From a virus: 64,000 nt of DNA. The position numbers and the translations under genes are program-made. Under the pieces are notes generated by a model. That model did no database searches. It saw only the letters and a list, made by a program, of their open reading frames with translations, and had not been told where the DNA came from. Positions 1 through 64,000 of this stretch are shown here, piece by piece (position 1 is the stretch's first letter; each line of letters starts with the position of its first letter). Location of the stretch: IMG/VR virus record IMGVR_UViG_3300024999_001891, positions 62,001 through 126,000 of that record; one strand, given 5' to 3'.

Positions 1-143
1 TTACAGATGAGATGGATAAAGATCCTCTAATGGCTGAAAAAGTTGATTTAATGCTTATAAAAATGTTTTCTGATTCTTTAAGTAGAATTGAATTTGAAGA
101 AAATAATATTGTTATAAAGGAGGATAAAAATGAAGATCAGTAA
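1..143 (+). CDS. C-terminal end of an unknown early protein (partial)
   Basis: An open frame enters from the left edge (first full codon at 3) and stops at 141-143, giving 46 visible residues that are acidic and helical in character and end in KEDKNEDQ. It overlaps the next gene by 14 bases, and the next gene's ribosome site (AAAGGAGG) lies inside it, as expected for translationally coupled phage early genes. No family is recognisable from this fragment. Confidence 0.6.
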   Translation, partial: TDEMDKDPLMAEKVDLMLIKMFSDSLSRIEFEENNIVIKEDKNEDQ

Positions 144-366
144 AGACATGATAACTTTAATAGCTCTTTTGACTCTGGCAGATGATATGGGGTTTGATGA
201 TAATAAAGCAAATGAAATTATAGGAAAAGATAGAATAGATAAAATTGATAATTTGTTTTCTAAAATATTTAATGATTCAAATAGTGAATATGATGAATAT
301 ATATTAAATTTATCATTTAATATGATTAAAGATATTATTGATAAGATTGATACTGATAATAAATAA
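130..366 (+). CDS. hypothetical acidic early protein, 78 aa
   Basis: The ATG at 130 follows a strong AAAGGAGG site (about 116-123). The product is small, rich in Asp, Ile, Asn and Lys, and predicted by eye to be mostly helical, with no Cys/His cluster, signal peptide or membrane segment. It sits between an unknown gene and the RNA ligase in a tight + strand operon. I do not recognise a family, so only its reality as a gene (ribosome site, coupling, codon use like its neighbours) is supported. Confidence 0.6.
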   Translation: MKISKDMITLIALLTLADDMGFDDNKANEIIGKDRIDKIDNLFSKIFNDSNSEYDEYILNLSFNMIKDIIDKIDTDNK

Positions 367-379
367 GGAGAATAATAAA

Positions 380-1279
380 ATGGAACAAAAGAAATATACT
401 GATGTTATACGTCTTGGTCACAAAACAACAGTAGGAGTATTAACAAAAGGCGACAATATAATAATTCAAGAGAAGATTGACGGTTCGAATGCAGGATTCA
501 GAAGAGTTGGCGATAAACTTATCGCTTACTCTCGTAACAATGAATTACACGAAGGATTGACTCTTAATGGGTTTTATCAATTTGTTCAATCTCTAAATCC
601 ACAAATTTTTGTAGAAGGTTATATTTATTTTGGAGAATGGCTTCGTGCAAAACACAAAATAGATTATTCAAAACGAACAGCAGATTTTTATATGTTTGAT
701 TTATACGATGTGGATAATGAATGTTATTGTGATTATACAGATGCTAAATTTGTGGCTGAATTAATTGGATTAACCTTTGTACCCATTTTTTATGAAGGAG
801 AATACATTGATTTTGAACATCTTATGTCTTTTGTAGGTAAATCAGATATTGCAGAACATGGTGAAGGAATTGTAGTTAAAAATACAAATTATCGTAATCA
901 ATATGGTAATCAAATTTATGTTAAATTAGTTACAGAAGAATTTGCAGAAACACAGAAACAAAAACTTCCAAAAGATCCTACTGGATATGGTTTAAATAAA
1001 TTTGTGGCAGAATTTCTAACTCCTGCAAGAGTAGAAAAATTTATGTACAAATTAGTAGATGAACAATTTATTCCTGAAGATTATGGAATTGAACTTATGG
1101 GAACTATCCTAAAAGAACTTGGATCAAGAATATATGATGATCTTCTTAAAGAAGAGTCTGATAATCTTTCAGAAGAAGATTCTGATGAAAAAGATATTAA
1201 AAAGTCTATTGGAAAAGTTTTACCTTTACTTGTTAAATCAATTGTGTTAGAAAATCAAAAGAATTATCAACAAGTATAA
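380..1279 (+). CDS. RNA ligase, Rnl2-like nucleotidyltransferase
   Basis: This is a 299-residue ATP-dependent RNA ligase of the covalent nucleotidyltransferase superfamily, expected to seal RNA nicks through a lysyl-AMP intermediate. Visible motifs are motif I EKIDGSN with nucleophile Lys32, the FGEW region, motif IV EGIVVK and motif V YVKLV. A longer frame opens at 338, but AAGGAG at 365-370 points to the ATG at 380. Phage RNA ligases typically repair tRNAs cut by host anticodon nucleases. No polynucleotide kinase partner is seen in this window, so the substrate is inferred. A C-terminal acidic segment (residues about 255-275) follows the catalytic core. Confidence 0.85.
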   Translation: MEQKKYTDVIRLGHKTTVGVLTKGDNIIIQEKIDGSNAGFRRVGDKLIAYSRNNELHEGLTLNGFYQFVQSLNPQIFVEGYIYFGEWLRAKHKIDYSKRTADFYMFDLYDVDNECYCDYTDAKFVAELIGLTFVPIFYEGEYIDFEHLMSFVGKSDIAEHGEGIVVKNTNYRNQYGNQIYVKLVTEEFAETQKQKLPKDPTGYGLNKFVAEFLTPARVEKFMYKLVDEQFIPEDYGIELMGTILKELGSRIYDDLLKEESDNLSEEDSDEKDIKKSIGKVLPLLVKSIVLENQKNYQQV

Positions 1280-1292
1280 AGTATTGTATAAT
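1264..1292 (+). promoter_or_regulatory. candidate SigA promoter for the ClpP-like gene
   Basis: TTATCA (1264-1269), a 17-base spacer and a perfect TATAAT (1287-1292) lie over the end of the RNA ligase gene and just upstream of the ClpP-like gene. An inverted repeat AGTAT/ATACT (1280-1284 and 1291-1295) overlaps the -10 box and could be an operator or a chance palindrome. The -35 matches the consensus at four of six positions. Confidence 0.5.
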
Positions 1293-1315
1293 ACTAAATT
1301 AAAGGAGGTTAATGA

Positions 1316-1939
1316 ATGGAAGTAGTTAAAAAAGTTAATCATGCGTGTTTTGGTGGAGTTTGTGATTGTGATGATTATGGTGAAATGATGAAAGTTCCAC
1401 CAATAGAAAATGTAGAATATTTATCAGAGTTAAAGCAACGTAAATTATTTATTAATGATGATATAGATGATTATATCGCAATGGAAATCAGTAGACGAAT
1501 TATCAAATGGAACGAAGAGGATAGTGATAAATATGTAAGAAAAGAAATTACAATTTATATTAATACTAACGGTGGATGTTTATATAATTGCATGGGGTTA
1601 ATTTCAGTTATGCTATCTTCAACAACTCCTATTCATACAATTATATTAGCAAAAGCATTTTCAGCAGGATCATTAATCTTCCTTGCAGGTCATAAACGCT
1701 CAATGTATCGCTATACAACATTGTTAATTCATGAAGGTAGCACTTTTGCTTGGGGAGCAATGTCTAAAGTTAAAGAGCAAATTGAGTTTTTCGAAAGAGT
1801 TACTAAAAATCAAGTTAAAGACTTCGTATGTTCTAGAACAAATATTTTACCTAAATTATATGATAAAAATTACAAAACTGAACTGTATCATTCAGCAGAT
1901 GAATGTTTATCTTTTGGTATAACTCACGAAATTATTTAA
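1316..1939 (+). CDS. ClpP-like serine protease subunit with Ser-His-Glu triad
   Basis: This 207-residue protein has the ClpP/crotonase fold signatures: ITIYINTNGG (79-87), the nucleophile region AKAFSAG with Ser116, LIHEG with His139, and the C-terminal SADECLSFGI block. Where ClpP has the third catalytic residue Asp (E. coli D171, in ERDRF), the aligned position here is Glu189 (KTELYH). A Cys-rich N-terminus (C11, C16, C18) precedes the core. ClpP needs a Clp ATPase, and none is in the window, so it may pair with host ClpX/ClpC, act alone, or interfere with host ClpP. It has an AAAGGAGG site at about 1301-1308, its own candidate promoter and a downstream hairpin, so it is probably a single-gene unit. 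Confidence 0.8.
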   Translation: MEVVKKVNHACFGGVCDCDDYGEMMKVPPIENVEYLSELKQRKLFINDDIDDYIAMEISRRIIKWNEEDSDKYVRKEITIYINTNGGCLYNCMGLISVMLSSTTPIHTIILAKAFSAGSLIFLAGHKRSMYRYTTLLIHEGSTFAWGAMSKVKEQIEFFERVTKNQVKDFVCSRTNILPKLYDKNYKTELYHSADECLSFGITHEII

Positions 1940-1946
1940 TTACTAA

Positions 1947-1978
1947 AACTGAACGTAGATTAAATCCTACGTTCAGTT
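1947..1978 (+). terminator. hairpin after the ClpP-like gene
   Basis: Perfect 12-base arms (1947-1958 and 1967-1978, AACTGAACGTAG and its complement) enclose an 8-base loop, starting eight bases after the stop codon. The following TTATTTAAACTTAA is only moderately T-rich, so this is a probable but not textbook intrinsic terminator. Confidence 0.6.
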
Positions 1979-2003
1979 ATTTAAACTTAAAGGAGAAATG
2001 TAT

Positions 2004-2723
2004 TTGGAAATTAAAGTTACTTTGTTAAATAAACAGGAATTGATAGATAATAACGCATTTTCACAAATTGGGGATTTTGCAAGAATTGGAACTGGAAGTA
2101 TGAATGATTCTGAGGTAATTGGAAAACATTGTGTTGAAAGTTCACATGGATCGCCGCAGAGAGTACCTAGATTTATCTTTCAGATAGAAGGTGTGAGTAG
2201 AACGGAAACCCATCAACACGTTCGTCATAATGTAGGAATCGCTCATAATCAACGAAGTCAAAGGTATTGCATAGAAGATGGGTTCGATTATTATAAACCA
2301 AAGGAGTTTAATGGTAAAAAATATTTAATTCTTTTAGAGCAAAAGGATGAAGATACTATGTTGGAATTATCTTATGATGATATGATGCAATTAATTAGGA
2401 AATTTTATATAAAATCAATAGAAGATAATATTTCTCCAGATGAAGCGAGAGAAATATTAGCAAATGCAGTTGGATCTAAAATTAATTCTTATTTTACTTA
2501 TCAAGCTTTAATTCATTTTTGTAATGAACGTTTGTGTTCAAGAGCTAGTAGACAGATTAGAGAAGTTGCTAGACAAATGGTAGAAGAAGTTAAATCAGTT
2601 GATCCTAAAGCATCTGAGTATCTTGTACCTAAGTGCCATTTTAATGCTTTAGGATACTGTCCAGAAGATAAAAGGAAATCCTGTGGACTTAGATCGCTAA
2701 AGGCCGATGTGATACTTGAATGA
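2004..2723 (+). CDS. thyX: flavin-dependent thymidylate synthase ThyX
   Basis: ThyX makes dTMP from dUMP using FAD, NADPH and methylene-tetrahydrofolate. The signature is visible as RHNVGIAHNQRSQRY (Arg74-Tyr88), a one-residue-longer variant of the usual RHRxxSxNExSxRY, preceded by a conserved Gly-Ser-Pro and TETHQHV region. The C-terminal part (FCNERLCSRASRQIREVA, then a Cys-containing tail) resembles ThyX of Gram-positive bacteria. A longer frame opens at ATG 1998, but AGGAG at 1991-1995 is only two bases from it. TTG 2004 has the correct eight-base spacing and is preferred. It fits with the neighbouring nucleotidase and DNA polymerase in supplying and using dTTP. Confidence 0.85.
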   Translation: MEIKVTLLNKQELIDNNAFSQIGDFARIGTGSMNDSEVIGKHCVESSHGSPQRVPRFIFQIEGVSRTETHQHVRHNVGIAHNQRSQRYCIEDGFDYYKPKEFNGKKYLILLEQKDEDTMLELSYDDMMQLIRKFYIKSIEDNISPDEAREILANAVGSKINSYFTYQALIHFCNERLCSRASRQIREVARQMVEEVKSVDPKASEYLVPKCHFNALGYCPEDKRKSCGLRSLKADVILE

Positions 2724-3409
2724 AAATGAAAGATATAACTGGAGAAACATATGGTAAATGGAAAGTTTTATATGAAGATATTCCAAGAAAAAATGGAACT
2801 TACTGGATGTGTCAATGTTCATGTTACAAAAAAACAATTAGATCTGTATGCGGCAGTAGTTTAATATCAGGACGTAGTAACAGTTGTGGCTGTTTTAGGA
2901 AGCATAATATATTTATTGAAATAGGAGACTTTTACTATGTAATTTCGAGTAATAATATAGGATTTTTGATAGATAAAGATGATTATGATAAAGCTTTAAG
3001 GTATAATTGGTATGTAGGTGATCGCGGATATGTTGTGTCAACTGTAAAAAAAAGTAAAGGTAAGGGTAAGTGGAAATTGCATAGGATATTAATGGATTGT
3101 CTAGAAGATGATGTGACAGATAAAGTGGTAGATCATATTAATGGTAATAAATTAAATAATACAAAATATAATTTAAGATTATGTACTCAGGTACAAAATA
3201 ATCGTAATATGCGATTATCTAAAAATAATACAAGTGGAGTTTCTGGAGTTTATCTACTACAGTCTGGAAAATGGTCAGCCCGTATATCGTATAATGGGAA
3301 GAAATTTAGTCTAGGATCATTTTCTACATTTGAAGAAGCTGTAATAGTTCGCAAAGAAGCTGAAAATAAATATTTTGGAGAATTTAGATATGTAGGAAGT
3401 GATAGATAA
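2720..3409 (+). CDS. HNH homing endonuclease with AP2 DNA-binding domain (copy 1)
   Basis: This 229-residue protein has three parts. An N-terminal Cys-rich module (C31, C33, C35, C44, C56, C58) probably binds zinc. The HNH nuclease core has His121 in KLHR, Asp138-His139 in VDHINGN, and the NLRLC segment. A C-terminal AP2-like module (about 173-222) has GVSGVY, KWSARI and FGEFRY. The protein is a free-standing mobile endonuclease. Its ATG overlaps the thyX stop (ATGA) and its stop abuts the next ATG (TAAATG), so it was inserted without breaking coupling. A paralogue with the same architecture begins at 4045. Confidence 0.85.
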   Translation: MKMKDITGETYGKWKVLYEDIPRKNGTYWMCQCSCYKKTIRSVCGSSLISGRSNSCGCFRKHNIFIEIGDFYYVISSNNIGFLIDKDDYDKALRYNWYVGDRGYVVSTVKKSKGKGKWKLHRILMDCLEDDVTDKVVDHINGNKLNNTKYNLRLCTQVQNNRNMRLSKNNTSGVSGVYLLQSGKWSARISYNGKKFSLGSFSTFEEAVIVRKEAENKYFGEFRYVGSDR

Positions 3410-3961
3410 ATGATAAAATTAAACACTTTTTGGGATATGGATAATACAATCACACGTTTTAATGAAAAGTTAGATGAATTATATCCTAAAGTATATGGTA
3501 CTCCTAGACCAGATGACCCTACCGTATATAAAGTATGTGATAACTCTCGCTCAATATTTAAAACTGAAGGGTTTTTCGAGTCACTTATTCCGTTTTATAA
3601 TGCTCTAGCTATTATGGAATATTTACATGATACAGGTCATGTTGTGCATATTATTACTAGTCCAATGGGAATGGGTTCTGTAGCTAAAGAAAAATACGAT
3701 TGGTTAAGTAGATATCTTCCTTGGTTAGATAGAGATAATATTTTTATGACAGGACGCAAAGATTTAGTTGGAGATACAAATTCTATATTAATTGATGACG
3801 CGCCTAAATTTTTATCAACTTGGAAAGGAATCACTATTGGAATTGACGCTCCTTATAATCAAGATACCGTTACTGACTATCGTATTTATGACAATAATTA
3901 CAATTTTCTTTATGGTATATTTCAAAGTTTAGCTTATGGAGACTTGACAAGTGTAAAATAA
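3410..3961 (+). CDS. 5'(3')-deoxyribonucleotidase, HAD family
   Basis: This 183-residue protein has HAD motifs FWDMDNT (nucleophile Asp9, acid/base Asp11), a Ser in ITSPMG (motif II) and ILIDDAPK (motif IV). It matches the NT5C-type pattern that dephosphorylates deoxynucleoside monophosphates. In a phage operon with ThyX and a DNA polymerase it probably tunes dNMP pools or recycles host nucleotides. It starts immediately after the HNH stop codon and is flanked on both sides by homing endonuclease genes. The promoter for the next unit overlaps its last codons. Confidence 0.75.
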   Translation: MIKLNTFWDMDNTITRFNEKLDELYPKVYGTPRPDDPTVYKVCDNSRSIFKTEGFFESLIPFYNALAIMEYLHDTGHVVHIITSPMGMGSVAKEKYDWLSRYLPWLDRDNIFMTGRKDLVGDTNSILIDDAPKFLSTWKGITIGIDAPYNQDTVTDYRIYDNNYNFLYGIFQSLAYGDLTSVK

Positions 3962-3972
3962 TGTGTTATAAT
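3944..3972 (+). promoter_or_regulatory. consensus promoter with extended -10
   Basis: TTGACA (3944-3949), 17-base spacer, TGT then TATAAT (3967-3972). This is a perfect housekeeping promoter with an extended -10 element. It lies inside the 3' end of the nucleotidase gene and drives the second HNH endonuclease and dnaE. Confidence 0.85.
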
Positions 3973-3973
3973 T

Positions 3974-3998
3974 AGGTGTAGGGAAAATCTCTACATCT
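3974..3998 (+). promoter_or_regulatory. inverted repeat at the transcription start (operator or 5' hairpin)
   Basis: Arms 3974-3984 and 3988-3998 (AGGTGTAGGGA with its complement, allowing two G-T pairs) enclose a 3-base loop. The repeat begins two bases after the -10 box and spans the expected start site near 3979. It could be a repressor site or a 5'-end stabilising stem. A similar arrangement follows the promoter at 7918. Confidence 0.5.
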
Positions 3999-4044
3999 AA
4001 TAATAATTGTATAAGTATATAATAATGTGTGGAAGGGGTTTAAA

Positions 4045-4734
4045 TTGGGAAAATTTATTGATTTAACAGGTAAAATTTTTGGTAAACTATTAGTCTTGGA
4101 AAGAGCAGGTTCAAATAAGTCAAAAGGAGCCTTATGGAAATGTAGATGTTCTTGTTTAGATAATACTATTGTTACTGTAAGTTCTAACTCATTGATTAGT
4201 GGAAATACTACGTCCTGTGGGTGCTTTAAGAAAAAGAGGGTATCCGAAACTCATAGGAAATATAACACATATATACTGACTGGAATATATGGAGTAGGAC
4301 GTACAGTTGAGGGTGAAGAGTTTTACTTTGATTTAGAAGATTATGATAGAATAAATAAATATTATTGGAGCATTAATCGTAATGGATACGTATATAATGA
4401 ATTAAATAAAATATTTTTGCATAAATATGTTGTTAATAGTCCTAAAAATATGCAAGTTGATCATATCAATCATAATATTAAAGACTGTAGAAAAGAATTT
4501 TTGAGGATTTGTAGTAATCAACAAAATAATTTTAATAAAGATAAATATAAAAACAATACCAGTGGTTTTAAAGGAGCGTATTTCGATAAGAGATGTGGAA
4601 AATGGTTTGCTTCAATTAAAATAAACTATAAGAACAAATTTTTAGGGTATTCTAATACTCCTGAAGAAGCAAACGAATTACGCAAAAAAGCTGATATAAA
4701 ATATTTCGGAGAATTCAGGTACGTAGAAGTATGA
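4045..4734 (+). CDS. HNH homing endonuclease with AP2 DNA-binding domain (copy 2)
   Basis: This is a paralogue of the protein at 2720: N-terminal FIDLTGKIFGKLLVLE, a Cys module (WKCRCSC ... SCGC), the HNH core with VDHINHN, and a C-terminal AP2-like module ending in YFGEFRYVE. A longer frame opens at GTG 4027, but AAGGGG at 4033-4038 favours TTG 4045, which also aligns with the start of copy 1. Its stop overlaps the dnaE start codon (ATGA), so expression of the polymerase depends on translation through this mobile gene. It lies directly downstream of the 3944 promoter. Confidence 0.82.
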   Translation: MGKFIDLTGKIFGKLLVLERAGSNKSKGALWKCRCSCLDNTIVTVSSNSLISGNTTSCGCFKKKRVSETHRKYNTYILTGIYGVGRTVEGEEFYFDLEDYDRINKYYWSINRNGYVYNELNKIFLHKYVVNSPKNMQVDHINHNIKDCRKEFLRICSNQQNNFNKDKYKNNTSGFKGAYFDKRCGKWFASIKINYKNKFLGYSNTPEEANELRKKADIKYFGEFRYVEV

Positions 4735-7700
4735 ATAATAACTATGTTGCATATCACCTTCACTCATGCGATGGATCTTTATTAGATAGTGCCACCAAAT
4801 TTGGTGCTTATGTAGATAAAGCAAAAGAATTAAAGATGAGATCTATGGCATATTCGGAGCATGGTAATATTTTCCATTGGATTGCTAAGAAACAATTGCT
4901 TGAGAAAAATAATATTAAATATATTCACGCTCAGGAGTTTTATGTTACTGAAACACTTAATGAAAAAATTAGAGATAATTATCATGTGATATTAATAGCT
5001 AAAAATTTAGATGGTGTAAAATATTTGAATAAATTGTCATCTATAGCATTTACCAGATCAGATAATCATTTCTATTATAAACCACGAATATCATTCGAGG
5101 AGCTTATCAATACAAGCAAGGATATCATAGTTTGTACAGCGTGTCTTGGTGGAATACTATGGAAAGGAATTCAAAAAAAATCTCCTATAGTAGAACCGTT
5201 TATAGAGTTCTTGACTAAAAATAAACATAGATGTTTTCTTGAGATTCAGTCGCATTCTTGCCCTGAGCAACACGATTATAATTTATATTTATACGAGTTA
5301 AGCAAACTTCATTCCATCCCTTTGATCGCAGGAGGAGATTTTCATAGCGTTGACGAAGAACATGCACAAGCTAGAAAACTACTTATGATAGCTAAAAATA
5401 TTACTTTTAAGAAGAAAAAAGGTCAAAAAGAAGATATAATTATAGAAGAAGGGTCAGAGGATAACAACGAACCTGAGAATGAAGATATGATAGAATTAGA
5501 CTTCGATCTTACTTTTAAGAGTTATGATGAATTTGTTGAATCATTCAAAGTTCAAAACTGTCTACCTGAAGATGTTTATCTTCAAGCAATAGAGAATACA
5601 AACATTATGTCTAATATGGTAGAAGAATTTAAATTAGATTATTCCCATAAATATCCCAAAATGTATGATACTCAAGAAGAATCTGAACAAAAATTCAAAG
5701 AATTAATAGAAAAAGGTATGAAATGGAGAGGCTTTCACAAATTTCCTAAAGAATTAAGAAAAATATATTACAAAAGAATAAATACTGAATTTAAAGCTTT
5801 TAAGAAAACTGGAACAATAGAATATATGTTATTTCAAGAAGATATTACTACTTGGGCTAGGAATAATGATATTTTAATTGGTTACGGCAGGGGTTCGGTT
5901 ACAGGAAGTTTGATAGCATATACATTAGGTATCACAGAAATGGATAGTGTAAAACATAAATTAATCTTCACACGTTTCATTAATCCTGATAGAGTTTCAC
6001 TTGCAGATATAGATATTGATTTTCCTCCTTCAAGAAGAGATGAAGTTATTGCTTATATTGCAAGTAGACATAATATTAATTTCTCTGAAATAATTACATT
6101 TAACACTGTTCAAATGAAAGGTTCTATTAGAGAAGTTGGCAGAGCATTAAAAATAGATTTCATAATAATAGATGAAATATCTAAAAATATAGAAACAAGA
6201 GAAGAGGAATTTAGAGAAAAATATCCTGAACTATTCAAATATGTAGATCTACTTATAGGTGTAAATGTTAGTGTTGGCTCTCATCCTAGCGGATTTTTGA
6301 CATCACCTATTACTCTAGAAGATAATATAGGTACATTTTATACTAGCGAAAGTAAATATCCTGTTTCACAATGTAATATGAAAGAAGTAGACTCTTTAAA
6401 TTACGTTAAACTTGACTGTCTTGGACTTGACAATATTGAAATTATCAATGAAACTTGTCGTTCAGTGGGAATACCTAGACTTACTCCTGATAATATGGAT
6501 ATTGAAGACGATGCAGTTTGGGATAATATGAAAGAAAGTGGACTTGGTATATTCCAATTCGGCGAAAAATACGCACACGACATTTTAACAAAAGTATTAA
6601 ATGCAATTAATATTATCAGACAAAAAAATCCTAAAGTGAGCAGAATTGATTTAATGTCTATGACAAATGGTGCTATACGTCCTTCTGGAGCATCTTATCG
6701 AGATATGTTATGTGAAGGTAAATTTAAAGATAACGGACATCCTGAACTAAATAATTTCTTGATGGATACCCAAGGTTTTCTAATTTATCAAGAGCAAATC
6801 ATGAAATTTCTTACAGACTTTTGTAATCATACTGAAGCTGAGTCAGATACAGTTAGGCGAGGATTTGCCAAAAAGACGGGGACAGAACAATTTTTACCAA
6901 AAATACAAGAAGGTTTTATTAATACATTTTTAGAAAAATATAAGGTTCCAATAAATGAAGCTACAGAAATGTTACAATCTTTCTTAAAGGTTATTGAAGA
7001 CGCTTCAGATTATGGTTTTAGCTTAAATCATAGTCAACCTTACAGTTATATTGGATATGCTTGTGCTTATCTTAGACATTATTATCCAAAAGAATATCTT
7101 ACAGTAATGTTAAATGTAAATGTAGGAAAAATGGATAAAACTAGTGATATTATGAAATACGCAAATACAAAGCATATAGATATTTTTCCAATCAAATTTC
7201 GTAAATCTAAAGAGATATATTCTTGTAATAATGAAGGCATCTATAAGGGTATAGCTAGTATTAAATATCTTAATAATCAAATAGCTAGAGATTTATTTGA
7301 ATTTGGAAAAAATCAATATGAAGACTTTGTAGATTTATTGATTCGTATCAAAGAAGAAATTAAATGCGATACCAGACAAACTAGTATATTAATAAAATTA
7401 GGATTTTTTAATGAATTTGGAGGAAGTGCAACATTATTAAAAATATATGAATATTTTACTAAAAAATATAAAAAAACTCATATAGATAAAACAAAAATAA
7501 AACGAATTGCAGAAATAAAAGAATATGCTTTAACTTTAGAAAATTTAGAGTTCTCTGTTCGCGAAAGAGTAGAGTTCGAAATGGAATTTCTTGGATATGT
7601 ACAAACAAAATTAAAAGATATTCAAGATAACTATTATGTTGTAACTAATTTAAACTTAAAATACACTCCAATTCTAAAAACTTATTGTTTCACCACAGGA

Positions 7701-7931
7701 CAAGAAGATACCTTTAAAATTTATAAAAATAATTTTAGAGAAGATCCAGTAAATATAGGAAGTATTATAAAAGTTTATAATACTCAAGTGAAAGAAAGGG
7801 TTAAACCAGACGGTCAAGGTGGATGGGTTGGAATAGGAGAACCTGAAACTATTATTACAAGTTATAGCGTAATTCAAGTTGAAGAAGATAAATTAATAGA
7901 TAAAGTAGAAGAAATCCTTGCAATAACGTAA
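4731..7931 (+). CDS. dnaE: DNA polymerase III alpha subunit, DnaE type
   Basis: This 1066-residue C-family replicative polymerase is shorter than a typical bacterial DnaE (about 1100-1160). An N-terminal PHP domain keeps most metal ligands: HLHSCDGS, a YSEHGN motif where many DnaE have TDHGN, AQEFYV and GGDFHS. An acidic low-complexity insert lies at about residues 230-255. The palm has GRGSVTGSL and the catalytic DIDIDF (about residues 425-430). A helix-hairpin and finger region follow, then an OB-fold-like C-terminus. No separate proofreading exonuclease or clamp loader is in the window, so the phage probably borrows host beta clamp. SPbeta also encodes a polymerase of this family. Confidence 0.92.
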   Translation: MNNNYVAYHLHSCDGSLLDSATKFGAYVDKAKELKMRSMAYSEHGNIFHWIAKKQLLEKNNIKYIHAQEFYVTETLNEKIRDNYHVILIAKNLDGVKYLNKLSSIAFTRSDNHFYYKPRISFEELINTSKDIIVCTACLGGILWKGIQKKSPIVEPFIEFLTKNKHRCFLEIQSHSCPEQHDYNLYLYELSKLHSIPLIAGGDFHSVDEEHAQARKLLMIAKNITFKKKKGQKEDIIIEEGSEDNNEPENEDMIELDFDLTFKSYDEFVESFKVQNCLPEDVYLQAIENTNIMSNMVEEFKLDYSHKYPKMYDTQEESEQKFKELIEKGMKWRGFHKFPKELRKIYYKRINTEFKAFKKTGTIEYMLFQEDITTWARNNDILIGYGRGSVTGSLIAYTLGITEMDSVKHKLIFTRFINPDRVSLADIDIDFPPSRRDEVIAYIASRHNINFSEIITFNTVQMKGSIREVGRALKIDFIIIDEISKNIETREEEFREKYPELFKYVDLLIGVNVSVGSHPSGFLTSPITLEDNIGTFYTSESKYPVSQCNMKEVDSLNYVKLDCLGLDNIEIINETCRSVGIPRLTPDNMDIEDDAVWDNMKESGLGIFQFGEKYAHDILTKVLNAINIIRQKNPKVSRIDLMSMTNGAIRPSGASYRDMLCEGKFKDNGHPELNNFLMDTQGFLIYQEQIMKFLTDFCNHTEAESDTVRRGFAKKTGTEQFLPKIQEGFINTFLEKYKVPINEATEMLQSFLKVIEDASDYGFSLNHSQPYSYIGYACAYLRHYYPKEYLTVMLNVNVGKMDKTSDIMKYANTKHIDIFPIKFRKSKEIYSCNNEGIYKGIASIKYLNNQIARDLFEFGKNQYEDFVDLLIRIKEEIKCDTRQTSILIKLGFFNEFGGSATLLKIYEYFTKKYKKTHIDKTKIKRIAEIKEYALTLENLEFSVRERVEFEMEFLGYVQTKLKDIQDNYYVVTNLNLKYTPILKTYCFTTGQEDTFKIYKNNFREDPVNIGSIIKVYNTQVKERVKPDGQGGWVGIGEPETIITSYSVIQVEEDKLIDKVEEILAIT

Positions 7932-7946
7932 AAAACATGTTATAAT
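7918..7946 (+). promoter_or_regulatory. promoter with extended -10 for the alarmone hydrolase unit
   Basis: TTGCAA (7918-7923), 17-base spacer, TGT then TATAAT (7941-7946), overlapping the last codons of dnaE. The spacing and TGTTATAAT core are the same as in the promoter at 3944. Confidence 0.75.
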
Positions 7947-7948
7947 TA

Positions 7949-7976
7949 AGTAGTGGATGATTATTCTTCCACTACT
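7949..7976 (+). promoter_or_regulatory. inverted repeat at the transcription start
   Basis: Nine-base perfect arms, AGTAGTGGA (7949-7957) and TCCACTACT (7968-7976), enclose a 10-base loop. The repeat begins three bases after the -10 box and covers the predicted start near 7953. It parallels the repeat at 3974. Confidence 0.5.
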
Positions 7977-8006
7977 AATATAAAATAATGAAAGGAATTG
8001 ATTAAA

Positions 8007-8612
8007 ATGTCTTTCGAAACAGAATTCGCTTGGTTAAAAGGTTATGCTAAAGGATCTAAATTTGAAAATCTTCCATCTTGTTTATATCTTGCAGAAAAAT
8101 TACATGACGGACAAAAACGTAAAAACGGAGAACCTTATTTAATTCACCCTGTACGTGCTACTTGCGCTTTAGCATCTTTAGATATTGACGATGATATTAT
8201 ACTATCTACTACAATATTACACGATGCTATAGAGGATTGTGTTACTGCTGAAGAGTTAGAGTTAATTTATAAAGTTCATATACAAATAGTAAATAATATA
8301 GTTATACTAAGCAAGGAAGATGGTATTTCCGAAGAAGTTCATTATAAAGCAATGGAAAAACATCCTCAATGTATTTTAGCTAAACTTGCGGATCGTTGTA
8401 ATAATATTTCAACAATGGTTGGAGCATTTACTAATGAAAAAATGATTTCTTATATTGAGGAAACAAGGAAATATATTATTCCACTAGCTAAAATAGGTAG
8501 AAAATCATTTCCTCAATACACTGACCCAATTTATTATATGAAATATCACTTAGAGAGTATTTGTGACACTATAGAAGGATTGATAGGAAACAAAAATAAT
8601 GAATCAAACTAA
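8007..8612 (+). CDS. small alarmone hydrolase, SpoT/MESH1-like HD domain
   Basis: This 201-residue protein is almost entirely an HD hydrolase of the Rel/SpoT hydrolase type: LHDGQKR with His33, GEPYLIHPV with His47, LHDAIED (His72-Asp73, Glu76-Asp77) and KLADRCNN (Asp129, Asn132). It has no synthetase, TGS or ACT domain. It is expected to remove pyrophosphate from (p)ppGpp or (p)ppApp. Small phage-encoded hydrolases of this kind are known to neutralise toxic alarmone synthetases used in anti-phage defence and would also blunt the stringent response. The frame opens at TTG 7998, but AAAGGA at 7991-7996 fits ATG 8007. It has its own promoter. Confidence 0.85.
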   Translation: MSFETEFAWLKGYAKGSKFENLPSCLYLAEKLHDGQKRKNGEPYLIHPVRATCALASLDIDDDIILSTTILHDAIEDCVTAEELELIYKVHIQIVNNIVILSKEDGISEEVHYKAMEKHPQCILAKLADRCNNISTMVGAFTNEKMISYIEETRKYIIPLAKIGRKSFPQYTDPIYYMKYHLESICDTIEGLIGNKNNESN

Positions 8613-8868
8613 ACAAGATTTAAGAAAAAACATGAAGAAAAATCCTAATTTAATTCCTCAATGGAAAAAGGATAATACTGAAAAAGTAGTATTAGATTAT
8701 ATTAAAGAGGAGTGTAGGTTATGTTCTAAGTATTCTAAAATGAATGTTAATGGCGAGGAATTTCATGTATGTAATGATGGACAATTCTTAGAGGTAGGGT
8801 ATTTTATTATTACTGAGTTTAGCGTAGTGGCGTGTAAGATGATTAAAGAACTTGGAGGAAATAAATAA
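8599..8868 (+). CDS. hypothetical 89-aa protein with Cys pairs
   Basis: The start lies inside the hydrolase gene (14-base overlap), which suggests coupling. A basic N-terminus (residues 1-25) is followed by ECRLCSKYSK, HVCNDG and VACKMI. Four Cys and one His (C39, C42, H56, C58) could form a zinc site, but this is not a family I can name. It probably works with, or is simply co-expressed with, the alarmone hydrolase. Confidence 0.55.
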   Translation: MNQTKQDLRKNMKKNPNLIPQWKKDNTEKVVLDYIKEECRLCSKYSKMNVNGEEFHVCNDGQFLEVGYFIITEFSVVACKMIKELGGNK

Positions 8869-9122
8869 TGTTTGAATTAATTGAGATTAAGACTGAAAAA
8901 GAGAAGGTTGATTATAAAATTCCGTTGCTCATAAAGAATAAAAATAACGGACAATTATATTTATTAATCAATTCTTATAATGAAGATAATTCTAAGAAAA
9001 CATTTCGTTCAATTAATATGGAAAGTGGAATTCTTCAAGCTAGTATATATTCTTCGGTTGAAGAAGTAATAAATAAATACGATGGGGTCATTTGTAAATC
9101 AACTTTATCTTACGAAATATAA
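8868..9122 (+). CDS. hypothetical 84-aa protein
   Basis: The ATG overlaps the previous TAA by one base, with GGAGG about 10 bases upstream. The sequence alternates short hydrophobic strands with charged turns (YKIPLLIKNKNNGQLYLLIN) and looks like a small all-beta or alpha-beta domain. There is no motif, signal or membrane segment. It is the last gene of the unit started at 7953 before a 98-base gap without a clear promoter. Confidence 0.55.
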   Translation: MFELIEIKTEKEKVDYKIPLLIKNKNNGQLYLLINSYNEDNSKKTFRSINMESGILQASIYSSVEEVINKYDGVICKSTLSYEI

Positions 9123-9220
9123 AAACCAATCTATGAGAGGGGTGATATTTTAGGAAAACTCTAAAATATAAAAGAGTCCACAAAAAATATCTTAAAATTT
9201 GAAATGAGATGTTTTAATAA

Positions 9221-9739
9221 ATGGACGAAACTACGTTATTTTTAGATCAAAGTACAAAATTGGTTGGATGGAGTATATTTACAAATGATAAATTAATTAG
9301 TCATGGATCTTATGATTTATCAAAAATAAATTCAGGAAAGGATATAGTAGCTCATACAGAAAAAAGAATTCACCTTATAGATAAATTATGTGAACTAATT
9401 ACAAAATATAATATTGCACATGTTGTATATGAGGATATTTTTTCTACACCAAATGCAATAACTTTTAAATTACTTGCAAAGGTACAAGGTTCACTTGAAG
9501 ATATGTCTTTGAGAAAGGGTATAACATTTGAACCAATCTTAGCTACGACTTGGAGGAGCTATCTCCCTCTTATTTGGGAAAAAAAGGGAAGGCACGATAG
9601 AAAAGAAGTTAAAAGTGTTGTGACTTCATATTTTAAATCAATTTTCCCTAATCTTGCCGACAGCACTACGGAAGATGAAAAAGAAGCTATTCTTATCGGC
9701 ATAGCGTGGACAAAAAATAGAAGTAAAACAATTCTTTAA
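9221..9739 (+). CDS. RuvC-like Holliday-junction nuclease
   Basis: This 172-residue protein has the RNase H/RuvC fold order: LFLDQSTKLVGWSI with Asp9, HVVYEDIF with Glu71, and a C-terminal acidic TTEDEKEAILIGIAW (Asp152, Glu155) in place of the usual DxxDA. Such phage enzymes resolve branched DNA before packaging. The ribosome site is weak (GAGATG). The 98 bases upstream hold a short imperfect stem (ACTCT/AGAGT at 9157-9176) but no good promoter. A strong intrinsic terminator follows immediately. Confidence 0.75.
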   Translation: MDETTLFLDQSTKLVGWSIFTNDKLISHGSYDLSKINSGKDIVAHTEKRIHLIDKLCELITKYNIAHVVYEDIFSTPNAITFKLLAKVQGSLEDMSLRKGITFEPILATTWRSYLPLIWEKKGRHDRKEVKSVVTSYFKSIFPNLADSTTEDEKEAILIGIAWTKNRSKTIL

Positions 9740-9766
9740 TAGAACCTAAAAAGGTTCTATTTTTTT
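9740..9766 (+). terminator. intrinsic terminator after the RuvC-like gene
   Basis: Perfect stem TAGAACCT/AGGTTCTA (9740-9747 and 9752-9759) with an AAAA loop, followed by seven T residues. This is a textbook rho-independent terminator. Confidence 0.92.
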
Positions 9767-9777
9767 ATCTTAAAAAT

Positions 9778-9806
9778 TTGCATTACTTTTTTATTTATGT
9801 TACAAT
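9778..9806 (+). promoter_or_regulatory. promoter for the DGQHR-like gene
   Basis: TTGCAT (9778-9783), 17-base spacer, TGT then TACAAT (9801-9806). It is directly after the terminator and 37 bases before the gene, with the same extended -10 core as at 3944 and 7918. Confidence 0.75.
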
Positions 9807-9843
9807 AACTTTAATAACTTAATTATTTAGGAGGTTATGTAAA

Positions 9844-11175
9844 ATGAGTATTGTTGATGAAATGGTAAAGAATGCTATTGAGGGTAAAATTGAAATGAAT
9901 ATTGGCGTAGACCCTAAAAGTTTTAGAGAAATTAAAGAAGATATAAAGGACGTAGAGGTTGCTGAAGTTATGGATACTCCTCCTGCCAATGTTCTTGAAG
10001 ATATGTTAAATGATGGAAATAAGACAGAAATATTATATGTTAAAACTGATTCCGAGCCTATAAGTACAGCTTGGAAATTTGAAAACGTAACCCCTGTTTA
10101 TCGCAACGGTTCTATTGCTAAATATGAAACCAAACTTTCCGCAGGAGCATTGGCCCATTTATGGGAGTATGGAAGGGCTAAGTATAAGGGAGATATTCAA
10201 CGTGGCACAAAAACCAATAAAAAAGGTGAATCTATAGATGTTTTTTCTCCAACGAAAGTAAAAGAAATATACAATGCAATGATTAATGATAAAATTCATG
10301 GTGGCCTAATCACGTTGAATTATTCAAAAGATAACGAATCTCTTCTTGAATATAATGAAGAAGATGGGACTATTAATGGTTTAGATCCTCTTGATGTTAG
10401 CGATGGAAGTCACAGAACAAGAGCTTGTGTAATGTGGGCAAAAGCATTCGAATTAAATCCTGAAGGTGTTGGAGATCCTAATGATTTTGAATTTATTGTT
10501 GCCATCGAAAATTTAACTGACGAGCAGGCAAAAGGATTATTCGCCGAATATGCATTAAAACCTAAAAAAATTAGTTCTTGCCGAGCAGAATATCTTAATA
10601 TATTAGACCCTTCAGCTACAATTGCAAGAAGAATTGTTAAAGAAAGCCAACTACACGAAAAAGTTGAGTTAGTTACCACTTCTATTAAAGGAAAACCTAA
10701 TTTGATCATAACTTTTTCAACTTTGACACAATCTATTAGAAATAATTTTAAACCAGCAACAAAGAATGAGATCGAAAGAATTGGTAATCTATTAATAAAA
10801 TTCTTTGACGAATTAATTGAAACATTCCCAGGATTAATGGGCAATGACTCTGTTAAAAGAGGAGAACAACGCAAGAAATTTTTAGCAATTGAAAATATTT
10901 GTTGGAATGGATATATGTCTACTTTTGCTAAAATAATTGACAGAAAAGATTGGAAGCATAAAATTAATCGTTTAAATAATAATGTAACCATTGGAAATTG
11001 GAAAGGTAAATTTCTTTCTAGAGAAAATCCTATGTTTTCATTTATTTATGATTCTGATGGGAAAATAATCAATAATTCCAGCACAGTTTCTCGCGTAACT
11101 AAGATGATTACTGACTATGCACTTGGAGAGAAAAGTATTGATCAAATTATTAAGGGTGAGGATTTAGCGTCTTAA
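9844..11175 (+). CDS. DGQHR/DndB-like protein of unknown function
   Basis: This 443-residue protein has a central LDVSDGSHRTRACV motif (Asp187-Arg191). It is close to the DGQHR core of DndB-like and ParB-like proteins, with Ser in place of Gln, followed by a segment like the family's F..xN....k pattern (FAEYALKPKKISS). The N-terminal 60 residues are acidic and probably flexible. DndB-type proteins act as regulators or accessories of DNA phosphorothioate modification, and others are of unknown role. No Dnd genes are here. It has its own promoter, an AGGAGG site and a terminator, so it is an independent, probably well-expressed unit. Function is unassigned. Confidence 0.5.
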   Translation: MSIVDEMVKNAIEGKIEMNIGVDPKSFREIKEDIKDVEVAEVMDTPPANVLEDMLNDGNKTEILYVKTDSEPISTAWKFENVTPVYRNGSIAKYETKLSAGALAHLWEYGRAKYKGDIQRGTKTNKKGESIDVFSPTKVKEIYNAMINDKIHGGLITLNYSKDNESLLEYNEEDGTINGLDPLDVSDGSHRTRACVMWAKAFELNPEGVGDPNDFEFIVAIENLTDEQAKGLFAEYALKPKKISSCRAEYLNILDPSATIARRIVKESQLHEKVELVTTSIKGKPNLIITFSTLTQSIRNNFKPATKNEIERIGNLLIKFFDELIETFPGLMGNDSVKRGEQRKKFLAIENICWNGYMSTFAKIIDRKDWKHKINRLNNNVTIGNWKGKFLSRENPMFSFIYDSDGKIINNSSTVSRVTKMITDYALGEKSIDQIIKGEDLAS

Positions 11176-11181
11176 AAATAG

Positions 11182-11240
11182 CAAAAAAAATAATAGGTAT
11201 CTACAAAATCCATTTAAGGATTGAGTAGATACCTATTTTG
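11182..11240. terminator. bidirectional terminator between early and late blocks
   Basis: Perfect 13-base arms AATAGGTATCTAC (11192-11204) and complement (11225-11237), with an inner AATCC/GGATT pairing, are flanked by AAAAAAAA on the left and TTTTG on the right. It can terminate + transcription from the 9844 gene and - transcription from the holin gene. Confidence 0.85.
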
Positions 11241-11282
11241 TTTAAACAGTTTATTATAATTCAATACCTTTCATCTTTTGTG

Positions 11283-11603
11283 TTATTTATTTTGCTCTAT
11301 TACAAGTTTATTTACAACTATTACTGCATTTTTAATTACTTCATTTGTAGGTATCTTCCCATTCTCTGACTTATATCTCTCTGTAAATTCTTTTATAAAT
11401 GCATCTGTTTTTTCATTTCCTTTTATTCCCCAAGATTCATAGTTATTTTCTATATAATCAAATATTGATACAATCATATCAACATTCTTTTTAGAAATAT
11501 ATTTTTTATTTATTAAAAATCCTATAAGAGCAACTAAACCAATTGACAGCAAAGATAAAGCGGGTGCAGACACCAAAATACTCATTAAAACGATGCTATT
11601 CAT
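11283..11603 (-). CDS. putative holin
   Basis: This 106-residue protein has one strong hydrophobic N-terminal segment (about residues 4-30: VLMSILVSAPALSLLSIG and onward), a KKYISKK turn, then an amphipathic helical tail. That is the layout of LLH-type phage holins. It is the last gene of the lysis cassette after the amidase and the XhlA-like protein, and it ends at a terminator. Holins permeabilise the membrane to release the amidase. Assignment rests on topology and position. Confidence 0.65.
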   Translation of the reverse strand: MNSIVLMSILVSAPALSLLSIGLVALIGFLINKKYISKKNVDMIVSIFDYIENNYESWGIKGNEKTDAFIKEFTERYKSENGKIPTNEVIKNAVIVVNKLVIEQNK

Positions 11604-11624
11604 AATTCATCAATCCTTTATAAA

Positions 11625-12044
11625 TTATTTGGAAATTCCATATTTTGCGGCAAAAAAAGCGGCGAGGGCTGTCCCCATAACTTTAAATACACTTATTAAA
11701 ATATCTTTTATATTATTAGACTTAACCTTTGTTATTTCAGTTCCGCTTTTAGACTCTATTTTTTTTATTTCTATGTTACTTTTAGAAGTATTTAAAACAA
11801 GTTGGGTCATTGTGTTCATCATAGAATTTGTCGTCTGAAGGTAATTATTTTCAAATCTAGTGACTACATCTTTTACATCTGTCATTTGAGTTTGTAAGCC
11901 ATTAATTTTTTCCTTCACTGTAGCTCCTTCTACTTCTAACTTTTGAATCTTAAATTCGTGATCTTCTAATTTTCTTCCATGATCATCTAACATCTCTTTA
12001 ACTTCATTTTCATCCAAACCCATTTCTAACACCTCTTCTTTCAC
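11625..12044 (-). CDS. XhlA-like membrane-anchored coiled-coil lysis protein
   Basis: This 139-residue protein starts at GTG with GGAGG about 10 bases upstream. A long charged coiled coil (about 15-110) leads to a C-terminal hydrophobic segment ILISVFKVMGTALAAFFAAKYG. This is the XhlA/BhlA arrangement, in which the protein cooperates with the holin at the membrane. An in-frame ATG at residue 8 also has a reasonable ribosome site, so the N-terminus is uncertain. A + strand promoter sits across its ribosome-site region (12045-12073). Confidence 0.65.
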   Translation of the reverse strand: MKEEVLEMGLDENEVKEMLDDHGRKLEDHEFKIQKLEVEGATVKEKINGLQTQMTDVKDVVTRFENNYLQTTNSMMNTMTQLVLNTSKSNIEIKKIESKSGTEITKVKSNNIKDILISVFKVMGTALAAFFAAKYGISK

Positions 12045-12073
12045 TTGACATTATCCTCCTTTTATGATAAAAT
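12045..12073 (+). promoter_or_regulatory. + strand promoter inside the lysis cassette
   Basis: TTGACA (12045-12050), 17-base spacer, TGA then TAAAAT (12068-12073). It is near consensus with an extended -10 element and points away from the XhlA-like gene, against the direction of all surrounding genes. Confidence 0.75.
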
Positions 12074-12079
12074 AGAGTT

Positions 12080-12147
12080 GCTAAGTTCTATGGAACAAAG
12101 CGAATAGAGAGTAATGGAGGACGATTCTATTCTCTCTATTTTATTAT
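12080..12147 (+). ncRNA. candidate antisense RNA between amidase and XhlA-like genes
   Basis: Downstream of the 12045 promoter lie about 68 bases with no meaningful reading frame. They contain a small stem GTTC/GAAC and a terminator-like stem AATAGAGAG (12103-12111)/CTCTCTATT (12132-12140), followed by TTTATTATTT. The loop carries GGAGGA. If made, the RNA is antisense to the amidase/XhlA intergenic region of the lysis mRNA, just upstream of the XhlA ribosome site, and might control lysis timing. There is no expression evidence. Confidence 0.5.
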
Positions 12148-12858
12148 TTATGCAAGTTCAAGACGTTTAGTAGCATAACCCATTGCTATTATCTGCTTTG
12201 CTACTAAATCCGCTTTGCTATTCAATACACGTACAGACAAATATACATCTTTATCATTCTTTGTCTCTATATCTGCCATTTTTTGAACAACTCCTTCCTT
12301 GAATATCACACCAAAATATTCACAAATACCTTTACAATACGCAATTGCTAATAATTGTCTAAAATCTGAATTAGCTAATTTTGTTGCATCACTTACAGTA
12401 TCAATAAATCCTGTTTCTCCTAAAATAGCTGGCATAGAAGTTTCTCTAAGAACCATAATATTTTTTGTCTTTACTCCACGATTGTACCAATTACCTGCAT
12501 TAACCAAGTGGGGAAGTACAGTTTTTGCACACTTTTCTGCTCTGCCACCTACTGACTGAACAAGGATTTCTACACCAGTTCCTTTCCCTGCATTAATGTG
12601 TATACTTACAAACAAATCTGCATGTGCATTTTCAGCAATATTAATTCTAGATTGTAAAGATGCTACTAAAGTAGAGTTGTCGCTTACCAAACCTCCTTCT
12701 CTAGTCATTACTACGGTAAATCCATTCGATTGAAGTAATGGTCGTAATTTTAACGCAATATCTAACGTTAAATCCTGCTCTCTTAAATTATTACCTACTG
12801 CACCTGTATCCATACCATGATCGTTATGTCCTGCATCCAAAACTACTATATAAGACAT
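12148..12858 (-). CDS. endolysin: N-acetylmuramoyl-L-alanine amidase (Amidase_3)
   Basis: This 236-residue protein has a catalytic domain over residues 1-185 with the zinc ligands His11 (LDAGHND), Glu27 (REQD) and His87 (SIHIN), and the catalytic Glu148 (GETGF). It cleaves the amide bond between muramic acid and the stem peptide. Residues 195-236 form a small extra domain (VYLSVRVLNSKADLVAKQIIAMGY), likely wall-binding or SPOR-like. There is no signal peptide, so export depends on the holin genes downstream. A good GGAGGTG site lies about nine bases before the ATG. The 120 bases upstream hold no clear promoter. Confidence 0.9.
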   Translation of the reverse strand: MSYIVVLDAGHNDHGMDTGAVGNNLREQDLTLDIALKLRPLLQSNGFTVVMTREGGLVSDNSTLVASLQSRINIAENAHADLFVSIHINAGKGTGVEILVQSVGGRAEKCAKTVLPHLVNAGNWYNRGVKTKNIMVLRETSMPAILGETGFIDTVSDATKLANSDFRQLLAIAYCKGICEYFGVIFKEGVVQKMADIETKNDKDVYLSVRVLNSKADLVAKQIIAMGYATKRLELA

Positions 12859-12980
12859 TGTTTTTACACCTCCAAATTAATAAAAATTGATAATTGTTTA
12901 AATTATTCCTTTACAAATATTTTACCTCTCTCATACTCCACCATACTTCTATTATCTCTAATTTACTACCCAATATGTTT

Positions 12981-13016
12981 CAAAAAAGAGTAATAGAATG
13001 ACAGTTCTATTACTCT
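12981..13016 (-). terminator. terminator at the end of the 13010 gene
   Basis: Perfect 12-base arms AGAGTAATAGAA (12987-12998) and complement (13005-13016) with a 6-base loop are followed on the - strand by TTTTTTG. The stem includes the tandem stop codons of the upstream gene. It separates the tail genes from the lysis cassette. Confidence 0.85.
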
Positions 13017-13594
13017 TCTTCTTCCTCTCTATTACTTTGCCATTTCAGATCAATAATTTCTTTTGTAGTTTTAGCATTAGAAATTGTTGATTTCATACTA
13101 TGATAATCATTCATTTTACTTGTTTTAAAATTATTAGCATCTTTAAGTAAAATTATAAATTCATCACGACTATGATTTATAACCCCTGCATCCTTTGTGT
13201 TCCATGGAATTTCTGTTATTGTACTATCCAATGTAAGAATATTTGCCTGTTCATTAAAATTAGCTTGATACTCTAAATTGTATTTATATTGATGAACTTC
13301 ACCAGTACAAGAAGATTCAAATCCATATAAAATATCTAAATTACATTGTTTTTTTATATATTCCACTTTTTGATTTTGTTCTGGTAATAATTTAATCAAA
13401 TCAGAAACAGGAGTATAAATAGGAATATTATCTTGAATTGTATAATCAAATGCTTTTTTAAATAAATATGAATATTGGTTATCGTCAAGATATAAATGAG
13501 TTGTTCCATGAGGAATATATTGTATCTTATCTTCAAGAGAGCTTGGATATGATAAGTGTTGAATTTTTCCATCTGAATTATAAAATATATTCAC
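13010..13594 (-). CDS. putative tail-associated protein (XkdW/DUF4376-like)
   Basis: This 194-residue protein starts at GTG (GGAGG six bases upstream). The C-terminal half (YNLEYQANFNEQANILTL ... INHSRDEFIILLKDANNF) resembles the short alpha-beta domain found in proteins encoded next to tail fibres, sometimes as assembly helpers. The last five residues are all Glu and are encoded by the terminator stem. It lies between the large fibre protein and the amidase. The name is a tentative family resemblance. Confidence 0.5.
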   Translation of the reverse strand: MNIFYNSDGKIQHLSYPSSLEDKIQYIPHGTTHLYLDDNQYSYLFKKAFDYTIQDNIPIYTPVSDLIKLLPEQNQKVEYIKKQCNLDILYGFESSCTGEVHQYKYNLEYQANFNEQANILTLDSTITEIPWNTKDAGVINHSRDEFIILLKDANNFKTSKMNDYHSMKSTISNAKTTKEIIDLKWQSNREEEEE

Positions 13595-13623
13595 ATAATT
13601 CCTCCTCCTTTTATAATTTTTTA

Positions 13624-16600
13624 CTATACAGGATAAACAATTAAACCTGCTTTTACTAAACGAGTATAATGACCACTATACGATGGGCCACCTCCTATTA
13701 TTAATTGATTTCCTGCTGATAGAGTAAAAGGTGTTGATCTAACCGTAGACGCTATTGTATTATATATTTCTACAGATGTTTTACGTGTAAATCCGTATCC
13801 ATTCCATAATTCTAAAAATAAATAAGCAGGATCAGAAGAAATAGAACTAAACATTGTAGCTTCTAACGCAAAAGTTGTTCCAATAGACCATGTTGAAGGA
13901 ACTGTGTAAAGAATATTATTACTACTTATATTAACAGATAAGGTCAAAGACGAAGAACCATGAGTTAAATATTTCCAATAACTAGAATTATAACTAATAC
14001 TAAGATAAGATGAGTTGTCTAAATTAAACAAAGGAATATACCCTTCTGCAACTTTTGATCCATCTGCTCCTTTTTCTCCTACTATTTTTATAGCAGTTCC
14101 AAATGTTCCATATACTCCTATTTTAGTATGCATATACATATCACCAGTAGCATAAGTAGAATGCCATGAAGTCGAACCATTAACAGAATATTCCACAATA
14201 ATCGAATCTCCTGAAGCACCATTCTCACCAGTTAATTTTACTGGATAACTCCAAGATACTATTAATACTCCATTTTGAATAGTTGCTTTTGAAAACCATA
14301 ATGGTAATGTTCCTGTTGGCGGAGCATCATACCATCCTGAAGGATATATTCCAGAAGGATAAGTAGGTTGCGATGAACTTCTCATAAATACATTACTCAC
14401 ATAACTTCCTGAAGCACCTGTTTGTCCTGTTTGTCCTGTAGCACCATCTTTTACTAAGGCTATTGGTACAGTTTCCTTTATTGTTATTCCTGCATAAACT
14501 ACAGATAAAGAAACTGAATTTTGTAAACTTGAATTAAATGTATTTGAACAAGTAGGCAAGAAATAAGAACTATAAGAAGTTCCGCTTAAATTACCTGTGG
14601 AAGTCCAGTAATATGATGATGGTGAAACATATACACCATTCTCATATAATTCACAGTAGAAATAACTTTGTGCAGGAGTTGGGTTAACTCCTGATGAATT
14701 ATACGAAACACTTCTTGTTCCATTAGTAATATTAAGAATATATGTTTTTCCATTACTTCCGATTGTTCCATTAGCTCCATCTGATATAATTGGTATTACT
14801 TGTTGGTCTAATAATGTCGATATTCCTCCTGCTAAATACAAACTAACTCTTATAGTCTTAATTCCTGCTGTAAATGAACTATATGTCTTTGTGGACTCAT
14901 TAATATTTCCAGTATAACGAACAATATAATTAATTCCATCAACAGAATCTTCAATAATAAATCTTCCAGAATAATTTACAGGAGAATTTTCACCTGTTTG
15001 AGATTTAGCAGTAATAGTAATAGTATTTGGAGTATATACGCCTGTTACAGCTTTTGCTATTGCAGGAGCATCAGTTATTAACCAATAAGAAGTAGCGTCT
15101 TTTCCTATAACTCCTGACTTAGATTTTGCTAATGTATATCTTTTTATAATATCTGAGCTTCCAGTTTGCTTTGCAGTAAACTCAACATATCCAGAATCAA
15201 CTACCATATTTGTTACTTGATACGACTTTCCAGATTGATAACCAACAATTCCTGAACTAGCAACTGTTGTCACAGTCCAATTTGCAGTATCATCAGTTCC
15301 ACCTTTATAAATATAAATCTTCGATATTGCCCCTGTATAATTTCCACCGTTTCCTAATGAATCTGTAGTTATGGTAGTAGATTCATTATCTAATGTACTA
15401 TATATTGGAGTTTTAGTATCAACATAAGTTTTAGCTGAATTAGAAATAGTAGTTAATATTTCATTTTTAGAATTATAGTAATTACTAAAATTAGCTTTAA
15501 ATGTTGCGCTAACGATAGGCGATTTATTAGTTATATCATTTAGCATAGGTGTAATATAACTACTTAATACATTGTAATAATTAAGATAACTTGTAGTATC
15601 AACAGAGTAGGATTGTGCTTGCGCTATTATATTAGCTCTTTCAGCAACAATTGCATCCCATATTGGCCTCACTGTTTTCTTTTCTGATATCGAAAAAGTT
15701 GTATCTTTTGCAACTTCTGCTATTTCTTCATTAGCTTTATTTGCGTCTAATTGAGCTTGATTTGCCAACTCTTTTGCCATATTTGCAACAGTATCATCAG
15801 TATATTTAGTTGAACTTATAAAATCTCCTTCAATATAACTTCCTTTTACTTTATTTACTTGACAAACTAATAAATCTCCTTCTTCTCCTTGTGTCCATAA
15901 GTCTCCTACGGAATATGGTGGTTTTGGTACTGATACAAATATTCTTCTTTTTCTATCTGCTGTATCTCCAGATATAGATGATTCTATTAAACTCAAAGTT
16001 AAATCTTCATCTGTAATTATTTCCCAACTATATATTTTATTAGTTACAATAAATCTATAAGCTATATTAGTCTCCATATTTAAAAATAAATCTCCTAAGT
16101 GTTCATTTCTTACACTTTTAGATTTCCAATCTATATATGGTACATTTAATAGTGTTGGGTCATAATTATAAAACCAACAATCAACTTTACCATCTAATAA
16201 TTGTTGCATATCAGCTTTATCAGAAGCATAAATGGTATCTCTAAATCCTATTATAGCTTCATCAGTATAAGTTTTAGCACCATCATCTCTAGTTAAAGTT
16301 ATCTTATTAACAAGAATTGTTTTTGTATCTTGTGCAGTTTGAAATAATACTTGTATTTCGTCTTTTTGTACTTCACTAATAGAAATAGGATACGAAGATT
16401 GATTTAACCAAGGATTCAACCCTTCTTGAAGTGCAGTTAATGCATTTTGATAATTTTGGGTTTCAGTAATTATTTCTAATTGGTTTGCTAAATTAATTGT
16501 CGATGCTGACTCAACATTAATTTGATTTAAACTTGCTAATAAACTACCTGCCTCTGTACTATCAATAGAGTTATCTGATGCGGCAGTTACCATTGCCTGT

Positions 16601-19461
16601 CTCATATTTTCAATAATTTTGGTTAATCCGCCAACAACATCATCTATATAGTTTTTGGCAACATCAGCAATAACTTTAAGCAAAGATATTTTAGCGTCAT
16701 AATATGCTTTAAATATATTTTGAAAATATACGCTATCGACCATAGAAGACACTTTCATATTTACTAAAATTGGATTAACATATGCTTCAAGACTATTATA
16801 AGCAATTTCATGTGTTTCCATAGCAACTCCAATTGCAGGATAATCTGTTTGACTATATGCTTCTGCTTCTAATAATACTTCATCTTTTCCACCTTGAATT
16901 AAACTCCACTCTCTTTTAACAACAGCTTTTTCTGATGCTTTTACTACTCCATCTTTTGCAATCTCAGTTAATAATTTATTAGAATCGTCTGCTGATATTT
17001 GAGCTTGTTCAGCCGCAATTATGGCATTTCTAGCAATAATAGAACTAGCACTTGCGATTCCGTGAGGTGTGCCATCAATTATTTTAGTGCTTATTTCAGC
17101 ATAGGGAGATTTTATTCCACTATCTGAAAACATTTCTAATCCAGATCCCTTGTAAATTCCTGGAATTCCAATAAAAGCATAAGGAAATCTTCCAAATCCA
17201 GTGTCAGTTCCACTTCCTCCACAATTAGCTATAGATCTTAATAAGTTTTCATCCCAACCAATAGAGTCGTATGATGCTAATACTACGATCACACTATCAT
17301 CTAATCCATCTAATACATTGGCCAGATCTAATCTATCTTGTGGTGCTTCATAGGTATTATAAATTACTGGTGGAGTTTTAATAGTTAAATCTGCTCTATT
17401 AATAATAGTTAATTCTAATCCTGTTCCAGATGAATGAGTACCTGAAACAGTTTTATTATTTAACTTTAATACACGACTTCCACTCCTATTATGACCAGTT
17501 CCTTTGCAATAAATTAAACCATCAACAGAATATTCATTGCCATCTTCTTGTCTTTTAGCACCTATCGCATTAATTAATCTTGACTTTGTATTTTGAACAG
17601 CTTTAAACTTATTTAAAAGAGAAGTTCTTTCTAGAGCAGAAATATCTTTAGGATAAGTATATATTTCATCTGGTGGAATTCCAGTATATATTTCAAGTCC
17701 TACCCATAAAGTTAATTCATTTTCAAGTTCATCTAATGCTCTAGTGTAATCATTAGCTTCTGTTACAACTCCTAATTCTAAAGCAACTCTTATTACGTCA
17801 TCACTTTCAGAACGTAATTGTTCCATAGAATTAGCCATAGTATTAGCTTCAGACAAGGTTATTTTACTATCTTTAGAAAAATCTTGAACATCCATTTTAA
17901 AACTATTTATATCTATTCCTAAATCTACTAATAATTCACCAGTAGAATCTAATACCAAAGAATCTTTTTTATCCATAATAGCAATTTCTAATTTGTTTTT
18001 AGTTGTTTCCACTTTTCCAAAAGCATCTGTTATTTCTTTGCGTTGTATTTTTGTGATTGTAGCAGGATATTTTATTAGTGTAATCCAATAATTAATTAAA
18101 ACTAATAATTCATCTAATGCTAAAACATATGCATTTTTTAATGTAGTTATATTAATTGTCATTATCTTAGGATCAATAGCCATTGCGATTATATCATTAG
18201 ATTCTGTTTGAACTTGAACGAATGATATTTCTAATGCTTTAGCTTCTGCTAATGTAATTACTCCATCACTTGAAAAATCATTTATTTGGTTTAATAATAC
18301 TAAAATTGAATTATTTAATTCTTCAATATCTCTAGCAAATTTATCAGATAATGTTTTATGAACAAATTCAATTTTAGTTAATAATGCAATTTTAGCATTA
18401 TAATAATTATTAAAATATGCAAGAAAGTCTTCTCTAATTATTTCATTTGTTATAGTCATATCTAATAAAAGTGGTGTAATATAAGTCATCAAATCAGTAT
18501 AATATTGTATATAAGTTAATTTCTCCACATGTGTATCACTATCATATAACTCTGCTTGTGATATTAAACTTGGATATTCTCTTTCTATCTCAATAATTAA
18601 TGTTTTGACAACTTTCTTTTCTAAGGGTTCAAGCATACCATCGTCAGCTATATCTTTTAACTTCTTTTCAATATCTTCAATTCTATTTTTAGAAGATATT
18701 TCAATAGTGATTAATAAAATACTTCTGGCGTCATAATAATCATCAAAATGCTTAATAAAATCCTCTCTAATTATATCGTTCGTAATAGACATTTGATCTT
18801 CTGTTAACATGGGAGAAATATATTCATCTAAGATTCTATATGCTTCGTCATATATTATAAGTTCTTCTGTTGTAGTTGTACTATATAATAAAGCTTGTTC
18901 GTCTAATTTTGGTTTTTCTTTAAGAATAGAACCCCATAATATTTTAATAGTTTTCTTTTCTGATGGATCAAATTTATTATCGTCTGCTATATCTTTTATA
19001 ATATCTTCTACAAACTTAGTTGTACTTTTCCAATCAGCTTCATCAAAAAATTCCGTAGCTAATTTACTTATTATACAAATAAACAATTTCGAATCTTCTT
19101 GTATCCATAAATCACCTACCGAGTAAGGTGGATAAGGTTGTTCTGTAAATATTCTTATATTTAAATCTTCTTCTTCTTCTGAATTACCACTTACAATTTT
19201 TTTACAAAAAATAATTCTATCCAATTGATTAAAGTTTACTTTCATTACCCAAACTTCATCATCTTTGGCAATATAAACTCCACTCATTATAGGTATATTT
19301 TCAATAAGATCCTTAGAACCATTTATATATACATTTGCAAAACTTCCATTCACGGATTCAATTTTACCTGCTTCTAGAAATCCATTTAGTACATTTTTCA
19401 TTTCTTTTTGAATAGTTTTTTTAATATGACTATTCAAAATACTAGCACCATCATATCCCAT
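13624..19461 (-). CDS. giant central tail/baseplate protein with helical repeats and collagen-like joints
   Basis: This is a 1945-residue gp58-like minor structural protein. The N-terminal about 100 residues are beta-rich. Two PPYSVGDLW modules (about 105-150 and 1170-1215) each precede helical bundles. Seven helical repeats of about 100 residues fall into two types, each opening with a D-(G/N)-x-(I/F) ... SEKK or S/LxEA motif (e.g. DDNKFDPSEKK, SDGVITLAEA). At about 637-795 sits a compact domain with GTGHNRSGSRVL, VIVVLASYDS and FIGIPGIYKGSG resembling the ILEI/FAM3 fold. The C-terminal part has Ig-like segments, short Gly-x-y collagen-like stretches (GATGQTGQTGASG) and a final beta domain. 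Probably forms the tail tip or fibre that contacts the host. Confidence 0.75.
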   Translation of the reverse strand: MGYDGASILNSHIKKTIQKEMKNVLNGFLEAGKIESVNGSFANVYINGSKDLIENIPIMSGVYIAKDDEVWVMKVNFNQLDRIIFCKKIVSGNSEEEEDLNIRIFTEQPYPPYSVGDLWIQEDSKLFICIISKLATEFFDEADWKSTTKFVEDIIKDIADDNKFDPSEKKTIKILWGSILKEKPKLDEQALLYSTTTTEELIIYDEAYRILDEYISPMLTEDQMSITNDIIREDFIKHFDDYYDARSILLITIEISSKNRIEDIEKKLKDIADDGMLEPLEKKVVKTLIIEIEREYPSLISQAELYDSDTHVEKLTYIQYYTDLMTYITPLLLDMTITNEIIREDFLAYFNNYYNAKIALLTKIEFVHKTLSDKFARDIEELNNSILVLLNQINDFSSDGVITLAEAKALEISFVQVQTESNDIIAMAIDPKIMTINITTLKNAYVLALDELLVLINYWITLIKYPATITKIQRKEITDAFGKVETTKNKLEIAIMDKKDSLVLDSTGELLVDLGIDINSFKMDVQDFSKDSKITLSEANTMANSMEQLRSESDDVIRVALELGVVTEANDYTRALDELENELTLWVGLEIYTGIPPDEIYTYPKDISALERTSLLNKFKAVQNTKSRLINAIGAKRQEDGNEYSVDGLIYCKGTGHNRSGSRVLKLNNKTVSGTHSSGTGLELTIINRADLTIKTPPVIYNTYEAPQDRLDLANVLDGLDDSVIVVLASYDSIGWDENLLRSIANCGGSGTDTGFGRFPYAFIGIPGIYKGSGLEMFSDSGIKSPYAEISTKIIDGTPHGIASASSIIARNAIIAAEQAQISADDSNKLLTEIAKDGVVKASEKAVVKREWSLIQGGKDEVLLEAEAYSQTDYPAIGVAMETHEIAYNSLEAYVNPILVNMKVSSMVDSVYFQNIFKAYYDAKISLLKVIADVAKNYIDDVVGGLTKIIENMRQAMVTAASDNSIDSTEAGSLLASLNQINVESASTINLANQLEIITETQNYQNALTALQEGLNPWLNQSSYPISISEVQKDEIQVLFQTAQDTKTILVNKITLTRDDGAKTYTDEAIIGFRDTIYASDKADMQQLLDGKVDCWFYNYDPTLLNVPYIDWKSKSVRNEHLGDLFLNMETNIAYRFIVTNKIYSWEIITDEDLTLSLIESSISGDTADRKRRIFVSVPKPPYSVGDLWTQGEEGDLLVCQVNKVKGSYIEGDFISSTKYTDDTVANMAKELANQAQLDANKANEEIAEVAKDTTFSISEKKTVRPIWDAIVAERANIIAQAQSYSVDTTSYLNYYNVLSSYITPMLNDITNKSPIVSATFKANFSNYYNSKNEILTTISNSAKTYVDTKTPIYSTLDNESTTITTDSLGNGGNYTGAISKIYIYKGGTDDTANWTVTTVASSGIVGYQSGKSYQVTNMVVDSGYVEFTAKQTGSSDIIKRYTLAKSKSGVIGKDATSYWLITDAPAIAKAVTGVYTPNTITITAKSQTGENSPVNYSGRFIIEDSVDGINYIVRYTGNINESTKTYSSFTAGIKTIRVSLYLAGGISTLLDQQVIPIISDGANGTIGSNGKTYILNITNGTRSVSYNSSGVNPTPAQSYFYCELYENGVYVSPSSYYWTSTGNLSGTSYSSYFLPTCSNTFNSSLQNSVSLSVVYAGITIKETVPIALVKDGATGQTGQTGASGSYVSNVFMRSSSQPTYPSGIYPSGWYDAPPTGTLPLWFSKATIQNGVLIVSWSYPVKLTGENGASGDSIIVEYSVNGSTSWHSTYATGDMYMHTKIGVYGTFGTAIKIVGEKGADGSKVAEGYIPLFNLDNSSYLSISYNSSYWKYLTHGSSSLTLSVNISSNNILYTVPSTWSIGTTFALEATMFSSISSDPAYLFLELWNGYGFTRKTSVEIYNTIASTVRSTPFTLSAGNQLIIGGGPSYSGHYTRLVKAGLIVYPV

Positions 19462-19479
19462 TAATAATTCCTCCTACCT

Positions 19480-20637
19480 TTAAAGTAATTTTCTTACTTT
19501 CCATCCTTCACAGGTCATTCTACCTTCCTTATTAATAGGAATAGTGAATTTTAAAAGCTGATATTTATCATTAGTTAAATGATTATTATCAATTAATTTA
19601 ATTACATCTCCATCTTCATGCATGAAGTTAGGAATAATATTTATATTTTGTTTTTCAACAATTTGCAATCTTTTTCTTAATTCATAATCACTTCTTGCTT
19701 GAGCTAGTTCAACTGTTGTAATAAGTGGATCTGGTGTTCCATTATTATGTATATACAATCTCTCTCCAATATTATCAATTGAAGAAGGTGAAAGTATATC
19801 TGTATTTTGTGAAATTGCTGTAACTGTTCCAGACATCGAACTAGATCCTATAGTTAAAACTGAATTAAATAAATCTGTATCATCAAATTGTTTTTCGCTT
19901 CCAGAGTACAGAGTATAATCTTCTTTTTGATAAGTCCAACTCACAATATCATTTTCAGGATCAGGAAATTTCTTAAATCGTAACTCTCCATAAATATTAT
20001 ACCCTATATCCCAAGTCACAATATTTGCAAGATCTTTTACTATTTTTGATCTTTCTGTACCCATAGAAAAATTTAAATCATATGGAATTATTCCGTAAGG
20101 AATAGGTGGCTCTGTTCCAATTATATAATCTTCAAGATCGTCAAAATTAAAATTAAACTCTACTCCATCAAGAACTAATTTAATAGCTTTAGCTATATTT
20201 AACCCTTTCTTTAAGGTTAATGCTTTAGATATTTTTCCCCATCTTCCCATTTTATCAGTGCCTTCAATACTTGCTTTAGGAGATTCTAAAGGATTTGAAG
20301 TCGCAGATATTTTAGTTAAAATAAATACCCCTTGTGGTAAATATTCAATAGTGCTATCATCTAAATGTAGTCCAATATATATTTTAATCTTTTTATTAAA
20401 CCAAATTGATTTTCCTATGCTTGGAACTGGCGTAAATTTATTATCTGGATTATATAATGTCATAGAAAAATTTCTTTTACACTCTCTATCTTTATCTATA
20501 CTAATACTTCCATCTATACAATATTGTGAAATTTCATCAATAATATTTTCATCTTTATCTAATAATTCTACTTTCAAGGAAGTTGTAAACTCTCCTGATT
20601 TTAATTTATTAATAAGAGCAAGAGATGCCCTAATCAT
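19480..20637 (-). CDS. tail/baseplate hub-like protein
   Basis: The 385-residue product starts at ATG 20637. The frame extends further upstream, but GGGGAGG lies nine bases before this ATG and the upstream gene stops at 20639. It contains beta-rich domains: YLPQGVFILTKI, then an alpha-beta stretch (RSKIVKDLANIVTWDIGYNIYGELRFKKF), as in phage tail proteins related to hub or tail-lysozyme scaffolds. Position between the central fibre and another baseplate protein, downstream of the tape measure, supports a tail-tip role. No catalytic motif is seen. Confidence 0.6.
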   Translation of the reverse strand: MIRASLALINKLKSGEFTTSLKVELLDKDENIIDEISQYCIDGSISIDKDRECKRNFSMTLYNPDNKFTPVPSIGKSIWFNKKIKIYIGLHLDDSTIEYLPQGVFILTKISATSNPLESPKASIEGTDKMGRWGKISKALTLKKGLNIAKAIKLVLDGVEFNFNFDDLEDYIIGTEPPIPYGIIPYDLNFSMGTERSKIVKDLANIVTWDIGYNIYGELRFKKFPDPENDIVSWTYQKEDYTLYSGSEKQFDDTDLFNSVLTIGSSSMSGTVTAISQNTDILSPSSIDNIGERLYIHNNGTPDPLITTVELAQARSDYELRKRLQIVEKQNINIIPNFMHEDGDVIKLIDNNHLTNDKYQLLKFTIPINKEGRMTCEGWKVRKLL

Positions 20638-20638
20638 A

Positions 20639-21511
20639 TTAAAGCACCTCCCCAATTTGTGAATAATTGCATTTAATTGTTGATATCTCATCTGATTCTG
20701 GATGTCTAGTATAAGTTATATCATAAATATCCACTTTAAATATCTCCCCATTATCAGTTTTTAAAATTAATTTATTACCTTCAAATGATTCTAAGAGTCT
20801 TACTTGATCTATAAGATTAGTGTTATTTTCATTTGTAATAATATCACATTGTAAACTTCCTACTTTATAATCAACAATATCTCTTCTTATAATTGGATAT
20901 TTTGAAAAAGTTGTCATTTCGACTCTGTCTTTTTTACTTGCAAAAGTAACTTCTGGAAGATTGTATCTAAAATTAAATTGCTTTCCTTGATCAGTATCTA
21001 TCAACCAAATTCCTTTAAATTTCAATCTATTATTAATTTGTTCATATTTTCTTGTTACAATTCCATCAATAGCTATTCCTTCAATAATATAATCGTAATC
21101 TACATAATTTGATACTTCCCAATCTTCAAATCTATTCATTTTTACAGATGAATCATTCAATATCTCAGCAATTAAATTATATTGTATTTCAGTAGATCTT
21201 TTTTTATAAATAAACCATTTATAAACATTCACATCATCGGCAAATAAATGTCCTCCTTCAAGACTAGAATCAAAATTAGCCATTAGTATAGTGTATATGT
21301 CCCATATTTCAGAAATTGTATTATTGAATATACTAACTATATCTGCATCTGATTTATCATCTAAGGTAACTTTAATTTGATCAAATATTGCATTCGCTTC
21401 ATATCCATTTGATATCTCAGAACCAACATATAGTTCACTCACTCCTTTAAGAATATAAATATCTGAGGAATATTCTGCAATACCATATTCTCCCATTCCA
21501 TAAATAGACAT
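20639..21511 (-). CDS. distal-tail-like protein
   Basis: This 290-residue, strand-rich protein (SIYGMGEYGIAEYSS at the N-terminus; a mid-region FRYNLPEVTF; a C-terminal YDITYTRHPESDEISTIKCNYSQ) has no recognised enzymatic motif. The layout after the tape measure and before the hub-like protein is where siphophages place the distal tail protein. The next gene begins one base after its stop, so the two are translationally coupled. The call is mainly positional. Confidence 0.5.
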   Translation of the reverse strand: MSIYGMGEYGIAEYSSDIYILKGVSELYVGSEISNGYEANAIFDQIKVTLDDKSDADIVSIFNNTISEIWDIYTILMANFDSSLEGGHLFADDVNVYKWFIYKKRSTEIQYNLIAEILNDSSVKMNRFEDWEVSNYVDYDYIIEGIAIDGIVTRKYEQINNRLKFKGIWLIDTDQGKQFNFRYNLPEVTFASKKDRVEMTTFSKYPIIRRDIVDYKVGSLQCDIITNENNTNLIDQVRLLESFEGNKLILKTDNGEIFKVDIYDITYTRHPESDEISTIKCNYSQIGEVL

Positions 21512-21530
21512 TAAAAATCACCTCCAATTA

Positions 21531-22520
21531 TTAACCAAATGCAAACCACATTGCAGGATAGTCTTTTGCAGGAGCAGGTAAGAAAAATCCATTAATATTT
21601 CCATCTGTTGCCGTTGTTCCTGATAATCTTACTTGATAAGCATGACTATTATTTAAAATAATAGTATCTGATTCACCATAAGTTCCATTTCTTAGTCCAT
21701 CTTTATGATATATTGTTGGATTACCATTTAGATTTTTTGGATAAATTATTACAACTTTAGGCGTAAACGTTAGTCCAGTTTTAGAGTAATAATATTTAGC
21801 ATCATCTCCAGTTGAAGTAGTATCATAAGTAAAATTATATGTTATTGCTGAAGATTGAAAATTATCTGTAATTCCTCCTGATGCATAATTACCTTTAATG
21901 CAAGTTCCTTGTATACCAAATATATTTTTCCCAACTACGATATTTTCTGGAATTAAATCTATATCTCCTTGAACTTTACTAGTTCCATCATCATATCCTA
22001 AACCAATAATTTGATCTGTTGTAGTAGGCATAATAGTTCTACCACTAAGATTAGGCATATTACCTGTCACATATCCACTATCGTTCATCGCTGTTTCCCC
22101 AACTAAAATATCTTTCGCTAAAGCACTTCCTCCACCTCCTTCAGCCTGTAATATAAAATTTATACCATTATATCTAAAAGTGTAAATACTTCCTGCTTTT
22201 AAGTTACCTGCTCCAATATCATTTCCATTTGATCTCTTAACCGATTTTGTACCAAGTCCATTTATATTTACTGTTGAAGAACCTGTATTATCGACATTAA
22301 TTTTAACTACTATTGCCATACCTTCTGTATAAGAAGTATAAGAAGGATTTGTTATTATATAGTTATTTGCTGTACCAGTAGTAGGAGTATAAATTCCTAC
22401 CATATTTTCGAGTGCTGTTATAGAATTTTGTAAAATATTTATATGAGAAGCGTTAATTTTCTCATTATTATTATCAGTATGAGTAGCAAAATAATCTATT
22501 TGTGATGGATAAACTGGCAT
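21531..22520 (-). CDS. baseplate or fibre protein with Gly-rich hinge
   Basis: This 329-residue protein has three parts. An N-terminal helix (KINASHINILQNSITALENMVG) is likely to trimerise. A beta domain (SSTVNINGLGTKSVKR ... ILQAEGGGGSA) follows. A repeat of the kind common in fibre proteins, ILVGETAMNDSGYVTGNMPN with the related VVGKNIFGIQGT, follows in turn. The C-terminal half is a beta-sandwich ending WFAFG. It overlaps the start of the preceding gene's stop by one base. Probably a structural baseplate or receptor-contact protein. Confidence 0.55.
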   Translation of the reverse strand: MPVYPSQIDYFATHTDNNNEKINASHINILQNSITALENMVGIYTPTTGTANNYIITNPSYTSYTEGMAIVVKINVDNTGSSTVNINGLGTKSVKRSNGNDIGAGNLKAGSIYTFRYNGINFILQAEGGGGSALAKDILVGETAMNDSGYVTGNMPNLSGRTIMPTTTDQIIGLGYDDGTSKVQGDIDLIPENIVVGKNIFGIQGTCIKGNYASGGITDNFQSSAITYNFTYDTTSTGDDAKYYYSKTGLTFTPKVVIIYPKNLNGNPTIYHKDGLRNGTYGESDTIILNNSHAYQVRLSGTTATDGNINGFFLPAPAKDYPAMWFAFG

Positions 22521-24217
22521 TAATAATCACCCCACTTATTTAATATACCATTGACACCTGTATATACCGAAGCTCCTAGTAAATTTTGTTTAATACAATA
22601 AAAAACAGGTTGACCATTAACTAGACTTGTTACTGGTGAACCCAATGTTCTCATTCTTCCATCCACTAAAACTTCCAAAATAAACATATTATTAATATTA
22701 TCATATTTAAATCTAAGATAATTAGATACATCTTGATGTAAATATAATATTGTTTTTGTGTTTCCTTTTGGTATAAACCAATTTGTTATCGTAAATATTG
22801 AAGGAATAGATATATTCCAATGTACTTTTTCTCCATATTGACTTACTTCAATACCTTTATCGTATTTAGCAGAATAATATCTAGGATCTCCAATTCCTAT
22901 ATAATTTGAAATACTTGGATTACTATTATTAAAATCTATAAGTATCTTGGAATTTTCATTATCAGGAGTTACTATAAAATTATACTCACTAGATGATTGA
23001 ATATAATCTGCGTAACACCTTCTAAGTTCTGATACTCCTTTAAGACCTTTAGAATTAATAACTTCAACCTGAATATTATAAAATTTTGATTGAATAAGTA
23101 TATTTTTTGGCACTACTTGTAAATTATAGCTATCTGTTAATATCTTACTGCTCCATACTAATTCTGATGTTTCAATACTGTATATTTTATACTGGTATGA
23201 CGTTTGTAAAAGATCATCTTCATCAGTATAACTATGTCTTATTGTTGGCATTTCATTTTTTAATTGATAACCAGTTGTAGTATAGGGTGGATATACTATT
23301 TCGCATTTTGGTCTATAGCTTGTATTAAATATAACCCAATCACTAAATTCTGATTGAAAACCAAAAGATGAAGGAGTTGTATAACTAGTTGGTGCAGAAG
23401 ATTTACCTAATTCTAATTGAAGGTTACTAAATAAAGTACTAATTCCTGATATGACTTCGCTTCCTGTACCACCAGTAATTGTTAAGTAAACTCTAATTTT
23501 TGTTGTAGCTTCATTAATTGCAGTAGATGTTACACTTATTCTTTTAAATGTATTTGCACTTGTAGCGTTTATTATTGTACTTTTTACTAAAGTATTTGTT
23601 ATTGATGTAGTATTATTAAATTGTTCTATCTCTAATGTGGCTCCTCCACTACTAGGATAAGGAATAGGAATATTTACATATGCACTAAAACATAATTTTG
23701 TTACTCCATCTGAGTGAGGTATATTATCTATGTCTATATCATAAAATATCTTACCTTTACTCGTAGTCTCTGTATTAGTTAATTTATAACTAAATACGTA
23801 ACCATCATATGATATACCATTTACTTCCACCTTAAACGCTTCAGTATTAGTTGTACTTTCTAACCATCCTGTGTCAGCAAATACTTCATCACCTTTAGAT
23901 GCTTTGTCGGTTGGAAATAAGTTTACTTTAGTAGAACTATCTTTAACTCGTACTCTCCAAGCATATGTTTCACCATTATCAAAGGTATTTTTAGGAAATT
24001 CTACTGAAGAAGCTTCTCCTATGGGTATTATACTCATAATATATCCACTATCTACTAATACTGAATCTTCTGCAAGTTTTTTATACTGTATTTGATATGC
24101 ACTTTGATTATCCGTTGGTGTTGGATCTGTAAATAACCATGCAAATATATTAACATCATCACCGTCAATACATTCTCCACCCATCGGAAATAAATAACTT
24201 GGTTGAAATGGTTGCAA
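22520..24217 (-). CDS. baseplate protein with FN3- and carbohydrate-binding-like folds
   Basis: The start is TTG 24217. The frame opens at GTG 24229, but AAGGTGGTGAT overlaps that codon and has eight-base spacing to TTG. The 565-residue protein has an N-terminal FN3-like domain (YQIQYKKLAEDSVLVDSGY, TYAWRVRVKD). A middle jelly-roll-like CBM domain follows (GKIFYDIDIDNIPHSD ... KIRVYLTITGGTGSEVI), then a second Ig/FN3-like region and a C-terminal lectin-like sandwich (YLRFKYDNINNMFILEVLVDG). It probably binds host wall polysaccharide. No catalytic residues are apparent. Confidence 0.6.
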   Translation of the reverse strand: MQPFQPSYLFPMGGECIDGDDVNIFAWLFTDPTPTDNQSAYQIQYKKLAEDSVLVDSGYIMSIIPIGEASSVEFPKNTFDNGETYAWRVRVKDSSTKVNLFPTDKASKGDEVFADTGWLESTTNTEAFKVEVNGISYDGYVFSYKLTNTETTSKGKIFYDIDIDNIPHSDGVTKLCFSAYVNIPIPYPSSGGATLEIEQFNNTTSITNTLVKSTIINATSANTFKRISVTSTAINEATTKIRVYLTITGGTGSEVISGISTLFSNLQLELGKSSAPTSYTTPSSFGFQSEFSDWVIFNTSYRPKCEIVYPPYTTTGYQLKNEMPTIRHSYTDEDDLLQTSYQYKIYSIETSELVWSSKILTDSYNLQVVPKNILIQSKFYNIQVEVINSKGLKGVSELRRCYADYIQSSSEYNFIVTPDNENSKILIDFNNSNPSISNYIGIGDPRYYSAKYDKGIEVSQYGEKVHWNISIPSIFTITNWFIPKGNTKTILYLHQDVSNYLRFKYDNINNMFILEVLVDGRMRTLGSPVTSLVNGQPVFYCIKQNLLGASVYTGVNGILNKWGDY

Positions 24218-24237
24218 ATATATCACCACCTTAAATA

Positions 24238-24268
24238 AATTAAGAGGAGAAATTTTCTCCTCTTAATT
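24238..24268 (-). terminator. hairpin at the end of the tape measure gene
   Basis: A near-perfect palindrome has arms AATTAAGAGGAGAAA and complement around the tape measure stop codon, core stem TTAAGAGGAG/CTCCTCTTAA. The sequence after it on the - strand (ATTTATTTAAGG) is only modestly T-rich, so it may be a weak terminator or an mRNA end-processing stem. Confidence 0.5.
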
Positions 24269-27200
24269 AGAATTTTCTATTAATCCAAGACTTCTAAGAT
24301 AATCTATAAATCCTTTAGATTCATCATTAGTTAAACTTATTCCATCAATGCTAACAATATTATTAACTATCTTTACACTACTTCCCATATTAGGATTAGA
24401 ATAATTAGCAGGTATATAAGCATTTCCTGCCAATCCACTAGCAAACGCTTCTTTTTCTGCTTTTCCTGCCTCAGAAGCATTCTTTATTCTTAAATCCCAT
24501 AATTCTCTTACTGCTTTAAGTTCAAGTTTCATTGTTTCTATTCTACTATTAGCACCTGCGGTTTGAATTACTCCCAAAGCATTTTCTTGTGAAAATTGTT
24601 TATTTGTAATCATACTCCATTTTGTTACATATTGTGCCATTTCTTTTTCTTGAAGTTCTGGCAATTTAGTATCTAGATATTGTTGTTTGGCTTTTATTTC
24701 ATCTGAGATAGCTTCTTTTTGAGACTCTAAATCTTGTTGACGTAAAGTATCGTCCACTTCTTTTTGTGCTATTTCTTTTGCTTTATATAATTCTTGAACT
24801 TTACTAACATCATATGTTAAAGTTTTTTCTCCAGAAGCTAATATAACCTCATTATTTCTATTAAGTTTTTCTTTTTCTATATCATCTTGAGCTTGCGCTA
24901 ATTTTAATTGTTTATCTCTTAAATCAGTTATTTGTTTTTCGATAGTTAATTGATCATTCATTTTTTCTAGCTTTGCTTGTTCTGCTTCTATATTACTTTT
25001 TGCTTTCTTTCTCTCATTTTCTTGCTTAGTAACTATAGCAGATATTTCAGCATAATCTTTTTGAATTTTGGTTATTTCTTCTACCGTTAAACCATATTCA
25101 ACTAATTTATCATTTAATTCATCCCAATTAGAAATTTCATTTAAAATAGCTTCTTCGCTTTCACTAATAGTTCCTTCGTTTTTCTTTTTTGTAAGAGCTA
25201 CAAATTGATCTGTTTTCTGTGTATCAACTCTTCTAAGGTCATCCATAAGACTATAAAAATCTGTAATTCTAGCTTTATAAGTATTCAATAATGATTCGAA
25301 TAGTTCTTTCCCTGTTCCACTTGAATCTGTATTCATAATGGTATTAAAATTTACTTTGGTTGAAATATCTCGTATTGAATTCTTAAAAGTTTCACTTACA
25401 CTTTTTATTTTACTTTCAACTGCATTAAAACTATTTTTCATTGTTTCTATAGGTTTATACATATCATTCCATTCTTTTTTCATCTTAGCTAAAATTGGGA
25501 CTTCTGCTTCTGCAAGTTTAGAAGATTTAGCTTGTAATTCATTAATTTCTTTAATTTTATTTTCTATAGCATCATATTCTCTAGTACCAACTTTAAATTT
25601 GTCTTGTTTTACTCTCCAATCAAGAATACTTTTTTGTAGATCATTGTAAGCACCAAACAAATCATTTACATATGTTTCTTCAGTTTGTATTTTAGCACTT
25701 GAAGCGTCTGCTCCTGCTAAAAATCCTGCATGAAGCTTTGCTCCTGTGGCATCAAAATCTTCCTTACGTTTTTGTTGAGCAATTGTCACAGCATCTATAT
25801 ATTTATTTAGTTCATCTGTAAGTGTTTCCCAAGCTTGAGCTTCTCTTTCTGCCGCACTTTCAGCTTTACTTGCATTTGAATCAGCTTTAGATGTATTTAC
25901 TCCGAATTGATCATTTGTAAACACTTGATTAATTAATTTATCCATATTTTCTTTTGCTTTTACTAATTTAATTATATTATCAGCGTCTTTTTGAAATTGT
26001 GCTATTTTTTTATTTTGTATCCCCGCATCTCCACTTTCTGACGCTTCTTCATATAATCTTTTTTGTCCTTCGGCTATTTCATCTTGAGCTTCAGCTAATG
26101 TCATTAATGCATCAATTTCTACTCCATAAGCTTTTAATCTTGCTCCTACCCCATTTTGTGTTGCATTAACTTTTTCTATTTCTGCATTAAGCGATGTTTT
26201 CATTTCATCTATTCTTTTTAGACGAAGAATTTCTAAACCTGCTGTTGAAAAAGATATTTGTCCATTTTGAACAATCATCGCCTCTGTAAGATCTGGATAT
26301 TTAAGTATTAAATCCATAATATTACTGCCTTGAACTTTTATCCCATTATTATTATCACTTATTAATTGATTTATTTCTCCTAATTCGTTAGCTTGAGTTT
26401 TAATTTTTGTATTAAATTGTAAAGTTGCGTCTGTAAGATCTTTTATATCTTGGGTTGCAGTTCTTACATTAGGTATTTTAAATACTTTATTTAAAAATGA
26501 TTGTCCATCTGAATCTGACATCTTTCCTTCATATTGGAGCAAATGTTGCAATCTTTCTGCAAGTTCGTCGTATCTTGTATTTAATTCATTTTGATTACTT
26601 CCAGAATCTCGCATTTTATTTAATTCTTCATTTGCACTTTTTAATTCATCAATAAAAGTAGAATTTTTGAGATTCGGTATTAATTTCTCCATATCTATAT
26701 CTTTAGATTCTTTAAGAACATTTATTAATGCATTTATATTTAACGCACCTAATTTTGCTCCATCGCTTGACTCGTCTAATGCTATTATCCAATCATTTAA
26801 TGCTGTTTTTGACTTATCTAATTCAGGATATAGTTCACTTATTTCTTTGGTTACATTTTTAAGATTTGTATCATAATATAATTTCACAACTGGATTATTT
26901 TGGTTGTCTAAACTTCCTTTTTTATATGTTTCTCTTAACTTAATTAATTTTTGTAAATCTTCATTATTATCTTGATATTCTTTTCTTGTATCTTTACCAA
27001 TACTGCTATTAATTAATTCTTGTTGTTTTGATTTTGCTAATTCTTTATTAAGAGCTATTTGTTCTCTTATCATATCTGAATTATCAGATATAGCTTTACC
27101 CTCTGCTGTATATCCTGTAGTAGTATTTGGTAATATTTCTGCTAATTTAACTTTTAAATCAAGTAATTTTTGGCTATCTTCCGTGTTTAAAGTTTGATTA

Positions 27201-30109
27201 TTCTGTTTTTCTTGTAATTCTTGTAATTGTGCTAATAAAGTATTCGCTTCTATAATATTTCCTTTTAAAGAACTAATTTCAACACTTAAATCTTTAAATA
27301 CTTTTTTTGCATTTTCTACTCTATTATATAATTTGCCTAATCCTTCAAATAATTTACTTATTGCCCATATAAGGCCCATAGTTGCAATCATCTGAAATGC
27401 CGCCATCGCCATTGTAGAACCTGCTATAGCTACAGTTAAAGATTTAAATCCTCCTTGGATAGATAATAAACCTGCTCTTAAAGAACCTACAAACCCTAAA
27501 TTTGCCATTGCAGAAAATGTTTGCTTTATTGTTGCCCATAATGCTTTAGCTCCGATTCCTATACTTTTAAATATTGCAATAATTGCTCCGCCTGTATAAC
27601 TTAATGCTGTAGGTGGCGGTATTACAAAAGCACCTTTCATAGTAGAATTCATTATTGCTAATTCAGTTGCGGTTTGTCTGGTTAATAATATATATGACTT
27701 TAATGGCCCTACATTTAAATAAGTTGCCATTAATCTTGTAATTGCGGCTTGATTTATTTTTGCATGAGTTGAAAATGCAGAAATTGCAAATACCGCTAAT
27801 CCAAAAACGACAGGTAATCCACCTATTACCCCTGAAAATTTATTTAATACTCCCATCATTACTGTTGATAATTCTACAAAAGTCTTTAATGTACTAGAAT
27901 CTGCTAATGATAAGTAAAATTGATTAAATGTTTCTTTAAGTTGAATTAATTTTGCTGTTAAAGATTCCATATAAATCGCTTGCTTTTGCATAGCAACTCC
28001 CTCAGAATCCTCTGCGGCCTTTGTATTATTTAAAACTTTTTCCCAGTTATCCATAGTTGCTAAGAAAATGTTCTTCTGACGCACTCCTGCCGCATCAAGG
28101 GCAATTTGATTTTTTTCTACATCATTCATAGTTTTCCATTTTATAGCTAATTCATCAAATATGTCTCCCATGGGTTTAATAGTTGTCGCACTTGATTTTA
28201 TGCTTACACCAATATCATAAAAAGATTTTTCTATCTTTTTAAATGCATCAGCATCAGCTTCATCCCCAACATTAGTAATTCTAGAGAATATTGTTTTATA
28301 TGCGTTACCAATAACGTCTCCGCTCATACGAGTTACTTCAGCAGTAGTACCAACCATAGCAGATAATTTTTCAAATTTTAGTCCTGCCATTTCTGCAACG
28401 CTACCAACTCGTTCAATACCATTTGCAACTTCTTTCATTGCATCTCCATAGTCAATTTGTAAATTTCTTGCCACACCAGAAAATACATCGACTATATGAA
28501 GCGCTGAATCTGCGCTCATTTTGAATTGCATTTGTACAGCTAAAATAGCACTTGAGGAATTCTTAATCGAATCTCCTGTTAAGTTTGACATTATAACTGC
28601 CGCTTTTGAGCGATTCATAGTTTCACTTATTGTATTGTTATAGTTACCGAATACTTTAATAGCTTCTGCAACATTTTGAGTTGAACTTCCCATAGATATA
28701 GCAAATTTATTTGCACTTGTTGTTAATTCTTTAAAATCAAGAACTGTGTTGGTCATTTCCATTTGGAGAGTCGTAAAAGTATAATCCATATCTTTTATAA
28801 AATTCAATGCATCTTTAATTTGTTGAATTGCACCAAATATTATCGTTCCTACTCCTAGCCATACCATCATTTTCGTTGCGGCTCTTGCTATAGTTTCTCC
28901 AAATGTTTGAACTCTACTATTTACAATTGATATCTGTTCAGACTGAGCCTTTAAGTCCATAGCTTTAAGCTGATTAGGTATCGAGCCTAAAGTTGTTTTT
29001 AAATTTGCTGTTGCAGGAGTAAGAGAATTTATCAATGCCAAAAGACGTTGCATTTCTGCAATTTGAGAAGCATAAGATACTTTTGAAGATCTATCTTGTA
29101 TTTGCAATCTATATTTTTCTTTTATATTATTTAATTCTAAATCAGACATTACTTTATTTTGTGTCATAGTTCCATTAGCCAATTTTAATGATTGATTTAT
29201 TCTATCATAAGTATATTTCATATTAGTTACTTCATTATTTGCCTCTTTAATATGAATTGTAGTATTTCCCATTAAATCATTAGAATGTTTAACCTCTACT
29301 CCTACTGCGCGAAATTTTTGTTCCATTTTACTTACTGCTAATAAATATGCTTGTTCTTGTTGACTAGGATTTTTAAAATCAAAAAGAGTAGTAGTAGCTT
29401 TATTGGTATTATTAGTATTATTATTTAATGCTCTGAATGCAATATCTGCATTAGTTTTAATATCTTTTAAATCTGCTTTAATTTTTATAAAGTTATTACG
29501 TAAATCTTCATTTAGTTTTAATCCTTTTAACTTTTTATCTAAAGCGTCTAAATATGCTAAACCTTCTTTATCAATTGCTCCTGATACCTTTGATCCTCTT
29601 AAAGCAGTAGCTATATTATTAAGCTCTTGTTTATAAGTTCCCAAATCATTCTTAAGTTTATCAATCATATCTTGATTTAGTTTTGTAATTTTTTGTGTTG
29701 ATTGCATCATTACTTTTTTAGTTTTTTCACCTGCATCATTATATTGTTGTACTAATTGCTGTGTAATTTGAACTGTATTTCCAGTAACAGTATGCAAAAC
29801 CCCAATTGATTTAGTAAGTCTAAGTACGCCATTTTCATCTTTTTGCCAATCTTGTGTAAGTATTTTTATATCTTTCATTTTTGCTAAAGGTGTAACCATT
29901 TTTTCGAATCCTTTTTTTATTTTTTCCGTTTCAGTCTTTGCACCTTGAGCGAGACGTTCTAATCCTTTGATCGCTTCTTCTGAAATATTTATTCTAACTT
30001 TAAGATTATTTTTATCTATTGCTGTTTGCATTTTAAGAATTTGAGAATCAATTTCTGCTTGATTAAATATTAATGATACTTTTACTCCGATACTATAATC
30101 TGAAGCCAC
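24263..30109 (-). CDS. tail tape measure protein
   Basis: This 1948-residue protein starts at GTG (GGAG about 10 bases upstream). Long helical coiled-coil stretches fill the N- and C-terminal thirds. A TP901-type core at about 430-630 shows FAISMGSSTQNVAEAIKVFG and MVGTTAEVTRMSGDVIGNAYK. Hydrophobic segments follow at about 770-790 (VVFGLAVFAISAF) and about 900-930 (MAMAAFQMIATMGLIWAI). It sets tail length and passes into the host membrane on ejection. At 0.15 nm per residue the tail would be about 290 nm. Unlike SPbeta YomI, no peptidase or transglycosylase motif is obvious. It follows the recombinase gene instead of directly following the chaperones. Confidence 0.92.
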   Translation of the reverse strand: MASDYSIGVKVSLIFNQAEIDSQILKMQTAIDKNNLKVRINISEEAIKGLERLAQGAKTETEKIKKGFEKMVTPLAKMKDIKILTQDWQKDENGVLRLTKSIGVLHTVTGNTVQITQQLVQQYNDAGEKTKKVMMQSTQKITKLNQDMIDKLKNDLGTYKQELNNIATALRGSKVSGAIDKEGLAYLDALDKKLKGLKLNEDLRNNFIKIKADLKDIKTNADIAFRALNNNTNNTNKATTTLFDFKNPSQQEQAYLLAVSKMEQKFRAVGVEVKHSNDLMGNTTIHIKEANNEVTNMKYTYDRINQSLKLANGTMTQNKVMSDLELNNIKEKYRLQIQDRSSKVSYASQIAEMQRLLALINSLTPATANLKTTLGSIPNQLKAMDLKAQSEQISIVNSRVQTFGETIARAATKMMVWLGVGTIIFGAIQQIKDALNFIKDMDYTFTTLQMEMTNTVLDFKELTTSANKFAISMGSSTQNVAEAIKVFGNYNNTISETMNRSKAAVIMSNLTGDSIKNSSSAILAVQMQFKMSADSALHIVDVFSGVARNLQIDYGDAMKEVANGIERVGSVAEMAGLKFEKLSAMVGTTAEVTRMSGDVIGNAYKTIFSRITNVGDEADADAFKKIEKSFYDIGVSIKSSATTIKPMGDIFDELAIKWKTMNDVEKNQIALDAAGVRQKNIFLATMDNWEKVLNNTKAAEDSEGVAMQKQAIYMESLTAKLIQLKETFNQFYLSLADSSTLKTFVELSTVMMGVLNKFSGVIGGLPVVFGLAVFAISAFSTHAKINQAAITRLMATYLNVGPLKSYILLTRQTATELAIMNSTMKGAFVIPPPTALSYTGGAIIAIFKSIGIGAKALWATIKQTFSAMANLGFVGSLRAGLLSIQGGFKSLTVAIAGSTMAMAAFQMIATMGLIWAISKLFEGLGKLYNRVENAKKVFKDLSVEISSLKGNIIEANTLLAQLQELQEKQNNQTLNTEDSQKLLDLKVKLAEILPNTTTGYTAEGKAISDNSDMIREQIALNKELAKSKQQELINSSIGKDTRKEYQDNNEDLQKLIKLRETYKKGSLDNQNNPVVKLYYDTNLKNVTKEISELYPELDKSKTALNDWIIALDESSDGAKLGALNINALINVLKESKDIDMEKLIPNLKNSTFIDELKSANEELNKMRDSGSNQNELNTRYDELAERLQHLLQYEGKMSDSDGQSFLNKVFKIPNVRTATQDIKDLTDATLQFNTKIKTQANELGEINQLISDNNNGIKVQGSNIMDLILKYPDLTEAMIVQNGQISFSTAGLEILRLKRIDEMKTSLNAEIEKVNATQNGVGARLKAYGVEIDALMTLAEAQDEIAEGQKRLYEEASESGDAGIQNKKIAQFQKDADNIIKLVKAKENMDKLINQVFTNDQFGVNTSKADSNASKAESAAEREAQAWETLTDELNKYIDAVTIAQQKRKEDFDATGAKLHAGFLAGADASSAKIQTEETYVNDLFGAYNDLQKSILDWRVKQDKFKVGTREYDAIENKIKEINELQAKSSKLAEAEVPILAKMKKEWNDMYKPIETMKNSFNAVESKIKSVSETFKNSIRDISTKVNFNTIMNTDSSGTGKELFESLLNTYKARITDFYSLMDDLRRVDTQKTDQFVALTKKKNEGTISESEEAILNEISNWDELNDKLVEYGLTVEEITKIQKDYAEISAIVTKQENERKKAKSNIEAEQAKLEKMNDQLTIEKQITDLRDKQLKLAQAQDDIEKEKLNRNNEVILASGEKTLTYDVSKVQELYKAKEIAQKEVDDTLRQQDLESQKEAISDEIKAKQQYLDTKLPELQEKEMAQYVTKWSMITNKQFSQENALGVIQTAGANSRIETMKLELKAVRELWDLRIKNASEAGKAEKEAFASGLAGNAYIPANYSNPNMGSSVKIVNNIVSIDGISLTNDESKGFIDYLRSLGLIENSN

Positions 30110-30142
30110 TTACACCACTCTCCTTATTTAAACTTTACATTT

Positions 30143-30180
30143 ACTTTAAATAATGAAGATTAATGACATCTTCTTAAAGT
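30143..30180 (-). terminator. hairpin between recombinase and tape measure genes
   Basis: An outer stem ACTTTAA (30143-30149)/TTAAAGT (30174-30180) and inner stem GAAGAT/ATCTTC (30155-30160, 30168-30173) are separated by a one-sided ATAAT bulge, three bases after the recombinase stop. No T-run follows on the - strand. It may act as an RNA processing or attenuation structure. Confidence 0.4.
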
Positions 30181-30182
30181 AT

Positions 30183-31202
30183 TTATGACTTATTTTCTTC
30201 TAAATATGCTTTTAACTTATCTAAACCTTTCCATTTTTTATCTTTAGATGTACTATCGTTATATAAAGAAACTAAACTAGAATCTGACCATTTTTGTAAA
30301 TCTTTTACAAAATCTTCTTCACAACCAGATTTTAATAAATAAGTTGTCCAGTAATGTCTTCCTGCGTGTGCATACCATGTTCTTCCTAAGAATTTTGTCC
30401 ATTTTTTCATCCATCTTCTTAAAGTAATTACATCAGCAGGACTTCCATTCTTTTTAATAAATATAAATTCATGATTTTGATTATTTTTCTTCATAATCGC
30501 ATCTCTTACTGTCAACCAATTTACATAGTGTTGTTCGAATATATCTTTTATTATATATCTGTGAATTTTTTTACCATTTTTGCCTCTACCTTTTACCTGC
30601 ATTTCTTTAGTAGTTTCTAAAAACAAATCTTCATAAGCTATATTATTTAAATCTATTAACTCTGTTGTAAATCTAACCAACTCACTAATTCTAGAACCAG
30701 AACCCATTATTAAAGCAAGTAAACACACTTCTTGATCTAACCCTTTACTTTTTAACCATTTAGATAAATTTTCTAATTCTTCTGTAGAAAATACAGACTT
30801 TTCTCTTACTAGCTCTTTATGTAATTTTTCTATTTTTTTAACATTATTTTTAAAATTAGGATAATCATCATCTAATACATTTTCAACAAACGTACTTAAG
30901 GAGCTTAATGAGCTATGAACTTGTGCAAATCTATTTGAACTCCATTTTAAATCAGTTACAGCGTAATCAAAAAAATCCATTAATTGAGATTTTTTAATAT
31001 TAATAAAAAAAACATTATTATTATGCAGTAAATTCCATACAAAAAATATATTAAAATTTGATGTATACGAATTTACCGAAGTATCTGATCGTTTAGTATT
31101 AAAATTTCTTAAAAATTTATCTACTAATTTCTTATTTTCAGGATTAATCTGATTAATTAATTCTGGTGTAGTTATTTTATGGCGAAATGTAGTGCGACTC
31201 AT
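30183..31202 (-). CDS. tyrosine recombinase/integrase-like protein in the tail operon
   Basis: This 339-residue protein has an N-terminal SAM-like core-binding domain (about 20-130) and a catalytic domain with Arg171 (GSGSRISEL), Lys204 (MQVKGRG), His279-xx-Arg282 (HAGRH), Trp305 at the His/Trp position and nucleophile Tyr314 (SLVSLYN). The full catalytic set is present, so it could be active. It lies between tail completion genes and the tape measure, not next to a lysogeny module or a visible att site. SPbeta-like phages also carry a recombinase-like gene (YomM) near the tape measure, so it may be a structural or regulatory relic of that lineage. Confidence 0.85.
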   Translation of the reverse strand: MSRTTFRHKITTPELINQINPENKKLVDKFLRNFNTKRSDTSVNSYTSNFNIFFVWNLLHNNNVFFINIKKSQLMDFFDYAVTDLKWSSNRFAQVHSSLSSLSTFVENVLDDDYPNFKNNVKKIEKLHKELVREKSVFSTEELENLSKWLKSKGLDQEVCLLALIMGSGSRISELVRFTTELIDLNNIAYEDLFLETTKEMQVKGRGKNGKKIHRYIIKDIFEQHYVNWLTVRDAIMKKNNQNHEFIFIKKNGSPADVITLRRWMKKWTKFLGRTWYAHAGRHYWTTYLLKSGCEEDFVKDLQKWSDSSLVSLYNDSTSKDKKWKGLDKLKAYLEENKS

Positions 31203-31214
31203 TATAATTACCTC

Positions 31215-31625
31215 CTATATATTTACAAACCCCTGTATATCCATTATATAACCATATAAATTTGAATCATCTTCTATATATTGTGGTGATTCAATACGAA
31301 CATTTCTCAATCCTTTTTCGGAAAATAAATTTTTATTATTATTAATAAAATATTCTATTTCTCCAGTAATCTTGCTTGCTCCACCATCTTCAATATCAAA
31401 ACAAAATATAGTTAAATAAAATTCTTTTTTGGCTTGAATAGTTCCATAATTAATAATATTTGATCTCGGATGTAATATTAAAATTGTGGGTTTTTCAATT
31501 ACTCTTGAAATATCTAATTTTTCTGTTTCAATAATATAATTAGAAAATTGTTCTTTTATGATTTCATAACAAATAGACCAAATCGAATTTAAATAATTAG
31601 TAGAATCAAATATCATATTAATCAC
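31215..31625 (-). CDS. putative tail terminator/completion protein
   Basis: This 136-residue alpha-beta protein (helix SIWSICYEIIKEQFSNYI, then strands TILILHP, KEFYLTIFCFDIED, VRIESPQYIED) is the size and layout of phage tail-terminator proteins. It overlaps the gp10-like gene by four bases. The order adaptor, gp10-like, terminator is the usual neck-to-tail order in siphophages. The call is based on order and size. Confidence 0.5.
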   Translation of the reverse strand: MINMIFDSTNYLNSIWSICYEIIKEQFSNYIIETEKLDISRVIEKPTILILHPRSNIINYGTIQAKKEFYLTIFCFDIEDGGASKITGEIEYFINNNKNLFSEKGLRNVRIESPQYIEDDSNLYGYIMDIQGFVNI

Positions 31626-32098
31626 CCACTACCTTTATTAATATCTTTAATAACTTTTTTAACCATATCTTTAAGATAATCTCTTACAGGTTTTCTCATT
31701 TTTATATATGTACTCCTCATAAATTTTCTTGGTTTTTTAGCTTCTTTGCCTGTTTTCTTAAAGTAATACATACCATTTGTACCATTTCCACCCTCAACTA
31801 AAGCCGAAACATCTCTTCCAGTTTTTTCATCTTTTCTACGACTACCAATTTCTAAATTAATTCCATTACCATCTATATTATTAGCTATTGATAAAGGCAT
31901 ATTAATTGGATCTTGAAGTCCTCCATGAATCCCTTTTCTTTTATACATCTTAGGTTGATACTTATCATAAACTTCTGATTGAATTTCTTGTGATATTTGA
32001 TGTTGTATTTTTGTCCCTAAATCTACAGCTTTAGACGTAAATTCTTTTTCTAACATTCTTACAAGATCTTTACCTAAAAAACTTATATCTCTACCCAT
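31622..32098 (-). CDS. HK97 gp10-like neck/tail completion protein
   Basis: About 158 residues and basic. An N-terminal amphipathic helix (LGKDLVRMLEKEFTSKAVDLGTKI) is followed by a loop-rich centre and a C-terminal RKFMRSTYIKMRKPVRDYLKDMVKKVI helix, as in gp10-like proteins that join connector and tail. The frame opens at TTG 32110. I prefer ATG 32098, which begins just after the upstream stop, though the earlier start cannot be excluded. Confidence 0.55.
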   Translation of the reverse strand: MGRDISFLGKDLVRMLEKEFTSKAVDLGTKIQHQISQEIQSEVYDKYQPKMYKRKGIHGGLQDPINMPLSIANNIDGNGINLEIGSRRKDEKTGRDVSALVEGGNGTNGMYYFKKTGKEAKKPRKFMRSTYIKMRKPVRDYLKDMVKKVIKDINKGSG

Positions 32099-32099
32099 A

Positions 32100-32567
32100 T
32101 TACTCACCAATTCCTAATGGTTCACAAATAAATACTTGTAATTGAGGATAATCTTTTAATTTATTAAAATACCAAGTATAACTTAAGTTATATTTAGGTT
32201 TAACTTTTTTCGGAAAGTCTTCATCAGGATATAAATAAAATCTCATACTATTTTTTTCATCATCTGTCATAGCTTTTAAATTCAACTTGCTTTCCCAAGG
32301 AATAAATATACCATAGCTACCTAATGGAATACCGCTTAAAGCAATAGTGTCTTTATCATCTCCAACCTGTTTACCTTGTTTTATTAATCCTAATATATCT
32401 ATTATTTTTTCAACAGCTATACTTTGTACATTTTGAGTAAACTTATCTTTTAATCCCGTTCCTGAAAGCGTATAAATTACTCTTATGGGAACAATTGATT
32501 GAAGTTTAATCATTTCATAATGTTGATCTGCAAGTTCTTTTGTAAATACATCGTCAATCTCAAACAT
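32100..32567 (-). CDS. putative head-tail adaptor/stopper
   Basis: The 155-residue product starts at ATG 32567, eight bases after AGGTGG. The frame opens slightly earlier. A charged helical N-terminus is followed by a beta-rich C-terminal half (YGIFIPWESKLN, MRFYLYPDEDFP, YNLSYTWYFNKL). It lies between the tail chaperone and the gp10-like gene and follows a terminator. Stopper or adaptor is a positional guess. Confidence 0.4.
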   Translation of the reverse strand: MFEIDDVFTKELADQHYEMIKLQSIVPIRVIYTLSGTGLKDKFTQNVQSIAVEKIIDILGLIKQGKQVGDDKDTIALSGIPLGSYGIFIPWESKLNLKAMTDDEKNSMRFYLYPDEDFPKKVKPKYNLSYTWYFNKLKDYPQLQVFICEPLGIGE

Positions 32568-32581
32568 TTGTCTCACCACCT

Positions 32582-32616
32582 AAAAAAATAAAGGGAAAGT
32601 AAAATTACTTTCCCTT
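32582..32616 (-). terminator. intrinsic terminator after the chaperone T segment
   Basis: Stem AAGGGAAAGTAA (32591-32602)/TTACTTTCCCTT (32605-32616) has a two-base gap and is followed on the - strand by TATTTTTTTA. The stem contains the stop codon of the chaperone gene. Confidence 0.85.
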
Positions 32617-33102
32617 CTTAGTATCATTCTGTGATTTGTTATAAGAATATTCTTGAAACTCACCATCTAATGAATATTCTTCTGAAGTTGCTTGCCATAA
32701 TAACTCATCTTCTTCATTAAGTCTTTCCATCAGAATATCTAAGATAAACTTCTTATTCATATATGGATTCTTTTGAGCAACTTTAAGAATAAATCCAACT
32801 TCATTTAATCCATTTTTATAATGAATATTATCTTTAGTAGAATTTCCTAATAATTTATCGATATCATCTATTTTATTTTCAAGTTGTCTTATGTCTATCC
32901 AAATTAAATCACATGATTTATTCTCTTTTTCTAATTTATATATTTGCTCAAGCAACTTATCTATCTCATTGGCTGTTGATTCTCTAAGTTGCCCAAGTTC
33001 TTTTTTATATTTATCTGTTTTCGATTTTTCTTCATTTGTTCGTGCAAGCATACGTCTTACATTATGAATTCTCCATGGATCATATTCTTTAGCCTTGGAA
33101 GC
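32605..33102 (-). CDS. tail assembly chaperone, downstream (T) segment made by +1 frameshift
   Basis: The frame is open from 33132 to the stop at 32605 and overlaps the end of the G gene in the +1 frame. An ATG exists at 33051, but it has no ribosome site at proper spacing. Upstream of it the frame encodes AKEYDPWRIHNVRRMLART, a conserved-looking segment that would be lost with that start. The rest is a charged coiled coil (about 130 residues) with a helical C-terminus. The arrangement (short G, then overlapping T, then tape measure) is the classic tail chaperone pair, in which a small fraction of ribosomes make a G-T fusion. Confidence 0.65.
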   Translation of the reverse strand, partial: ASKAKEYDPWRIHNVRRMLARTNEEKSKTDKYKKELGQLRESTANEIDKLLEQIYKLEKENKSCDLIWIDIRQLENKIDDIDKLLGNSTKDNIHYKNGLNEVGFILKVAQKNPYMNKKFILDILMERLNEEDELLWQATSEEYSLDGEFQEYSYNKSQNDTKKGK

Positions 33103-33490
33103 GAAAGACTTCTGAAATAGCTTTATTAAGTTCTACAAAAATCGCTATTCCACAGTCCTCCAAATCATTAACTACCTCATTAATATCTTCAGCAAAATCA
33201 ACTTCTCCTCTTGTCATTGCTATCAAAAGAGCAACAGTTCGAAGCTTGTCAATTTTCTCATTTTCTCGCTTAGTATCCTCATGCTCAATATCAATAACCG
33301 TTTTACCTTCTTTATCAATAATGACTGGATATTGTTTATCTTTATATTTCTCTGTAATTTGATTATAATCTTTTTGTGAAATATCATACAAATTAAATAG
33401 TATATTGCCTTGAAATTCAAAAGGAATTTGTAATCTCTCATTTTTTAAATCTTTGAATGAAAATCTCTTCTCTTTAATTGCTTTTGTCAT
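33089..33490 (-). CDS. tail assembly chaperone, G product
   Basis: This 133-residue, mainly helical protein (FSFKDLKNERLQIPFEF, a central QYPVIIDKEGKTVIDIEH strand pair, C-terminal AIFVELNKAISEVFRFQG) has the size and position of phage tail chaperones that coat the tape measure during assembly. It sits between the tail tube gene and the T segment. Its last codons form the frameshift site, and its mRNA leader contains 10-base phased repeats (33533-33582). Confidence 0.65.
   Translation of the reverse strand: MTKAIKEKRFSFKDLKNERLQIPFEFQGNILFNLYDISQKDYNQITEKYKDKQYPVIIDKEGKTVIDIEHEDTKRENEKIDKLRTVALLIAMTRGEVDFAEDINEVVNDLEDCGIAIFVELNKAISEVFRFQG
33101..33109 (-). promoter_or_regulatory. candidate +1 frameshift site
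   Basis: The G frame reads GUC UUU CGC UUC CAA GGC UAA. The T frame is offset by +1. Slipping from UUU to UUC on a Phe tRNA, encouraged by the rare CGC codon, would place the ribosome in the T frame as GCU UCC AAG GCU. The only zone in which the switch can happen is 33132-33089. Confidence 0.5.
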
Positions 33491-33532
33491 AGTAAAACAC
33501 AGCCTTTCTTCCTATTAGCGATTTAACCATTT

Positions 33533-33582
33533 GCTAATCGCCCTAAATGACCTTAAATCGCCATATTTGGCGTTATTTGACC
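33533..33582 (-). repeat. five 10-base phased repeat units upstream of the tail chaperones
   Basis: Consecutive units on the + strand: GCTAATCGCC, CTAAATGACC, TTAAATCGCC, ATATTTGGCG, TTATTTGACC. They follow a strict 10-base step and share an (A/T)AAAT or ATTT core and a GCC/ACC end. CGCCA/TGGCG forms a small hairpin across units 3 and 4. The 171-base gap (33491-33661) also holds the tail tube terminator and a TATACT -10-like box on the - strand (near 33595) without a good -35. Confidence 0.45.
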
Positions 33583-33625
33583 CCTGTTTTTAGTATAGAA
33601 TCTACATTCTATTACTTATGGATTT

Positions 33626-33657
33626 TAAAAAAGAAAAAGAGGGAGTGACCCCTCTTT
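33626..33657 (-). terminator. terminator after the tail tube gene
   Basis: Stem AAAGAGGG (33636-33643)/CCCTCTTT (33650-33657) is followed on the - strand by TTCTTTTTT. It lies five bases after the tail tube stop. Confidence 0.85.
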
Positions 33658-33661
33658 AAGA

Positions 33662-34501
33662 TTAAGAAATAGTAATTGATAAAACATTTGATAAAAATGA
33701 TCCACCACTTGCAGTTGTTACTTTAGCTTGCACTCCTACGGCACCAGTTCCACTAAATTTAACTTTTAATTCATTATTACCACTTACTTCAGTAATTTCT
33801 GTGATAACCGGAGTTCCAGTAACTTTAACAATTGTGATAGATGTTATTTCACCCATAAGTTCTGGTGCAGTTAATGCAGTTAAATCTACATCAGTACTTT
33901 TAAAATCTTTAGCTGTAACAGTTAAAGTAGCACCTACTGTACCTACGGCAGTAGCTAAACCTGCAACGGTAACAGCAGTTGGCGTAATATCTTTAAACAC
34001 ACGCATATCTGAAGTTACGTTATAGGCTCCTTCACCAGTAGTTTTATAAAGAGCTTCTGCGTCTCCTTTTTCATTTGTTACATTTGTTAATTTTCCATTA
34101 ACAAAATAAACTTCATAATATAACGGACGCCCTTGATCATCCAAAGGTTGACGGTCATCTGATAATGCTTCGGCAAACCATAATTGTTGACCTTTCAATT
34201 TACTGACAGAATTTAAGAACCCTTTATATGTTTGGGTAATTTTCATTGTAGAAGTAACTTTTCCTTCTTTTGTCTCTGTTTGACTTCTTCCATCATAAAC
34301 GTCGATTTTATTTGTAGTATCTGATGCATCAAATGCATCAACGTGATAAATTCTATTCCATTCTGTTCCAATTGCAGGATCATATGATGTTATTGTTGTA
34401 GCTGTACTATAATAAATATCTCTCTCTGCCCCGATTACTGCTGAACCACCTTGTCCTAATTTACTAGGATCAAAAGTGTCTACGCCTTTGATAAATGCCA
34501 T
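33662..34501 (-). CDS. major tail tube protein with C-terminal Ig-like domain
   Basis: This 279-residue protein has an N-terminal tube domain (about 1-170; YHVDAFDASDTTNKIDVYDGRSQTE and KITQTYKGFLNSVSKLKGQQLWF are typical strand-helix elements of siphophage tube proteins). A Thr/Val/Gly-rich Ig-like domain (about 175-279) follows, of the kind that decorates tail tubes. Codon use is more GC-rich than the neighbours, as for a highly expressed protein. It is followed by a strong terminator and precedes the chaperones. The Ig-like domain is Thr/Ser rich and is a plausible glycan acceptor. Confidence 0.75.
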   Translation of the reverse strand: MAFIKGVDTFDPSKLGQGGSAVIGAERDIYYSTATTITSYDPAIGTEWNRIYHVDAFDASDTTNKIDVYDGRSQTETKEGKVTSTMKITQTYKGFLNSVSKLKGQQLWFAEALSDDRQPLDDQGRPLYYEVYFVNGKLTNVTNEKGDAEALYKTTGEGAYNVTSDMRVFKDITPTAVTVAGLATAVGTVGATLTVTAKDFKSTDVDLTALTAPELMGEITSITIVKVTGTPVITEITEVSGNNELKVKFSGTGAVGVQAKVTTASGGSFLSNVLSITIS

Positions 34502-34541
34502 TATTGACCACTCTCCTTAAAGTTTTAAATATATTATAAAA

Positions 34542-34559
34542 ACTTTCATATATGAAAGT
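34542..34559 (-). terminator. short hairpin with T-run after the 34562 gene
   Basis: The 18-base palindrome ACTTTCATATATGAAAGT is followed on the - strand by TTTTTATAAT. The stem is short, so efficiency is uncertain. Confidence 0.5.
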
Positions 34560-34561
34560 AA

Positions 34562-34846
34562 TTATTCTTTAATAATTATTAAATTTTCTGGCAATCTAGC
34601 AATACAACCACTTAAATTTAAAATGGATTTTCTTCCTTCTGGAAGATCAACGCTTAATTTAATTTCTCTACCAAATTCTTTAGTTAACGCTTCTTCTATT
34701 AAATATAAAGTAGAAATAGCTTTTTTGCCAACCATAAGCACCCATTCTTCAAGAGTAAGAATATTTTCATTTAATTCTTTATTTTCATTCATAAATGTTT
34801 CTTTAACTTGAACTATATAAGTTTCACCATCCAATGTTACTTTCAT
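34562..34846 (-). CDS. hypothetical 94-aa virion-region protein
   Basis: MKVTLDGETYIVQVKETFMNENKELN at the N-terminus looks like a beta hairpin. A helix (ILTLEEWVLMVGKKAISTLYLIEEALTKEFG) and a short strand pair (IKLSVDLPEG, ILNLSGCIARLPENLIII) follow. It lies between the 34860 helical protein and the tail tube gene, where siphophages often have a small connector or tail completion factor. I do not recognise a family. Confidence 0.5.
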   Translation of the reverse strand: MKVTLDGETYIVQVKETFMNENKELNENILTLEEWVLMVGKKAISTLYLIEEALTKEFGREIKLSVDLPEGRKSILNLSGCIARLPENLIIIKE

Positions 34847-34859
34847 TAAATCAAACCTC

Positions 34860-35240
34860 TCATAGTAAACTTGCTCTAAGCTGTTCTGTTGCTATTAAAT
34901 TATTTTCTTTAAACTTCATAAGATTTTTAACTCTATCTTGCAATCCAGTTATTTTTACTACATCGCTTGATATGTTAATAGCTTTATTATAATTTCTTAC
35001 TTCTTTGGCAAGATAAGAATCAAACATATACTTGCCAATAATATTCATTTCTACTTCATTTAAATCTTCACTAATTTCTTCTAAGTCATAATTAATAGAC
35101 ATTGGTTTTATTCCTACAATACAAGATGCAAATGAATTTCTTAATAATGATTTTTGAGTTAAAGGATCAAAATTATCTACCTCTAATTCAGAAAAATTAT
35201 CATTAAATCTAGTATATATTTCATAAAATGCTACGGACAT
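34860..35240 (-). CDS. helical head-tail connector-like protein
   Basis: 126 residues, almost all helix: FYEIYTRFNDNFSEL, then DPLTQKSLLRNSFASCIVGI, then LNEVEMNIIGKYMFDSYLAKEVRNYNKAINI, ending LKFKENNLIATEQLRASLL-like. The pattern of a small bundle opening with xxFxxF and a mid-protein LLxxxF is common in connector or adaptor proteins. It is the first strictly morphogenetic gene after the adhesin bank. The family is unproven. Confidence 0.45.
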   Translation of the reverse strand: MSVAFYEIYTRFNDNFSELEVDNFDPLTQKSLLRNSFASCIVGIKPMSINYDLEEISEDLNEVEMNIIGKYMFDSYLAKEVRNYNKAINISSDVVKITGLQDRVKNLMKFKENNLIATEQLRASLL

Positions 35241-35256
35241 AGGTGTTTCACTTCCT

Positions 35257-35616
35257 TTATAATTCCTTATTTTTTCTAACCCATATCTTTAATATTTCTT
35301 GACTAGATACCTTTTTTGTACCATTAATTTCAATCCCTTGAACTTCTATATAATAATAACAATCTCCGTCAAACAAATCACCTTGTTTAATAATATACTC
35401 AAGTTTTTTATCATCATTATCTATTATATTACACGGTTGAGTATAAACATTTTTAGGACTTTCACCTCTACGAACATTGACAAAAAAATTATAATTAGTA
35501 GTATCAATGTCAGATAGGTTCTCCTTATCCTTTAAGGATATAACTAAAGAGAATCCATGGTTTCCTTGTGTCCATATCCACTCTGTAGTTTTTATTCCTT
35601 GTTTCGCCACTATCAA
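35257..35616 (-). CDS. BppU-like N-terminal domain protein
   Basis: This 119-residue beta-sandwich protein (FSLVISLKDKENLSDIDTTNYNFFVNVRR, LEYIIKQGDLFDGDCYYYIEVQGIE) resembles the N-terminal domain of lactococcal baseplate upper proteins, which attaches receptor-binding subunits. It stands alone here next to adhesin genes and so may be an adaptor. Resemblance is by pattern only. Confidence 0.45.
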   Translation of the reverse strand: MIVAKQGIKTTEWIWTQGNHGFSLVISLKDKENLSDIDTTNYNFFVNVRRGESPKNVYTQPCNIIDNDDKKLEYIIKQGDLFDGDCYYYIEVQGIEINGTKKVSSQEILKIWVRKNKEL

Positions 35617-35623
35617 TCACCTC

Positions 35624-36514
35624 TTAAATCATCAATTCAATCTCGAATATAGTTTGTATATTAAGTATTTCTTCATATATTTTAACAAAATCTCCAAGAT
35701 CAATTGTTGCTTTAATTGATGTTAATCCAGATATTCCTATACTTACTTCATTCAATGAAGTACCTGTTCCATTCTTTCCTCTAATTGAATAAGTATAACT
35801 ATTACTATCAAAATCTACAATGTATCCATCTTGATTCCAAGGTAAAACAGCAATTGAATCTCCATAATTTTGTTGACCAACATTTCTCCGCAATATTTCT
35901 ACTTCAGATACTTCGTCACCATCCCAAATTATTTTTATTTTATCTTTAGATATTAGATCTAAATCTATATTTAATAATGAAATTACTTTTTCTTTTAAAC
36001 CAAATTCTACCATATTATCTGTAATAAGTTTTTCTTTAAAATTTAATATCATTCCATTAAGAATTTGTTCTTTAAAATCTAGATATACTTTAATTTTCGG
36101 TAAATTTACATTTATGTCCAAATAAGAAATTCCACCATAGACTTCTGAGTCGAAATATGGTATAAATAAATATGGATTGTTTAAATCATCAAATAATTCC
36201 CAATATTTATTTGTTTTAGTTAATAAATATGGAGTTCCAGAAGGATTTAAAACAATTTTAGAAAAATCGCGATATGCTGAAGGGAATGGTGTTCCAGATG
36301 GCATTAAACTTCCTATTGGAGTAAACCCAGTTATAAAAATTTTATCTCCTTCATGATAAGCTTCTTCAATATCTGTGTCAAAATCTATAGATATAAATTG
36401 ATATTGATTATTATAAAGAAAATACCATCCACTATTTAATTCAGGAGTTTCGTATATATCATTTATAATTATATTCTCATCAAAATCTCCTATAGGATGT
36501 GCTACAATAGTCAT
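35624..36514 (-). CDS. hypothetical virion surface protein, 296 aa
   Basis: Aromatic- and Asp-rich N-terminal half (GWYFLYNNQYQFISIDFDTD, GTPYLLTKTNKYWELFDD) and a strand-rich C-terminal half (IKIIWDGDEVSEVEILRRNVG, YTYSIRGKNGTGTSLNEVSIG), which looks like an FN3-type sandwich. There is no membrane segment. It is co-directional with the lectin-like protein upstream and BppU-like protein downstream, so it is probably part of the same surface assembly. No family recognised. Confidence 0.45.
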   Translation of the reverse strand: MTIVAHPIGDFDENIIINDIYETPELNSGWYFLYNNQYQFISIDFDTDIEEAYHEGDKIFITGFTPIGSLMPSGTPFPSAYRDFSKIVLNPSGTPYLLTKTNKYWELFDDLNNPYLFIPYFDSEVYGGISYLDINVNLPKIKVYLDFKEQILNGMILNFKEKLITDNMVEFGLKEKVISLLNIDLDLISKDKIKIIWDGDEVSEVEILRRNVGQQNYGDSIAVLPWNQDGYIVDFDSNSYTYSIRGKNGTGTSLNEVSIGISGLTSIKATIDLGDFVKIYEEILNIQTIFEIELMI

Positions 36515-36532
36515 CTTTAATCACCACGTTTC

Positions 36533-37609
36533 TTATTCAGAATATTCTAAAAGTAAAGATGAATAATATACATTATCTCCATCTTTTGAATCACTTGGAT
36601 CTGAAGGAACTATACTTCTAACGAATAAAACACCACGCTCAGTTTGTGTTTTGTATTCTATATTATCAAATATTACAACTGAACCATATCTTCTTCCTGC
36701 AAGTAAAGCCATTCTTCCTTCATTCAAATCAGCATTTGTGTCAATATATTTACCAATTAAATTTCCATTAAACGTAACAGTAACTACATTTTCTACTAAT
36801 TCCACTCTTAATGTGTCTCTTTGTAGCCCAACTGATCCTGTTCCTACGGAAAACCAATGACATCTATTATAGATATTAAAGTTGTCAAAGTTGTCCAAAT
36901 CAGTATATTTACCTTTTCCCACTCCTATTGCGGCCTCATAATTTGGATCAATAGGAGTATAATTAGGGATTATTGTACTATAATAGTTATTAATTTTTTC
37001 TATAGTTGCAGGATCAGGATAAATTATAATAAAATATCCATGTCCTTCATCATCTACTCTAAGCTGAACTCCTCCAAAATTATATTTTTGAACTGCTATA
37101 TCTACATTTAAATCGCAATTCTTACTTTTTGGATAATGCATTGGAGTAGCCTTTCCTGTAGTTACATTTGCGTCATCTACTAAATGTTGTAAATATGAAT
37201 TTTGTTTATTATTCTCTGTTAAAAAATATACTTCCCATGTACCTTTTGTATCCCAATCTTGTGGTAAATATTGTCCAATAATAGAATCAAAGCTTTCGCT
37301 ATATACTTTATATCCTGGCATAAATTTACCTGAAGGAATATTTGGTAAATCTAATTCACTTCTATATATTGAAGAATTATCATATGCTATTTGTTTCCAA
37401 TCTTTAGAAATATCATCAATAGTTCCATCAGGCTTTTGATAACCAACAAATTTCGCTTTAACGTCTATAGCATCTCTTCCACCTGTATTTGCTATAATAA
37501 TTGGTAATATATTATTTGAAGTATTTCTATATTCTGTACCTAAATCTCCAAGCACAACAGGAGTTAGGGTGTCTGCTCGATAAAATTCTAATTTAGCAGG
37601 ATTACTCAT
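36533..37609 (-). CDS. LamG/concanavalin-like lectin domain protein
   Basis: This 358-residue protein has an N-terminal beta domain (about 1-110) followed by a jelly-roll lectin-like domain (about 115-325) recognised from WEVYFLTENNKQNSYLQ, VDIAVQKYNFGGVQLRVDD, GYFIIIYPDP, LRVELVENVVTVTFNGNLIGKY and GRMALLAGRRYGSVVIFDNI. This is the arrangement of LamG/DUF1080-like carbohydrate-binding domains. The C-terminus is short and beta-rich. Probably binds a host-surface or decoy glycan as part of the adhesin bank. Confidence 0.6.
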   Translation of the reverse strand: MSNPAKLEFYRADTLTPVVLGDLGTEYRNTSNNILPIIIANTGGRDAIDVKAKFVGYQKPDGTIDDISKDWKQIAYDNSSIYRSELDLPNIPSGKFMPGYKVYSESFDSIIGQYLPQDWDTKGTWEVYFLTENNKQNSYLQHLVDDANVTTGKATPMHYPKSKNCDLNVDIAVQKYNFGGVQLRVDDEGHGYFIIIYPDPATIEKINNYYSTIIPNYTPIDPNYEAAIGVGKGKYTDLDNFDNFNIYNRCHWFSVGTGSVGLQRDTLRVELVENVVTVTFNGNLIGKYIDTNADLNEGRMALLAGRRYGSVVIFDNIEYKTQTERGVLFVRSIVPSDPSDSKDGDNVYYSSLLLEYSE

Positions 37610-37627
37610 TAAACTATCACCTACCTT

Positions 37628-40117
37628 TTAACGTCTAAATTCAATAAATGTTATCTTAAGATTAACTTCTTTTATTCTTCCTACCGATGGCATAGTAAAC
37701 TTAGTTTTTAATTCTTTTATATCTGATGGAGCTAATTGTCCTGTGATTGTTTTTCCCCAAGAATTTGTTCTTTCATCCCATATTTTAACAATATCCTCTT
37801 GTTCAGCAATTTCAATAATATACATTCCCCAACTGTTTCCTGTATTTTTTATATATCTAGTTATACTATATTTTTGCAATCTCTTCATATTTTTTGGTAA
37901 TGTCATAATGTAATTTATTTCATATGGATTTGGTTGAGTTTTAGATTCTTCAGTATTATAATCAACATCTTTAATTCCTATCTTCAACGATCTAAATATT
38001 CTAAATACTGCTCTAAAAGAATTAAATGTACTTAAATTAATTACTTGAGCCATTTCTTTATAGCCTTCAATATTTGGATGGGTGTCATCACCACTAAGAT
38101 CGTATCTTAATACTCCAGTTTCAGTATAAATATCTTCTCCATCAATTATTTTATGATCCTTTATTACAAATAGATCATACCAATCAATAATATCTAGTGC
38201 GTTAATTATACCATACTGTTTAATTCCTGCATTTAATGCTCGTAGACCATCTTTCGCTCTTGAAGGAACTATTGAATTTCTAGGTAAATTTGTTCCAATA
38301 ATTGGTTTTGCACCATAAGATTTTATTATTTCTGCTGTTTCAATTATATTATTTATTGCATGTTGAACTACATTATTTATTTCATCTTGACTCTTATCTT
38401 GTGCAGAAAATAAATCATTTGTACCAATTAATACAATTACAAATTGAGGTCTATATAACTTCATTAAACTATCAATTCCATATCTTACTTGATCCGTAAT
38501 TTGTCTTCCAGTACCTTCGTTAATAACTTCATAATCATCTGTTCCTAATCTAGTTTGTAACCAATAAGGATATTGAGATTCTTTGTTATTTTTCGTTATA
38601 ACTTTTCCAGTTACTAAATCTGCCATATACACTGTTCCACCATATTTCGGATCATAATTTGGAGCACCTGCTGTAATACTATCTCCAACGCATAATATAC
38701 GCATTTTATTAATATTAGATAAAAGCTTAATATCTTTAAATATAGTATTCCAGATAATATCACTTGTTTTTATATCAAATGGTATTGCAGGATTGTGAGT
38801 TATAAATCGTAGATATGTCAAAGTATCATCAAACGAATTATTAATTTTACTGGTATAAATATATTTATTTTCATAAGAATTACTTATTATCATTTTATAA
38901 TTAGATGTTAATATACTTTTCTTAAATACGAGCACTTTTGATCCAAATTTAATATTTCCACTTGTTGATATAGAAGGTTTAATATTTAAAACTTGAGATA
39001 TATCTCTTCTTATCATTATTTTGTAATTAATAGTTAATTTTTCATTAGTTATTAATTTTATATTAAAAACATGACCAGATTTATTACTATTGCTTATAAT
39101 TTGTTTTGTATAAAAATTATCTTTAAGATTTTTTGAATAATAATTATCCTTTACTATTCTATAATCTTTTAGATTATTAAATACTCTAATTTTAATATCT
39201 GAAGAATTTAAATTTTTTGTATAACTTAAAGATTTTGCATTTAATTGTTCTATATATTTTCTATAAGTTATTATCTTTGCTATAAATTGATTTTGTAAGT
39301 TCCTTGTATCATAATGTACGCTAACAGCATTTTTTATTGAATATTCTGTGCTTACAGATTGATGTACATTTGATGCTAATTTGCCATCATTATAAACTGG
39401 AATTTGAACTAAATTTGAAGTTCTAAAAGAATAATTTTTATTTACCTCTTTTAAATACACTTCTCTAATTTTTACTGGTAAATTTATTTCAGTAAAACTA
39501 GTATTTAACCCAGTATTTGCGATAAATGTTTCTGAAGAATCATATAGCTCAAAATGATCTGTGTTAGTACTCGCAATTAGATTAGACCAATACCAGGTCA
39601 CGCTATTAGTATTATTAGCAATACCTAGTAAATTCAATACTCTTAAAGTAGTTACAAAAATTGGATCAGAAAATGTAGTTTCCCCAACAGGGTTTACTGA
39701 TTTTACCTTTATTGAATATTGAGTATTTTCTTCAAGATTAATTATTGTTTTATTTAAACTAAGCGTTTCTTCCCTTGTAACATAATCACTAACTTTCATA
39801 ACTGAAATATAATAACTTTCTGCATATTCTACATTTATAAAATTTAAAGTTACTTTATTAAAATCATTTGGTATTGTAGTTATATTATTAGGAGAAGTTA
39901 AATTAAAGATATCAAATATTGGCGAAGGATATCCTTCAATATCATCATCAAATGCTACGATATATCTATGTTCTATTATTCCACTTGTAAGATTGCTATT
40001 TTCATTCCATATAATATTTAAAGCGTCATTAGAATAATCTATTCCTTCTACTAATTCTTTAATTAAAATATCATTAGGACTAGATGGCTTATAAATCCTA
40101 TATCCTCTTGCTATCAC
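37628..40117 (-). CDS. FN3 adhesin with embedded SGNH hydrolase
   Basis: This 829-residue protein has FN3-like domains at about 70-160 and 165-240, a strand-rich linker (250-470), then an SGNH hydrolase at about 472-700. The hydrolase shows Ser480 (CVGDSITAG), an Asn-Glu-Gly block II (VINEGTGRQ), block III GTNDLF (565-570) and block V DDTHPN (Asp677, His680). A further beta domain ends the protein. SGNH domains on virions usually deacylate host polysaccharide. This is the only adhesin in the bank with a clear catalytic site. Confidence 0.75.
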   Translation of the reverse strand: MIARGYRIYKPSSPNDILIKELVEGIDYSNDALNIIWNENSNLTSGIIEHRYIVAFDDDIEGYPSPIFDIFNLTSPNNITTIPNDFNKVTLNFINVEYAESYYISVMKVSDYVTREETLSLNKTIINLEENTQYSIKVKSVNPVGETTFSDPIFVTTLRVLNLLGIANNTNSVTWYWSNLIASTNTDHFELYDSSETFIANTGLNTSFTEINLPVKIREVYLKEVNKNYSFRTSNLVQIPVYNDGKLASNVHQSVSTEYSIKNAVSVHYDTRNLQNQFIAKIITYRKYIEQLNAKSLSYTKNLNSSDIKIRVFNNLKDYRIVKDNYYSKNLKDNFYTKQIISNSNKSGHVFNIKLITNEKLTINYKIMIRRDISQVLNIKPSISTSGNIKFGSKVLVFKKSILTSNYKMIISNSYENKYIYTSKINNSFDDTLTYLRFITHNPAIPFDIKTSDIIWNTIFKDIKLLSNINKMRILCVGDSITAGAPNYDPKYGGTVYMADLVTGKVITKNNKESQYPYWLQTRLGTDDYEVINEGTGRQITDQVRYGIDSLMKLYRPQFVIVLIGTNDLFSAQDKSQDEINNVVQHAINNIIETAEIIKSYGAKPIIGTNLPRNSIVPSRAKDGLRALNAGIKQYGIINALDIIDWYDLFVIKDHKIIDGEDIYTETGVLRYDLSGDDTHPNIEGYKEMAQVINLSTFNSFRAVFRIFRSLKIGIKDVDYNTEESKTQPNPYEINYIMTLPKNMKRLQKYSITRYIKNTGNSWGMYIIEIAEQEDIVKIWDERTNSWGKTITGQLAPSDIKELKTKFTMPSVGRIKEVNLKITFIEFRR

Positions 40118-40138
40118 AAATCTACACCACCCTTCAAT

Positions 40139-40167
40139 AAGTAAGAGGGTAACTTCCCCTCTTACTT
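40139..40167 (-). terminator. hairpin overlapping the stop of the 2084-aa adhesin gene
   Basis: Eleven-base arms AAGTAAGAGGG (40139-40149)/CCCTCTTACTT (40157-40167). The flanks are not T-rich on the - strand, so it may protect or process the mRNA end more than terminate. Confidence 0.5.
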
Positions 40168-43100
40168 ACTTTCTAATTGTCCATTTTATATTATTTATTC
40201 CTTGTATTAAACCGTCAAATTGTACAAACGAAGGTAACGCTCTGGTTGTGCTGGTTCCTTGAATTGACGCACTTTCTCCTCCGTGTATACTATATGCTTC
40301 TAATGTTCTATTTACAGTTTGTCCAGAATTTAATCCAGTTTCTAACCATTGATTTACATTTTTATCAGTTGTTACTAATACAGCACCATTTTCATCTAAT
40401 AATTTAAAACCTGTTTCATTAAGCGAATTATCTGTCCAAGACCATAATATTTTAGATGCAGATTGAGGTATACCAATTAAATTAGATGGAGAAGAAGGTG
40501 GAATTGTAATATCTTTATAAGTTACATGTCCATCATGGTTAGTATAAACTAATTCAATTGTATCAGGATTATTAAATTGACTCCATTTAACACTAGGATT
40601 TGATCCTGTATCTAGATTTCCCCATGCACTCCAACTAGATCCATTAAATTTCGCATATTTTAACTGCAATTCGCTTGTATTATTAGCATCATATCCATGC
40701 CAGAATGTAAATACATCTCCAAAACAATAAGTAATTGATGAAAATATTTGATCATATCCAGTAATATTTTCTACATTTACCCATTCACTCCATGTAGTAC
40801 CATTATACATTGAAAATTTAATTTTACTAAAACTTTGACTACTATCCGTCCCTTGACATGAAATATATTTTTCATTAGTTCTAGAATTTATTGCTATACT
40901 TGGATACATTCTATCATAATTAGCGATTGGGTGTATATTTAACCATACACTCCATCCATTTCCATTATTAGTCGATTCTTTTATTTGATAATTGTCATTT
41001 AATGGATCTTTTCCATGACAAACTACAGTCATATTATCATATTGATCAATAGCAATATTTGGATACATTAATGGATATCCTGTTACTTCTTGAATATTTA
41101 TATAAGAAGTCCATATTCTAGATACAATATCATAGTTATATTCTGAGTATTTAATTTGATCTTCACTATTTAAAGGATCTTTCCCAAACCATACCGCATG
41201 AAGACCGTCAGACGAATCTATACTTGTAGATGGAAAATTTTGATCGTATCCAATAATTGGTGCAACATTAGTCCATTCAAGCCATACGTCAGTATGAAAC
41301 ATAGAATGCTTTATCTGTTTATGAATAGGATTATTTGTATCTGTTCCTGACCATAAAAGATGTATAGTCTCATTTTTTGTAAAATCAACATTATCAGAAG
41401 CGTTCATCTCTTCTAAAGTAGGTATGGCTGTAGATAGAATTCCAACTCTATTTAAATAAGTGGTTAATGTAGTTGCATTATTTAAGCTTATTGGTTTTAA
41501 TGGTGGATTTATAAATCTTGTGTTATCACCATCATTAGTGATACCTATTGGTGTTACAGCAGTCAAAGTTGTGGAAGGATAATTACCTATAAACATACTG
41601 GAATCAATATCTAAATATCCTACATGGGTAGTTGATATATAATTTCCATATATGCCATATGGCGGAAATGTAACAGTAAGGTAATTAATAAGAGCAGATT
41701 TTAATGTGTTATTACTTCCCAATATTGTTAACTCATCAGATCTAAAAGTAATATTTGAAAGTCCTCCACTTTTCCACTTAAACTTAGCTTCAGGATCATA
41801 AATATAATATGTTGCATTAAGAGTTACTAAGTCTTGTGTAGTATCTCTCAGCATTACTATTGCAGGATATGATATTTTCCCACCAGACTGAATAACGTTT
41901 GGCATACTCCAATCAGGATAAACTTGAATATTAAATCCTTGAACAAAAAATATACTAGGATTAATATTTCCTATCATAACTGGTACAAGTGTATCGCCAA
42001 TTAAATATTTTGAATGAAGAAATTCCCACAATCCATTAACGTTATTTAAAGCAAAATATCCACAAGCTTCTGCTATCATTATATTTCTTAAAGAATCTAT
42101 CATTGTTTGTTGCATAGAATAAAAAATATTTTTCGCAGAATCCCAAAGCGTACCTGTATAACCAGCAATTGCATCCCCAATAATAGTACCTACTGCTCCA
42201 GATGAAACCATTGCTGTAGCAATATAGGTTATCATTGCCACATCGTCTATAACAAGAGTTTTTCCATTAGCAGACTCTAAGGTTAATGTAGGATTTACTT
42301 GATCGTAACCTTCTAATTCTTCAATTGGTACTTCTATTCCAGTTTTATTTAAAATATAATTGGTTCCATCCCAAATGTATAGGCTTCCATTTTGTATTTT
42401 ACGAACAAATATTCTACTAGTTGAATTATATATAGAATCGTAACAAATCCATATATTATCTTTAGAATCTCTTACTATTTTCCTTTGTGAATTAATACTT
42501 AAATTAGCATTATAATCAGTAATTCTTCCGTAATTTGAAATAGATGTTGTAAATTCAATTTGACTTTTATCACTTTCTACTTCACTATTAAGAGCACTTG
42601 CTTTAAACACATAGTCTGTGTCACTTATTAAATCTCGTATTCTATAAAATAAATTAGACGTATTAGCGATAAGAGTATTGTTTACATCATAAATGTTATA
42701 ACTGGTTGCACCATAGATTAGACTCCAAGATATTACAACAGAAGTAGATAATATTTCTGATACAGTTATTTCAGCAATCTTATCTATAAGAGTAATAAAT
42801 TCTATTACTGTATATTCACTATCTCCAGAAGAATTAAATGAACTAATATAATATTGATATGATGTATTTGATTCAAGAAATTGAATTTCATAATATAAAT
42901 TAGAAGTTGTTCCAATTAATTCATGATTTGAATTAAATATCCTATAAGTAGATACATTAGGAACTTCTTCCCAACTTAATAATATAGTTGTTGTCTTTAT
43001 ATCTACAATTGTTACTATCGGACTAGATGGTAAAGTCAAAACATTTATTGATATTTTATTACTTTCTTTAATATCAGTGTATGCTGTTACTTTAAATGTG

Positions 43101-46100
43101 TAATTAGTCCCTTCATTTAATTCAATTATTTCAAATTCATTATAAATTGTTTGTCCGATTAAATTATCATTTACGTCATAAATATTATAACCTATTGCAT
43201 ATGGATTATTATTCCATAATAAAGTTATACTTTCACTTGTGATATTCAAAGCAGATAATTCGACAACTTCACTCATATCTGTAATAAATATAACTTCAGT
43301 TTTTGAACTTTCTCCACTTACATTCATAGCAGATACTTTAAATATATTTTCTGAACCTGAGATTAAATCTGATAAATTGTAACTAGTCTCAATAATATTA
43401 GTTATAATATCATTATTTACATCATAGATATTATATCCACTAGCACCTACAACTCCTGTCCATGAAATTGTTGCAGAATTAGTAGTAATGTTTGAAGAAA
43501 TTAAATCTGTAACTTCAGTAGGAATAGTTATAAATGAAATTATTGTTTTTTCACTTTCTCCAGAAGCATTTGATACACCTATTTTATATGTGTAATTTGT
43601 TCCTTTTTCTAGAGATATAATATCATAAGGTGAAACTATATTCGAGTCTATTATTACATCTGAATTATCATATAGCTTATAAACCAATCCTATAATATTT
43701 ATCCACATTAATTGTGCTGAATTATTTGTAATATTATCAGTATTTATAATAGGATTTGCAGGAATGGTTAAAATAGTAATTGGTTCAGATTTTTCACTTT
43801 CTAAAAGTGGATTTATACCAGTAATCGTAAATTGATAACTAGTATTTTCACTTAAAGTAGCAAAGGTGTAAGTTGAAGTTGGTATATTTACAAATAATGA
43901 ATTGTCTGAATTGTAAATATTGTAACTTTCAGATTTTTCATCTGTATTCCAAGTAATAGTTACTGAATTACTTATATTAGAAGTAATTTGAATATTTGTT
44001 GGAATATCTGGAACTGGAATAGGTAATGTTAAAAATGAACATGGAGTAGCTAAACTTTCTCCGCCTTCATTTAAAGCCGTGATGCTGTATCCATAAGGAG
44101 TATTTTCTGTTAAATTAGAAATTTCGTATGAAGGAGTTAATACGTTTGTTAGCAGATTGCCATCAAGAGAATAAATATTATAAGATGTTGCATTAGTTGA
44201 TGGAGTCCATGTTAGGGTTACGGAATTATAGGTAAGATTTGTTGTGGTTATTCCAGTTGGAGAAAGAGGCTTGATAGTTTCTGCTATGAGAACTGGTCGA
44301 AATGCCACAGTTGTATCATTACTTAAATAAGCATTCCAATTAGATGCGGAACCATTTCCTAAAACACTACGATAAGTATTACCATTTGCAGTATTAGTGG
44401 TATTAGTCCAACTATATTTTGTACTCCAATTCCAAACATTATTATCTCCTGCTACAATAGTTTCATTAAGTGTTGAATTTGCAATATACTTTATCCACTC
44501 ATTATCTAAATCTGTAGCTGAAATTCCTCCTATTGGAAGACGAAGATAATAATTATTTGACATATCTGAGGAAATAGACTTTACAGCATAAATTGTAAAA
44601 AATGGAGTAGTATTATGAGCAATTGAAACATAATTACCATCATTAGAAAACGAAACTCCAACTCCAGTTCCAGTTGGCAACGTAAACGGGTTCATAGTTT
44701 TAATAAAAGTGTCTTCAAATTGTCTATAGAAAGATACGAAAGGTGTTATATCATGAGTTATTGCCAAATAATTTCCATCAGGTGAAAAATTTGCACCATA
44801 TCCTAATCCAGTAGGTAGTGTTGATGGATTTAATAACTTTGTAAATACATCTCCAGATCTTTTATAAATTGTTATAAAAGGTGTAATATAATGTGCTACA
44901 GTTAGATAATTTCCATTAGGAGAAAAAGACGATTTCATTCCTATACCTGTTGGGAGAGTAGTTGGATTTGAAAGTTTAGTGAATATGTTTGCTGATTTTT
45001 TATATATTGTCAAAAATGGAGTTATGTCATGTGTAGCTGTAACGTATACACCATCAGGAGAAAAAGATACACCATAACAACTTCCAGTTGGCAATGAAGT
45101 TGGGTTATTAGTTTTTGTAAATATATCGTTAGATATTTGATATATTGTTACATATGGAGAAATATTATGTCCAACAATCATATACGAACTATCTGGAGAA
45201 AATGAAACTCTATTTCCCTGTCCAGTTGGTAGAATCGAAGGATCAGGAAGTTTAGTAAATGTATCGCCAGATCTTTTATATATTGTAATAAAAGGAGCAG
45301 TTCCATGTGTTACGCTCATGTAATTTCCATCTGGTGAAAATGAAGTTCCTTGTCCTGCTCCAGTTGGTAAAACAGATGGATCAGACAATTTTGTAAAAAC
45401 ATCACTAGATTTTTTATAAATTAAAACATATGGCGATGCACCACTAACAACAGACATATATGTTCCGTCTGGAGAAAAAGATGTTTCATTTCCTATTCCA
45501 GTTGGAAGCGTAGTAGAGTTAGGTAATTTGGAAAATGTCTTTGTATTTTTATCAACTATAACCCCTGAACCACTTGCTACCCCTGAAGTATTCAAAACAT
45601 CCCACGCTATACTATTTTGCACATTTCTATCTGCTACTAACATTTTTCTTCCTTTATAATCAGTATCCACCATTATAAAGTTAAAACTTCCATCTGGTGT
45701 AGCAGAACTCGCCACAGGAATTGCCGTTGCAGTAGTTATTCCAAGTTCTGAGAACGTTCCGACTTGACCTGAAGTTGGTGCTGTATAACGGCAAGGGATA
45801 AAATCTCCGATAGACATAGCTTGGGTGGTAGATTGAATGTTAGCCAAAGATATCTGCATAGTGTTGGAATTATTCAAAGATTGATAGCCAATTGGTAATA
45901 AATATGAAAAAGAAGAACTTCCAAAATTAGCTATTATAGAATATGACGAAGTGTCACCAGAAGAAACATAGGGATATATCACATCTCCAATAGAACTTTT
46001 TATATCTGACTTAGCTATCCCTTGACTAATACCATTTTTATAATACACAACTGTCTCTAGATCCATGTCTAATGCAACACTAATAACATCTCCACTATTC

Positions 46101-46420
46101 AATGATCCACCATATATCATACCACCAGGATATATTATACCATTAGAAGTATTATATTTACAATACATATTTACCCTATTTGAACTACCTGCATAAGTAG
46201 TTAAACTAGCATTTATATTTGCAATTCCAACTGTAAAATATCCGCTAACAAGAGTATATTCCCAATACCATTTTCCAGAAGAGACTCCTTTAGTAGCTCT
46301 AATTCCACCATTTGTGTATCCTGTACTACTCGACATCGTTAAATTTCCATTACTTAACGTCACAGCACTACCCTTATCAGTCGTACTCCAAGTTACAGGT
46401 ATTATTATATTGACCGCCAT
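40166..46420 (-). CDS. giant multi-domain adhesin: SPRY, beta-propeller, FN3 array, second propeller-like repeat
   Basis: This 2084-residue protein, in order, contains: a SPRY domain (about 5-190: GVSSGKWYWEYTL, VVYYKNGISQG); a scaffold half starting GDFIPCRYTA (about 205-295); seven 46-residue FSPDG repeats (about 315-620) forming a likely seven-bladed propeller; the second scaffold half ending FRPVL (about 630-710); seven FN3 domains (about 715-1300) with xSxxxxWxx and YNIYD motifs; a region with an Ala/Gly-rich stretch (about 1370-1430); four or five SGxDxxNxxxQIKxS-type BNR-like repeats; and a final FN3. No signal or membrane anchor, as for virion proteins. Probably a long surface fibre with several glycan- or protein-binding surfaces. 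Confidence 0.85.
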   Translation of the reverse strand: MAVNIIIPVTWSTTDKGSAVTLSNGNLTMSSSTGYTNGGIRATKGVSSGKWYWEYTLVSGYFTVGIANINASLTTYAGSSNRVNMYCKYNTSNGIIYPGGMIYGGSLNSGDVISVALDMDLETVVYYKNGISQGIAKSDIKSSIGDVIYPYVSSGDTSSYSIIANFGSSSFSYLLPIGYQSLNNSNTMQISLANIQSTTQAMSIGDFIPCRYTAPTSGQVGTFSELGITTATAIPVASSATPDGSFNFIMVDTDYKGRKMLVADRNVQNSIAWDVLNTSGVASGSGVIVDKNTKTFSKLPNSTTLPTGIGNETSFSPDGTYMSVVSGASPYVLIYKKSSDVFTKLSDPSVLPTGAGQGTSFSPDGNYMSVTHGTAPFITIYKRSGDTFTKLPDPSILPTGQGNRVSFSPDSSYMIVGHNISPYVTIYQISNDIFTKTNNPTSLPTGSCYGVSFSPDGVYVTATHDITPFLTIYKKSANIFTKLSNPTTLPTGIGMKSSFSPNGNYLTVAHYITPFITIYKRSGDVFTKLLNPSTLPTGLGYGANFSPDGNYLAITHDITPFVSFYRQFEDTFIKTMNPFTLPTGTGVGVSFSNDGNYVSIAHNTTPFFTIYAVKSISSDMSNNYYLRLPIGGISATDLDNEWIKYIANSTLNETIVAGDNNVWNWSTKYSWTNTTNTANGNTYRSVLGNGSASNWNAYLSNDTTVAFRPVLIAETIKPLSPTGITTTNLTYNSVTLTWTPSTNATSYNIYSLDGNLLTNVLTPSYEISNLTENTPYGYSITALNEGGESLATPCSFLTLPIPVPDIPTNIQITSNISNSVTITWNTDEKSESYNIYNSDNSLFVNIPTSTYTFATLSENTSYQFTITGINPLLESEKSEPITILTIPANPIINTDNITNNSAQLMWINIIGLVYKLYDNSDVIIDSNIVSPYDIISLEKGTNYTYKIGVSNASGESEKTIISFITIPTEVTDLISSNITTNSATISWTGVVGASGYNIYDVNNDIITNIIETSYNLSDLISGSENIFKVSAMNVSGESSKTEVIFITDMSEVVELSALNITSESITLLWNNNPYAIGYNIYDVNDNLIGQTIYNEFEIIELNEGTNYTFKVTAYTDIKESNKISINVLTLPSSPIVTIVDIKTTTILLSWEEVPNVSTYRIFNSNHELIGTTSNLYYEIQFLESNTSYQYYISSFNSSGDSEYTVIEFITLIDKIAEITVSEILSTSVVISWSLIYGATSYNIYDVNNTLIANTSNLFYRIRDLISDTDYVFKASALNSEVESDKSQIEFTTSISNYGRITDYNANLSINSQRKIVRDSKDNIWICYDSIYNSTSRIFVRKIQNGSLYIWDGTNYILNKTGIEVPIEELEGYDQVNPTLTLESANGKTLVIDDVAMITYIATAMVSSGAVGTIIGDAIAGYTGTLWDSAKNIFYSMQQTMIDSLRNIMIAEACGYFALNNVNGLWEFLHSKYLIGDTLVPVMIGNINPSIFFVQGFNIQVYPDWSMPNVIQSGGKISYPAIVMLRDTTQDLVTLNATYYIYDPEAKFKWKSGGLSNITFRSDELTILGSNNTLKSALINYLTVTFPPYGIYGNYISTTHVGYLDIDSSMFIGNYPSTTLTAVTPIGITNDGDNTRFINPPLKPISLNNATTLTTYLNRVGILSTAIPTLEEMNASDNVDFTKNETIHLLWSGTDTNNPIHKQIKHSMFHTDVWLEWTNVAPIIGYDQNFPSTSIDSSDGLHAVWFGKDPLNSEDQIKYSEYNYDIVSRIWTSYINIQEVTGYPLMYPNIAIDQYDNMTVVCHGKDPLNDNYQIKESTNNGNGWSVWLNIHPIANYDRMYPSIAINSRTNEKYISCQGTDSSQSFSKIKFSMYNGTTWSEWVNVENITGYDQIFSSITYCFGDVFTFWHGYDANNTSELQLKYAKFNGSSWSAWGNLDTGSNPSVKWSQFNNPDTIELVYTNHDGHVTYKDITIPPSSPSNLIGIPQSASKILWSWTDNSLNETGFKLLDENGAVLVTTDKNVNQWLETGLNSGQTVNRTLEAYSIHGGESASIQGTSTTRALPSFVQFDGLIQGINNIKWTIRK

Positions 46421-46440
46421 CTAATCACCCTCCTTCCTTA

Positions 46441-46470
46441 TAAATTAAATTAAATTAAATTAAATTAAAT
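46441..46470 (-). repeat. (TAAAT)6 microsatellite upstream of the adhesin gene
   Basis: Six perfect tandem copies of TAAAT (TTTAA on the coding strand) lie between the previous gene and the AAGGAGGGTGATT ribosome site of the 2084-residue adhesin. Slippage here would change the spacing of upstream elements and could alter expression. Confidence 0.9.
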
Positions 46471-46484
46471 TCCACTCAATTAAC

Positions 46485-46504
46485 AATAGAACATCTATTC
46501 TATT
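46485..46504 (-). terminator. short hairpin overlapping the stop of the discoidin adhesin gene
   Basis: Arms AATAGAA (46485-46491)/TTCTATT (46498-46504) include the tandem stop TAA TAG. The coding-strand end GAGTAATAGAA is identical to the end of the 13010 gene. It has only a weak T-rich tail. Confidence 0.4.
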
Positions 46505-47657
46505 ACTCTATATATTGAAGAACTGGTCTAAATCCATATGCACCAGCAATATTTGATGAAACTGTAGCTCCAAAATCATAAGGTGTACTAAATCCTCTCA
46601 TTATTCTTAATGAAGAAGCGTATAGGCTAATAATCGGTGTTTCTTGCATCCAAGATCGTATATTATTATTGCAATGCCACACGTTATTGTCACCTGCTAT
46701 AATTTTTCCTTCAAGATCACCTTTGGCAATATAAGTATCCCATTCATTTGAACTAGGCCAAGCACCAAGACTAGAATTACTTATACTACTATTTCCACTC
46801 GCATCTAGATAAGAGTTGCCACCTGAAAGAGAGCGAATATATCCAATGTCTACTCCTTCAAACATATCAAATTCCGAAATTTGTAAGAGTTCTGAGTCTC
46901 CATTATTTGCGGTAATATTAATTCTATAATATAAAAATGCTTGTATATTACTAATATAAAATAATTTAGATGTACTCGCAACCCAATTAGTTACAGTCTG
47001 TGAATCCAATACCGTCCAACTACTGCCATCATTTGATCCCTCAAATGTCCATGTCTTAGGGGCGCGAGATGGTATTGCAAATGGTGTTATTTTATAACTT
47101 TTAATCATTTTAGAGACTATAAATTTATAAGATAACCACCCCGTTGTAGTAGGAGATAATGTACTCCACATTGTACTAGTGGATTTATCAAATGCAAGAT
47201 ATGCAGGAAACGAAGTATGATATGAACTAACTGCTACAGTTCCACTGGGAACAGTATTTGATGTCATTATAGGAATATCACTGGTTTTCATTATAATATT
47301 TGAGGATAATTTATTTCCTTCGATATATTTAGCATTATTTAAAATATTCCAACTTATATTTGTTTGTATTACACGATCCCCAATAAGGAATCCTTTATCA
47401 GATTTGACGAAGTAAAATTTCCCATCAGGTGTAGCCGTTCCAGTTACAGGTATTTCTGTTGTTGTACAAGTTCCTAATTCGCTAAAACTCCCTGCCACAC
47501 CACTTATTGCAGTATATCTACAAGGAATAAAATCTCCAACTTTCATTTCTTCAAGAGATGAAACTAAACTTCCCTGAGATATTGCTGTTAAAGGAAGATC
47601 GTTAGTTATTACATAAGTATCTGCAGTTTTGTTCCAATCAATTGTTTTAAAAGCCAT
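46503..47657 (-). CDS. adhesin with discoidin (F5/8C) domain in the FRPVL scaffold
   Basis: This 384-residue protein has an N-terminal strand motif, then the scaffold GDFIPCRYTA ... TATPDGKFYFV ... VIQTNISWNILN (about 40-110). An inserted F5/8 type C domain follows at about 145-270 (AYLAFDKSTSTMWST, PKTWTFEGSNDGSSWTVLDS, YYRINITANNGD). The second scaffold half is EWDTYIAKGDLEGKIIAGDNNVW ... GFRPVLQYIE. The same two scaffold halves frame the propeller in the neighbouring 2084-residue protein. Discoidin domains bind carbohydrate or lipid. It probably is a receptor- or surface-binding protein. Confidence 0.75.
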   Translation of the reverse strand: MAFKTIDWNKTADTYVITNDLPLTAISQGSLVSSLEEMKVGDFIPCRYTAISGVAGSFSELGTCTTTEIPVTGTATPDGKFYFVKSDKGFLIGDRVIQTNISWNILNNAKYIEGNKLSSNIIMKTSDIPIMTSNTVPSGTVAVSSYHTSFPAYLAFDKSTSTMWSTLSPTTTGWLSYKFIVSKMIKSYKITPFAIPSRAPKTWTFEGSNDGSSWTVLDSQTVTNWVASTSKLFYISNIQAFLYYRINITANNGDSELLQISEFDMFEGVDIGYIRSLSGGNSYLDASGNSSISNSSLGAWPSSNEWDTYIAKGDLEGKIIAGDNNVWHCNNNIRSWMQETPIISLYASSLRIMRGFSTPYDFGATVSSNIAGAYGFRPVLQYIE

Positions 47658-47698
47658 TTATTTCACCTCTTTCAAAGAATAAAATCCTATTTTTAATG

Positions 47699-49657
47699 TT
47701 AAAACGAAAGTCTAGAACCAATACGAGAATTAGTATCTGTAATAAGAGAGTCTATATAAATACTAAATATTCCTGAATTTGTTGCATCTGCCCAAAAACC
47801 ACCATAGTTAGGAATGCTATTTGCATATAAGTGAGCTTGATCATAAATTTTAGTAGTAGAGCTTCCAGAAGTTACTTTTGGTATAAAATTTAGATAATTA
47901 TTATCCCAAATATCTGATATATAACCAAATACATCTGTAAAATTTGATGGTGATATAAATATTGCTCCATAACCTGATCCAGTATTATTAAATCCAACAT
48001 TACCTATTTTAATTGTAATAGGAGTAGAACCAGAAGTTCCGCTTGTTACTAATCCATCAATAAACTTATTAGTATTCCCATATAAATTCTCAATTCCCCT
48101 ATAACTCATAGCATGTAATCCATCAGTACCTAAATTCGATTCATTTCCAGTTATATTTCCTAATGTTGAAGTTTTTCCAGTAATAATTGATGCAGTATTT
48201 GTTGATTTAGTGTAACCTAAACCAATTTTGCTCTGAGAATCAAAGTGACCATATTCAACTAAATACAACATCTGTACTGCTGATAATAAATTAAAATCAG
48301 TTATGCCCCAACCATTTCCTCTACGTTGAGCGATAGTTCTGAAATTACTAATCGTCAATCCTGTATATGGTTTATAATCACTCACACTACACAGTTTCCA
48401 CGTTTCAGTTATGCTAGCATTATTATCACTTGTAGTATTTCCTGTTACATGACTACTCCCATTCCACAACACACCTTCATAAGCACTAAAATATCTATAA
48501 TTAACTTCTTCCGCAACTCCATCCCCATCTCTATCTCTATAAAACGCAGGATGAACAACATATCCATCTTTTTCCACATCACTTATCGAAAAACTATGTC
48601 CTGTTGCAGTACCATTTTTCTTATACCAAAACTTAGGTATTTCAACCATTACTTGTCCGTTAGTACCATCATCTTTATACGAAGCGTCTCCATAATAAGC
48701 ATTAACAACTCCTGCATCTGAAAGATTACATCTACGCATACCATACCAAGTTGTGGGTGTAATCGTAGATTGATCTAGAGGAAGATATCCAGTTGGGGGT
48801 TGTGATGCGAATGGAGTTAATCCAAAGTTAACTGTGGTTAAATTAGCAACCATGTCGCCACAACTATGATATGGATATACTATTCCAAGTGATGCTAAGT
48901 CAGTAAATGCAGAAATTCCATTATTTTGAACTTTGCCATTTCTATAAAATTTTATACTTTTCCCATCCATATCTAAAGCTATACCTACAATATCGTTCGA
49001 GACGAAAACATCACTATACATTATGCCACTTGGTTGTTTTGAACCAGTCCAACAATATATTACTCTTGTATTAGTCTCTGAACCATCTATTAAGGAAGCA
49101 CTACTATTAGCAATTCCAATAATAACTTTGGGAGATGTACTTAATCGAACTTCCCAATACCATTTTCCAGATGAAACTCCCTTAGTCGATCTAACTGCAC
49201 TATTAGTATATCCAAGACTAGATATCGTTAAGTTTCCATTACTCAACGTAACCGCACTACCCTTGTCAGTCGCACTCCAGGTAACAGGGGTCACATAATT
49301 TACCCCAATTACAGAATTAGCATTAGGCAACTTCAAAGTATCAAATGTCATAACTACTTTATCACTTTGACCCTCATCATTAACTGCATTAACTTTAAAA
49401 GCATGAGCCGCACTTGCTGTCAATCCAGTTATTACTTGACTTGTAGAATCAATTCCTGTCAAGTTGTAAATTATATTATCATCTTTATCATAAATCTTAT
49501 ATCCATTCGCGCTACTATTTCCTGTCCAAGAAATAGTTGCTGTTGTTTGCGTTATATTAGAAACCATTATATTTGTTGGTTCTAAAGGGATTGTTATACT
49601 TTGTAATTGGATATACGCATCTAAGGTTTTATCCCAACTAACTTGTATATAAGACAT
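47699..49657 (-). CDS. adhesin: FN3, SPRY and C-type-lectin-like domains
   Basis: This 652-residue protein begins SYIQVSWDKTLDAYIQL. It has an FN3 (about 28-108: PTNIMVSNITQTTATISW), then a SPRY domain (about 120-290) close to that of the 2084-residue protein, then a formylglycine-enzyme/C-type-lectin-like domain (about 310-652). The last includes GQVMVEIPKFWYK, HPAFYRDRDGDGVAE, WGITDFNLLSAVQMLYL and MSYRGIENLYGN, ending GSRLSF. This fold is the usual scaffold of phage receptor-binding variable proteins. Its framework is nearly identical to the protein at 49860, while the C-terminal about 110 residues differ. Confidence 0.8.
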   Translation of the reverse strand: MSYIQVSWDKTLDAYIQLQSITIPLEPTNIMVSNITQTTATISWTGNSSANGYKIYDKDDNIIYNLTGIDSTSQVITGLTASAAHAFKVNAVNDEGQSDKVVMTFDTLKLPNANSVIGVNYVTPVTWSATDKGSAVTLSNGNLTISSLGYTNSAVRSTKGVSSGKWYWEVRLSTSPKVIIGIANSSASLIDGSETNTRVIYCWTGSKQPSGIMYSDVFVSNDIVGIALDMDGKSIKFYRNGKVQNNGISAFTDLASLGIVYPYHSCGDMVANLTTVNFGLTPFASQPPTGYLPLDQSTITPTTWYGMRRCNLSDAGVVNAYYGDASYKDDGTNGQVMVEIPKFWYKKNGTATGHSFSISDVEKDGYVVHPAFYRDRDGDGVAEEVNYRYFSAYEGVLWNGSSHVTGNTTSDNNASITETWKLCSVSDYKPYTGLTISNFRTIAQRRGNGWGITDFNLLSAVQMLYLVEYGHFDSQSKIGLGYTKSTNTASIITGKTSTLGNITGNESNLGTDGLHAMSYRGIENLYGNTNKFIDGLVTSGTSGSTPITIKIGNVGFNNTGSGYGAIFISPSNFTDVFGYISDIWDNNYLNFIPKVTSGSSTTKIYDQAHLYANSIPNYGGFWADATNSGIFSIYIDSLITDTNSRIGSRLSF

Positions 49658-49859
49658 TTATTGCCACCTCCGTTAATATATGTATTTATTGAGTAAATAG
49701 CAAAAGCTACCCACTCAACATAGGTAGCTATTTGATCTAAATAGGATTATTTGACCAAATTTTAGTGTTTTAATGAGAAATAAAATTCTAGTTTATAGTT
49801 GTTCCAGATATAGAGTTAATTATACAATGGATTTTTTTGCTTAATAGTCGTAGATATAT
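49658..49859 (-). promoter_or_regulatory. leader region with competing hairpins upstream of the 652-aa adhesin
   Basis: No gene is seen in these 202 bases. A TATAAT box on the - strand (about 49834-49829) lacks a good -35. Further down, AGCTACC (49705-49711) pairs with GGTAGCT (49723-49729), and AAATAGC (49695-49701) can pair with GCTATTT. TTGAGT (49689-49694) can pair with ACTCAA (49713-49718), which excludes the full first stem. A CCTCC-complementary ribosome site (GGAGGTGG) precedes the ATG. It may be an attenuator or simply a structured leader. Confidence 0.35.
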
Positions 49860-50909
49860 TTAAAAAGATAGACGAGAAGAGATAAGTGCGTTACTATAAT
49901 TAGACGTAGAAGTATCTAGGAAAAATGAACCACTTTTCGTATTACTAGCATAAAAGCCCCCAAACATAAAAATACCACCTGCATACATAGAAGCCCAATC
50001 ATACATTTTTGTAGTTGAACTTCCAGTGAATGTTTTTCCTATAAACCCAAATTCACTCTGATCCCAAATATCAGAACAATATCCACTTACGTTTGCAAAA
50101 GTTACAGAATAAAAGCTATACCCTATACCAGCGTCATTAAATCCAATATTTCCTATTTTGAATGTATTTGCTTCCGTTACTAATCCGTCAATCCATTTAA
50201 ATAAATTACCGTATAGATTTTCCATACCTCTATATGACATTGCGTGTAATCCATCTGTACCTAAATTCGATTCATTTCCAGTTATATTTCCTAAAGTAGA
50301 AGTTTTTCCTGTGATAATAGATGCTGTATTTCCGGTTGCAGTAAATCCTTTACCAATCTTTGTCTGACTGTCAAAATGTCCATATTCAACTAAGTACAAC
50401 ATTTGTACAGCACTAAGCAGATTAAAATCTAATATACCCCAACCATTTCCTCTTCTTTGAGCAATAGTACGAAAATTTCCAATGGTCAATCCTGCATACG
50501 GCTTATATCCACTAACACTACATAATTTCCAACTTGAAGTAACACTAGCATTATTGTCTGCTGTTGTATTTCCAGTTATATAATTCGTTCCATCATGTAA
50601 AATACCTTCGTAAGCTGAAAAATACCGAAACTCCACTGGCTCAGCTACTCCATCTCCATTCCTGTCTCTAAAAAAAGCAGGATGAACAGTAAAACCATCT
50701 TCAGGTTGATCAGAAATTCCGAAAGTATATCCTGTTTCCGTTGGTACTTTTTGATAATAAAACTTTGGTATTTCTACCATTACTTGTCCGTTTGAGCCAT
50801 CATCTTTAAAAGTTGAATCTCCAAAATACGCATTTACAGTTCCGTTATCCGAAAGATTACAACGTCTCATATTTGCCCATGGTGATAAGTTTGTAAAATC
50901 TATTGGCAT
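49860..50909 (-). CDS. C-type-lectin-like receptor-binding protein
   Basis: This 349-residue protein is essentially a free-standing copy of the lectin-like domain of the 652-residue protein. MRRCNLSDNGTVNAYFGDS, GQVMVEIPKFYYQ, RRGNGWGILDFNLLSAVQM and LHAMSYRGMENLYGN are near identical between the two. The C-terminal about 110 residues, which line the ligand site in this fold, diverge before the shared SSRLSF end. A ribosome site AAGGATGTG precedes the ATG. No reverse transcriptase is found in the window, so active diversification is not shown. Confidence 0.75.
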   Translation of the reverse strand: MPIDFTNLSPWANMRRCNLSDNGTVNAYFGDSTFKDDGSNGQVMVEIPKFYYQKVPTETGYTFGISDQPEDGFTVHPAFFRDRNGDGVAEPVEFRYFSAYEGILHDGTNYITGNTTADNNASVTSSWKLCSVSGYKPYAGLTIGNFRTIAQRRGNGWGILDFNLLSAVQMLYLVEYGHFDSQTKIGKGFTATGNTASIITGKTSTLGNITGNESNLGTDGLHAMSYRGMENLYGNLFKWIDGLVTEANTFKIGNIGFNDAGIGYSFYSVTFANVSGYCSDIWDQSEFGFIGKTFTGSSTTKMYDWASMYAGGIFMFGGFYASNTKSGSFFLDTSTSNYSNALISSRLSF

Positions 50910-50940
50910 TTATAAATCACATCCTTTATTAAAATTATAA

Positions 50941-50971
50941 TGAATCACAAATTAAATAAACCTGTGACTCA
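50941..50971 (-). terminator. terminator after the 50987 gene
   Basis: Stem TGAGTCACA/TGTGATTCA on the - strand (50971-50963 and 50949-50941, one G-T pair) is followed by TTATAATTTTAA. A plausible intrinsic terminator. Confidence 0.6.
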
Positions 50972-50986
50972 CTAAATTCTAATAAC

Positions 50987-51775
50987 TTATCGTGGCAATT
51001 CTCGGTAAGCAACTTCGAAATAAATATCTGTTTTATACTGAGTAGGAATTCTACCTACATAATTCGGATCACTTGTAGGAACACCTTTATTCAATTGTGG
51101 TACAGCTTTTGCATAAATCGTTTGATATAAACTAGGATCTGGACTAGCAATTGCATTACTAATTTCATTATTAATGTCATTAATTACAACGCTATTTCCT
51201 CCAACACTAGGGAAAGATCCTACATTCAACGTTAAATAAATATGTTTAACACTAGAAGTAACAGCACTTCCACCAACTAAATCTAAAATACTACCTGTTG
51301 AACTTGAACCTTTATAATTACGTACAACATTTACATAAGAACCTGTTGCATCTCCACCAATATTTTGTACCAAAACATCTTCATTATTAACTCCTGCTGT
51401 TACAGTTAATACTGTTCCAACATTAATCGACAATAATCCTGTTCCACTTGGAACTGTTTTAGAAACCTCTGAAAGATACAATTTATTATTTGTACTTGCA
51501 GGAGTTCCTAATTTAATTGTTGTGGTAAAAGGTTTAGGTGTAATTGTAATTGAAGGATTTCCTGTATATTTTAAAGACATTACTGTTCCATCTGCTGAAT
51601 CGAAAATAGGATCTCTTCTTCGTCCATCGTTAAATATATAAAATGTTGTTGGAGCAACTAAAGTAATATCATCTATACTTCCATCTTGCTCAATTGTTAA
51701 AGGATTACTTGCAGAAATAATGTTTGAATATACATTATTTACAACTGTAAAGTTTTTAACTAATACTAATGCCAT
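50987..51775 (-). CDS. virion structural protein with paired beta domains
   Basis: The 262-residue product starts at ATG 51775 with AGGGGGA upstream. A longer frame opens at 51817 but has no ribosome site and would overlap the neighbour. FYIFNDGRRRDPIFDSADG and the segment GTVLTVTAGVNNEDVLVQNIGG are echoed in the 51792 gene (FDDGSSEDLSLLLEY, GTKLITDPINTLQEEIWIRNISG), so the two are distant paralogues. The C-terminal part ends YKTDIYFEVAYRELPR. Function is unknown. It lies at the start of the adhesin bank and could be a base subunit. Confidence 0.5.
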   Translation of the reverse strand: MALVLVKNFTVVNNVYSNIISASNPLTIEQDGSIDDITLVAPTTFYIFNDGRRRDPIFDSADGTVMSLKYTGNPSITITPKPFTTTIKLGTPASTNNKLYLSEVSKTVPSGTGLLSINVGTVLTVTAGVNNEDVLVQNIGGDATGSYVNVVRNYKGSSSTGSILDLVGGSAVTSSVKHIYLTLNVGSFPSVGGNSVVINDINNEISNAIASPDPSLYQTIYAKAVPQLNKGVPTSDPNYVGRIPTQYKTDIYFEVAYRELPR

Positions 51776-51791
51776 AATTAATTCCCCCTTA

Positions 51792-52433
51792 TTAAAATAA
51801 AATACGTGGGTACTCATCAGCGAGTATTCTAAAATAAGTATCTTTCTTTATTTGAGTTTTTAACGCTCCAGTAGAAATTTTTATATATAATTTAACTGGT
51901 TTCCAACTTTCTATTATGTCTGGTAATGAAATTGGTGCGTTAATAAAGTCATCGTCATTTCCTGTTAAACTTAGAAATATATGATCTGGTATAGCGTCTA
52001 CAAAAGTGCCATTTGGTATTGTTAATCTAGTAGTAGAATTTTTAGCTCTGTCTACAACTAAATTATTTCCAGAAATATTTCTTATCCAAATTTCTTCTTG
52101 AAGCGTATTAATTGGATCAGTAATAAGTTTAGTTCCTTGATTTAACATCGAACCATCTTCAACACTAAACTGCGTACTTTCTGCGGAAATAGGTTGACCT
52201 GTGATAGTTGTAATTCTTGTGCGAACCCCTTTAGGGATAAAGGATATGTTGCGATATTCAAGAAGTAAACTTAAATCTTCACTTGAACCATCATCGAATA
52301 TATATACTATAATATTATCTGAAGTACCTGCTGAACTATGATTTGTAATAACAGGTATATCACTATCTCCCACAATTCCTACCCAAAATTCTGTTAAATT
52401 TAAATCACTAGAAGTAGATACCCTTATCGTCAT
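51792..52433 (-). CDS. virion structural protein, paralogue of the 50987 product
   Basis: This 213-residue, strand-rich protein includes FSVEDGSMLNQGTKLITD and EEIWIRNISGNNLVVDRAKNSTTR, a pattern seen in phage structural proteins of Bacillota, and a C-terminal TYFRILADEYPRILF similar in layout to the neighbour. It starts four bases after the HddC-like stop. It marks the boundary between the glycan island and the adhesins. Confidence 0.5.
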   Translation of the reverse strand: MTIRVSTSSDLNLTEFWVGIVGDSDIPVITNHSSAGTSDNIIVYIFDDGSSEDLSLLLEYRNISFIPKGVRTRITTITGQPISAESTQFSVEDGSMLNQGTKLITDPINTLQEEIWIRNISGNNLVVDRAKNSTTRLTIPNGTFVDAIPDHIFLSLTGNDDDFINAPISLPDIIESWKPVKLYIKISTGALKTQIKKDTYFRILADEYPRILF

Positions 52434-52437
52434 CTTA

Positions 52438-53022
52438 TCACCTCATTATTTTATACGATTCATATTTTTCAATTGATTCTCCTATATCAAACCACTTATC
52501 TTTATAAATATATTTGTCTGATCTAATTTTACTCAGAACATCATCTTCTAAAGAACAAATACCTTCTGGAATAACATCTATTAACTTGATATTTACTGCA
52601 CAAACACCAATTGAAACAAAATTGTTATCATAAGAAATAGTTATTAATTCTTTTGTTCTATTATGTTCTTTAAGCAAATGATTTAAATTAACGTCTGCTA
52701 TAGTGTCACCATTCATTAAAATAAAAGTATCATCTTTTAACAAATCTTTGCATAACCTAATTGCTCCACCAGTTCCTAAATTTAAATCATACGAATAACT
52801 TATATTGACACCAAATTCTTCACCATTGCCAAAATACTTCATAATAACTAGGCTCAAATTTCCAACAGCCAAGATAATTTCAGTAATTCCATTTTTCTTT
52901 AGATATTCAATTTGATGCACCAAAACTGGTTTTCCACCTATTGGTAACATTCCTTTAGGAGTATTTTTAGCAATATCTCCAAGTCTAGTCGCTTTTCCGC
53001 CACATAAAATTACACATTGCAT
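52438..53022 (-). CDS. hddC: heptose-1-phosphate guanylyltransferase, HddC-like
   Basis: This 194-residue sugar-nucleotidyltransferase (GT-A fold) shows LCGGKATRL (residues 6-14), TPKGMLPIGGKPVL with Lys23, NLGTGGAI (81-88) and the metal-binding NGDTIAD (Asp106). It is somewhat shorter than typical HddC (about 230). In the context of the other three pathway enzymes it should convert heptose 1-phosphate and GTP to GDP-heptose. The nucleotide cannot be proven from sequence. Its start overlaps the GmhB-like stop by 13 bases. It is last in the pathway sub-operon. Confidence 0.75.
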   Translation of the reverse strand: MQCVILCGGKATRLGDIAKNTPKGMLPIGGKPVLVHQIEYLKKNGITEIILAVGNLSLVIMKYFGNGEEFGVNISYSYDLNLGTGGAIRLCKDLLKDDTFILMNGDTIADVNLNHLLKEHNRTKELITISYDNNFVSIGVCAVNIKLIDVIPEGICSLEDDVLSKIRSDKYIYKDKWFDIGESIEKYESYKIMR

Positions 53023-53510
53023 AAAATTTTTTCAACTGCTTTCAGCAAATTAGGAAATACATAATCTGCATTATTAATCTCATTTCCTATTTTAATAGTT
53101 TTTACTCCTGCATTTTTACCGCACAAAATATCAGAATCTTTATCACCAATCATCCAACTTTTAGACAAATCTATATTATAATGTTCACTAGCTTTAATAA
53201 TCATATAAGGATTTGGTTTTCTGCATTGACAATTATCTTCAGGAGTATGTGGGCAATAAAATACATTTTTTAATTTATTACCTAATAAATTATTTAATTT
53301 ACAATTTATTTTAAATAAGTCATAATGAGTAAAATAACCTCTTGAAATTCCTGATTGATTAGTAATAATTATTGGAATAAATTCATTATCAACAATTATT
53401 TGAAGTGCTTCTTTAACACCTTCGATTAAAACAATGTCTTTATGTTTAGATATATAACCGTAATCATGATTTAATACTCCATCTCTATCAAGAAAAAATG
53501 CTTTATTCAT
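53010..53510 (-). CDS. gmhB: heptose-1,7-bisphosphate phosphatase, GmhB-like
   Basis: This 166-residue HAD phosphatase has FLDRDGVLN (Asp8, Asp10), ITNQSG (49-54), the zinc loop Cys86-x-His88 ... Cys94-x-Cys96, RKPNP with Lys98, and GDKDSD (122-127). The zinc loop and lengths match GmhB of the heptose pathway. It removes the 7-phosphate from D-glycero-D-manno-heptose 1,7-bisphosphate. Its stop and start overlap those of its neighbours. Confidence 0.85.
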   Translation of the reverse strand: MNKAFFLDRDGVLNHDYGYISKHKDIVLIEGVKEALQIIVDNEFIPIIITNQSGISRGYFTHYDLFKINCKLNNLLGNKLKNVFYCPHTPEDNCQCRKPNPYMIIKASEHYNIDLSKSWMIGDKDSDILCGKNAGVKTIKIGNEINNADYVFPNLLKAVEKILCNV

Positions 53511-54058
53511 TAAAATAATTCATCTTCTATTATTTCGCATATCATATGAATTGCTAAAAGATATGCTTCTTGTATTCTAGCTGTATCTATAGATGGCATA
53601 GTTAAAGAATTTTCGTATTTATTATCAACTAAACCAGTAATTAAAATAGGTATAGCTTCTAATTCTTCCGCTTTATCTAATGCATTTAATATATTTATTG
53701 ATTTACCACTAGTAGTTATACCAATAACTATATCTCCTTTATTAGCATAAGCTATTACCTGCCTAGAGTATATTTCATCATAATTATAATCATTTCCAAT
53801 TGCAGTAATAACTGCATTATTACTTGATAATGCTATTGCGTTTAATCCTTTTCGATCAAACTTAAATTTATTTACTAATTCTGCAACAAAATGTTCAGCA
53901 TCAACTGCGCTTCCACCATTTCCGCATATTAATACTTTATTTCCGTTTCTATAAGCAGTTATAATTATATTTGCAACTTTATCAATTTTATCTAATTTAA
54001 AAATTAAATTTGATACAGTTCTAACATTTTCTCTTAAAACTTCTGTTAAATTGACCAC
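53510..54058 (-). CDS. gmhA: sedoheptulose-7-phosphate isomerase, GmhA-like
   Basis: This 182-residue SIS-domain enzyme has CGNGGSAVDAEHF (45-57), a conserved Glu60, GITTSGKSIN (113-122) and TARIQEAYLLAIH (159-171), all diagnostic of GmhA. It turns sedoheptulose 7-phosphate, a pentose-phosphate intermediate, into D-glycero-D-manno-heptose 7-phosphate and so taps host central metabolism. Its stop and the GmhB start share one base, and its own start overlaps the kinase gene by 13 bases. Confidence 0.88.
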   Translation of the reverse strand: MVNLTEVLRENVRTVSNLIFKLDKIDKVANIIITAYRNGNKVLICGNGGSAVDAEHFVAELVNKFKFDRKGLNAIALSSNNAVITAIGNDYNYDEIYSRQVIAYANKGDIVIGITTSGKSINILNALDKAEELEAIPILITGLVDNKYENSLTMPSIDTARIQEAYLLAIHMICEIIEDELF

Positions 54059-55038
54059 GATTGAACACCTCTATTTTCAAAATGAAAGTCTAAAATAGTT
54101 CCTCCTATTTCAGTTAAAGCATTTTTTAATAAATCTTTATCATTTGGACAATAAAAAAGAAGGTATCCTCCTCCTCCTGCTCCACAATTTCGTACTCCAG
54201 AAGCACCATTATTTAGACCAACTTTACAAAGTTTATCTATTCGAAGAGTTGTAATACCACTTGTTAATTTCTTTTTAATATTCCATGTTTCTCCAAACAA
54301 TTCAGAAAACCTAATTAAATTATTATTAGAAATTTCTATTCTCATTTTATAAACTAATTCTTTGATTTCATGTAAATATTCAAAATTATTTTTATAAGAA
54401 TTGATTTGTTTTTCTATAATATCTTCTCCTACTCTAGTTATACCTGTATAGCATAAGACAAGATTATTTTCTAACTCATTTATAAAATTATCTTTTATTC
54501 TCAATGGATTAACAACAATATTTTCTTTTTCAAATGTAATATAATTAAATCCTCCAAAAGAAGTTGCAAATTGATCTTGGTATCCGCCTTTTATACCTAG
54601 TATTTTACGTTCGATATAGTATGCAAGATGTGCAATATTATCTTTGCTATAATTATTAATACCTAAATACTTACAAAATAATTCTATTAAACAAACACTT
54701 AAAGAAGATGATAATCCCAATCCACTTCCTACAGGAACATCACTTTCGATATATAAGTCGAATCCTTCTGTGAACTCTTTAAGCATATTCATATATATCA
54801 TTACAGATTTAACTATTTTTAACTCTCCGTCAACTACATAAGTAAATTTTTCTGTAACTCCTAAATCTTTAGAATAGATAGTTATTTCCTTATCTTCTCT
54901 AGGTTTAAGTGTAGCGTAAACATATTTATTAATTGTCGTACTAATTACGCATCCACCAAACTCACTAACATATGGTTCAATATCTGTTCCACCACCAGAA
55001 AATGATATTCTTAATGGTGCTTTTGATCTATATATCAT
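54046..55038 (-). CDS. hddA: D-glycero-alpha-D-manno-heptose-7-phosphate kinase, HddA-like
   Basis: This 330-residue GHMP kinase has RISFSGGGTDIEPY (10-23), the ATP loop PVGSGLGLSSSLSV (about 101-114), GGYQDQFATSFGG and the C-terminal GASGVRNCGAGGGGYLLFY. It phosphorylates heptose 7-phosphate at C1 in the alpha configuration. A GHMP-type kinase is specific to the GDP-heptose branch (the ADP branch uses HldE), so it decides which nucleotide sugar is made. It is the first of four overlapping pathway genes. Confidence 0.87.
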   Translation of the reverse strand: MIYRSKAPLRISFSGGGTDIEPYVSEFGGCVISTTINKYVYATLKPREDKEITIYSKDLGVTEKFTYVVDGELKIVKSVMIYMNMLKEFTEGFDLYIESDVPVGSGLGLSSSLSVCLIELFCKYLGINNYSKDNIAHLAYYIERKILGIKGGYQDQFATSFGGFNYITFEKENIVVNPLRIKDNFINELENNLVLCYTGITRVGEDIIEKQINSYKNNFEYLHEIKELVYKMRIEISNNNLIRFSELFGETWNIKKKLTSGITTLRIDKLCKVGLNNGASGVRNCGAGGGGYLLFYCPNDKDLLKNALTEIGGTILDFHFENRGVQSWSI

Positions 55039-55058
55039 TTAAAACACTCCTTATATCC

Positions 55059-56150
55059 TTAAATTCCTAAAACATCTTTTAAATTCTGTGCTATCTGTAA
55101 GTAATCAAATTTTAAACTATCTTGTTTGGCTTGTTTCGCTTTACTTTTAGCTTCTTCTCTGTTATTATATACGTGTCGAAGTAAATACTGGAGATGATCT
55201 ATAGAAGGTTCAGCCCATTCCATATACGACTGAAAGTCTCCAGAATACCACTGACTCTCTACTGGTCTTAACTGATATTCTAATAAATAACTGTTTTCAT
55301 TTGTTATAAATTCTGTTTGACCAGACCAATTAGTTGCTATAACTGGCAATTCATTTGCCATTGCTTCTAGAACTACACGATTATACCCTTCACATCTTGA
55401 AGGCGAAATAAACGCATCTGCGTTAGAAAACAAATCTGCTATTTTTTCGTATGGTAATGAGGTTGTATTTACATATACTGGATATGTTCTTTTATATTTA
55501 TTTTTAACAGATACAATATAAGTTAATATAGCTGAAGAAGGTAGTATTTCGTAGTTCAATGAAGATGTTTTTATGGTTAAAGAAACGTCATCATTATTAT
55601 CAAATTCTCTGAAGAAAGCTTCTAATAATATATCATAAGATTTTCTAGGCAACCACTGAAATAAAGAAAAGAAATTAAACGTATTACTATCTTTTAATAC
55701 TTTAGGTTTTATGAGAGAGAAATCTATTCCTTCTCTAACAATAACCACTGGTTTATTTATGTCATTTTCTAATATATCTCTATTAAAGTGACTTGGCACA
55801 ATAATTGTATTAATATCTGCACTATTATTGATTAAATTTAACCATTGTTCAGGGTAAGAACTCGTTTCCCAAACAGTAGACGCAAAAGTCTTTTTAGCAC
55901 CATGCCAAGGTTTAAATTCTGGAAGGATAGTTCTATTAAGATAAATGAAATCATCTTCAAGAGGTGTATCTATAGCTTTTTTTAGCATTTCTCTTGTGTC
56001 AGCATTTTCAATGGTATATAAGTATTCTATAGGTTGGTCAACTATCTTTAGGTTTACGCCAAGTTCTAAAAGTCCTTTAATATATAATAGATTCGTATTT
56101 ACATATCCACTACAACCATATATACCACATCTTAAAGCCAATTGAGTCAT
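55059..56150 (-). CDS. glycosyltransferase, GT-B/GT4-like
   Basis: This 363-residue protein has an N-terminal half without a clear Rossmann Gly-rich loop beyond CGIYGCSGY. The C-terminal domain has the retaining GT4 signature EGYNRVVLEAMANELPVIAT (the Glu-x7-Glu pair) after FSNADAFISPSRCEG. No membrane segment is present, so it is probably soluble. It is likely to transfer the heptose or another sugar to the glycan or protein acceptor. A separate ribosome site precedes it, and it lies 20 bases upstream of hddA. Confidence 0.8.
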   Translation of the reverse strand: MTQLALRCGIYGCSGYVNTNLLYIKGLLELGVNLKIVDQPIEYLYTIENADTREMLKKAIDTPLEDDFIYLNRTILPEFKPWHGAKKTFASTVWETSSYPEQWLNLINNSADINTIIVPSHFNRDILENDINKPVVIVREGIDFSLIKPKVLKDSNTFNFFSLFQWLPRKSYDILLEAFFREFDNNDDVSLTIKTSSLNYEILPSSAILTYIVSVKNKYKRTYPVYVNTTSLPYEKIADLFSNADAFISPSRCEGYNRVVLEAMANELPVIATNWSGQTEFITNENSYLLEYQLRPVESQWYSGDFQSYMEWAEPSIDHLQYLLRHVYNNREEAKSKAKQAKQDSLKFDYLQIAQNLKDVLGI

Positions 56151-56167
56151 ATTTCACCTTCTATCCC

Positions 56168-57316
56168 TTAAAGAGTATTAAATCCTTCTAATCCATCTTT
56201 TTCTATTATTCCTGCTAATTCTCTGATCACATATTCCCATAAAGGAGTAATATATTTCCAATCAAATGCCTCGCAATATTTTCGACACTCTTTACCAATT
56301 ACAGGTAAAACACTTCTGTTTTTATAATAAATATTAAGTTTTTCTGTTAAATCAGAACTACTTATTATCTGTCTCTCAGTATCCCATAGTGGCAAAAAAT
56401 ATGAACCAACTGTATTAATTCTCATATTTCTGGACACAAATTCTTTACAAGCAGAATAATCAGTCACCAAAACTGGCACTTCACATAATTGTGCTTCTAA
56501 TGAAGGAAGCATTAAACCTTCTCCGCTAGTAGATGAAGCGTAAATATCCATAAGATTGTATATTTCAACAAATGTTTTTTCATCAACACCTGTTTCAACA
56601 TTTAAATCTTTTGTAATATAAACTTTATCTTGTATATTATTTCTCATAATATGTTCATATAAATTATGTCCTACATCAATTGGTTTAGTATGAAGATATA
56701 AAACTACATCATTTTTATCTTTAGCGAAATCAGCAAATGATTTTATTAAAGCAGGGAAATTTTTTCTTTCAGAATTACGTCCAACTGATCCTACTACAAA
56801 TTTACCACTTAATCCATACTTCCGTTTTATCGCTTCTTTATTCATTGGCCTGAATACTTCTGGATCTACTCCATGATAGATTAAACGTGTATCTTCTCTT
56901 TGAGTAGCGTTTATTGTTGCATTTAATCCTGTTTTTGAATAAGTTATAGGCATATCCATTTGATTAACAATGTACTTTTGAGCAGTTGTAAGTTGTTCGG
57001 AATCGACTGGAAAATATCCCAAAAAACGAAAAAATCTATTCTTGTATTGTCCTATATAACTGATGTTCATTAAATCTCCATACGCAAACACGATGTCTGG
57101 AAGTAAATCATCTACAACTTTAGTAAATATTGTTTTCCCAAAGTCATTGTTTGGTACTGGATGAAGTTTGTATTTATAATCTATCTCTTCTTTAAGACCC
57201 CAAGCAATTTGTTCTACGTGATGTCCTAAAGAAAGAAAGATGCCAGCTAAACGTCTTATAATTACGGAATATCCTGTATTATACAAAGGGCAATCTGATA
57301 TAAGTAATATTTTCAA
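56168..57316 (-). CDS. glycosyltransferase, GT4 family
   Basis: This 382-residue protein has an N-terminal ISDCPLYNTGYSVIIRRLAGIF with a Gly-containing donor/acceptor loop, a central VGSVGRNSERKNFPALIKSFA, and a C-terminal SGEGLMLPSLEAQLCEVPVLVTDY with the Glu-x7-Glu pair. This is a clear GT-B retaining transferase. It overlaps nothing and starts three bases after the acyltransferase stop. Likely extends the virion glycan. Confidence 0.85.
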   Translation of the reverse strand: MKILLISDCPLYNTGYSVIIRRLAGIFLSLGHHVEQIAWGLKEEIDYKYKLHPVPNNDFGKTIFTKVVDDLLPDIVFAYGDLMNISYIGQYKNRFFRFLGYFPVDSEQLTTAQKYIVNQMDMPITYSKTGLNATINATQREDTRLIYHGVDPEVFRPMNKEAIKRKYGLSGKFVVGSVGRNSERKNFPALIKSFADFAKDKNDVVLYLHTKPIDVGHNLYEHIMRNNIQDKVYITKDLNVETGVDEKTFVEIYNLMDIYASSTSGEGLMLPSLEAQLCEVPVLVTDYSACKEFVSRNMRINTVGSYFLPLWDTERQIISSSDLTEKLNIYYKNRSVLPVIGKECRKYCEAFDWKYITPLWEYVIRELAGIIEKDGLEGFNTL

Positions 57317-57318
57317 TT

Positions 57319-57777
57319 TTAATCAATTCCTTCAAACCTATTTTTAAGAAATTTTGCTGGATTACCTGCCCATATCTCGAAAGCAGGAATTGTTTTTCCT
57401 GTCAATACAGATCCTCCTGCAAGTACAGAACCTTCTTCCATAATACTTCCTGCATTAATAACACAATTACAACCAATCCAACAACCATCTGAGATTATTA
57501 CAGGTTTTGAATTATATGGTTGATGTTTTATCCAAGATTCTTTTCCTCTATATTCGTGATTAGCGTCCCTGAGAGTGGTTTTTTCAGCTATTATTGCTCC
57601 ATTTCCAATTCTTACATATTCATTACAAACAATCATTGTCCATTTACCAATAAAAACATCATGTCCAATATCTAAATGTCCACCATCAGCGTGAAGATAA
57701 TAATCTCCAAGATGTTGAACAAATCCATCCTTCATGGATACTTTACCACCGTTATTTTCATATATTTCAAGTGACAT
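57319..57777 (-). CDS. hexapeptide-repeat acyltransferase
   Basis: This 152-residue left-handed beta-helix protein shows repeats such as LDIGHDVFIG, VRIGNGAIIAE, VIISDGCWIGCNCVI and INAGSIMEEGSVLAGGSVLTG, with a loop DANHEYRG holding the probable catalytic His. The closing AGNPAKFLKNRF is typical of sugar O- or N-acetyltransferases. It probably acetylates the heptose or another sugar of the glycan. Strong AAAGGAGG site. Confidence 0.85.
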   Translation of the reverse strand: MSLEIYENNGGKVSMKDGFVQHLGDYYLHADGGHLDIGHDVFIGKWTMIVCNEYVRIGNGAIIAEKTTLRDANHEYRGKESWIKHQPYNSKPVIISDGCWIGCNCVINAGSIMEEGSVLAGGSVLTGKTIPAFEIWAGNPAKFLKNRFEGID

Positions 57778-57822
57778 ATAAAACCTCCTTTAAGGGAATA
57801 CTGAAAGTAGAGGTGAATAATT

Positions 57823-57897
57823 ATGAAAAGGGTGTTTGGTATAATTGTTATTTTGTCTCCATTTATAGGAGCATGGTGGTATTGGATAAATAATTAA
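57823..57897 (+). CDS. 24-aa putative membrane peptide on the opposite strand
   Basis: ATG at 57823 follows AGAGGTG with eight-base spacing. The frame encodes a basic start, a hydrophobic core (VFGIIVILSPFIGAWWYWI) and two Asn. The frame fills most of the only long gap (57778-57893) in the glycan island and overlaps the end of the - strand glycosyltransferase by four bases. No promoter is convincing. It could be chance, but the ribosome site and clean hydrophobic span are suggestive. Confidence 0.35.
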   Translation: MKRVFGIIVILSPFIGAWWYWINN

Positions 57898-58802
57898 AGA
57901 GAATCCATTACTTCTTTCCAAAAGTTAGTAGCTATTGTTTGCCAACAGAATTTATTACGAACTTCTTTGATTTCGTTCGCTGTCATCTTTGTATTATCTG
58001 AATTATTAAAATGCTTTATGATATTATTAGTCATATCAATATCATATTCACCTTCTGGTATAAATAATGAAAAATCTTCAAACCATTTACGATAATATAT
58101 ACTGTTAAAACAAATCGGTTTTGCACCACAAATAGCACCTTCGATGACAGGTAGCTCGAATCCTGCACCAGACCTCATTCCAGAAACAAATTTACATGAC
58201 ATATACCATTCTTTAAGTTCATCATCAGAAATCCACTTTTCAAAGGTGTGAAAATTAGAATCAAATACTCTTCCCTGACGCAAGAATTGATGAAACCTAA
58301 AATCAGTATGCAACATTTTACCACCAGTTAATCTACAACTATCGTATATTTCTGAGTGATGTTCGCTGTCATAAAAACTGAAACTAATTATAGTATTATC
58401 TCTCTTGCTATTAATCGCTTTTACAGCATCTACATTGAATATTTCTTCATCAAATCCCCAAGGTGCGTAAACATGATTGGTATTTTGATTAACATTTGTA
58501 TATCCAAGAATATCTAATGGATGAAATGTATATGTCATTTTAAGTAAAGGATTAGAAAATAAATCATTAAAATACGATTTATCTTGTTGTAATTCACTTA
58601 TTAAGAATATCATTGGTTTTTTACAATTATGTAAATACCAATTTAAATCATTTAAATATTGATGATGAAATATTACAAAATTAGCTTCTTCATAACTATT
58701 TACAAATTCAATTGAATTAGGACTATGTTTTCTTAGGTTTTTTGATATCCTAGCACCACCTTGTCGAAGCTCCCCACCATAAGTTTCCCAACACTTAATC
58801 AT
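57894..58802 (-). CDS. glycosyltransferase, GT-B-like
   Basis: This 302-residue protein has an N-terminal CWETYGGELRQGGARI with a Gly-Gly loop like those that hold nucleotide sugars. A mid-region YAPWGFDEEIFN resembles the Gly-x-Asp turn before the C-terminal domain of GT4 enzymes. The C-terminal SGMRSGAGFELPVIEGAICGAKPICF holds the Glu-x7-Glu-like pair. It is the third transferase of the island. Its start overlaps the SDR stop by four bases. Confidence 0.75.
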   Translation of the reverse strand: MIKCWETYGGELRQGGARISKNLRKHSPNSIEFVNSYEEANFVIFHHQYLNDLNWYLHNCKKPMIFLISELQQDKSYFNDLFSNPLLKMTYTFHPLDILGYTNVNQNTNHVYAPWGFDEEIFNVDAVKAINSKRDNTIISFSFYDSEHHSEIYDSCRLTGGKMLHTDFRFHQFLRQGRVFDSNFHTFEKWISDDELKEWYMSCKFVSGMRSGAGFELPVIEGAICGAKPICFNSIYYRKWFEDFSLFIPEGEYDIDMTNNIIKHFNNSDNTKMTANEIKEVRNKFCWQTIATNFWKEVMDSL

Positions 58803-59752
58803 ATTATTACCTCATAACGCCAATAATCCAAAACTTCTTTCAGCGTACTATAAAAATCTTCTTCCATTTCCCAACCAATACTTTTTAACTTAGAGTTATC
58901 CCCTAACTCCAACGGAATATCAGATTTTCTTAACTTATTTTCGTCAATTTCAACAGTAATATCCGCACTAGACATTCCTATAAGACAATCTAATATATCA
59001 CTCATTTTTCTTGGAATTCCAGAACAAATATTATAAGATTCTCCATTTGTATTTTCATCACTTTGAGACAATATCCATAATGCTTTTACACAATTTTTTG
59101 CCGAAAGAAAGTCACGCTCACTTGTTAAATTCCCTACCTTTATGATTCCTTTACTTCCTCTTCTCTCAATCATAGCTATTTGTTTAGCAAAACTATTAAC
59201 ACTACTGTTCTCTCCCTGTCTTCGACCAATCTGTATATATGGTCTAACATTTATGACAGGCAAGCAATAATTCTTAAAGTATTGATATCCCATTGTTTCC
59301 GTTGCAACTTTTGTCACAGCATATAAACTTAACGGATGAAATTGCGTTTCTTCATCCGTGGGATACTTGCCATTTACGTCACCGTAAACTGCCGCACTTG
59401 ATGCCAAAATAATCTTTTTTGGAATATAATTTGCTAATTTAATAGATTCTAAAAGATTAAAAGTTCCATTAATATTAGTATCAATGGTCATTTGAGGATT
59501 GCTTTCAGATATTTTTGGATAACCTTGTCCTGCCAGTGAAAAAATTATGTCTGGTTTTATTTCATTAATTATATTTAGAACTGCCACAAAATCTGTTATG
59601 TCTAAATCTCTGTAACTTACAATTTCTGGTCTATACGCTTTACTTCTAGGGCGTTTACTTGCAAATATCTCATATTCTTTATGGTTTTTATAAATATAAT
59701 CAATTAAATGACTTGCTATCATTCCATTACCACCTGTAATAAATACCTTCAT
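58799..59752 (-). CDS. GDP-sugar-type SDR (RMD-like reductase/epimerase)
   Basis: This 317-residue extended SDR has Gly7-xx-Gly10-xx-Ala13 (ITGGNGMIAS), catalytic Ser118/119 (LASSAAVYG), and Tyr144-xxx-Lys148 (SLYAVTK). The later segments VGNLTSERDFLSAKNCV and LELGDNSKLKSIGWEME, ending VLDYWR, resemble GDP-mannose dehydratase/GDP-4-keto-6-deoxymannose reductase proteins. The dehydratase Thr-x-Glu motif (STSELYG) is replaced by SSAAVYG, so a reductase or epimerase is more likely than a 4,6-dehydratase. It probably modifies the GDP-heptose made by the four-gene unit. Confidence 0.75.
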   Translation of the reverse strand: MKVFITGGNGMIASHLIDYIYKNHKEYEIFASKRPRSKAYRPEIVSYRDLDITDFVAVLNIINEIKPDIIFSLAGQGYPKISESNPQMTIDTNINGTFNLLESIKLANYIPKKIILASSAAVYGDVNGKYPTDEETQFHPLSLYAVTKVATETMGYQYFKNYCLPVINVRPYIQIGRRQGENSSVNSFAKQIAMIERRGSKGIIKVGNLTSERDFLSAKNCVKALWILSQSDENTNGESYNICSGIPRKMSDILDCLIGMSSADITVEIDENKLRKSDIPLELGDNSKLKSIGWEMEEDFYSTLKEVLDYWRYEVII

Positions 59753-59765
59753 CCCATCACCTCTT

Positions 59766-59846
59766 CTACCAATTTAACGGAATAATCATTGCTAATTTAA
59801 AATAATAAAATATTACGAAATTCTTAATATCTTTTAAAATATTCAA
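59766..59846 (-). CDS. 26-aa small peptide between SGNH and SDR genes
   Basis: AAGGAGA is followed at eight bases by TTG (59846), which opens a frame of 26 codons with a hydrophobic, aromatic middle (FVIFYYFKLAMIIPLNW). An ATG six bases earlier is too close to the ribosome site, as in thyX. The frame occupies nearly the whole 106-base gap. It may be a small membrane peptide or a leader for the SDR gene. Confidence 0.4.
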   Translation of the reverse strand: MNILKDIKNFVIFYYFKLAMIIPLNW

Positions 59847-59858
59847 ATGCATTTCTCC

Positions 59859-60401
59859 TTAAATTTTTATTAACGCTTTATAAAAATTATCTGCAATTTT
59901 ACGTTGTCCTTCGTCATTCAGATGATGTAAATCCTCTAAGAAATAACTAATATCTTTTGTATCAGTATAAGTATCTACTAATTCAATTCCATTCATATAA
60001 CAAAATACATTTAATAAATTATTATATTCCACTATCATAGGTCGTATATTTCTAACAATTTTACTTGGCACATTTTCCTGAATATACGGCGTTGTAGAAA
60101 TCACTATTTTCAAATCATGTTTCTTAATATATGTAATTAATTTGTAATAATCTGAAAATATCTCTTTAAACGATCTTCCTAATATTAAATCATTTATGCC
60201 AACCAAAATTGTTACAACATTAATATATTCTACTGGAATAATGTTTTTTGCAACTTTATAAACATCGTCAATTATCGAACCTGCTTTTCCTGCATTAATT
60301 ACATTAAATTCTTTTGTTTCTGCTAATATTTGAGGATAATATACTAAATTTGGCAGTAATTCTGCATAAGTTATACTATCTCCAAGACATAGAATGTTCA
60401 T
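59859..60401 (-). CDS. small SGNH/GDSL hydrolase
   Basis: This 180-residue single-domain enzyme has CLGDSITYA with Ser9, NAGKAG with Gly38 (block II), VGINDL with Asn70 (block III) and DLHHLN with Asp157/His160 (block V). There is no signal peptide, so it acts in the cytoplasm. It is the first gene of the glycan island and probably edits acyl groups on the sugar or glycan made there, opposing or completing the work of the acyltransferase. It shares its fold with the SGNH domain of the 829-residue adhesin. Confidence 0.8.
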   Translation of the reverse strand: MNILCLGDSITYAELLPNLVYYPQILAETKEFNVINAGKAGSIIDDVYKVAKNIIPVEYINVVTILVGINDLILGRSFKEIFSDYYKLITYIKKHDLKIVISTTPYIQENVPSKIVRNIRPMIVEYNNLLNVFCYMNGIELVDTYTDTKDISYFLEDLHHLNDEGQRKIADNFYKALIKI

Positions 60402-60428
60402 TTTATATTCACCTTATTTCCAAAATAA

Positions 60429-60455
60429 AAGGAGGTTGATTTTACTCAACCTCTT
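60429..60455 (-). terminator. terminator between capsid genes and glycan island
   Basis: Stem AAGGAGGTTGA (60429-60439)/TCAACCTCTT (60446-60455) is followed on the - strand by TTATTTTGG. It overlaps the stop codon of the 60454 gene. It would reduce read-through from the strongly expressed capsid block. Confidence 0.7.
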
Positions 60456-60897
60456 ATATCTTACCGATCTTTTGACTTTCATCTTCTTCAATTTCATCAA
60501 TTACTTTTATTCCAGTAGCATCCTCAATAAGCTTTAATTTACTTAATGGTAAATCCAATGTCTTAGCTGTTGTTACAACTTTTTCAAAAGCATGTCTCTC
60601 TGAGATATTAGATAGAAAATTCTTTAAGTCTGGCATTTTACCACTTAATGCTTTAATTACATCTTCTGTTTTTAAAGCATTTGGATTTGGTTTTCCTAAT
60701 CCCATATTTTCCATAATATCTTTATTTTCGCAAATCAAAACACCTTCTCTAAAGAGGGAACATACATTATTGGTATAATATATGTCATCCTCTTCAAGCA
60801 TGTTAAAAGAATTTGCAGGAACTTTACTTTCTATTTTTCCATCCATTGAAATTAAACCTACCGGAAAGTTATTGTTATTAAAAACTTTATACTTCAA
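60454..60897 (-). CDS. hypothetical 147-aa head-region protein
   Basis: An N-terminal YKVFNNNNFPVGLISMDGKIESKVPANSFNMLEEDDIYY reads as a small beta domain, followed by helices (DVIKALSGKMPDLKNFLSNI, AFEKVVTTAKTLDLPLSKLKLIEDAT) and an acidic end. It lies directly after the major capsid gene, where phages often encode head-completion or decoration factors. I do not recognise a family. Confidence 0.5.
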   Translation of the reverse strand: MKYKVFNNNNFPVGLISMDGKIESKVPANSFNMLEEDDIYYTNNVCSLFREGVLICENKDIMENMGLGKPNPNALKTEDVIKALSGKMPDLKNFLSNISERHAFEKVVTTAKTLDLPLSKLKLIEDATGIKVIDEIEEDESQKIGKI

Positions 60898-60925
60898 ACT
60901 AACCCTTCTTTCCTTATTTTAAGAC

Positions 60926-61909
60926 TTAGGATAATGAACTGTCTTTATATAATCCTAAGAATTTACGGTATCCAACGACACCAACACCAACATATTTATC
61001 CATACGGACTTCATACATTTTGTCGTTGATTGAAGTTGCTTCCATTGCAGATACTTGTCCTTCAAGAACGACCTTTAACGGACGATTAGCAGAAGCACCA
61101 GTAGGAACAATATAAAGTAAATCTTTACGAAGAACAGTGTTAGTTAAGTTTTCTTGAACAAGTTGATTGTTCATCTTAACAATATTTGCAGTTTTATAGG
61201 TTCCAAGATGACCGTTTTGATTGTGTTCTTTTACGTATTCTGGATTTACAATACTATTAAAACCAGTTAATGCAGTAAATTTAGAAATACACTCGATATC
61301 TCCCATAATACTTACCCCACCCAAACGGGCTAAAGCATAAATTATAGGATCAATAACAGTTGCGACAACACCATTTCCTGTCCCATAGTTAGGAGCAGAC
61401 ATAGCAGAAAAAGCATCGTAAAGAGTTTTTTGAACTTTAGCGGCAATGGCCATTTCCATACGGAATGCTGATTCAGTTGCTACCTTAGAGAAGTCTGTTT
61501 TACCACTAAGTAAATCATAAAAGTTAATCGCAGGACGAACAGAAACTTCATCAGTTTCTAAGGTCGTATACGTGTGACCAACTTTACTACGCTCAGTAGT
61601 ACTTCCTTTAGCTTGGAAGAAAGCTTTTACTCCAGGTAGATCAACTTGGAATTGAGCTTTTTGTCCAAAGTCGATATGTTTAACGTCTGCAATAGTTGGT
61701 AGATAGTTTAAAGAAAGATCAAGTTGATTATCTACAATAAGACGAAGGATTTGTGCGATTTCATAACGATTGTTAGGGTTAGGATTAGCACATAATTCCT
61801 TGATAAAATCGTTAGCGTCTTTTAATTCACTTGCAACAACATTTTGAGGTGCAGTTAAATTTGCACTAAATAGTTCTACGATAGGTGATTTAGCATTAAT
61901 TTCTGACAT
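60926..61909 (-). CDS. major capsid protein, HK97-like
   Basis: This 327-residue protein has an N-terminal helical arm (ANDFIKELCANPNPNNRYEIAQIL), an E-loop/P-domain zone (DVKHIDFGQKAQFQVDLPG, VGHTYTTLETDEVSVRPAINF), a long spine helix (FRMEMAIAAKVQKTLYDAFSAM) and an A-domain (IDPIIYALARLGGVSIMGD ... MDKYVGVGVVGYRKFLGLY). Its codon use is less A+T biased than nearby genes, as for the most abundant virion protein. A near-perfect AAGGAGGTAATT site precedes it. It lies between a decoration-type gene and a small head gene and follows a protease/scaffold gene. Confidence 0.8.
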   Translation of the reverse strand: MSEINAKSPIVELFSANLTAPQNVVASELKDANDFIKELCANPNPNNRYEIAQILRLIVDNQLDLSLNYLPTIADVKHIDFGQKAQFQVDLPGVKAFFQAKGSTTERSKVGHTYTTLETDEVSVRPAINFYDLLSGKTDFSKVATESAFRMEMAIAAKVQKTLYDAFSAMSAPNYGTGNGVVATVIDPIIYALARLGGVSIMGDIECISKFTALTGFNSIVNPEYVKEHNQNGHLGTYKTANIVKMNNQLVQENLTNTVLRKDLLYIVPTGASANRPLKVVLEGQVSAMEATSINDKMYEVRMDKYVGVGVVGYRKFLGLYKDSSLS

Positions 61910-61940
61910 AATTGAATTACCTCCTTATAAGTTTATTAAA

Positions 61941-62381
61941 TTATTTTACAACTACAGAGATCGCGGGATTACCATAAAAAACTTCTGCATTACTTTTTAC
62001 AACAAAAGAATATTTAGGTGTACGTGCCGCTATTGCTACAAGATTTCCAGATGCTCCTACAGCCAATATATCTCCATCGGCAGGTGTACCAGTAAAATTA
62101 GTAGTTACTATAATGTCGCCAGCTTGTGGAACATGGCCTTTTACGAATTTACCATTCTTTAATACAAAATCAGCATCGTCAATCATTTGTTCAAATACTG
62201 TATCAATTTCGTTTTGTACGAAAAGAACTTCTCCATCTCCTGCCGTTGCATCAGCAGGAACAGTTGCAACCCCATTTGCATAATCAGGTACAACAAATTG
62301 TCCCACTTCAACTCCATCTGTTGCACTTAATGTTAAAGTACCAATATATTGATCATTACCAAGACTTAAAAATCCAGACAT
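61941..62381 (-). CDS. capsid decoration or head-fibre-like protein
   Basis: This 146-residue, beta-rich, Gly/Ala/Asp-rich protein (YIGTLTLSATDGVEVGQFVVPDYANGV, GDIIVTTNFTGTPADGDILAVGASGNLVAIA) without Cys or membrane segments lies directly before the major capsid gene, the usual place of decoration proteins. Codon use resembles the capsid gene, implying high expression. Position and composition support the call, not a known motif. Confidence 0.55.
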   Translation of the reverse strand: MSGFLSLGNDQYIGTLTLSATDGVEVGQFVVPDYANGVATVPADATAGDGEVLFVQNEIDTVFEQMIDDADFVLKNGKFVKGHVPQAGDIIVTTNFTGTPADGDILAVGASGNLVAIAARTPKYSFVVKSNAEVFYGNPAISVVVK

Positions 62382-62437
62382 TAAAATTCCTCCTTAAAAT
62401 TTGAATTGTATTATATAATAAATGCATTATTTTACAC

Positions 62438-63928
62438 TTATTCTTGATACCATTTTTTACGATTGTCTTCTGGAAGCAAATTGTCTGTTACAGTAGCTAA
62501 AGTAACTACTGGTTCAACAACAGGTTTAACTTCAGAAACAACATTAGCCAATTCAGCTTCAACTACTCTTTGAGCTATGATTATTGCTATTTTAGATTTA
62601 TTTAGACTTTCGATTGCTTCAGCTATTTCAATATTTTCTGTTAATTCAACTTCAGTAACCCTCTTTGAATTTAAAGCATAAATTTTAAGTTCAGCGATAT
62701 CTTCTAATTTCTTAGCTTCTGCTTTTTCAGCTAAGATAGCATCTCTCTCTTCTTTAATAGTCATTAAGGAAGAAACTTGTCCTTTAAGTTCTTCGACAAT
62801 CAGACCTAAACTAACAATTTGTTCAGCAGATTGAGTCTCATTCAATACAACCACCTCATTCTTTGCAGATAATTCATTATTTACAATTTCGAATTCTGCT
62901 TTAATTTTATCAAGTTCTGCATTTGCAGAATTTAATTCTGAATTTAATTTTTCACATTTAGCATTTAATTCATCTTGTGTAATTATTCCATTATCACTAG
63001 AAGCTAGAATAGATTTTGCTTGATATACAATTTCTACATTTATCCAACTATCCTTAGATTCAATGTTCACTTCATTATTCGAAACGGAATAACTTATTTT
63101 GTATAATTCATCACAATCATAATCACACACAATACAATAAGATGAATATACGACTCTAATCCCATAATAACTATTTGTATTATCATTAATAGATGTCCAT
63201 AATTGTGATCTAATATCATCAAAAGATAATTCTGCTGTTTCCGTAACTCCGAAATATTCAGTCTTAATTCCATTGTTATCATTAAATTCTCTTTTTATAG
63301 TCATTGATTGGCCTCCTTCCAGATTATTATTTGTTATATCTTCATTGTCACTAACTAAATCTGCGATCAAACTAGCGACAAGGAGAGTTGGTTTAGATGT
63401 AATTTCAGCAGGTGAACTTACAATTGCATCACCAATTAATGAATTTTTACCATTTGCATAAGGTATTTCTCTGCTTGTAGCAGTCATATTTCCATATTCT
63501 GCCACACTAACTTCACATGAAAAACGTAATAGATCATTTAAATATAATTCAGCAATCGCTTCACAAGTTTTAGGAAAACGTTTTAAGACTCTTGCTTCTC
63601 CAATTAAATTAAAAGAGCCATCTTCATTATTACTTTTCTCAAAACTAACAAAAGAACCGATCATATCAGTTCTTAATACACCGTCACTATATAAATGAGT
63701 TAATTTATCATATTCTTCATTTTCTAATTTTTCTTTATCTACCACTAATGCAATTCCTATATAATTCTGTTGATTGTTCACGATTCCATCTATAAAATCT
63801 TCAGTAAATTCTGCACCATTTAAATTGACATTATTTGTTAAAATTATCATTTTTAATGTCATAAATATACTACTTGACTCGGTATTTAATTCAAATATCT
63901 TAGGTGTAAGAGATATTATATCCTGCAT
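62438..63928 (-). CDS. prohead protease fused to a scaffold-like coiled coil
   Basis: This 496-residue protein has an N-terminal about 190 residues (LTNNVNLNGAEFTEDFIDGIVN, THLYSDGVLRTDMIGSFVSFE, LLRFSCEVSVAEYG, LIGDAIVSSPAEI) that resemble S78-like capsid maturation proteases, with His and Ser candidates in the THLYS and FSCEVS segments. A small domain (about 210-310) links to a long coiled coil (about 318-450) with Glu/Ala/Lys heptads. It is in the right place, upstream of decoration and capsid genes. Catalytic residues are not proven. Confidence 0.55.
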   Translation of the reverse strand: MQDIISLTPKIFELNTESSSIFMTLKMIILTNNVNLNGAEFTEDFIDGIVNNQQNYIGIALVVDKEKLENEEYDKLTHLYSDGVLRTDMIGSFVSFEKSNNEDGSFNLIGEARVLKRFPKTCEAIAELYLNDLLRFSCEVSVAEYGNMTATSREIPYANGKNSLIGDAIVSSPAEITSKPTLLVASLIADLVSDNEDITNNNLEGGQSMTIKREFNDNNGIKTEYFGVTETAELSFDDIRSQLWTSINDNTNSYYGIRVVYSSYCIVCDYDCDELYKISYSVSNNEVNIESKDSWINVEIVYQAKSILASSDNGIITQDELNAKCEKLNSELNSANAELDKIKAEFEIVNNELSAKNEVVVLNETQSAEQIVSLGLIVEELKGQVSSLMTIKEERDAILAEKAEAKKLEDIAELKIYALNSKRVTEVELTENIEIAEAIESLNKSKIAIIIAQRVVEAELANVVSEVKPVVEPVVTLATVTDNLLPEDNRKKWYQE

Positions 63929-63943
63929 AATTTTTCACCACCT

Positions 63944-64000
63944 TTACTTACTTCCTGATTTTTTACTATTATCAGTTTTAGATTTTTTACCATCAGATGG
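63944..64000 (-). CDS. C-terminal end of an upstream head gene (partial)
   Basis: On the - strand the right edge reads in frame as PSDGKKSKTDNSKKSGSK, stopping at 63946-63944, 16 bases before the protease ATG. The Lys/Ser-rich tail is like the disordered ends of portal or minor head proteins, but nothing more can be said from 18 residues. Confidence 0.45.
   Translation of the reverse strand, partial: PSDGKKSKTDNSKKSGSK

Follow-up and report, generated by a model that had tools for sequence, protein, structure and literature searches.

A phage-borne heptose and glycosyltransferase cassette beside capsid genes and its possible part in virion glycosylation

What use would a tailed phage have for genes that can probably make and transfer an activated heptose, placed directly beside the genes for its capsid? 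The locus that raises this question lies in the 136,658-bp virus record IMGVR_UViG_3300024999_001891, of which the window, meaning the whole stretch of 64,000 nucleotides analysed here, covers bases 62001-126000. It comes from a tailed phage of low GC with strong AGGAGG-type ribosome-binding sites. Its head module is syntenic with that of Geobacillus virus E3 (TerL 57%, portal 46%, major capsid protein (MCP) 51%), and its DNA polymerase III is nearest to those of Bacillus, Lysinibacillus and Clostridioides phages. A search of genome contigs with GTc, one of the products of the locus, found no host prophage, so the host can be placed only as Firmicutes-like, judging from the ribosome-binding sites and the phage relatives.

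A sugar block next to the capsid genes

Ten minus-strand genes run from 60401 to 52438, directly following the capsid genes, and all ten reading frames were found where the first-pass annotation had put them (Table 1). Upstream, in synteny with Geobacillus virus E3, are genes for a decoration protein, MCP, p496, portal and TerL; downstream come p213, p276 and then proteins bearing SPRY, fn3 and F5/8C domains. None of the ten block products contains a strongly hydrophobic segment, and all of them look soluble.

Table 1. Features of the sugar block and its flanks, with positions in the window
Feature	Positions	Strand	Evidence
p146, small head/decoration-type protein (flank)	61941..62381	-	49% to E3 gp16
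Major capsid protein, MCP (flank)	60926..61909	-	51% to E3 gp17; phrog_4088
p147, conserved gene after MCP (flank)	60454..60897	-	39% to E3 gp18
Terminator-like hairpin separating capsid and sugar units	60432..60453	-	8-bp perfect stem and T tract, z -3.4
SGNH/GDSL hydrolase, esterase/deacetylase type	59859..60401	-	PF13472 2e-16; absent from L023
SDR nucleotide-sugar enzyme, RMD / GDP-heptose 4,6-dehydratase-like	58799..59752	-	PDB 2pk3 4e-51, 7us5 2e-43
GTc, probable GT-B glycosyltransferase (weak)	57894..58802	-	phrog_4356 6e-4
Hexapeptide-repeat acyltransferase, sugar O-acetyltransferase type	57319..57777	-	PF00132; WbbJ-like 2e-19
GTb, GT4 glycosyltransferase	56168..57316	-	PF00534; phrog_2170 2e-32
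GTa, GT4 glycosyltransferase	55059..56150	-	PF00534; phrog_2170 3e-35
HddA, D-glycero-D-manno-heptose 7-phosphate kinase type	54046..55038	-	NF049969 7e-75; PDB 3k85 6e-62
GmhA, sedoheptulose 7-phosphate isomerase type	53510..54058	-	TIGR00441 2e-47; PDB 1tk9 2e-44
GmhB, heptose 1,7-bisphosphate phosphatase type	53010..53510	-	PRK08942 4e-44; PDB 3l8e 3e-25
HddC-like nucleotidyltransferase, short form (194 aa)	52438..53022	-	HddC model 5e-28
p213, co-travelling protein, candidate acceptor or decoration	51792..52433	-	44-46% to L023, same position
p276, distant paralogue of p213, candidate acceptor or decoration	50987..51775	-	50-52% to L023
Strong hairpin after p276, likely unit end	50938..50974	-	z -9.1

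The block had been described as sharing strand and spacing with the capsid genes. It does lie on the same strand and directly adjacent to them. With p147 on one side and the SGNH gene on the other, however, stands a terminator-like hairpin, and the block may therefore be transcribed separately from the capsid genes. With this hairpin at one end and the one after p276 at the other, the sugar genes, p213 and p276 look like a single unit. In the second phage compared below (L023), a comparably strong hairpin comes directly after MCP, one gene sooner than in the window. The start of p276 was set by alignment with L023, the only IMG/VR relative of this protein that was found; for p213 and p276 AlphaFold gave no usable fold (pLDDT 29).

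Several other genes of the window were noted in passing. The product p349 (49860-50909) and the C-terminal half of p652 (47699-49657) are 65% identical paralogues that might, as a guess from sequence, carry C-type-lectin/FGE-like receptor domains, p349 having no Pfam match; no reverse transcriptase was found, so the pair is not an evident diversity-generating (DGR) system. A 2084-aa protein has SPRY and five fn3 domains together with a run of 138-bp repeats at 44593-45508 (46-aa units, PD40-like beta-propeller). An 829-aa structural-region protein (37628-40117), conserved in L023 (39%), contains an internal SGNH/GDSL domain and is perhaps a virion-borne esterase. Between the connector and tape-measure genes sits a tyrosine-recombinase-like gene (30183-31202), whose homologues in Geobacillus virus E3 and SPbetaL3 are placed likewise.

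What the enzymes resemble

The four enzyme types first assigned to the block, GmhA, HddA, GmhB and HddC, all hold at the family level: the matches are strong for HddA (whose best PDB matches, 3k85 and 4n3o, are both HddA), GmhA and GmhB, moderate for HddC, and far beyond chance. All four score below the NCBIfam curated equivalog cut-offs, so that we infer their exact substrates. For HddC the best single NCBIfam match is a mannose-1-P guanylyltransferase model (2e-29), close to the HddC model itself.

The pathway had been called complete, and two details qualify this: the length of the HddC-like product and a substitution in the SDR. The HddC-like product is short and has no counterpart of a hairpin of about 20 residues that is present in the homologues from L023 (full length, 212 aa) and from cyanophages; that hairpin follows the DxD region and precedes the C-terminal strands, and the reading frame is simply shorter at this position. 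The conserved hairpin probably contributes to sugar binding. Is the gene then broken? A phage from a different HddA clade, L026, has an HddC (9399-10004) that is missing the same hairpin, and there the gene lies inside another complete heptose set, which argues against a broken gene.

The other first-pass assignments, to an SDR, a hexapeptide acyltransferase and an SGNH hydrolase, are all borne out by family matches. The best alignments of the SDR (PF16363, 2e-52) are with GDP-6-deoxy-D-lyxo-4-hexulose reductase (2pk3) and GDP-heptose 4,6-dehydratase (7us5). It retains Ser-Tyr-Lys, and the catalytic Glu of the dehydratase is replaced by Ala (SSAAVYG, against SSSEVYG in 7us5), as it also is in L023; a nucleotide-sugar reductase, dehydrogenase or epimerase is likelier than a dehydratase. 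Of the three GT-B transferases proposed, GTa and GTb are clear GT4 enzymes, but the third, GTc, is weakly supported. Pfam does not place the GT4 domain (PF00534) in it, and all that identifies it is its phrog_4356 match and a GT4-like C-terminal motif, GAGFELPVIEGAICG. A PDB profile search with GTc gave no relevant match, and Foldseek found no significant match for its AlphaFold model (mean pLDDT 52). Its homologue in L023, 56% identical, is the only IMG/VR relative found. Outside the block, no further PF00534 glycosyltransferase was found in the record.

The block in other phages

A search for the same block in related phages, as the first-pass annotation had suggested, recovered nine of the ten genes, with order and location preserved, in a second IMG/VR phage, IMGVR_UViG_3300046453_000093 (L023; 90,874 bp). 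There the genes for portal, p496, a 160-aa head protein, MCP and a 155-aa protein are followed by SDR, GTc, acyltransferase, GTb, GTa, HddA, GmhA, GmhB and HddC, then by p213 and p276, and after these by more tail or decoration genes, all in the order of the window. The SGNH hydrolase gene was not found in L023 and is thus not core. The sugar enzymes of the two phages are 40-61% identical (the SDR 54%), against 25% for MCP and 29% for TerL, and their HddA proteins are sisters (100/98 support), as are their GmhA proteins (100/100). The locus is a nearly complete phage-borne nucleotide-heptose and glycosyltransferase cassette, linked to virion genes and maintained as one unit in both of these divergent phages. 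Three E3-like relatives (L103, L104, L106) have a p147 homologue after MCP and no such block within reach.

HddA and MCP gave no matches in IMG/VR when used as single sequences, and alignments were needed as queries. These found HddA relatives in at least 511 IMG/VR contigs. Among the best 80 of these loci, though, BLAST with the window proteins detected all four enzymes and an SDR within 10 kb in just four, and the four enzymes without the SDR in one more; these counts are lower bounds. On the HddA tree the virus label needs about seven changes, at least five of them on supported branches, so phages acquired HddA several times. Four unverified "phage" fragments from human faeces (L009, L019, L021, L022) were used solely in trees and alignments. 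The view that a full self-supplied activated-heptose pathway is unusual in a phage was overstated, given these numbers and the cyanophages that carry HddA, HddC and SDR genes with or without GmhA.

Where do such genes sit? In two contigs of other HddA clades a complete set is flanked by genes for a neck/tail-completion protein and the major tail protein (L100) or adjoins TerL (L026). L026 also has intein-like insertions in its terminase large subunit (14075-18136) and in an aminotransferase-like sugar gene (5402-7687). Relatives of GTb occur in phiPsal1 (MCP-GT-MT-GT2-neck), Mae-JY09 (MCP-x-GT, then a head-tail adaptor), S-CBS4 (portal-x-GT, then MCP) and TJE1 (upstream of the terminase). Phage glycosyltransferase genes linked to virion genes and conserved between phages were thus found.

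Virion glycosylation and its alternatives

The best reading, with a probability of about 0.6, is that the block glycosylates virion proteins with a sugar derived from GDP-heptose. GmhA, HddA and GmhB would convert sedoheptulose 7-phosphate to D-glycero-D-manno-heptose 1-phosphate, which the HddC-type enzyme would turn into GDP-heptose. The SDR may oxidise, reduce or epimerise the nucleotide sugar, the soluble GT4 enzymes, acting in the cytosol, would assemble a short glycan that contains this sugar on a virion protein, and the acyltransferase may add acetyl groups. This reading is preferred because the gene order is conserved beside capsid genes in L023, complete sets lie in virion modules in L100 and L026, GT4 relatives occur at head/neck junctions, the enzymes appear soluble, and a PF02397 search found no initiating transferase in the window record or L023. 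Soluble glycosyltransferases within a structural module fit cytosolic glycosylation of virion proteins, which has a reported parallel in mycobacteriophages. Counting against it are the terminator-like hairpin at the capsid boundary, the sub-cut-off scores of the core enzymes, the loss of the HddC hairpin, the weak GTc and the possibility that enzymes of the host use this sugar too. The earlier proposal of heptose on virion proteins thus gains from genomic context and from conservation beside capsid genes, while the enzyme activities, GDP as the nucleotide, the heptose and its modification, the acceptor and any benefit are parts that we infer. Nothing found here supports the tail-tube Ig domain, which had been named as a target. 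Better candidates are the co-travelling p213 and p276; these two or other head decorations would be the likeliest acceptors. A more tentative idea, at somewhat less than even odds, is that a modular, self-supplying heptose cassette decorates p213 and p276 as dedicated, co-inherited head proteins and has been retained whole through the divergence or replacement of the capsid protein itself.

Could the target instead be the host? The main rival has the cassette modifying a wall polymer or S-layer glycan of the cell surface during infection or lysogeny, for instance as a block to superinfection. That GDP-heptose serves as a precursor of bacterial surface glycans is well established, and the acetyltransferase and SGNH hydrolase of the block are a pair common in surface glycan loci. 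The genome announcement of cyanophage SynMITS9220M01, too, reads its heptose-related genes as LPS genes (PMC7378029). Set against this, neither phage has a PF02397 initiating transferase, the ten products have no strongly hydrophobic segment, and the genes belong to a structural module adjoining capsid genes in two phages, which leaves modification of the host surface unlikely, if well short of negligible.

A smaller chance still attaches to a sugar other than GDP-heptose, with the short HddC-type enzyme either inactive or making a different nucleotide sugar from some sugar phosphate that the host supplies. The missing hairpin and the mannose-1-P guanylyltransferase match would suit such a case; the same deletion inside the complete set of L026, the heptose-type neighbours HddA, GmhA and GmhB, and the full-length HddC of L023 oppose it. 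Phage DNA, in place of protein, is a very improbable target of the glycosyltransferases: phage glycosyltransferases are reported to glycosylate DNA (PMC12619734), but no base-modification enzyme of the thymidylate-synthase family was found in the record, the glycosyltransferase genes here are part of the structural module, and related genes in other phages adjoin capsid or neck genes.

If virion glycosylation is correct, some phages bring a nearly complete route from a sugar phosphate of central metabolism to a virion glycan, going beyond the borrowing of host sugars, and glycosylation of the particle would be independent of the host supply of nucleotide sugars. It would also make p213 and p276 a concrete acceptor pair, and, as sugar genes recur where head and tail genes meet in unrelated phages, a location there would become a predictor of virion glycosylation.

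Among known systems, the four enzyme types are those of the bacterial pathway to GDP-D-glycero-alpha-D-manno-heptose, and a cellular locus (L157) has HddA, GmhA and GmhB in the same order; unlike the bacterial surface-glycan pathway, the set in the window is phage-borne, joined to virion genes, has a short HddC and comes with no initiating transferase found by PF02397. Cyanophages SynMITS9220M01 and Bellamy carry HddA-x-HddC-SDR-SDR and glycosyltransferases, with SDRs adjoining HddA/HddC that are 32-33% identical to that of the window, but their HddA falls in a separate clade and no capsid or tail genes are annotated in the stretch examined. Caulobacter phage Cr30 likewise has a glycosyltransferase, HddA and GmhA together; GmhB and HddC, both present in the window, were undetected there, and no virion genes are annotated in the stretch examined. 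In phiPsal1 and Mae-JY09 a GTb-related GT4 gene is inserted between MCP and neck genes, in stretches where, unlike in the window, no heptose pathway genes were detected. In mycobacteriophages, tandem phage glycosyltransferases reportedly act on the proteins of capsid and tail tube, modification of virion proteins being proposed or shown (Freeman et al. 2023, as cited in PMC11600133 and PMC12619734). The portions of these two papers drawn on here mention no self-supplied nucleotide-heptose pathway, which the window has, and give known acceptors, where the window offers candidates.
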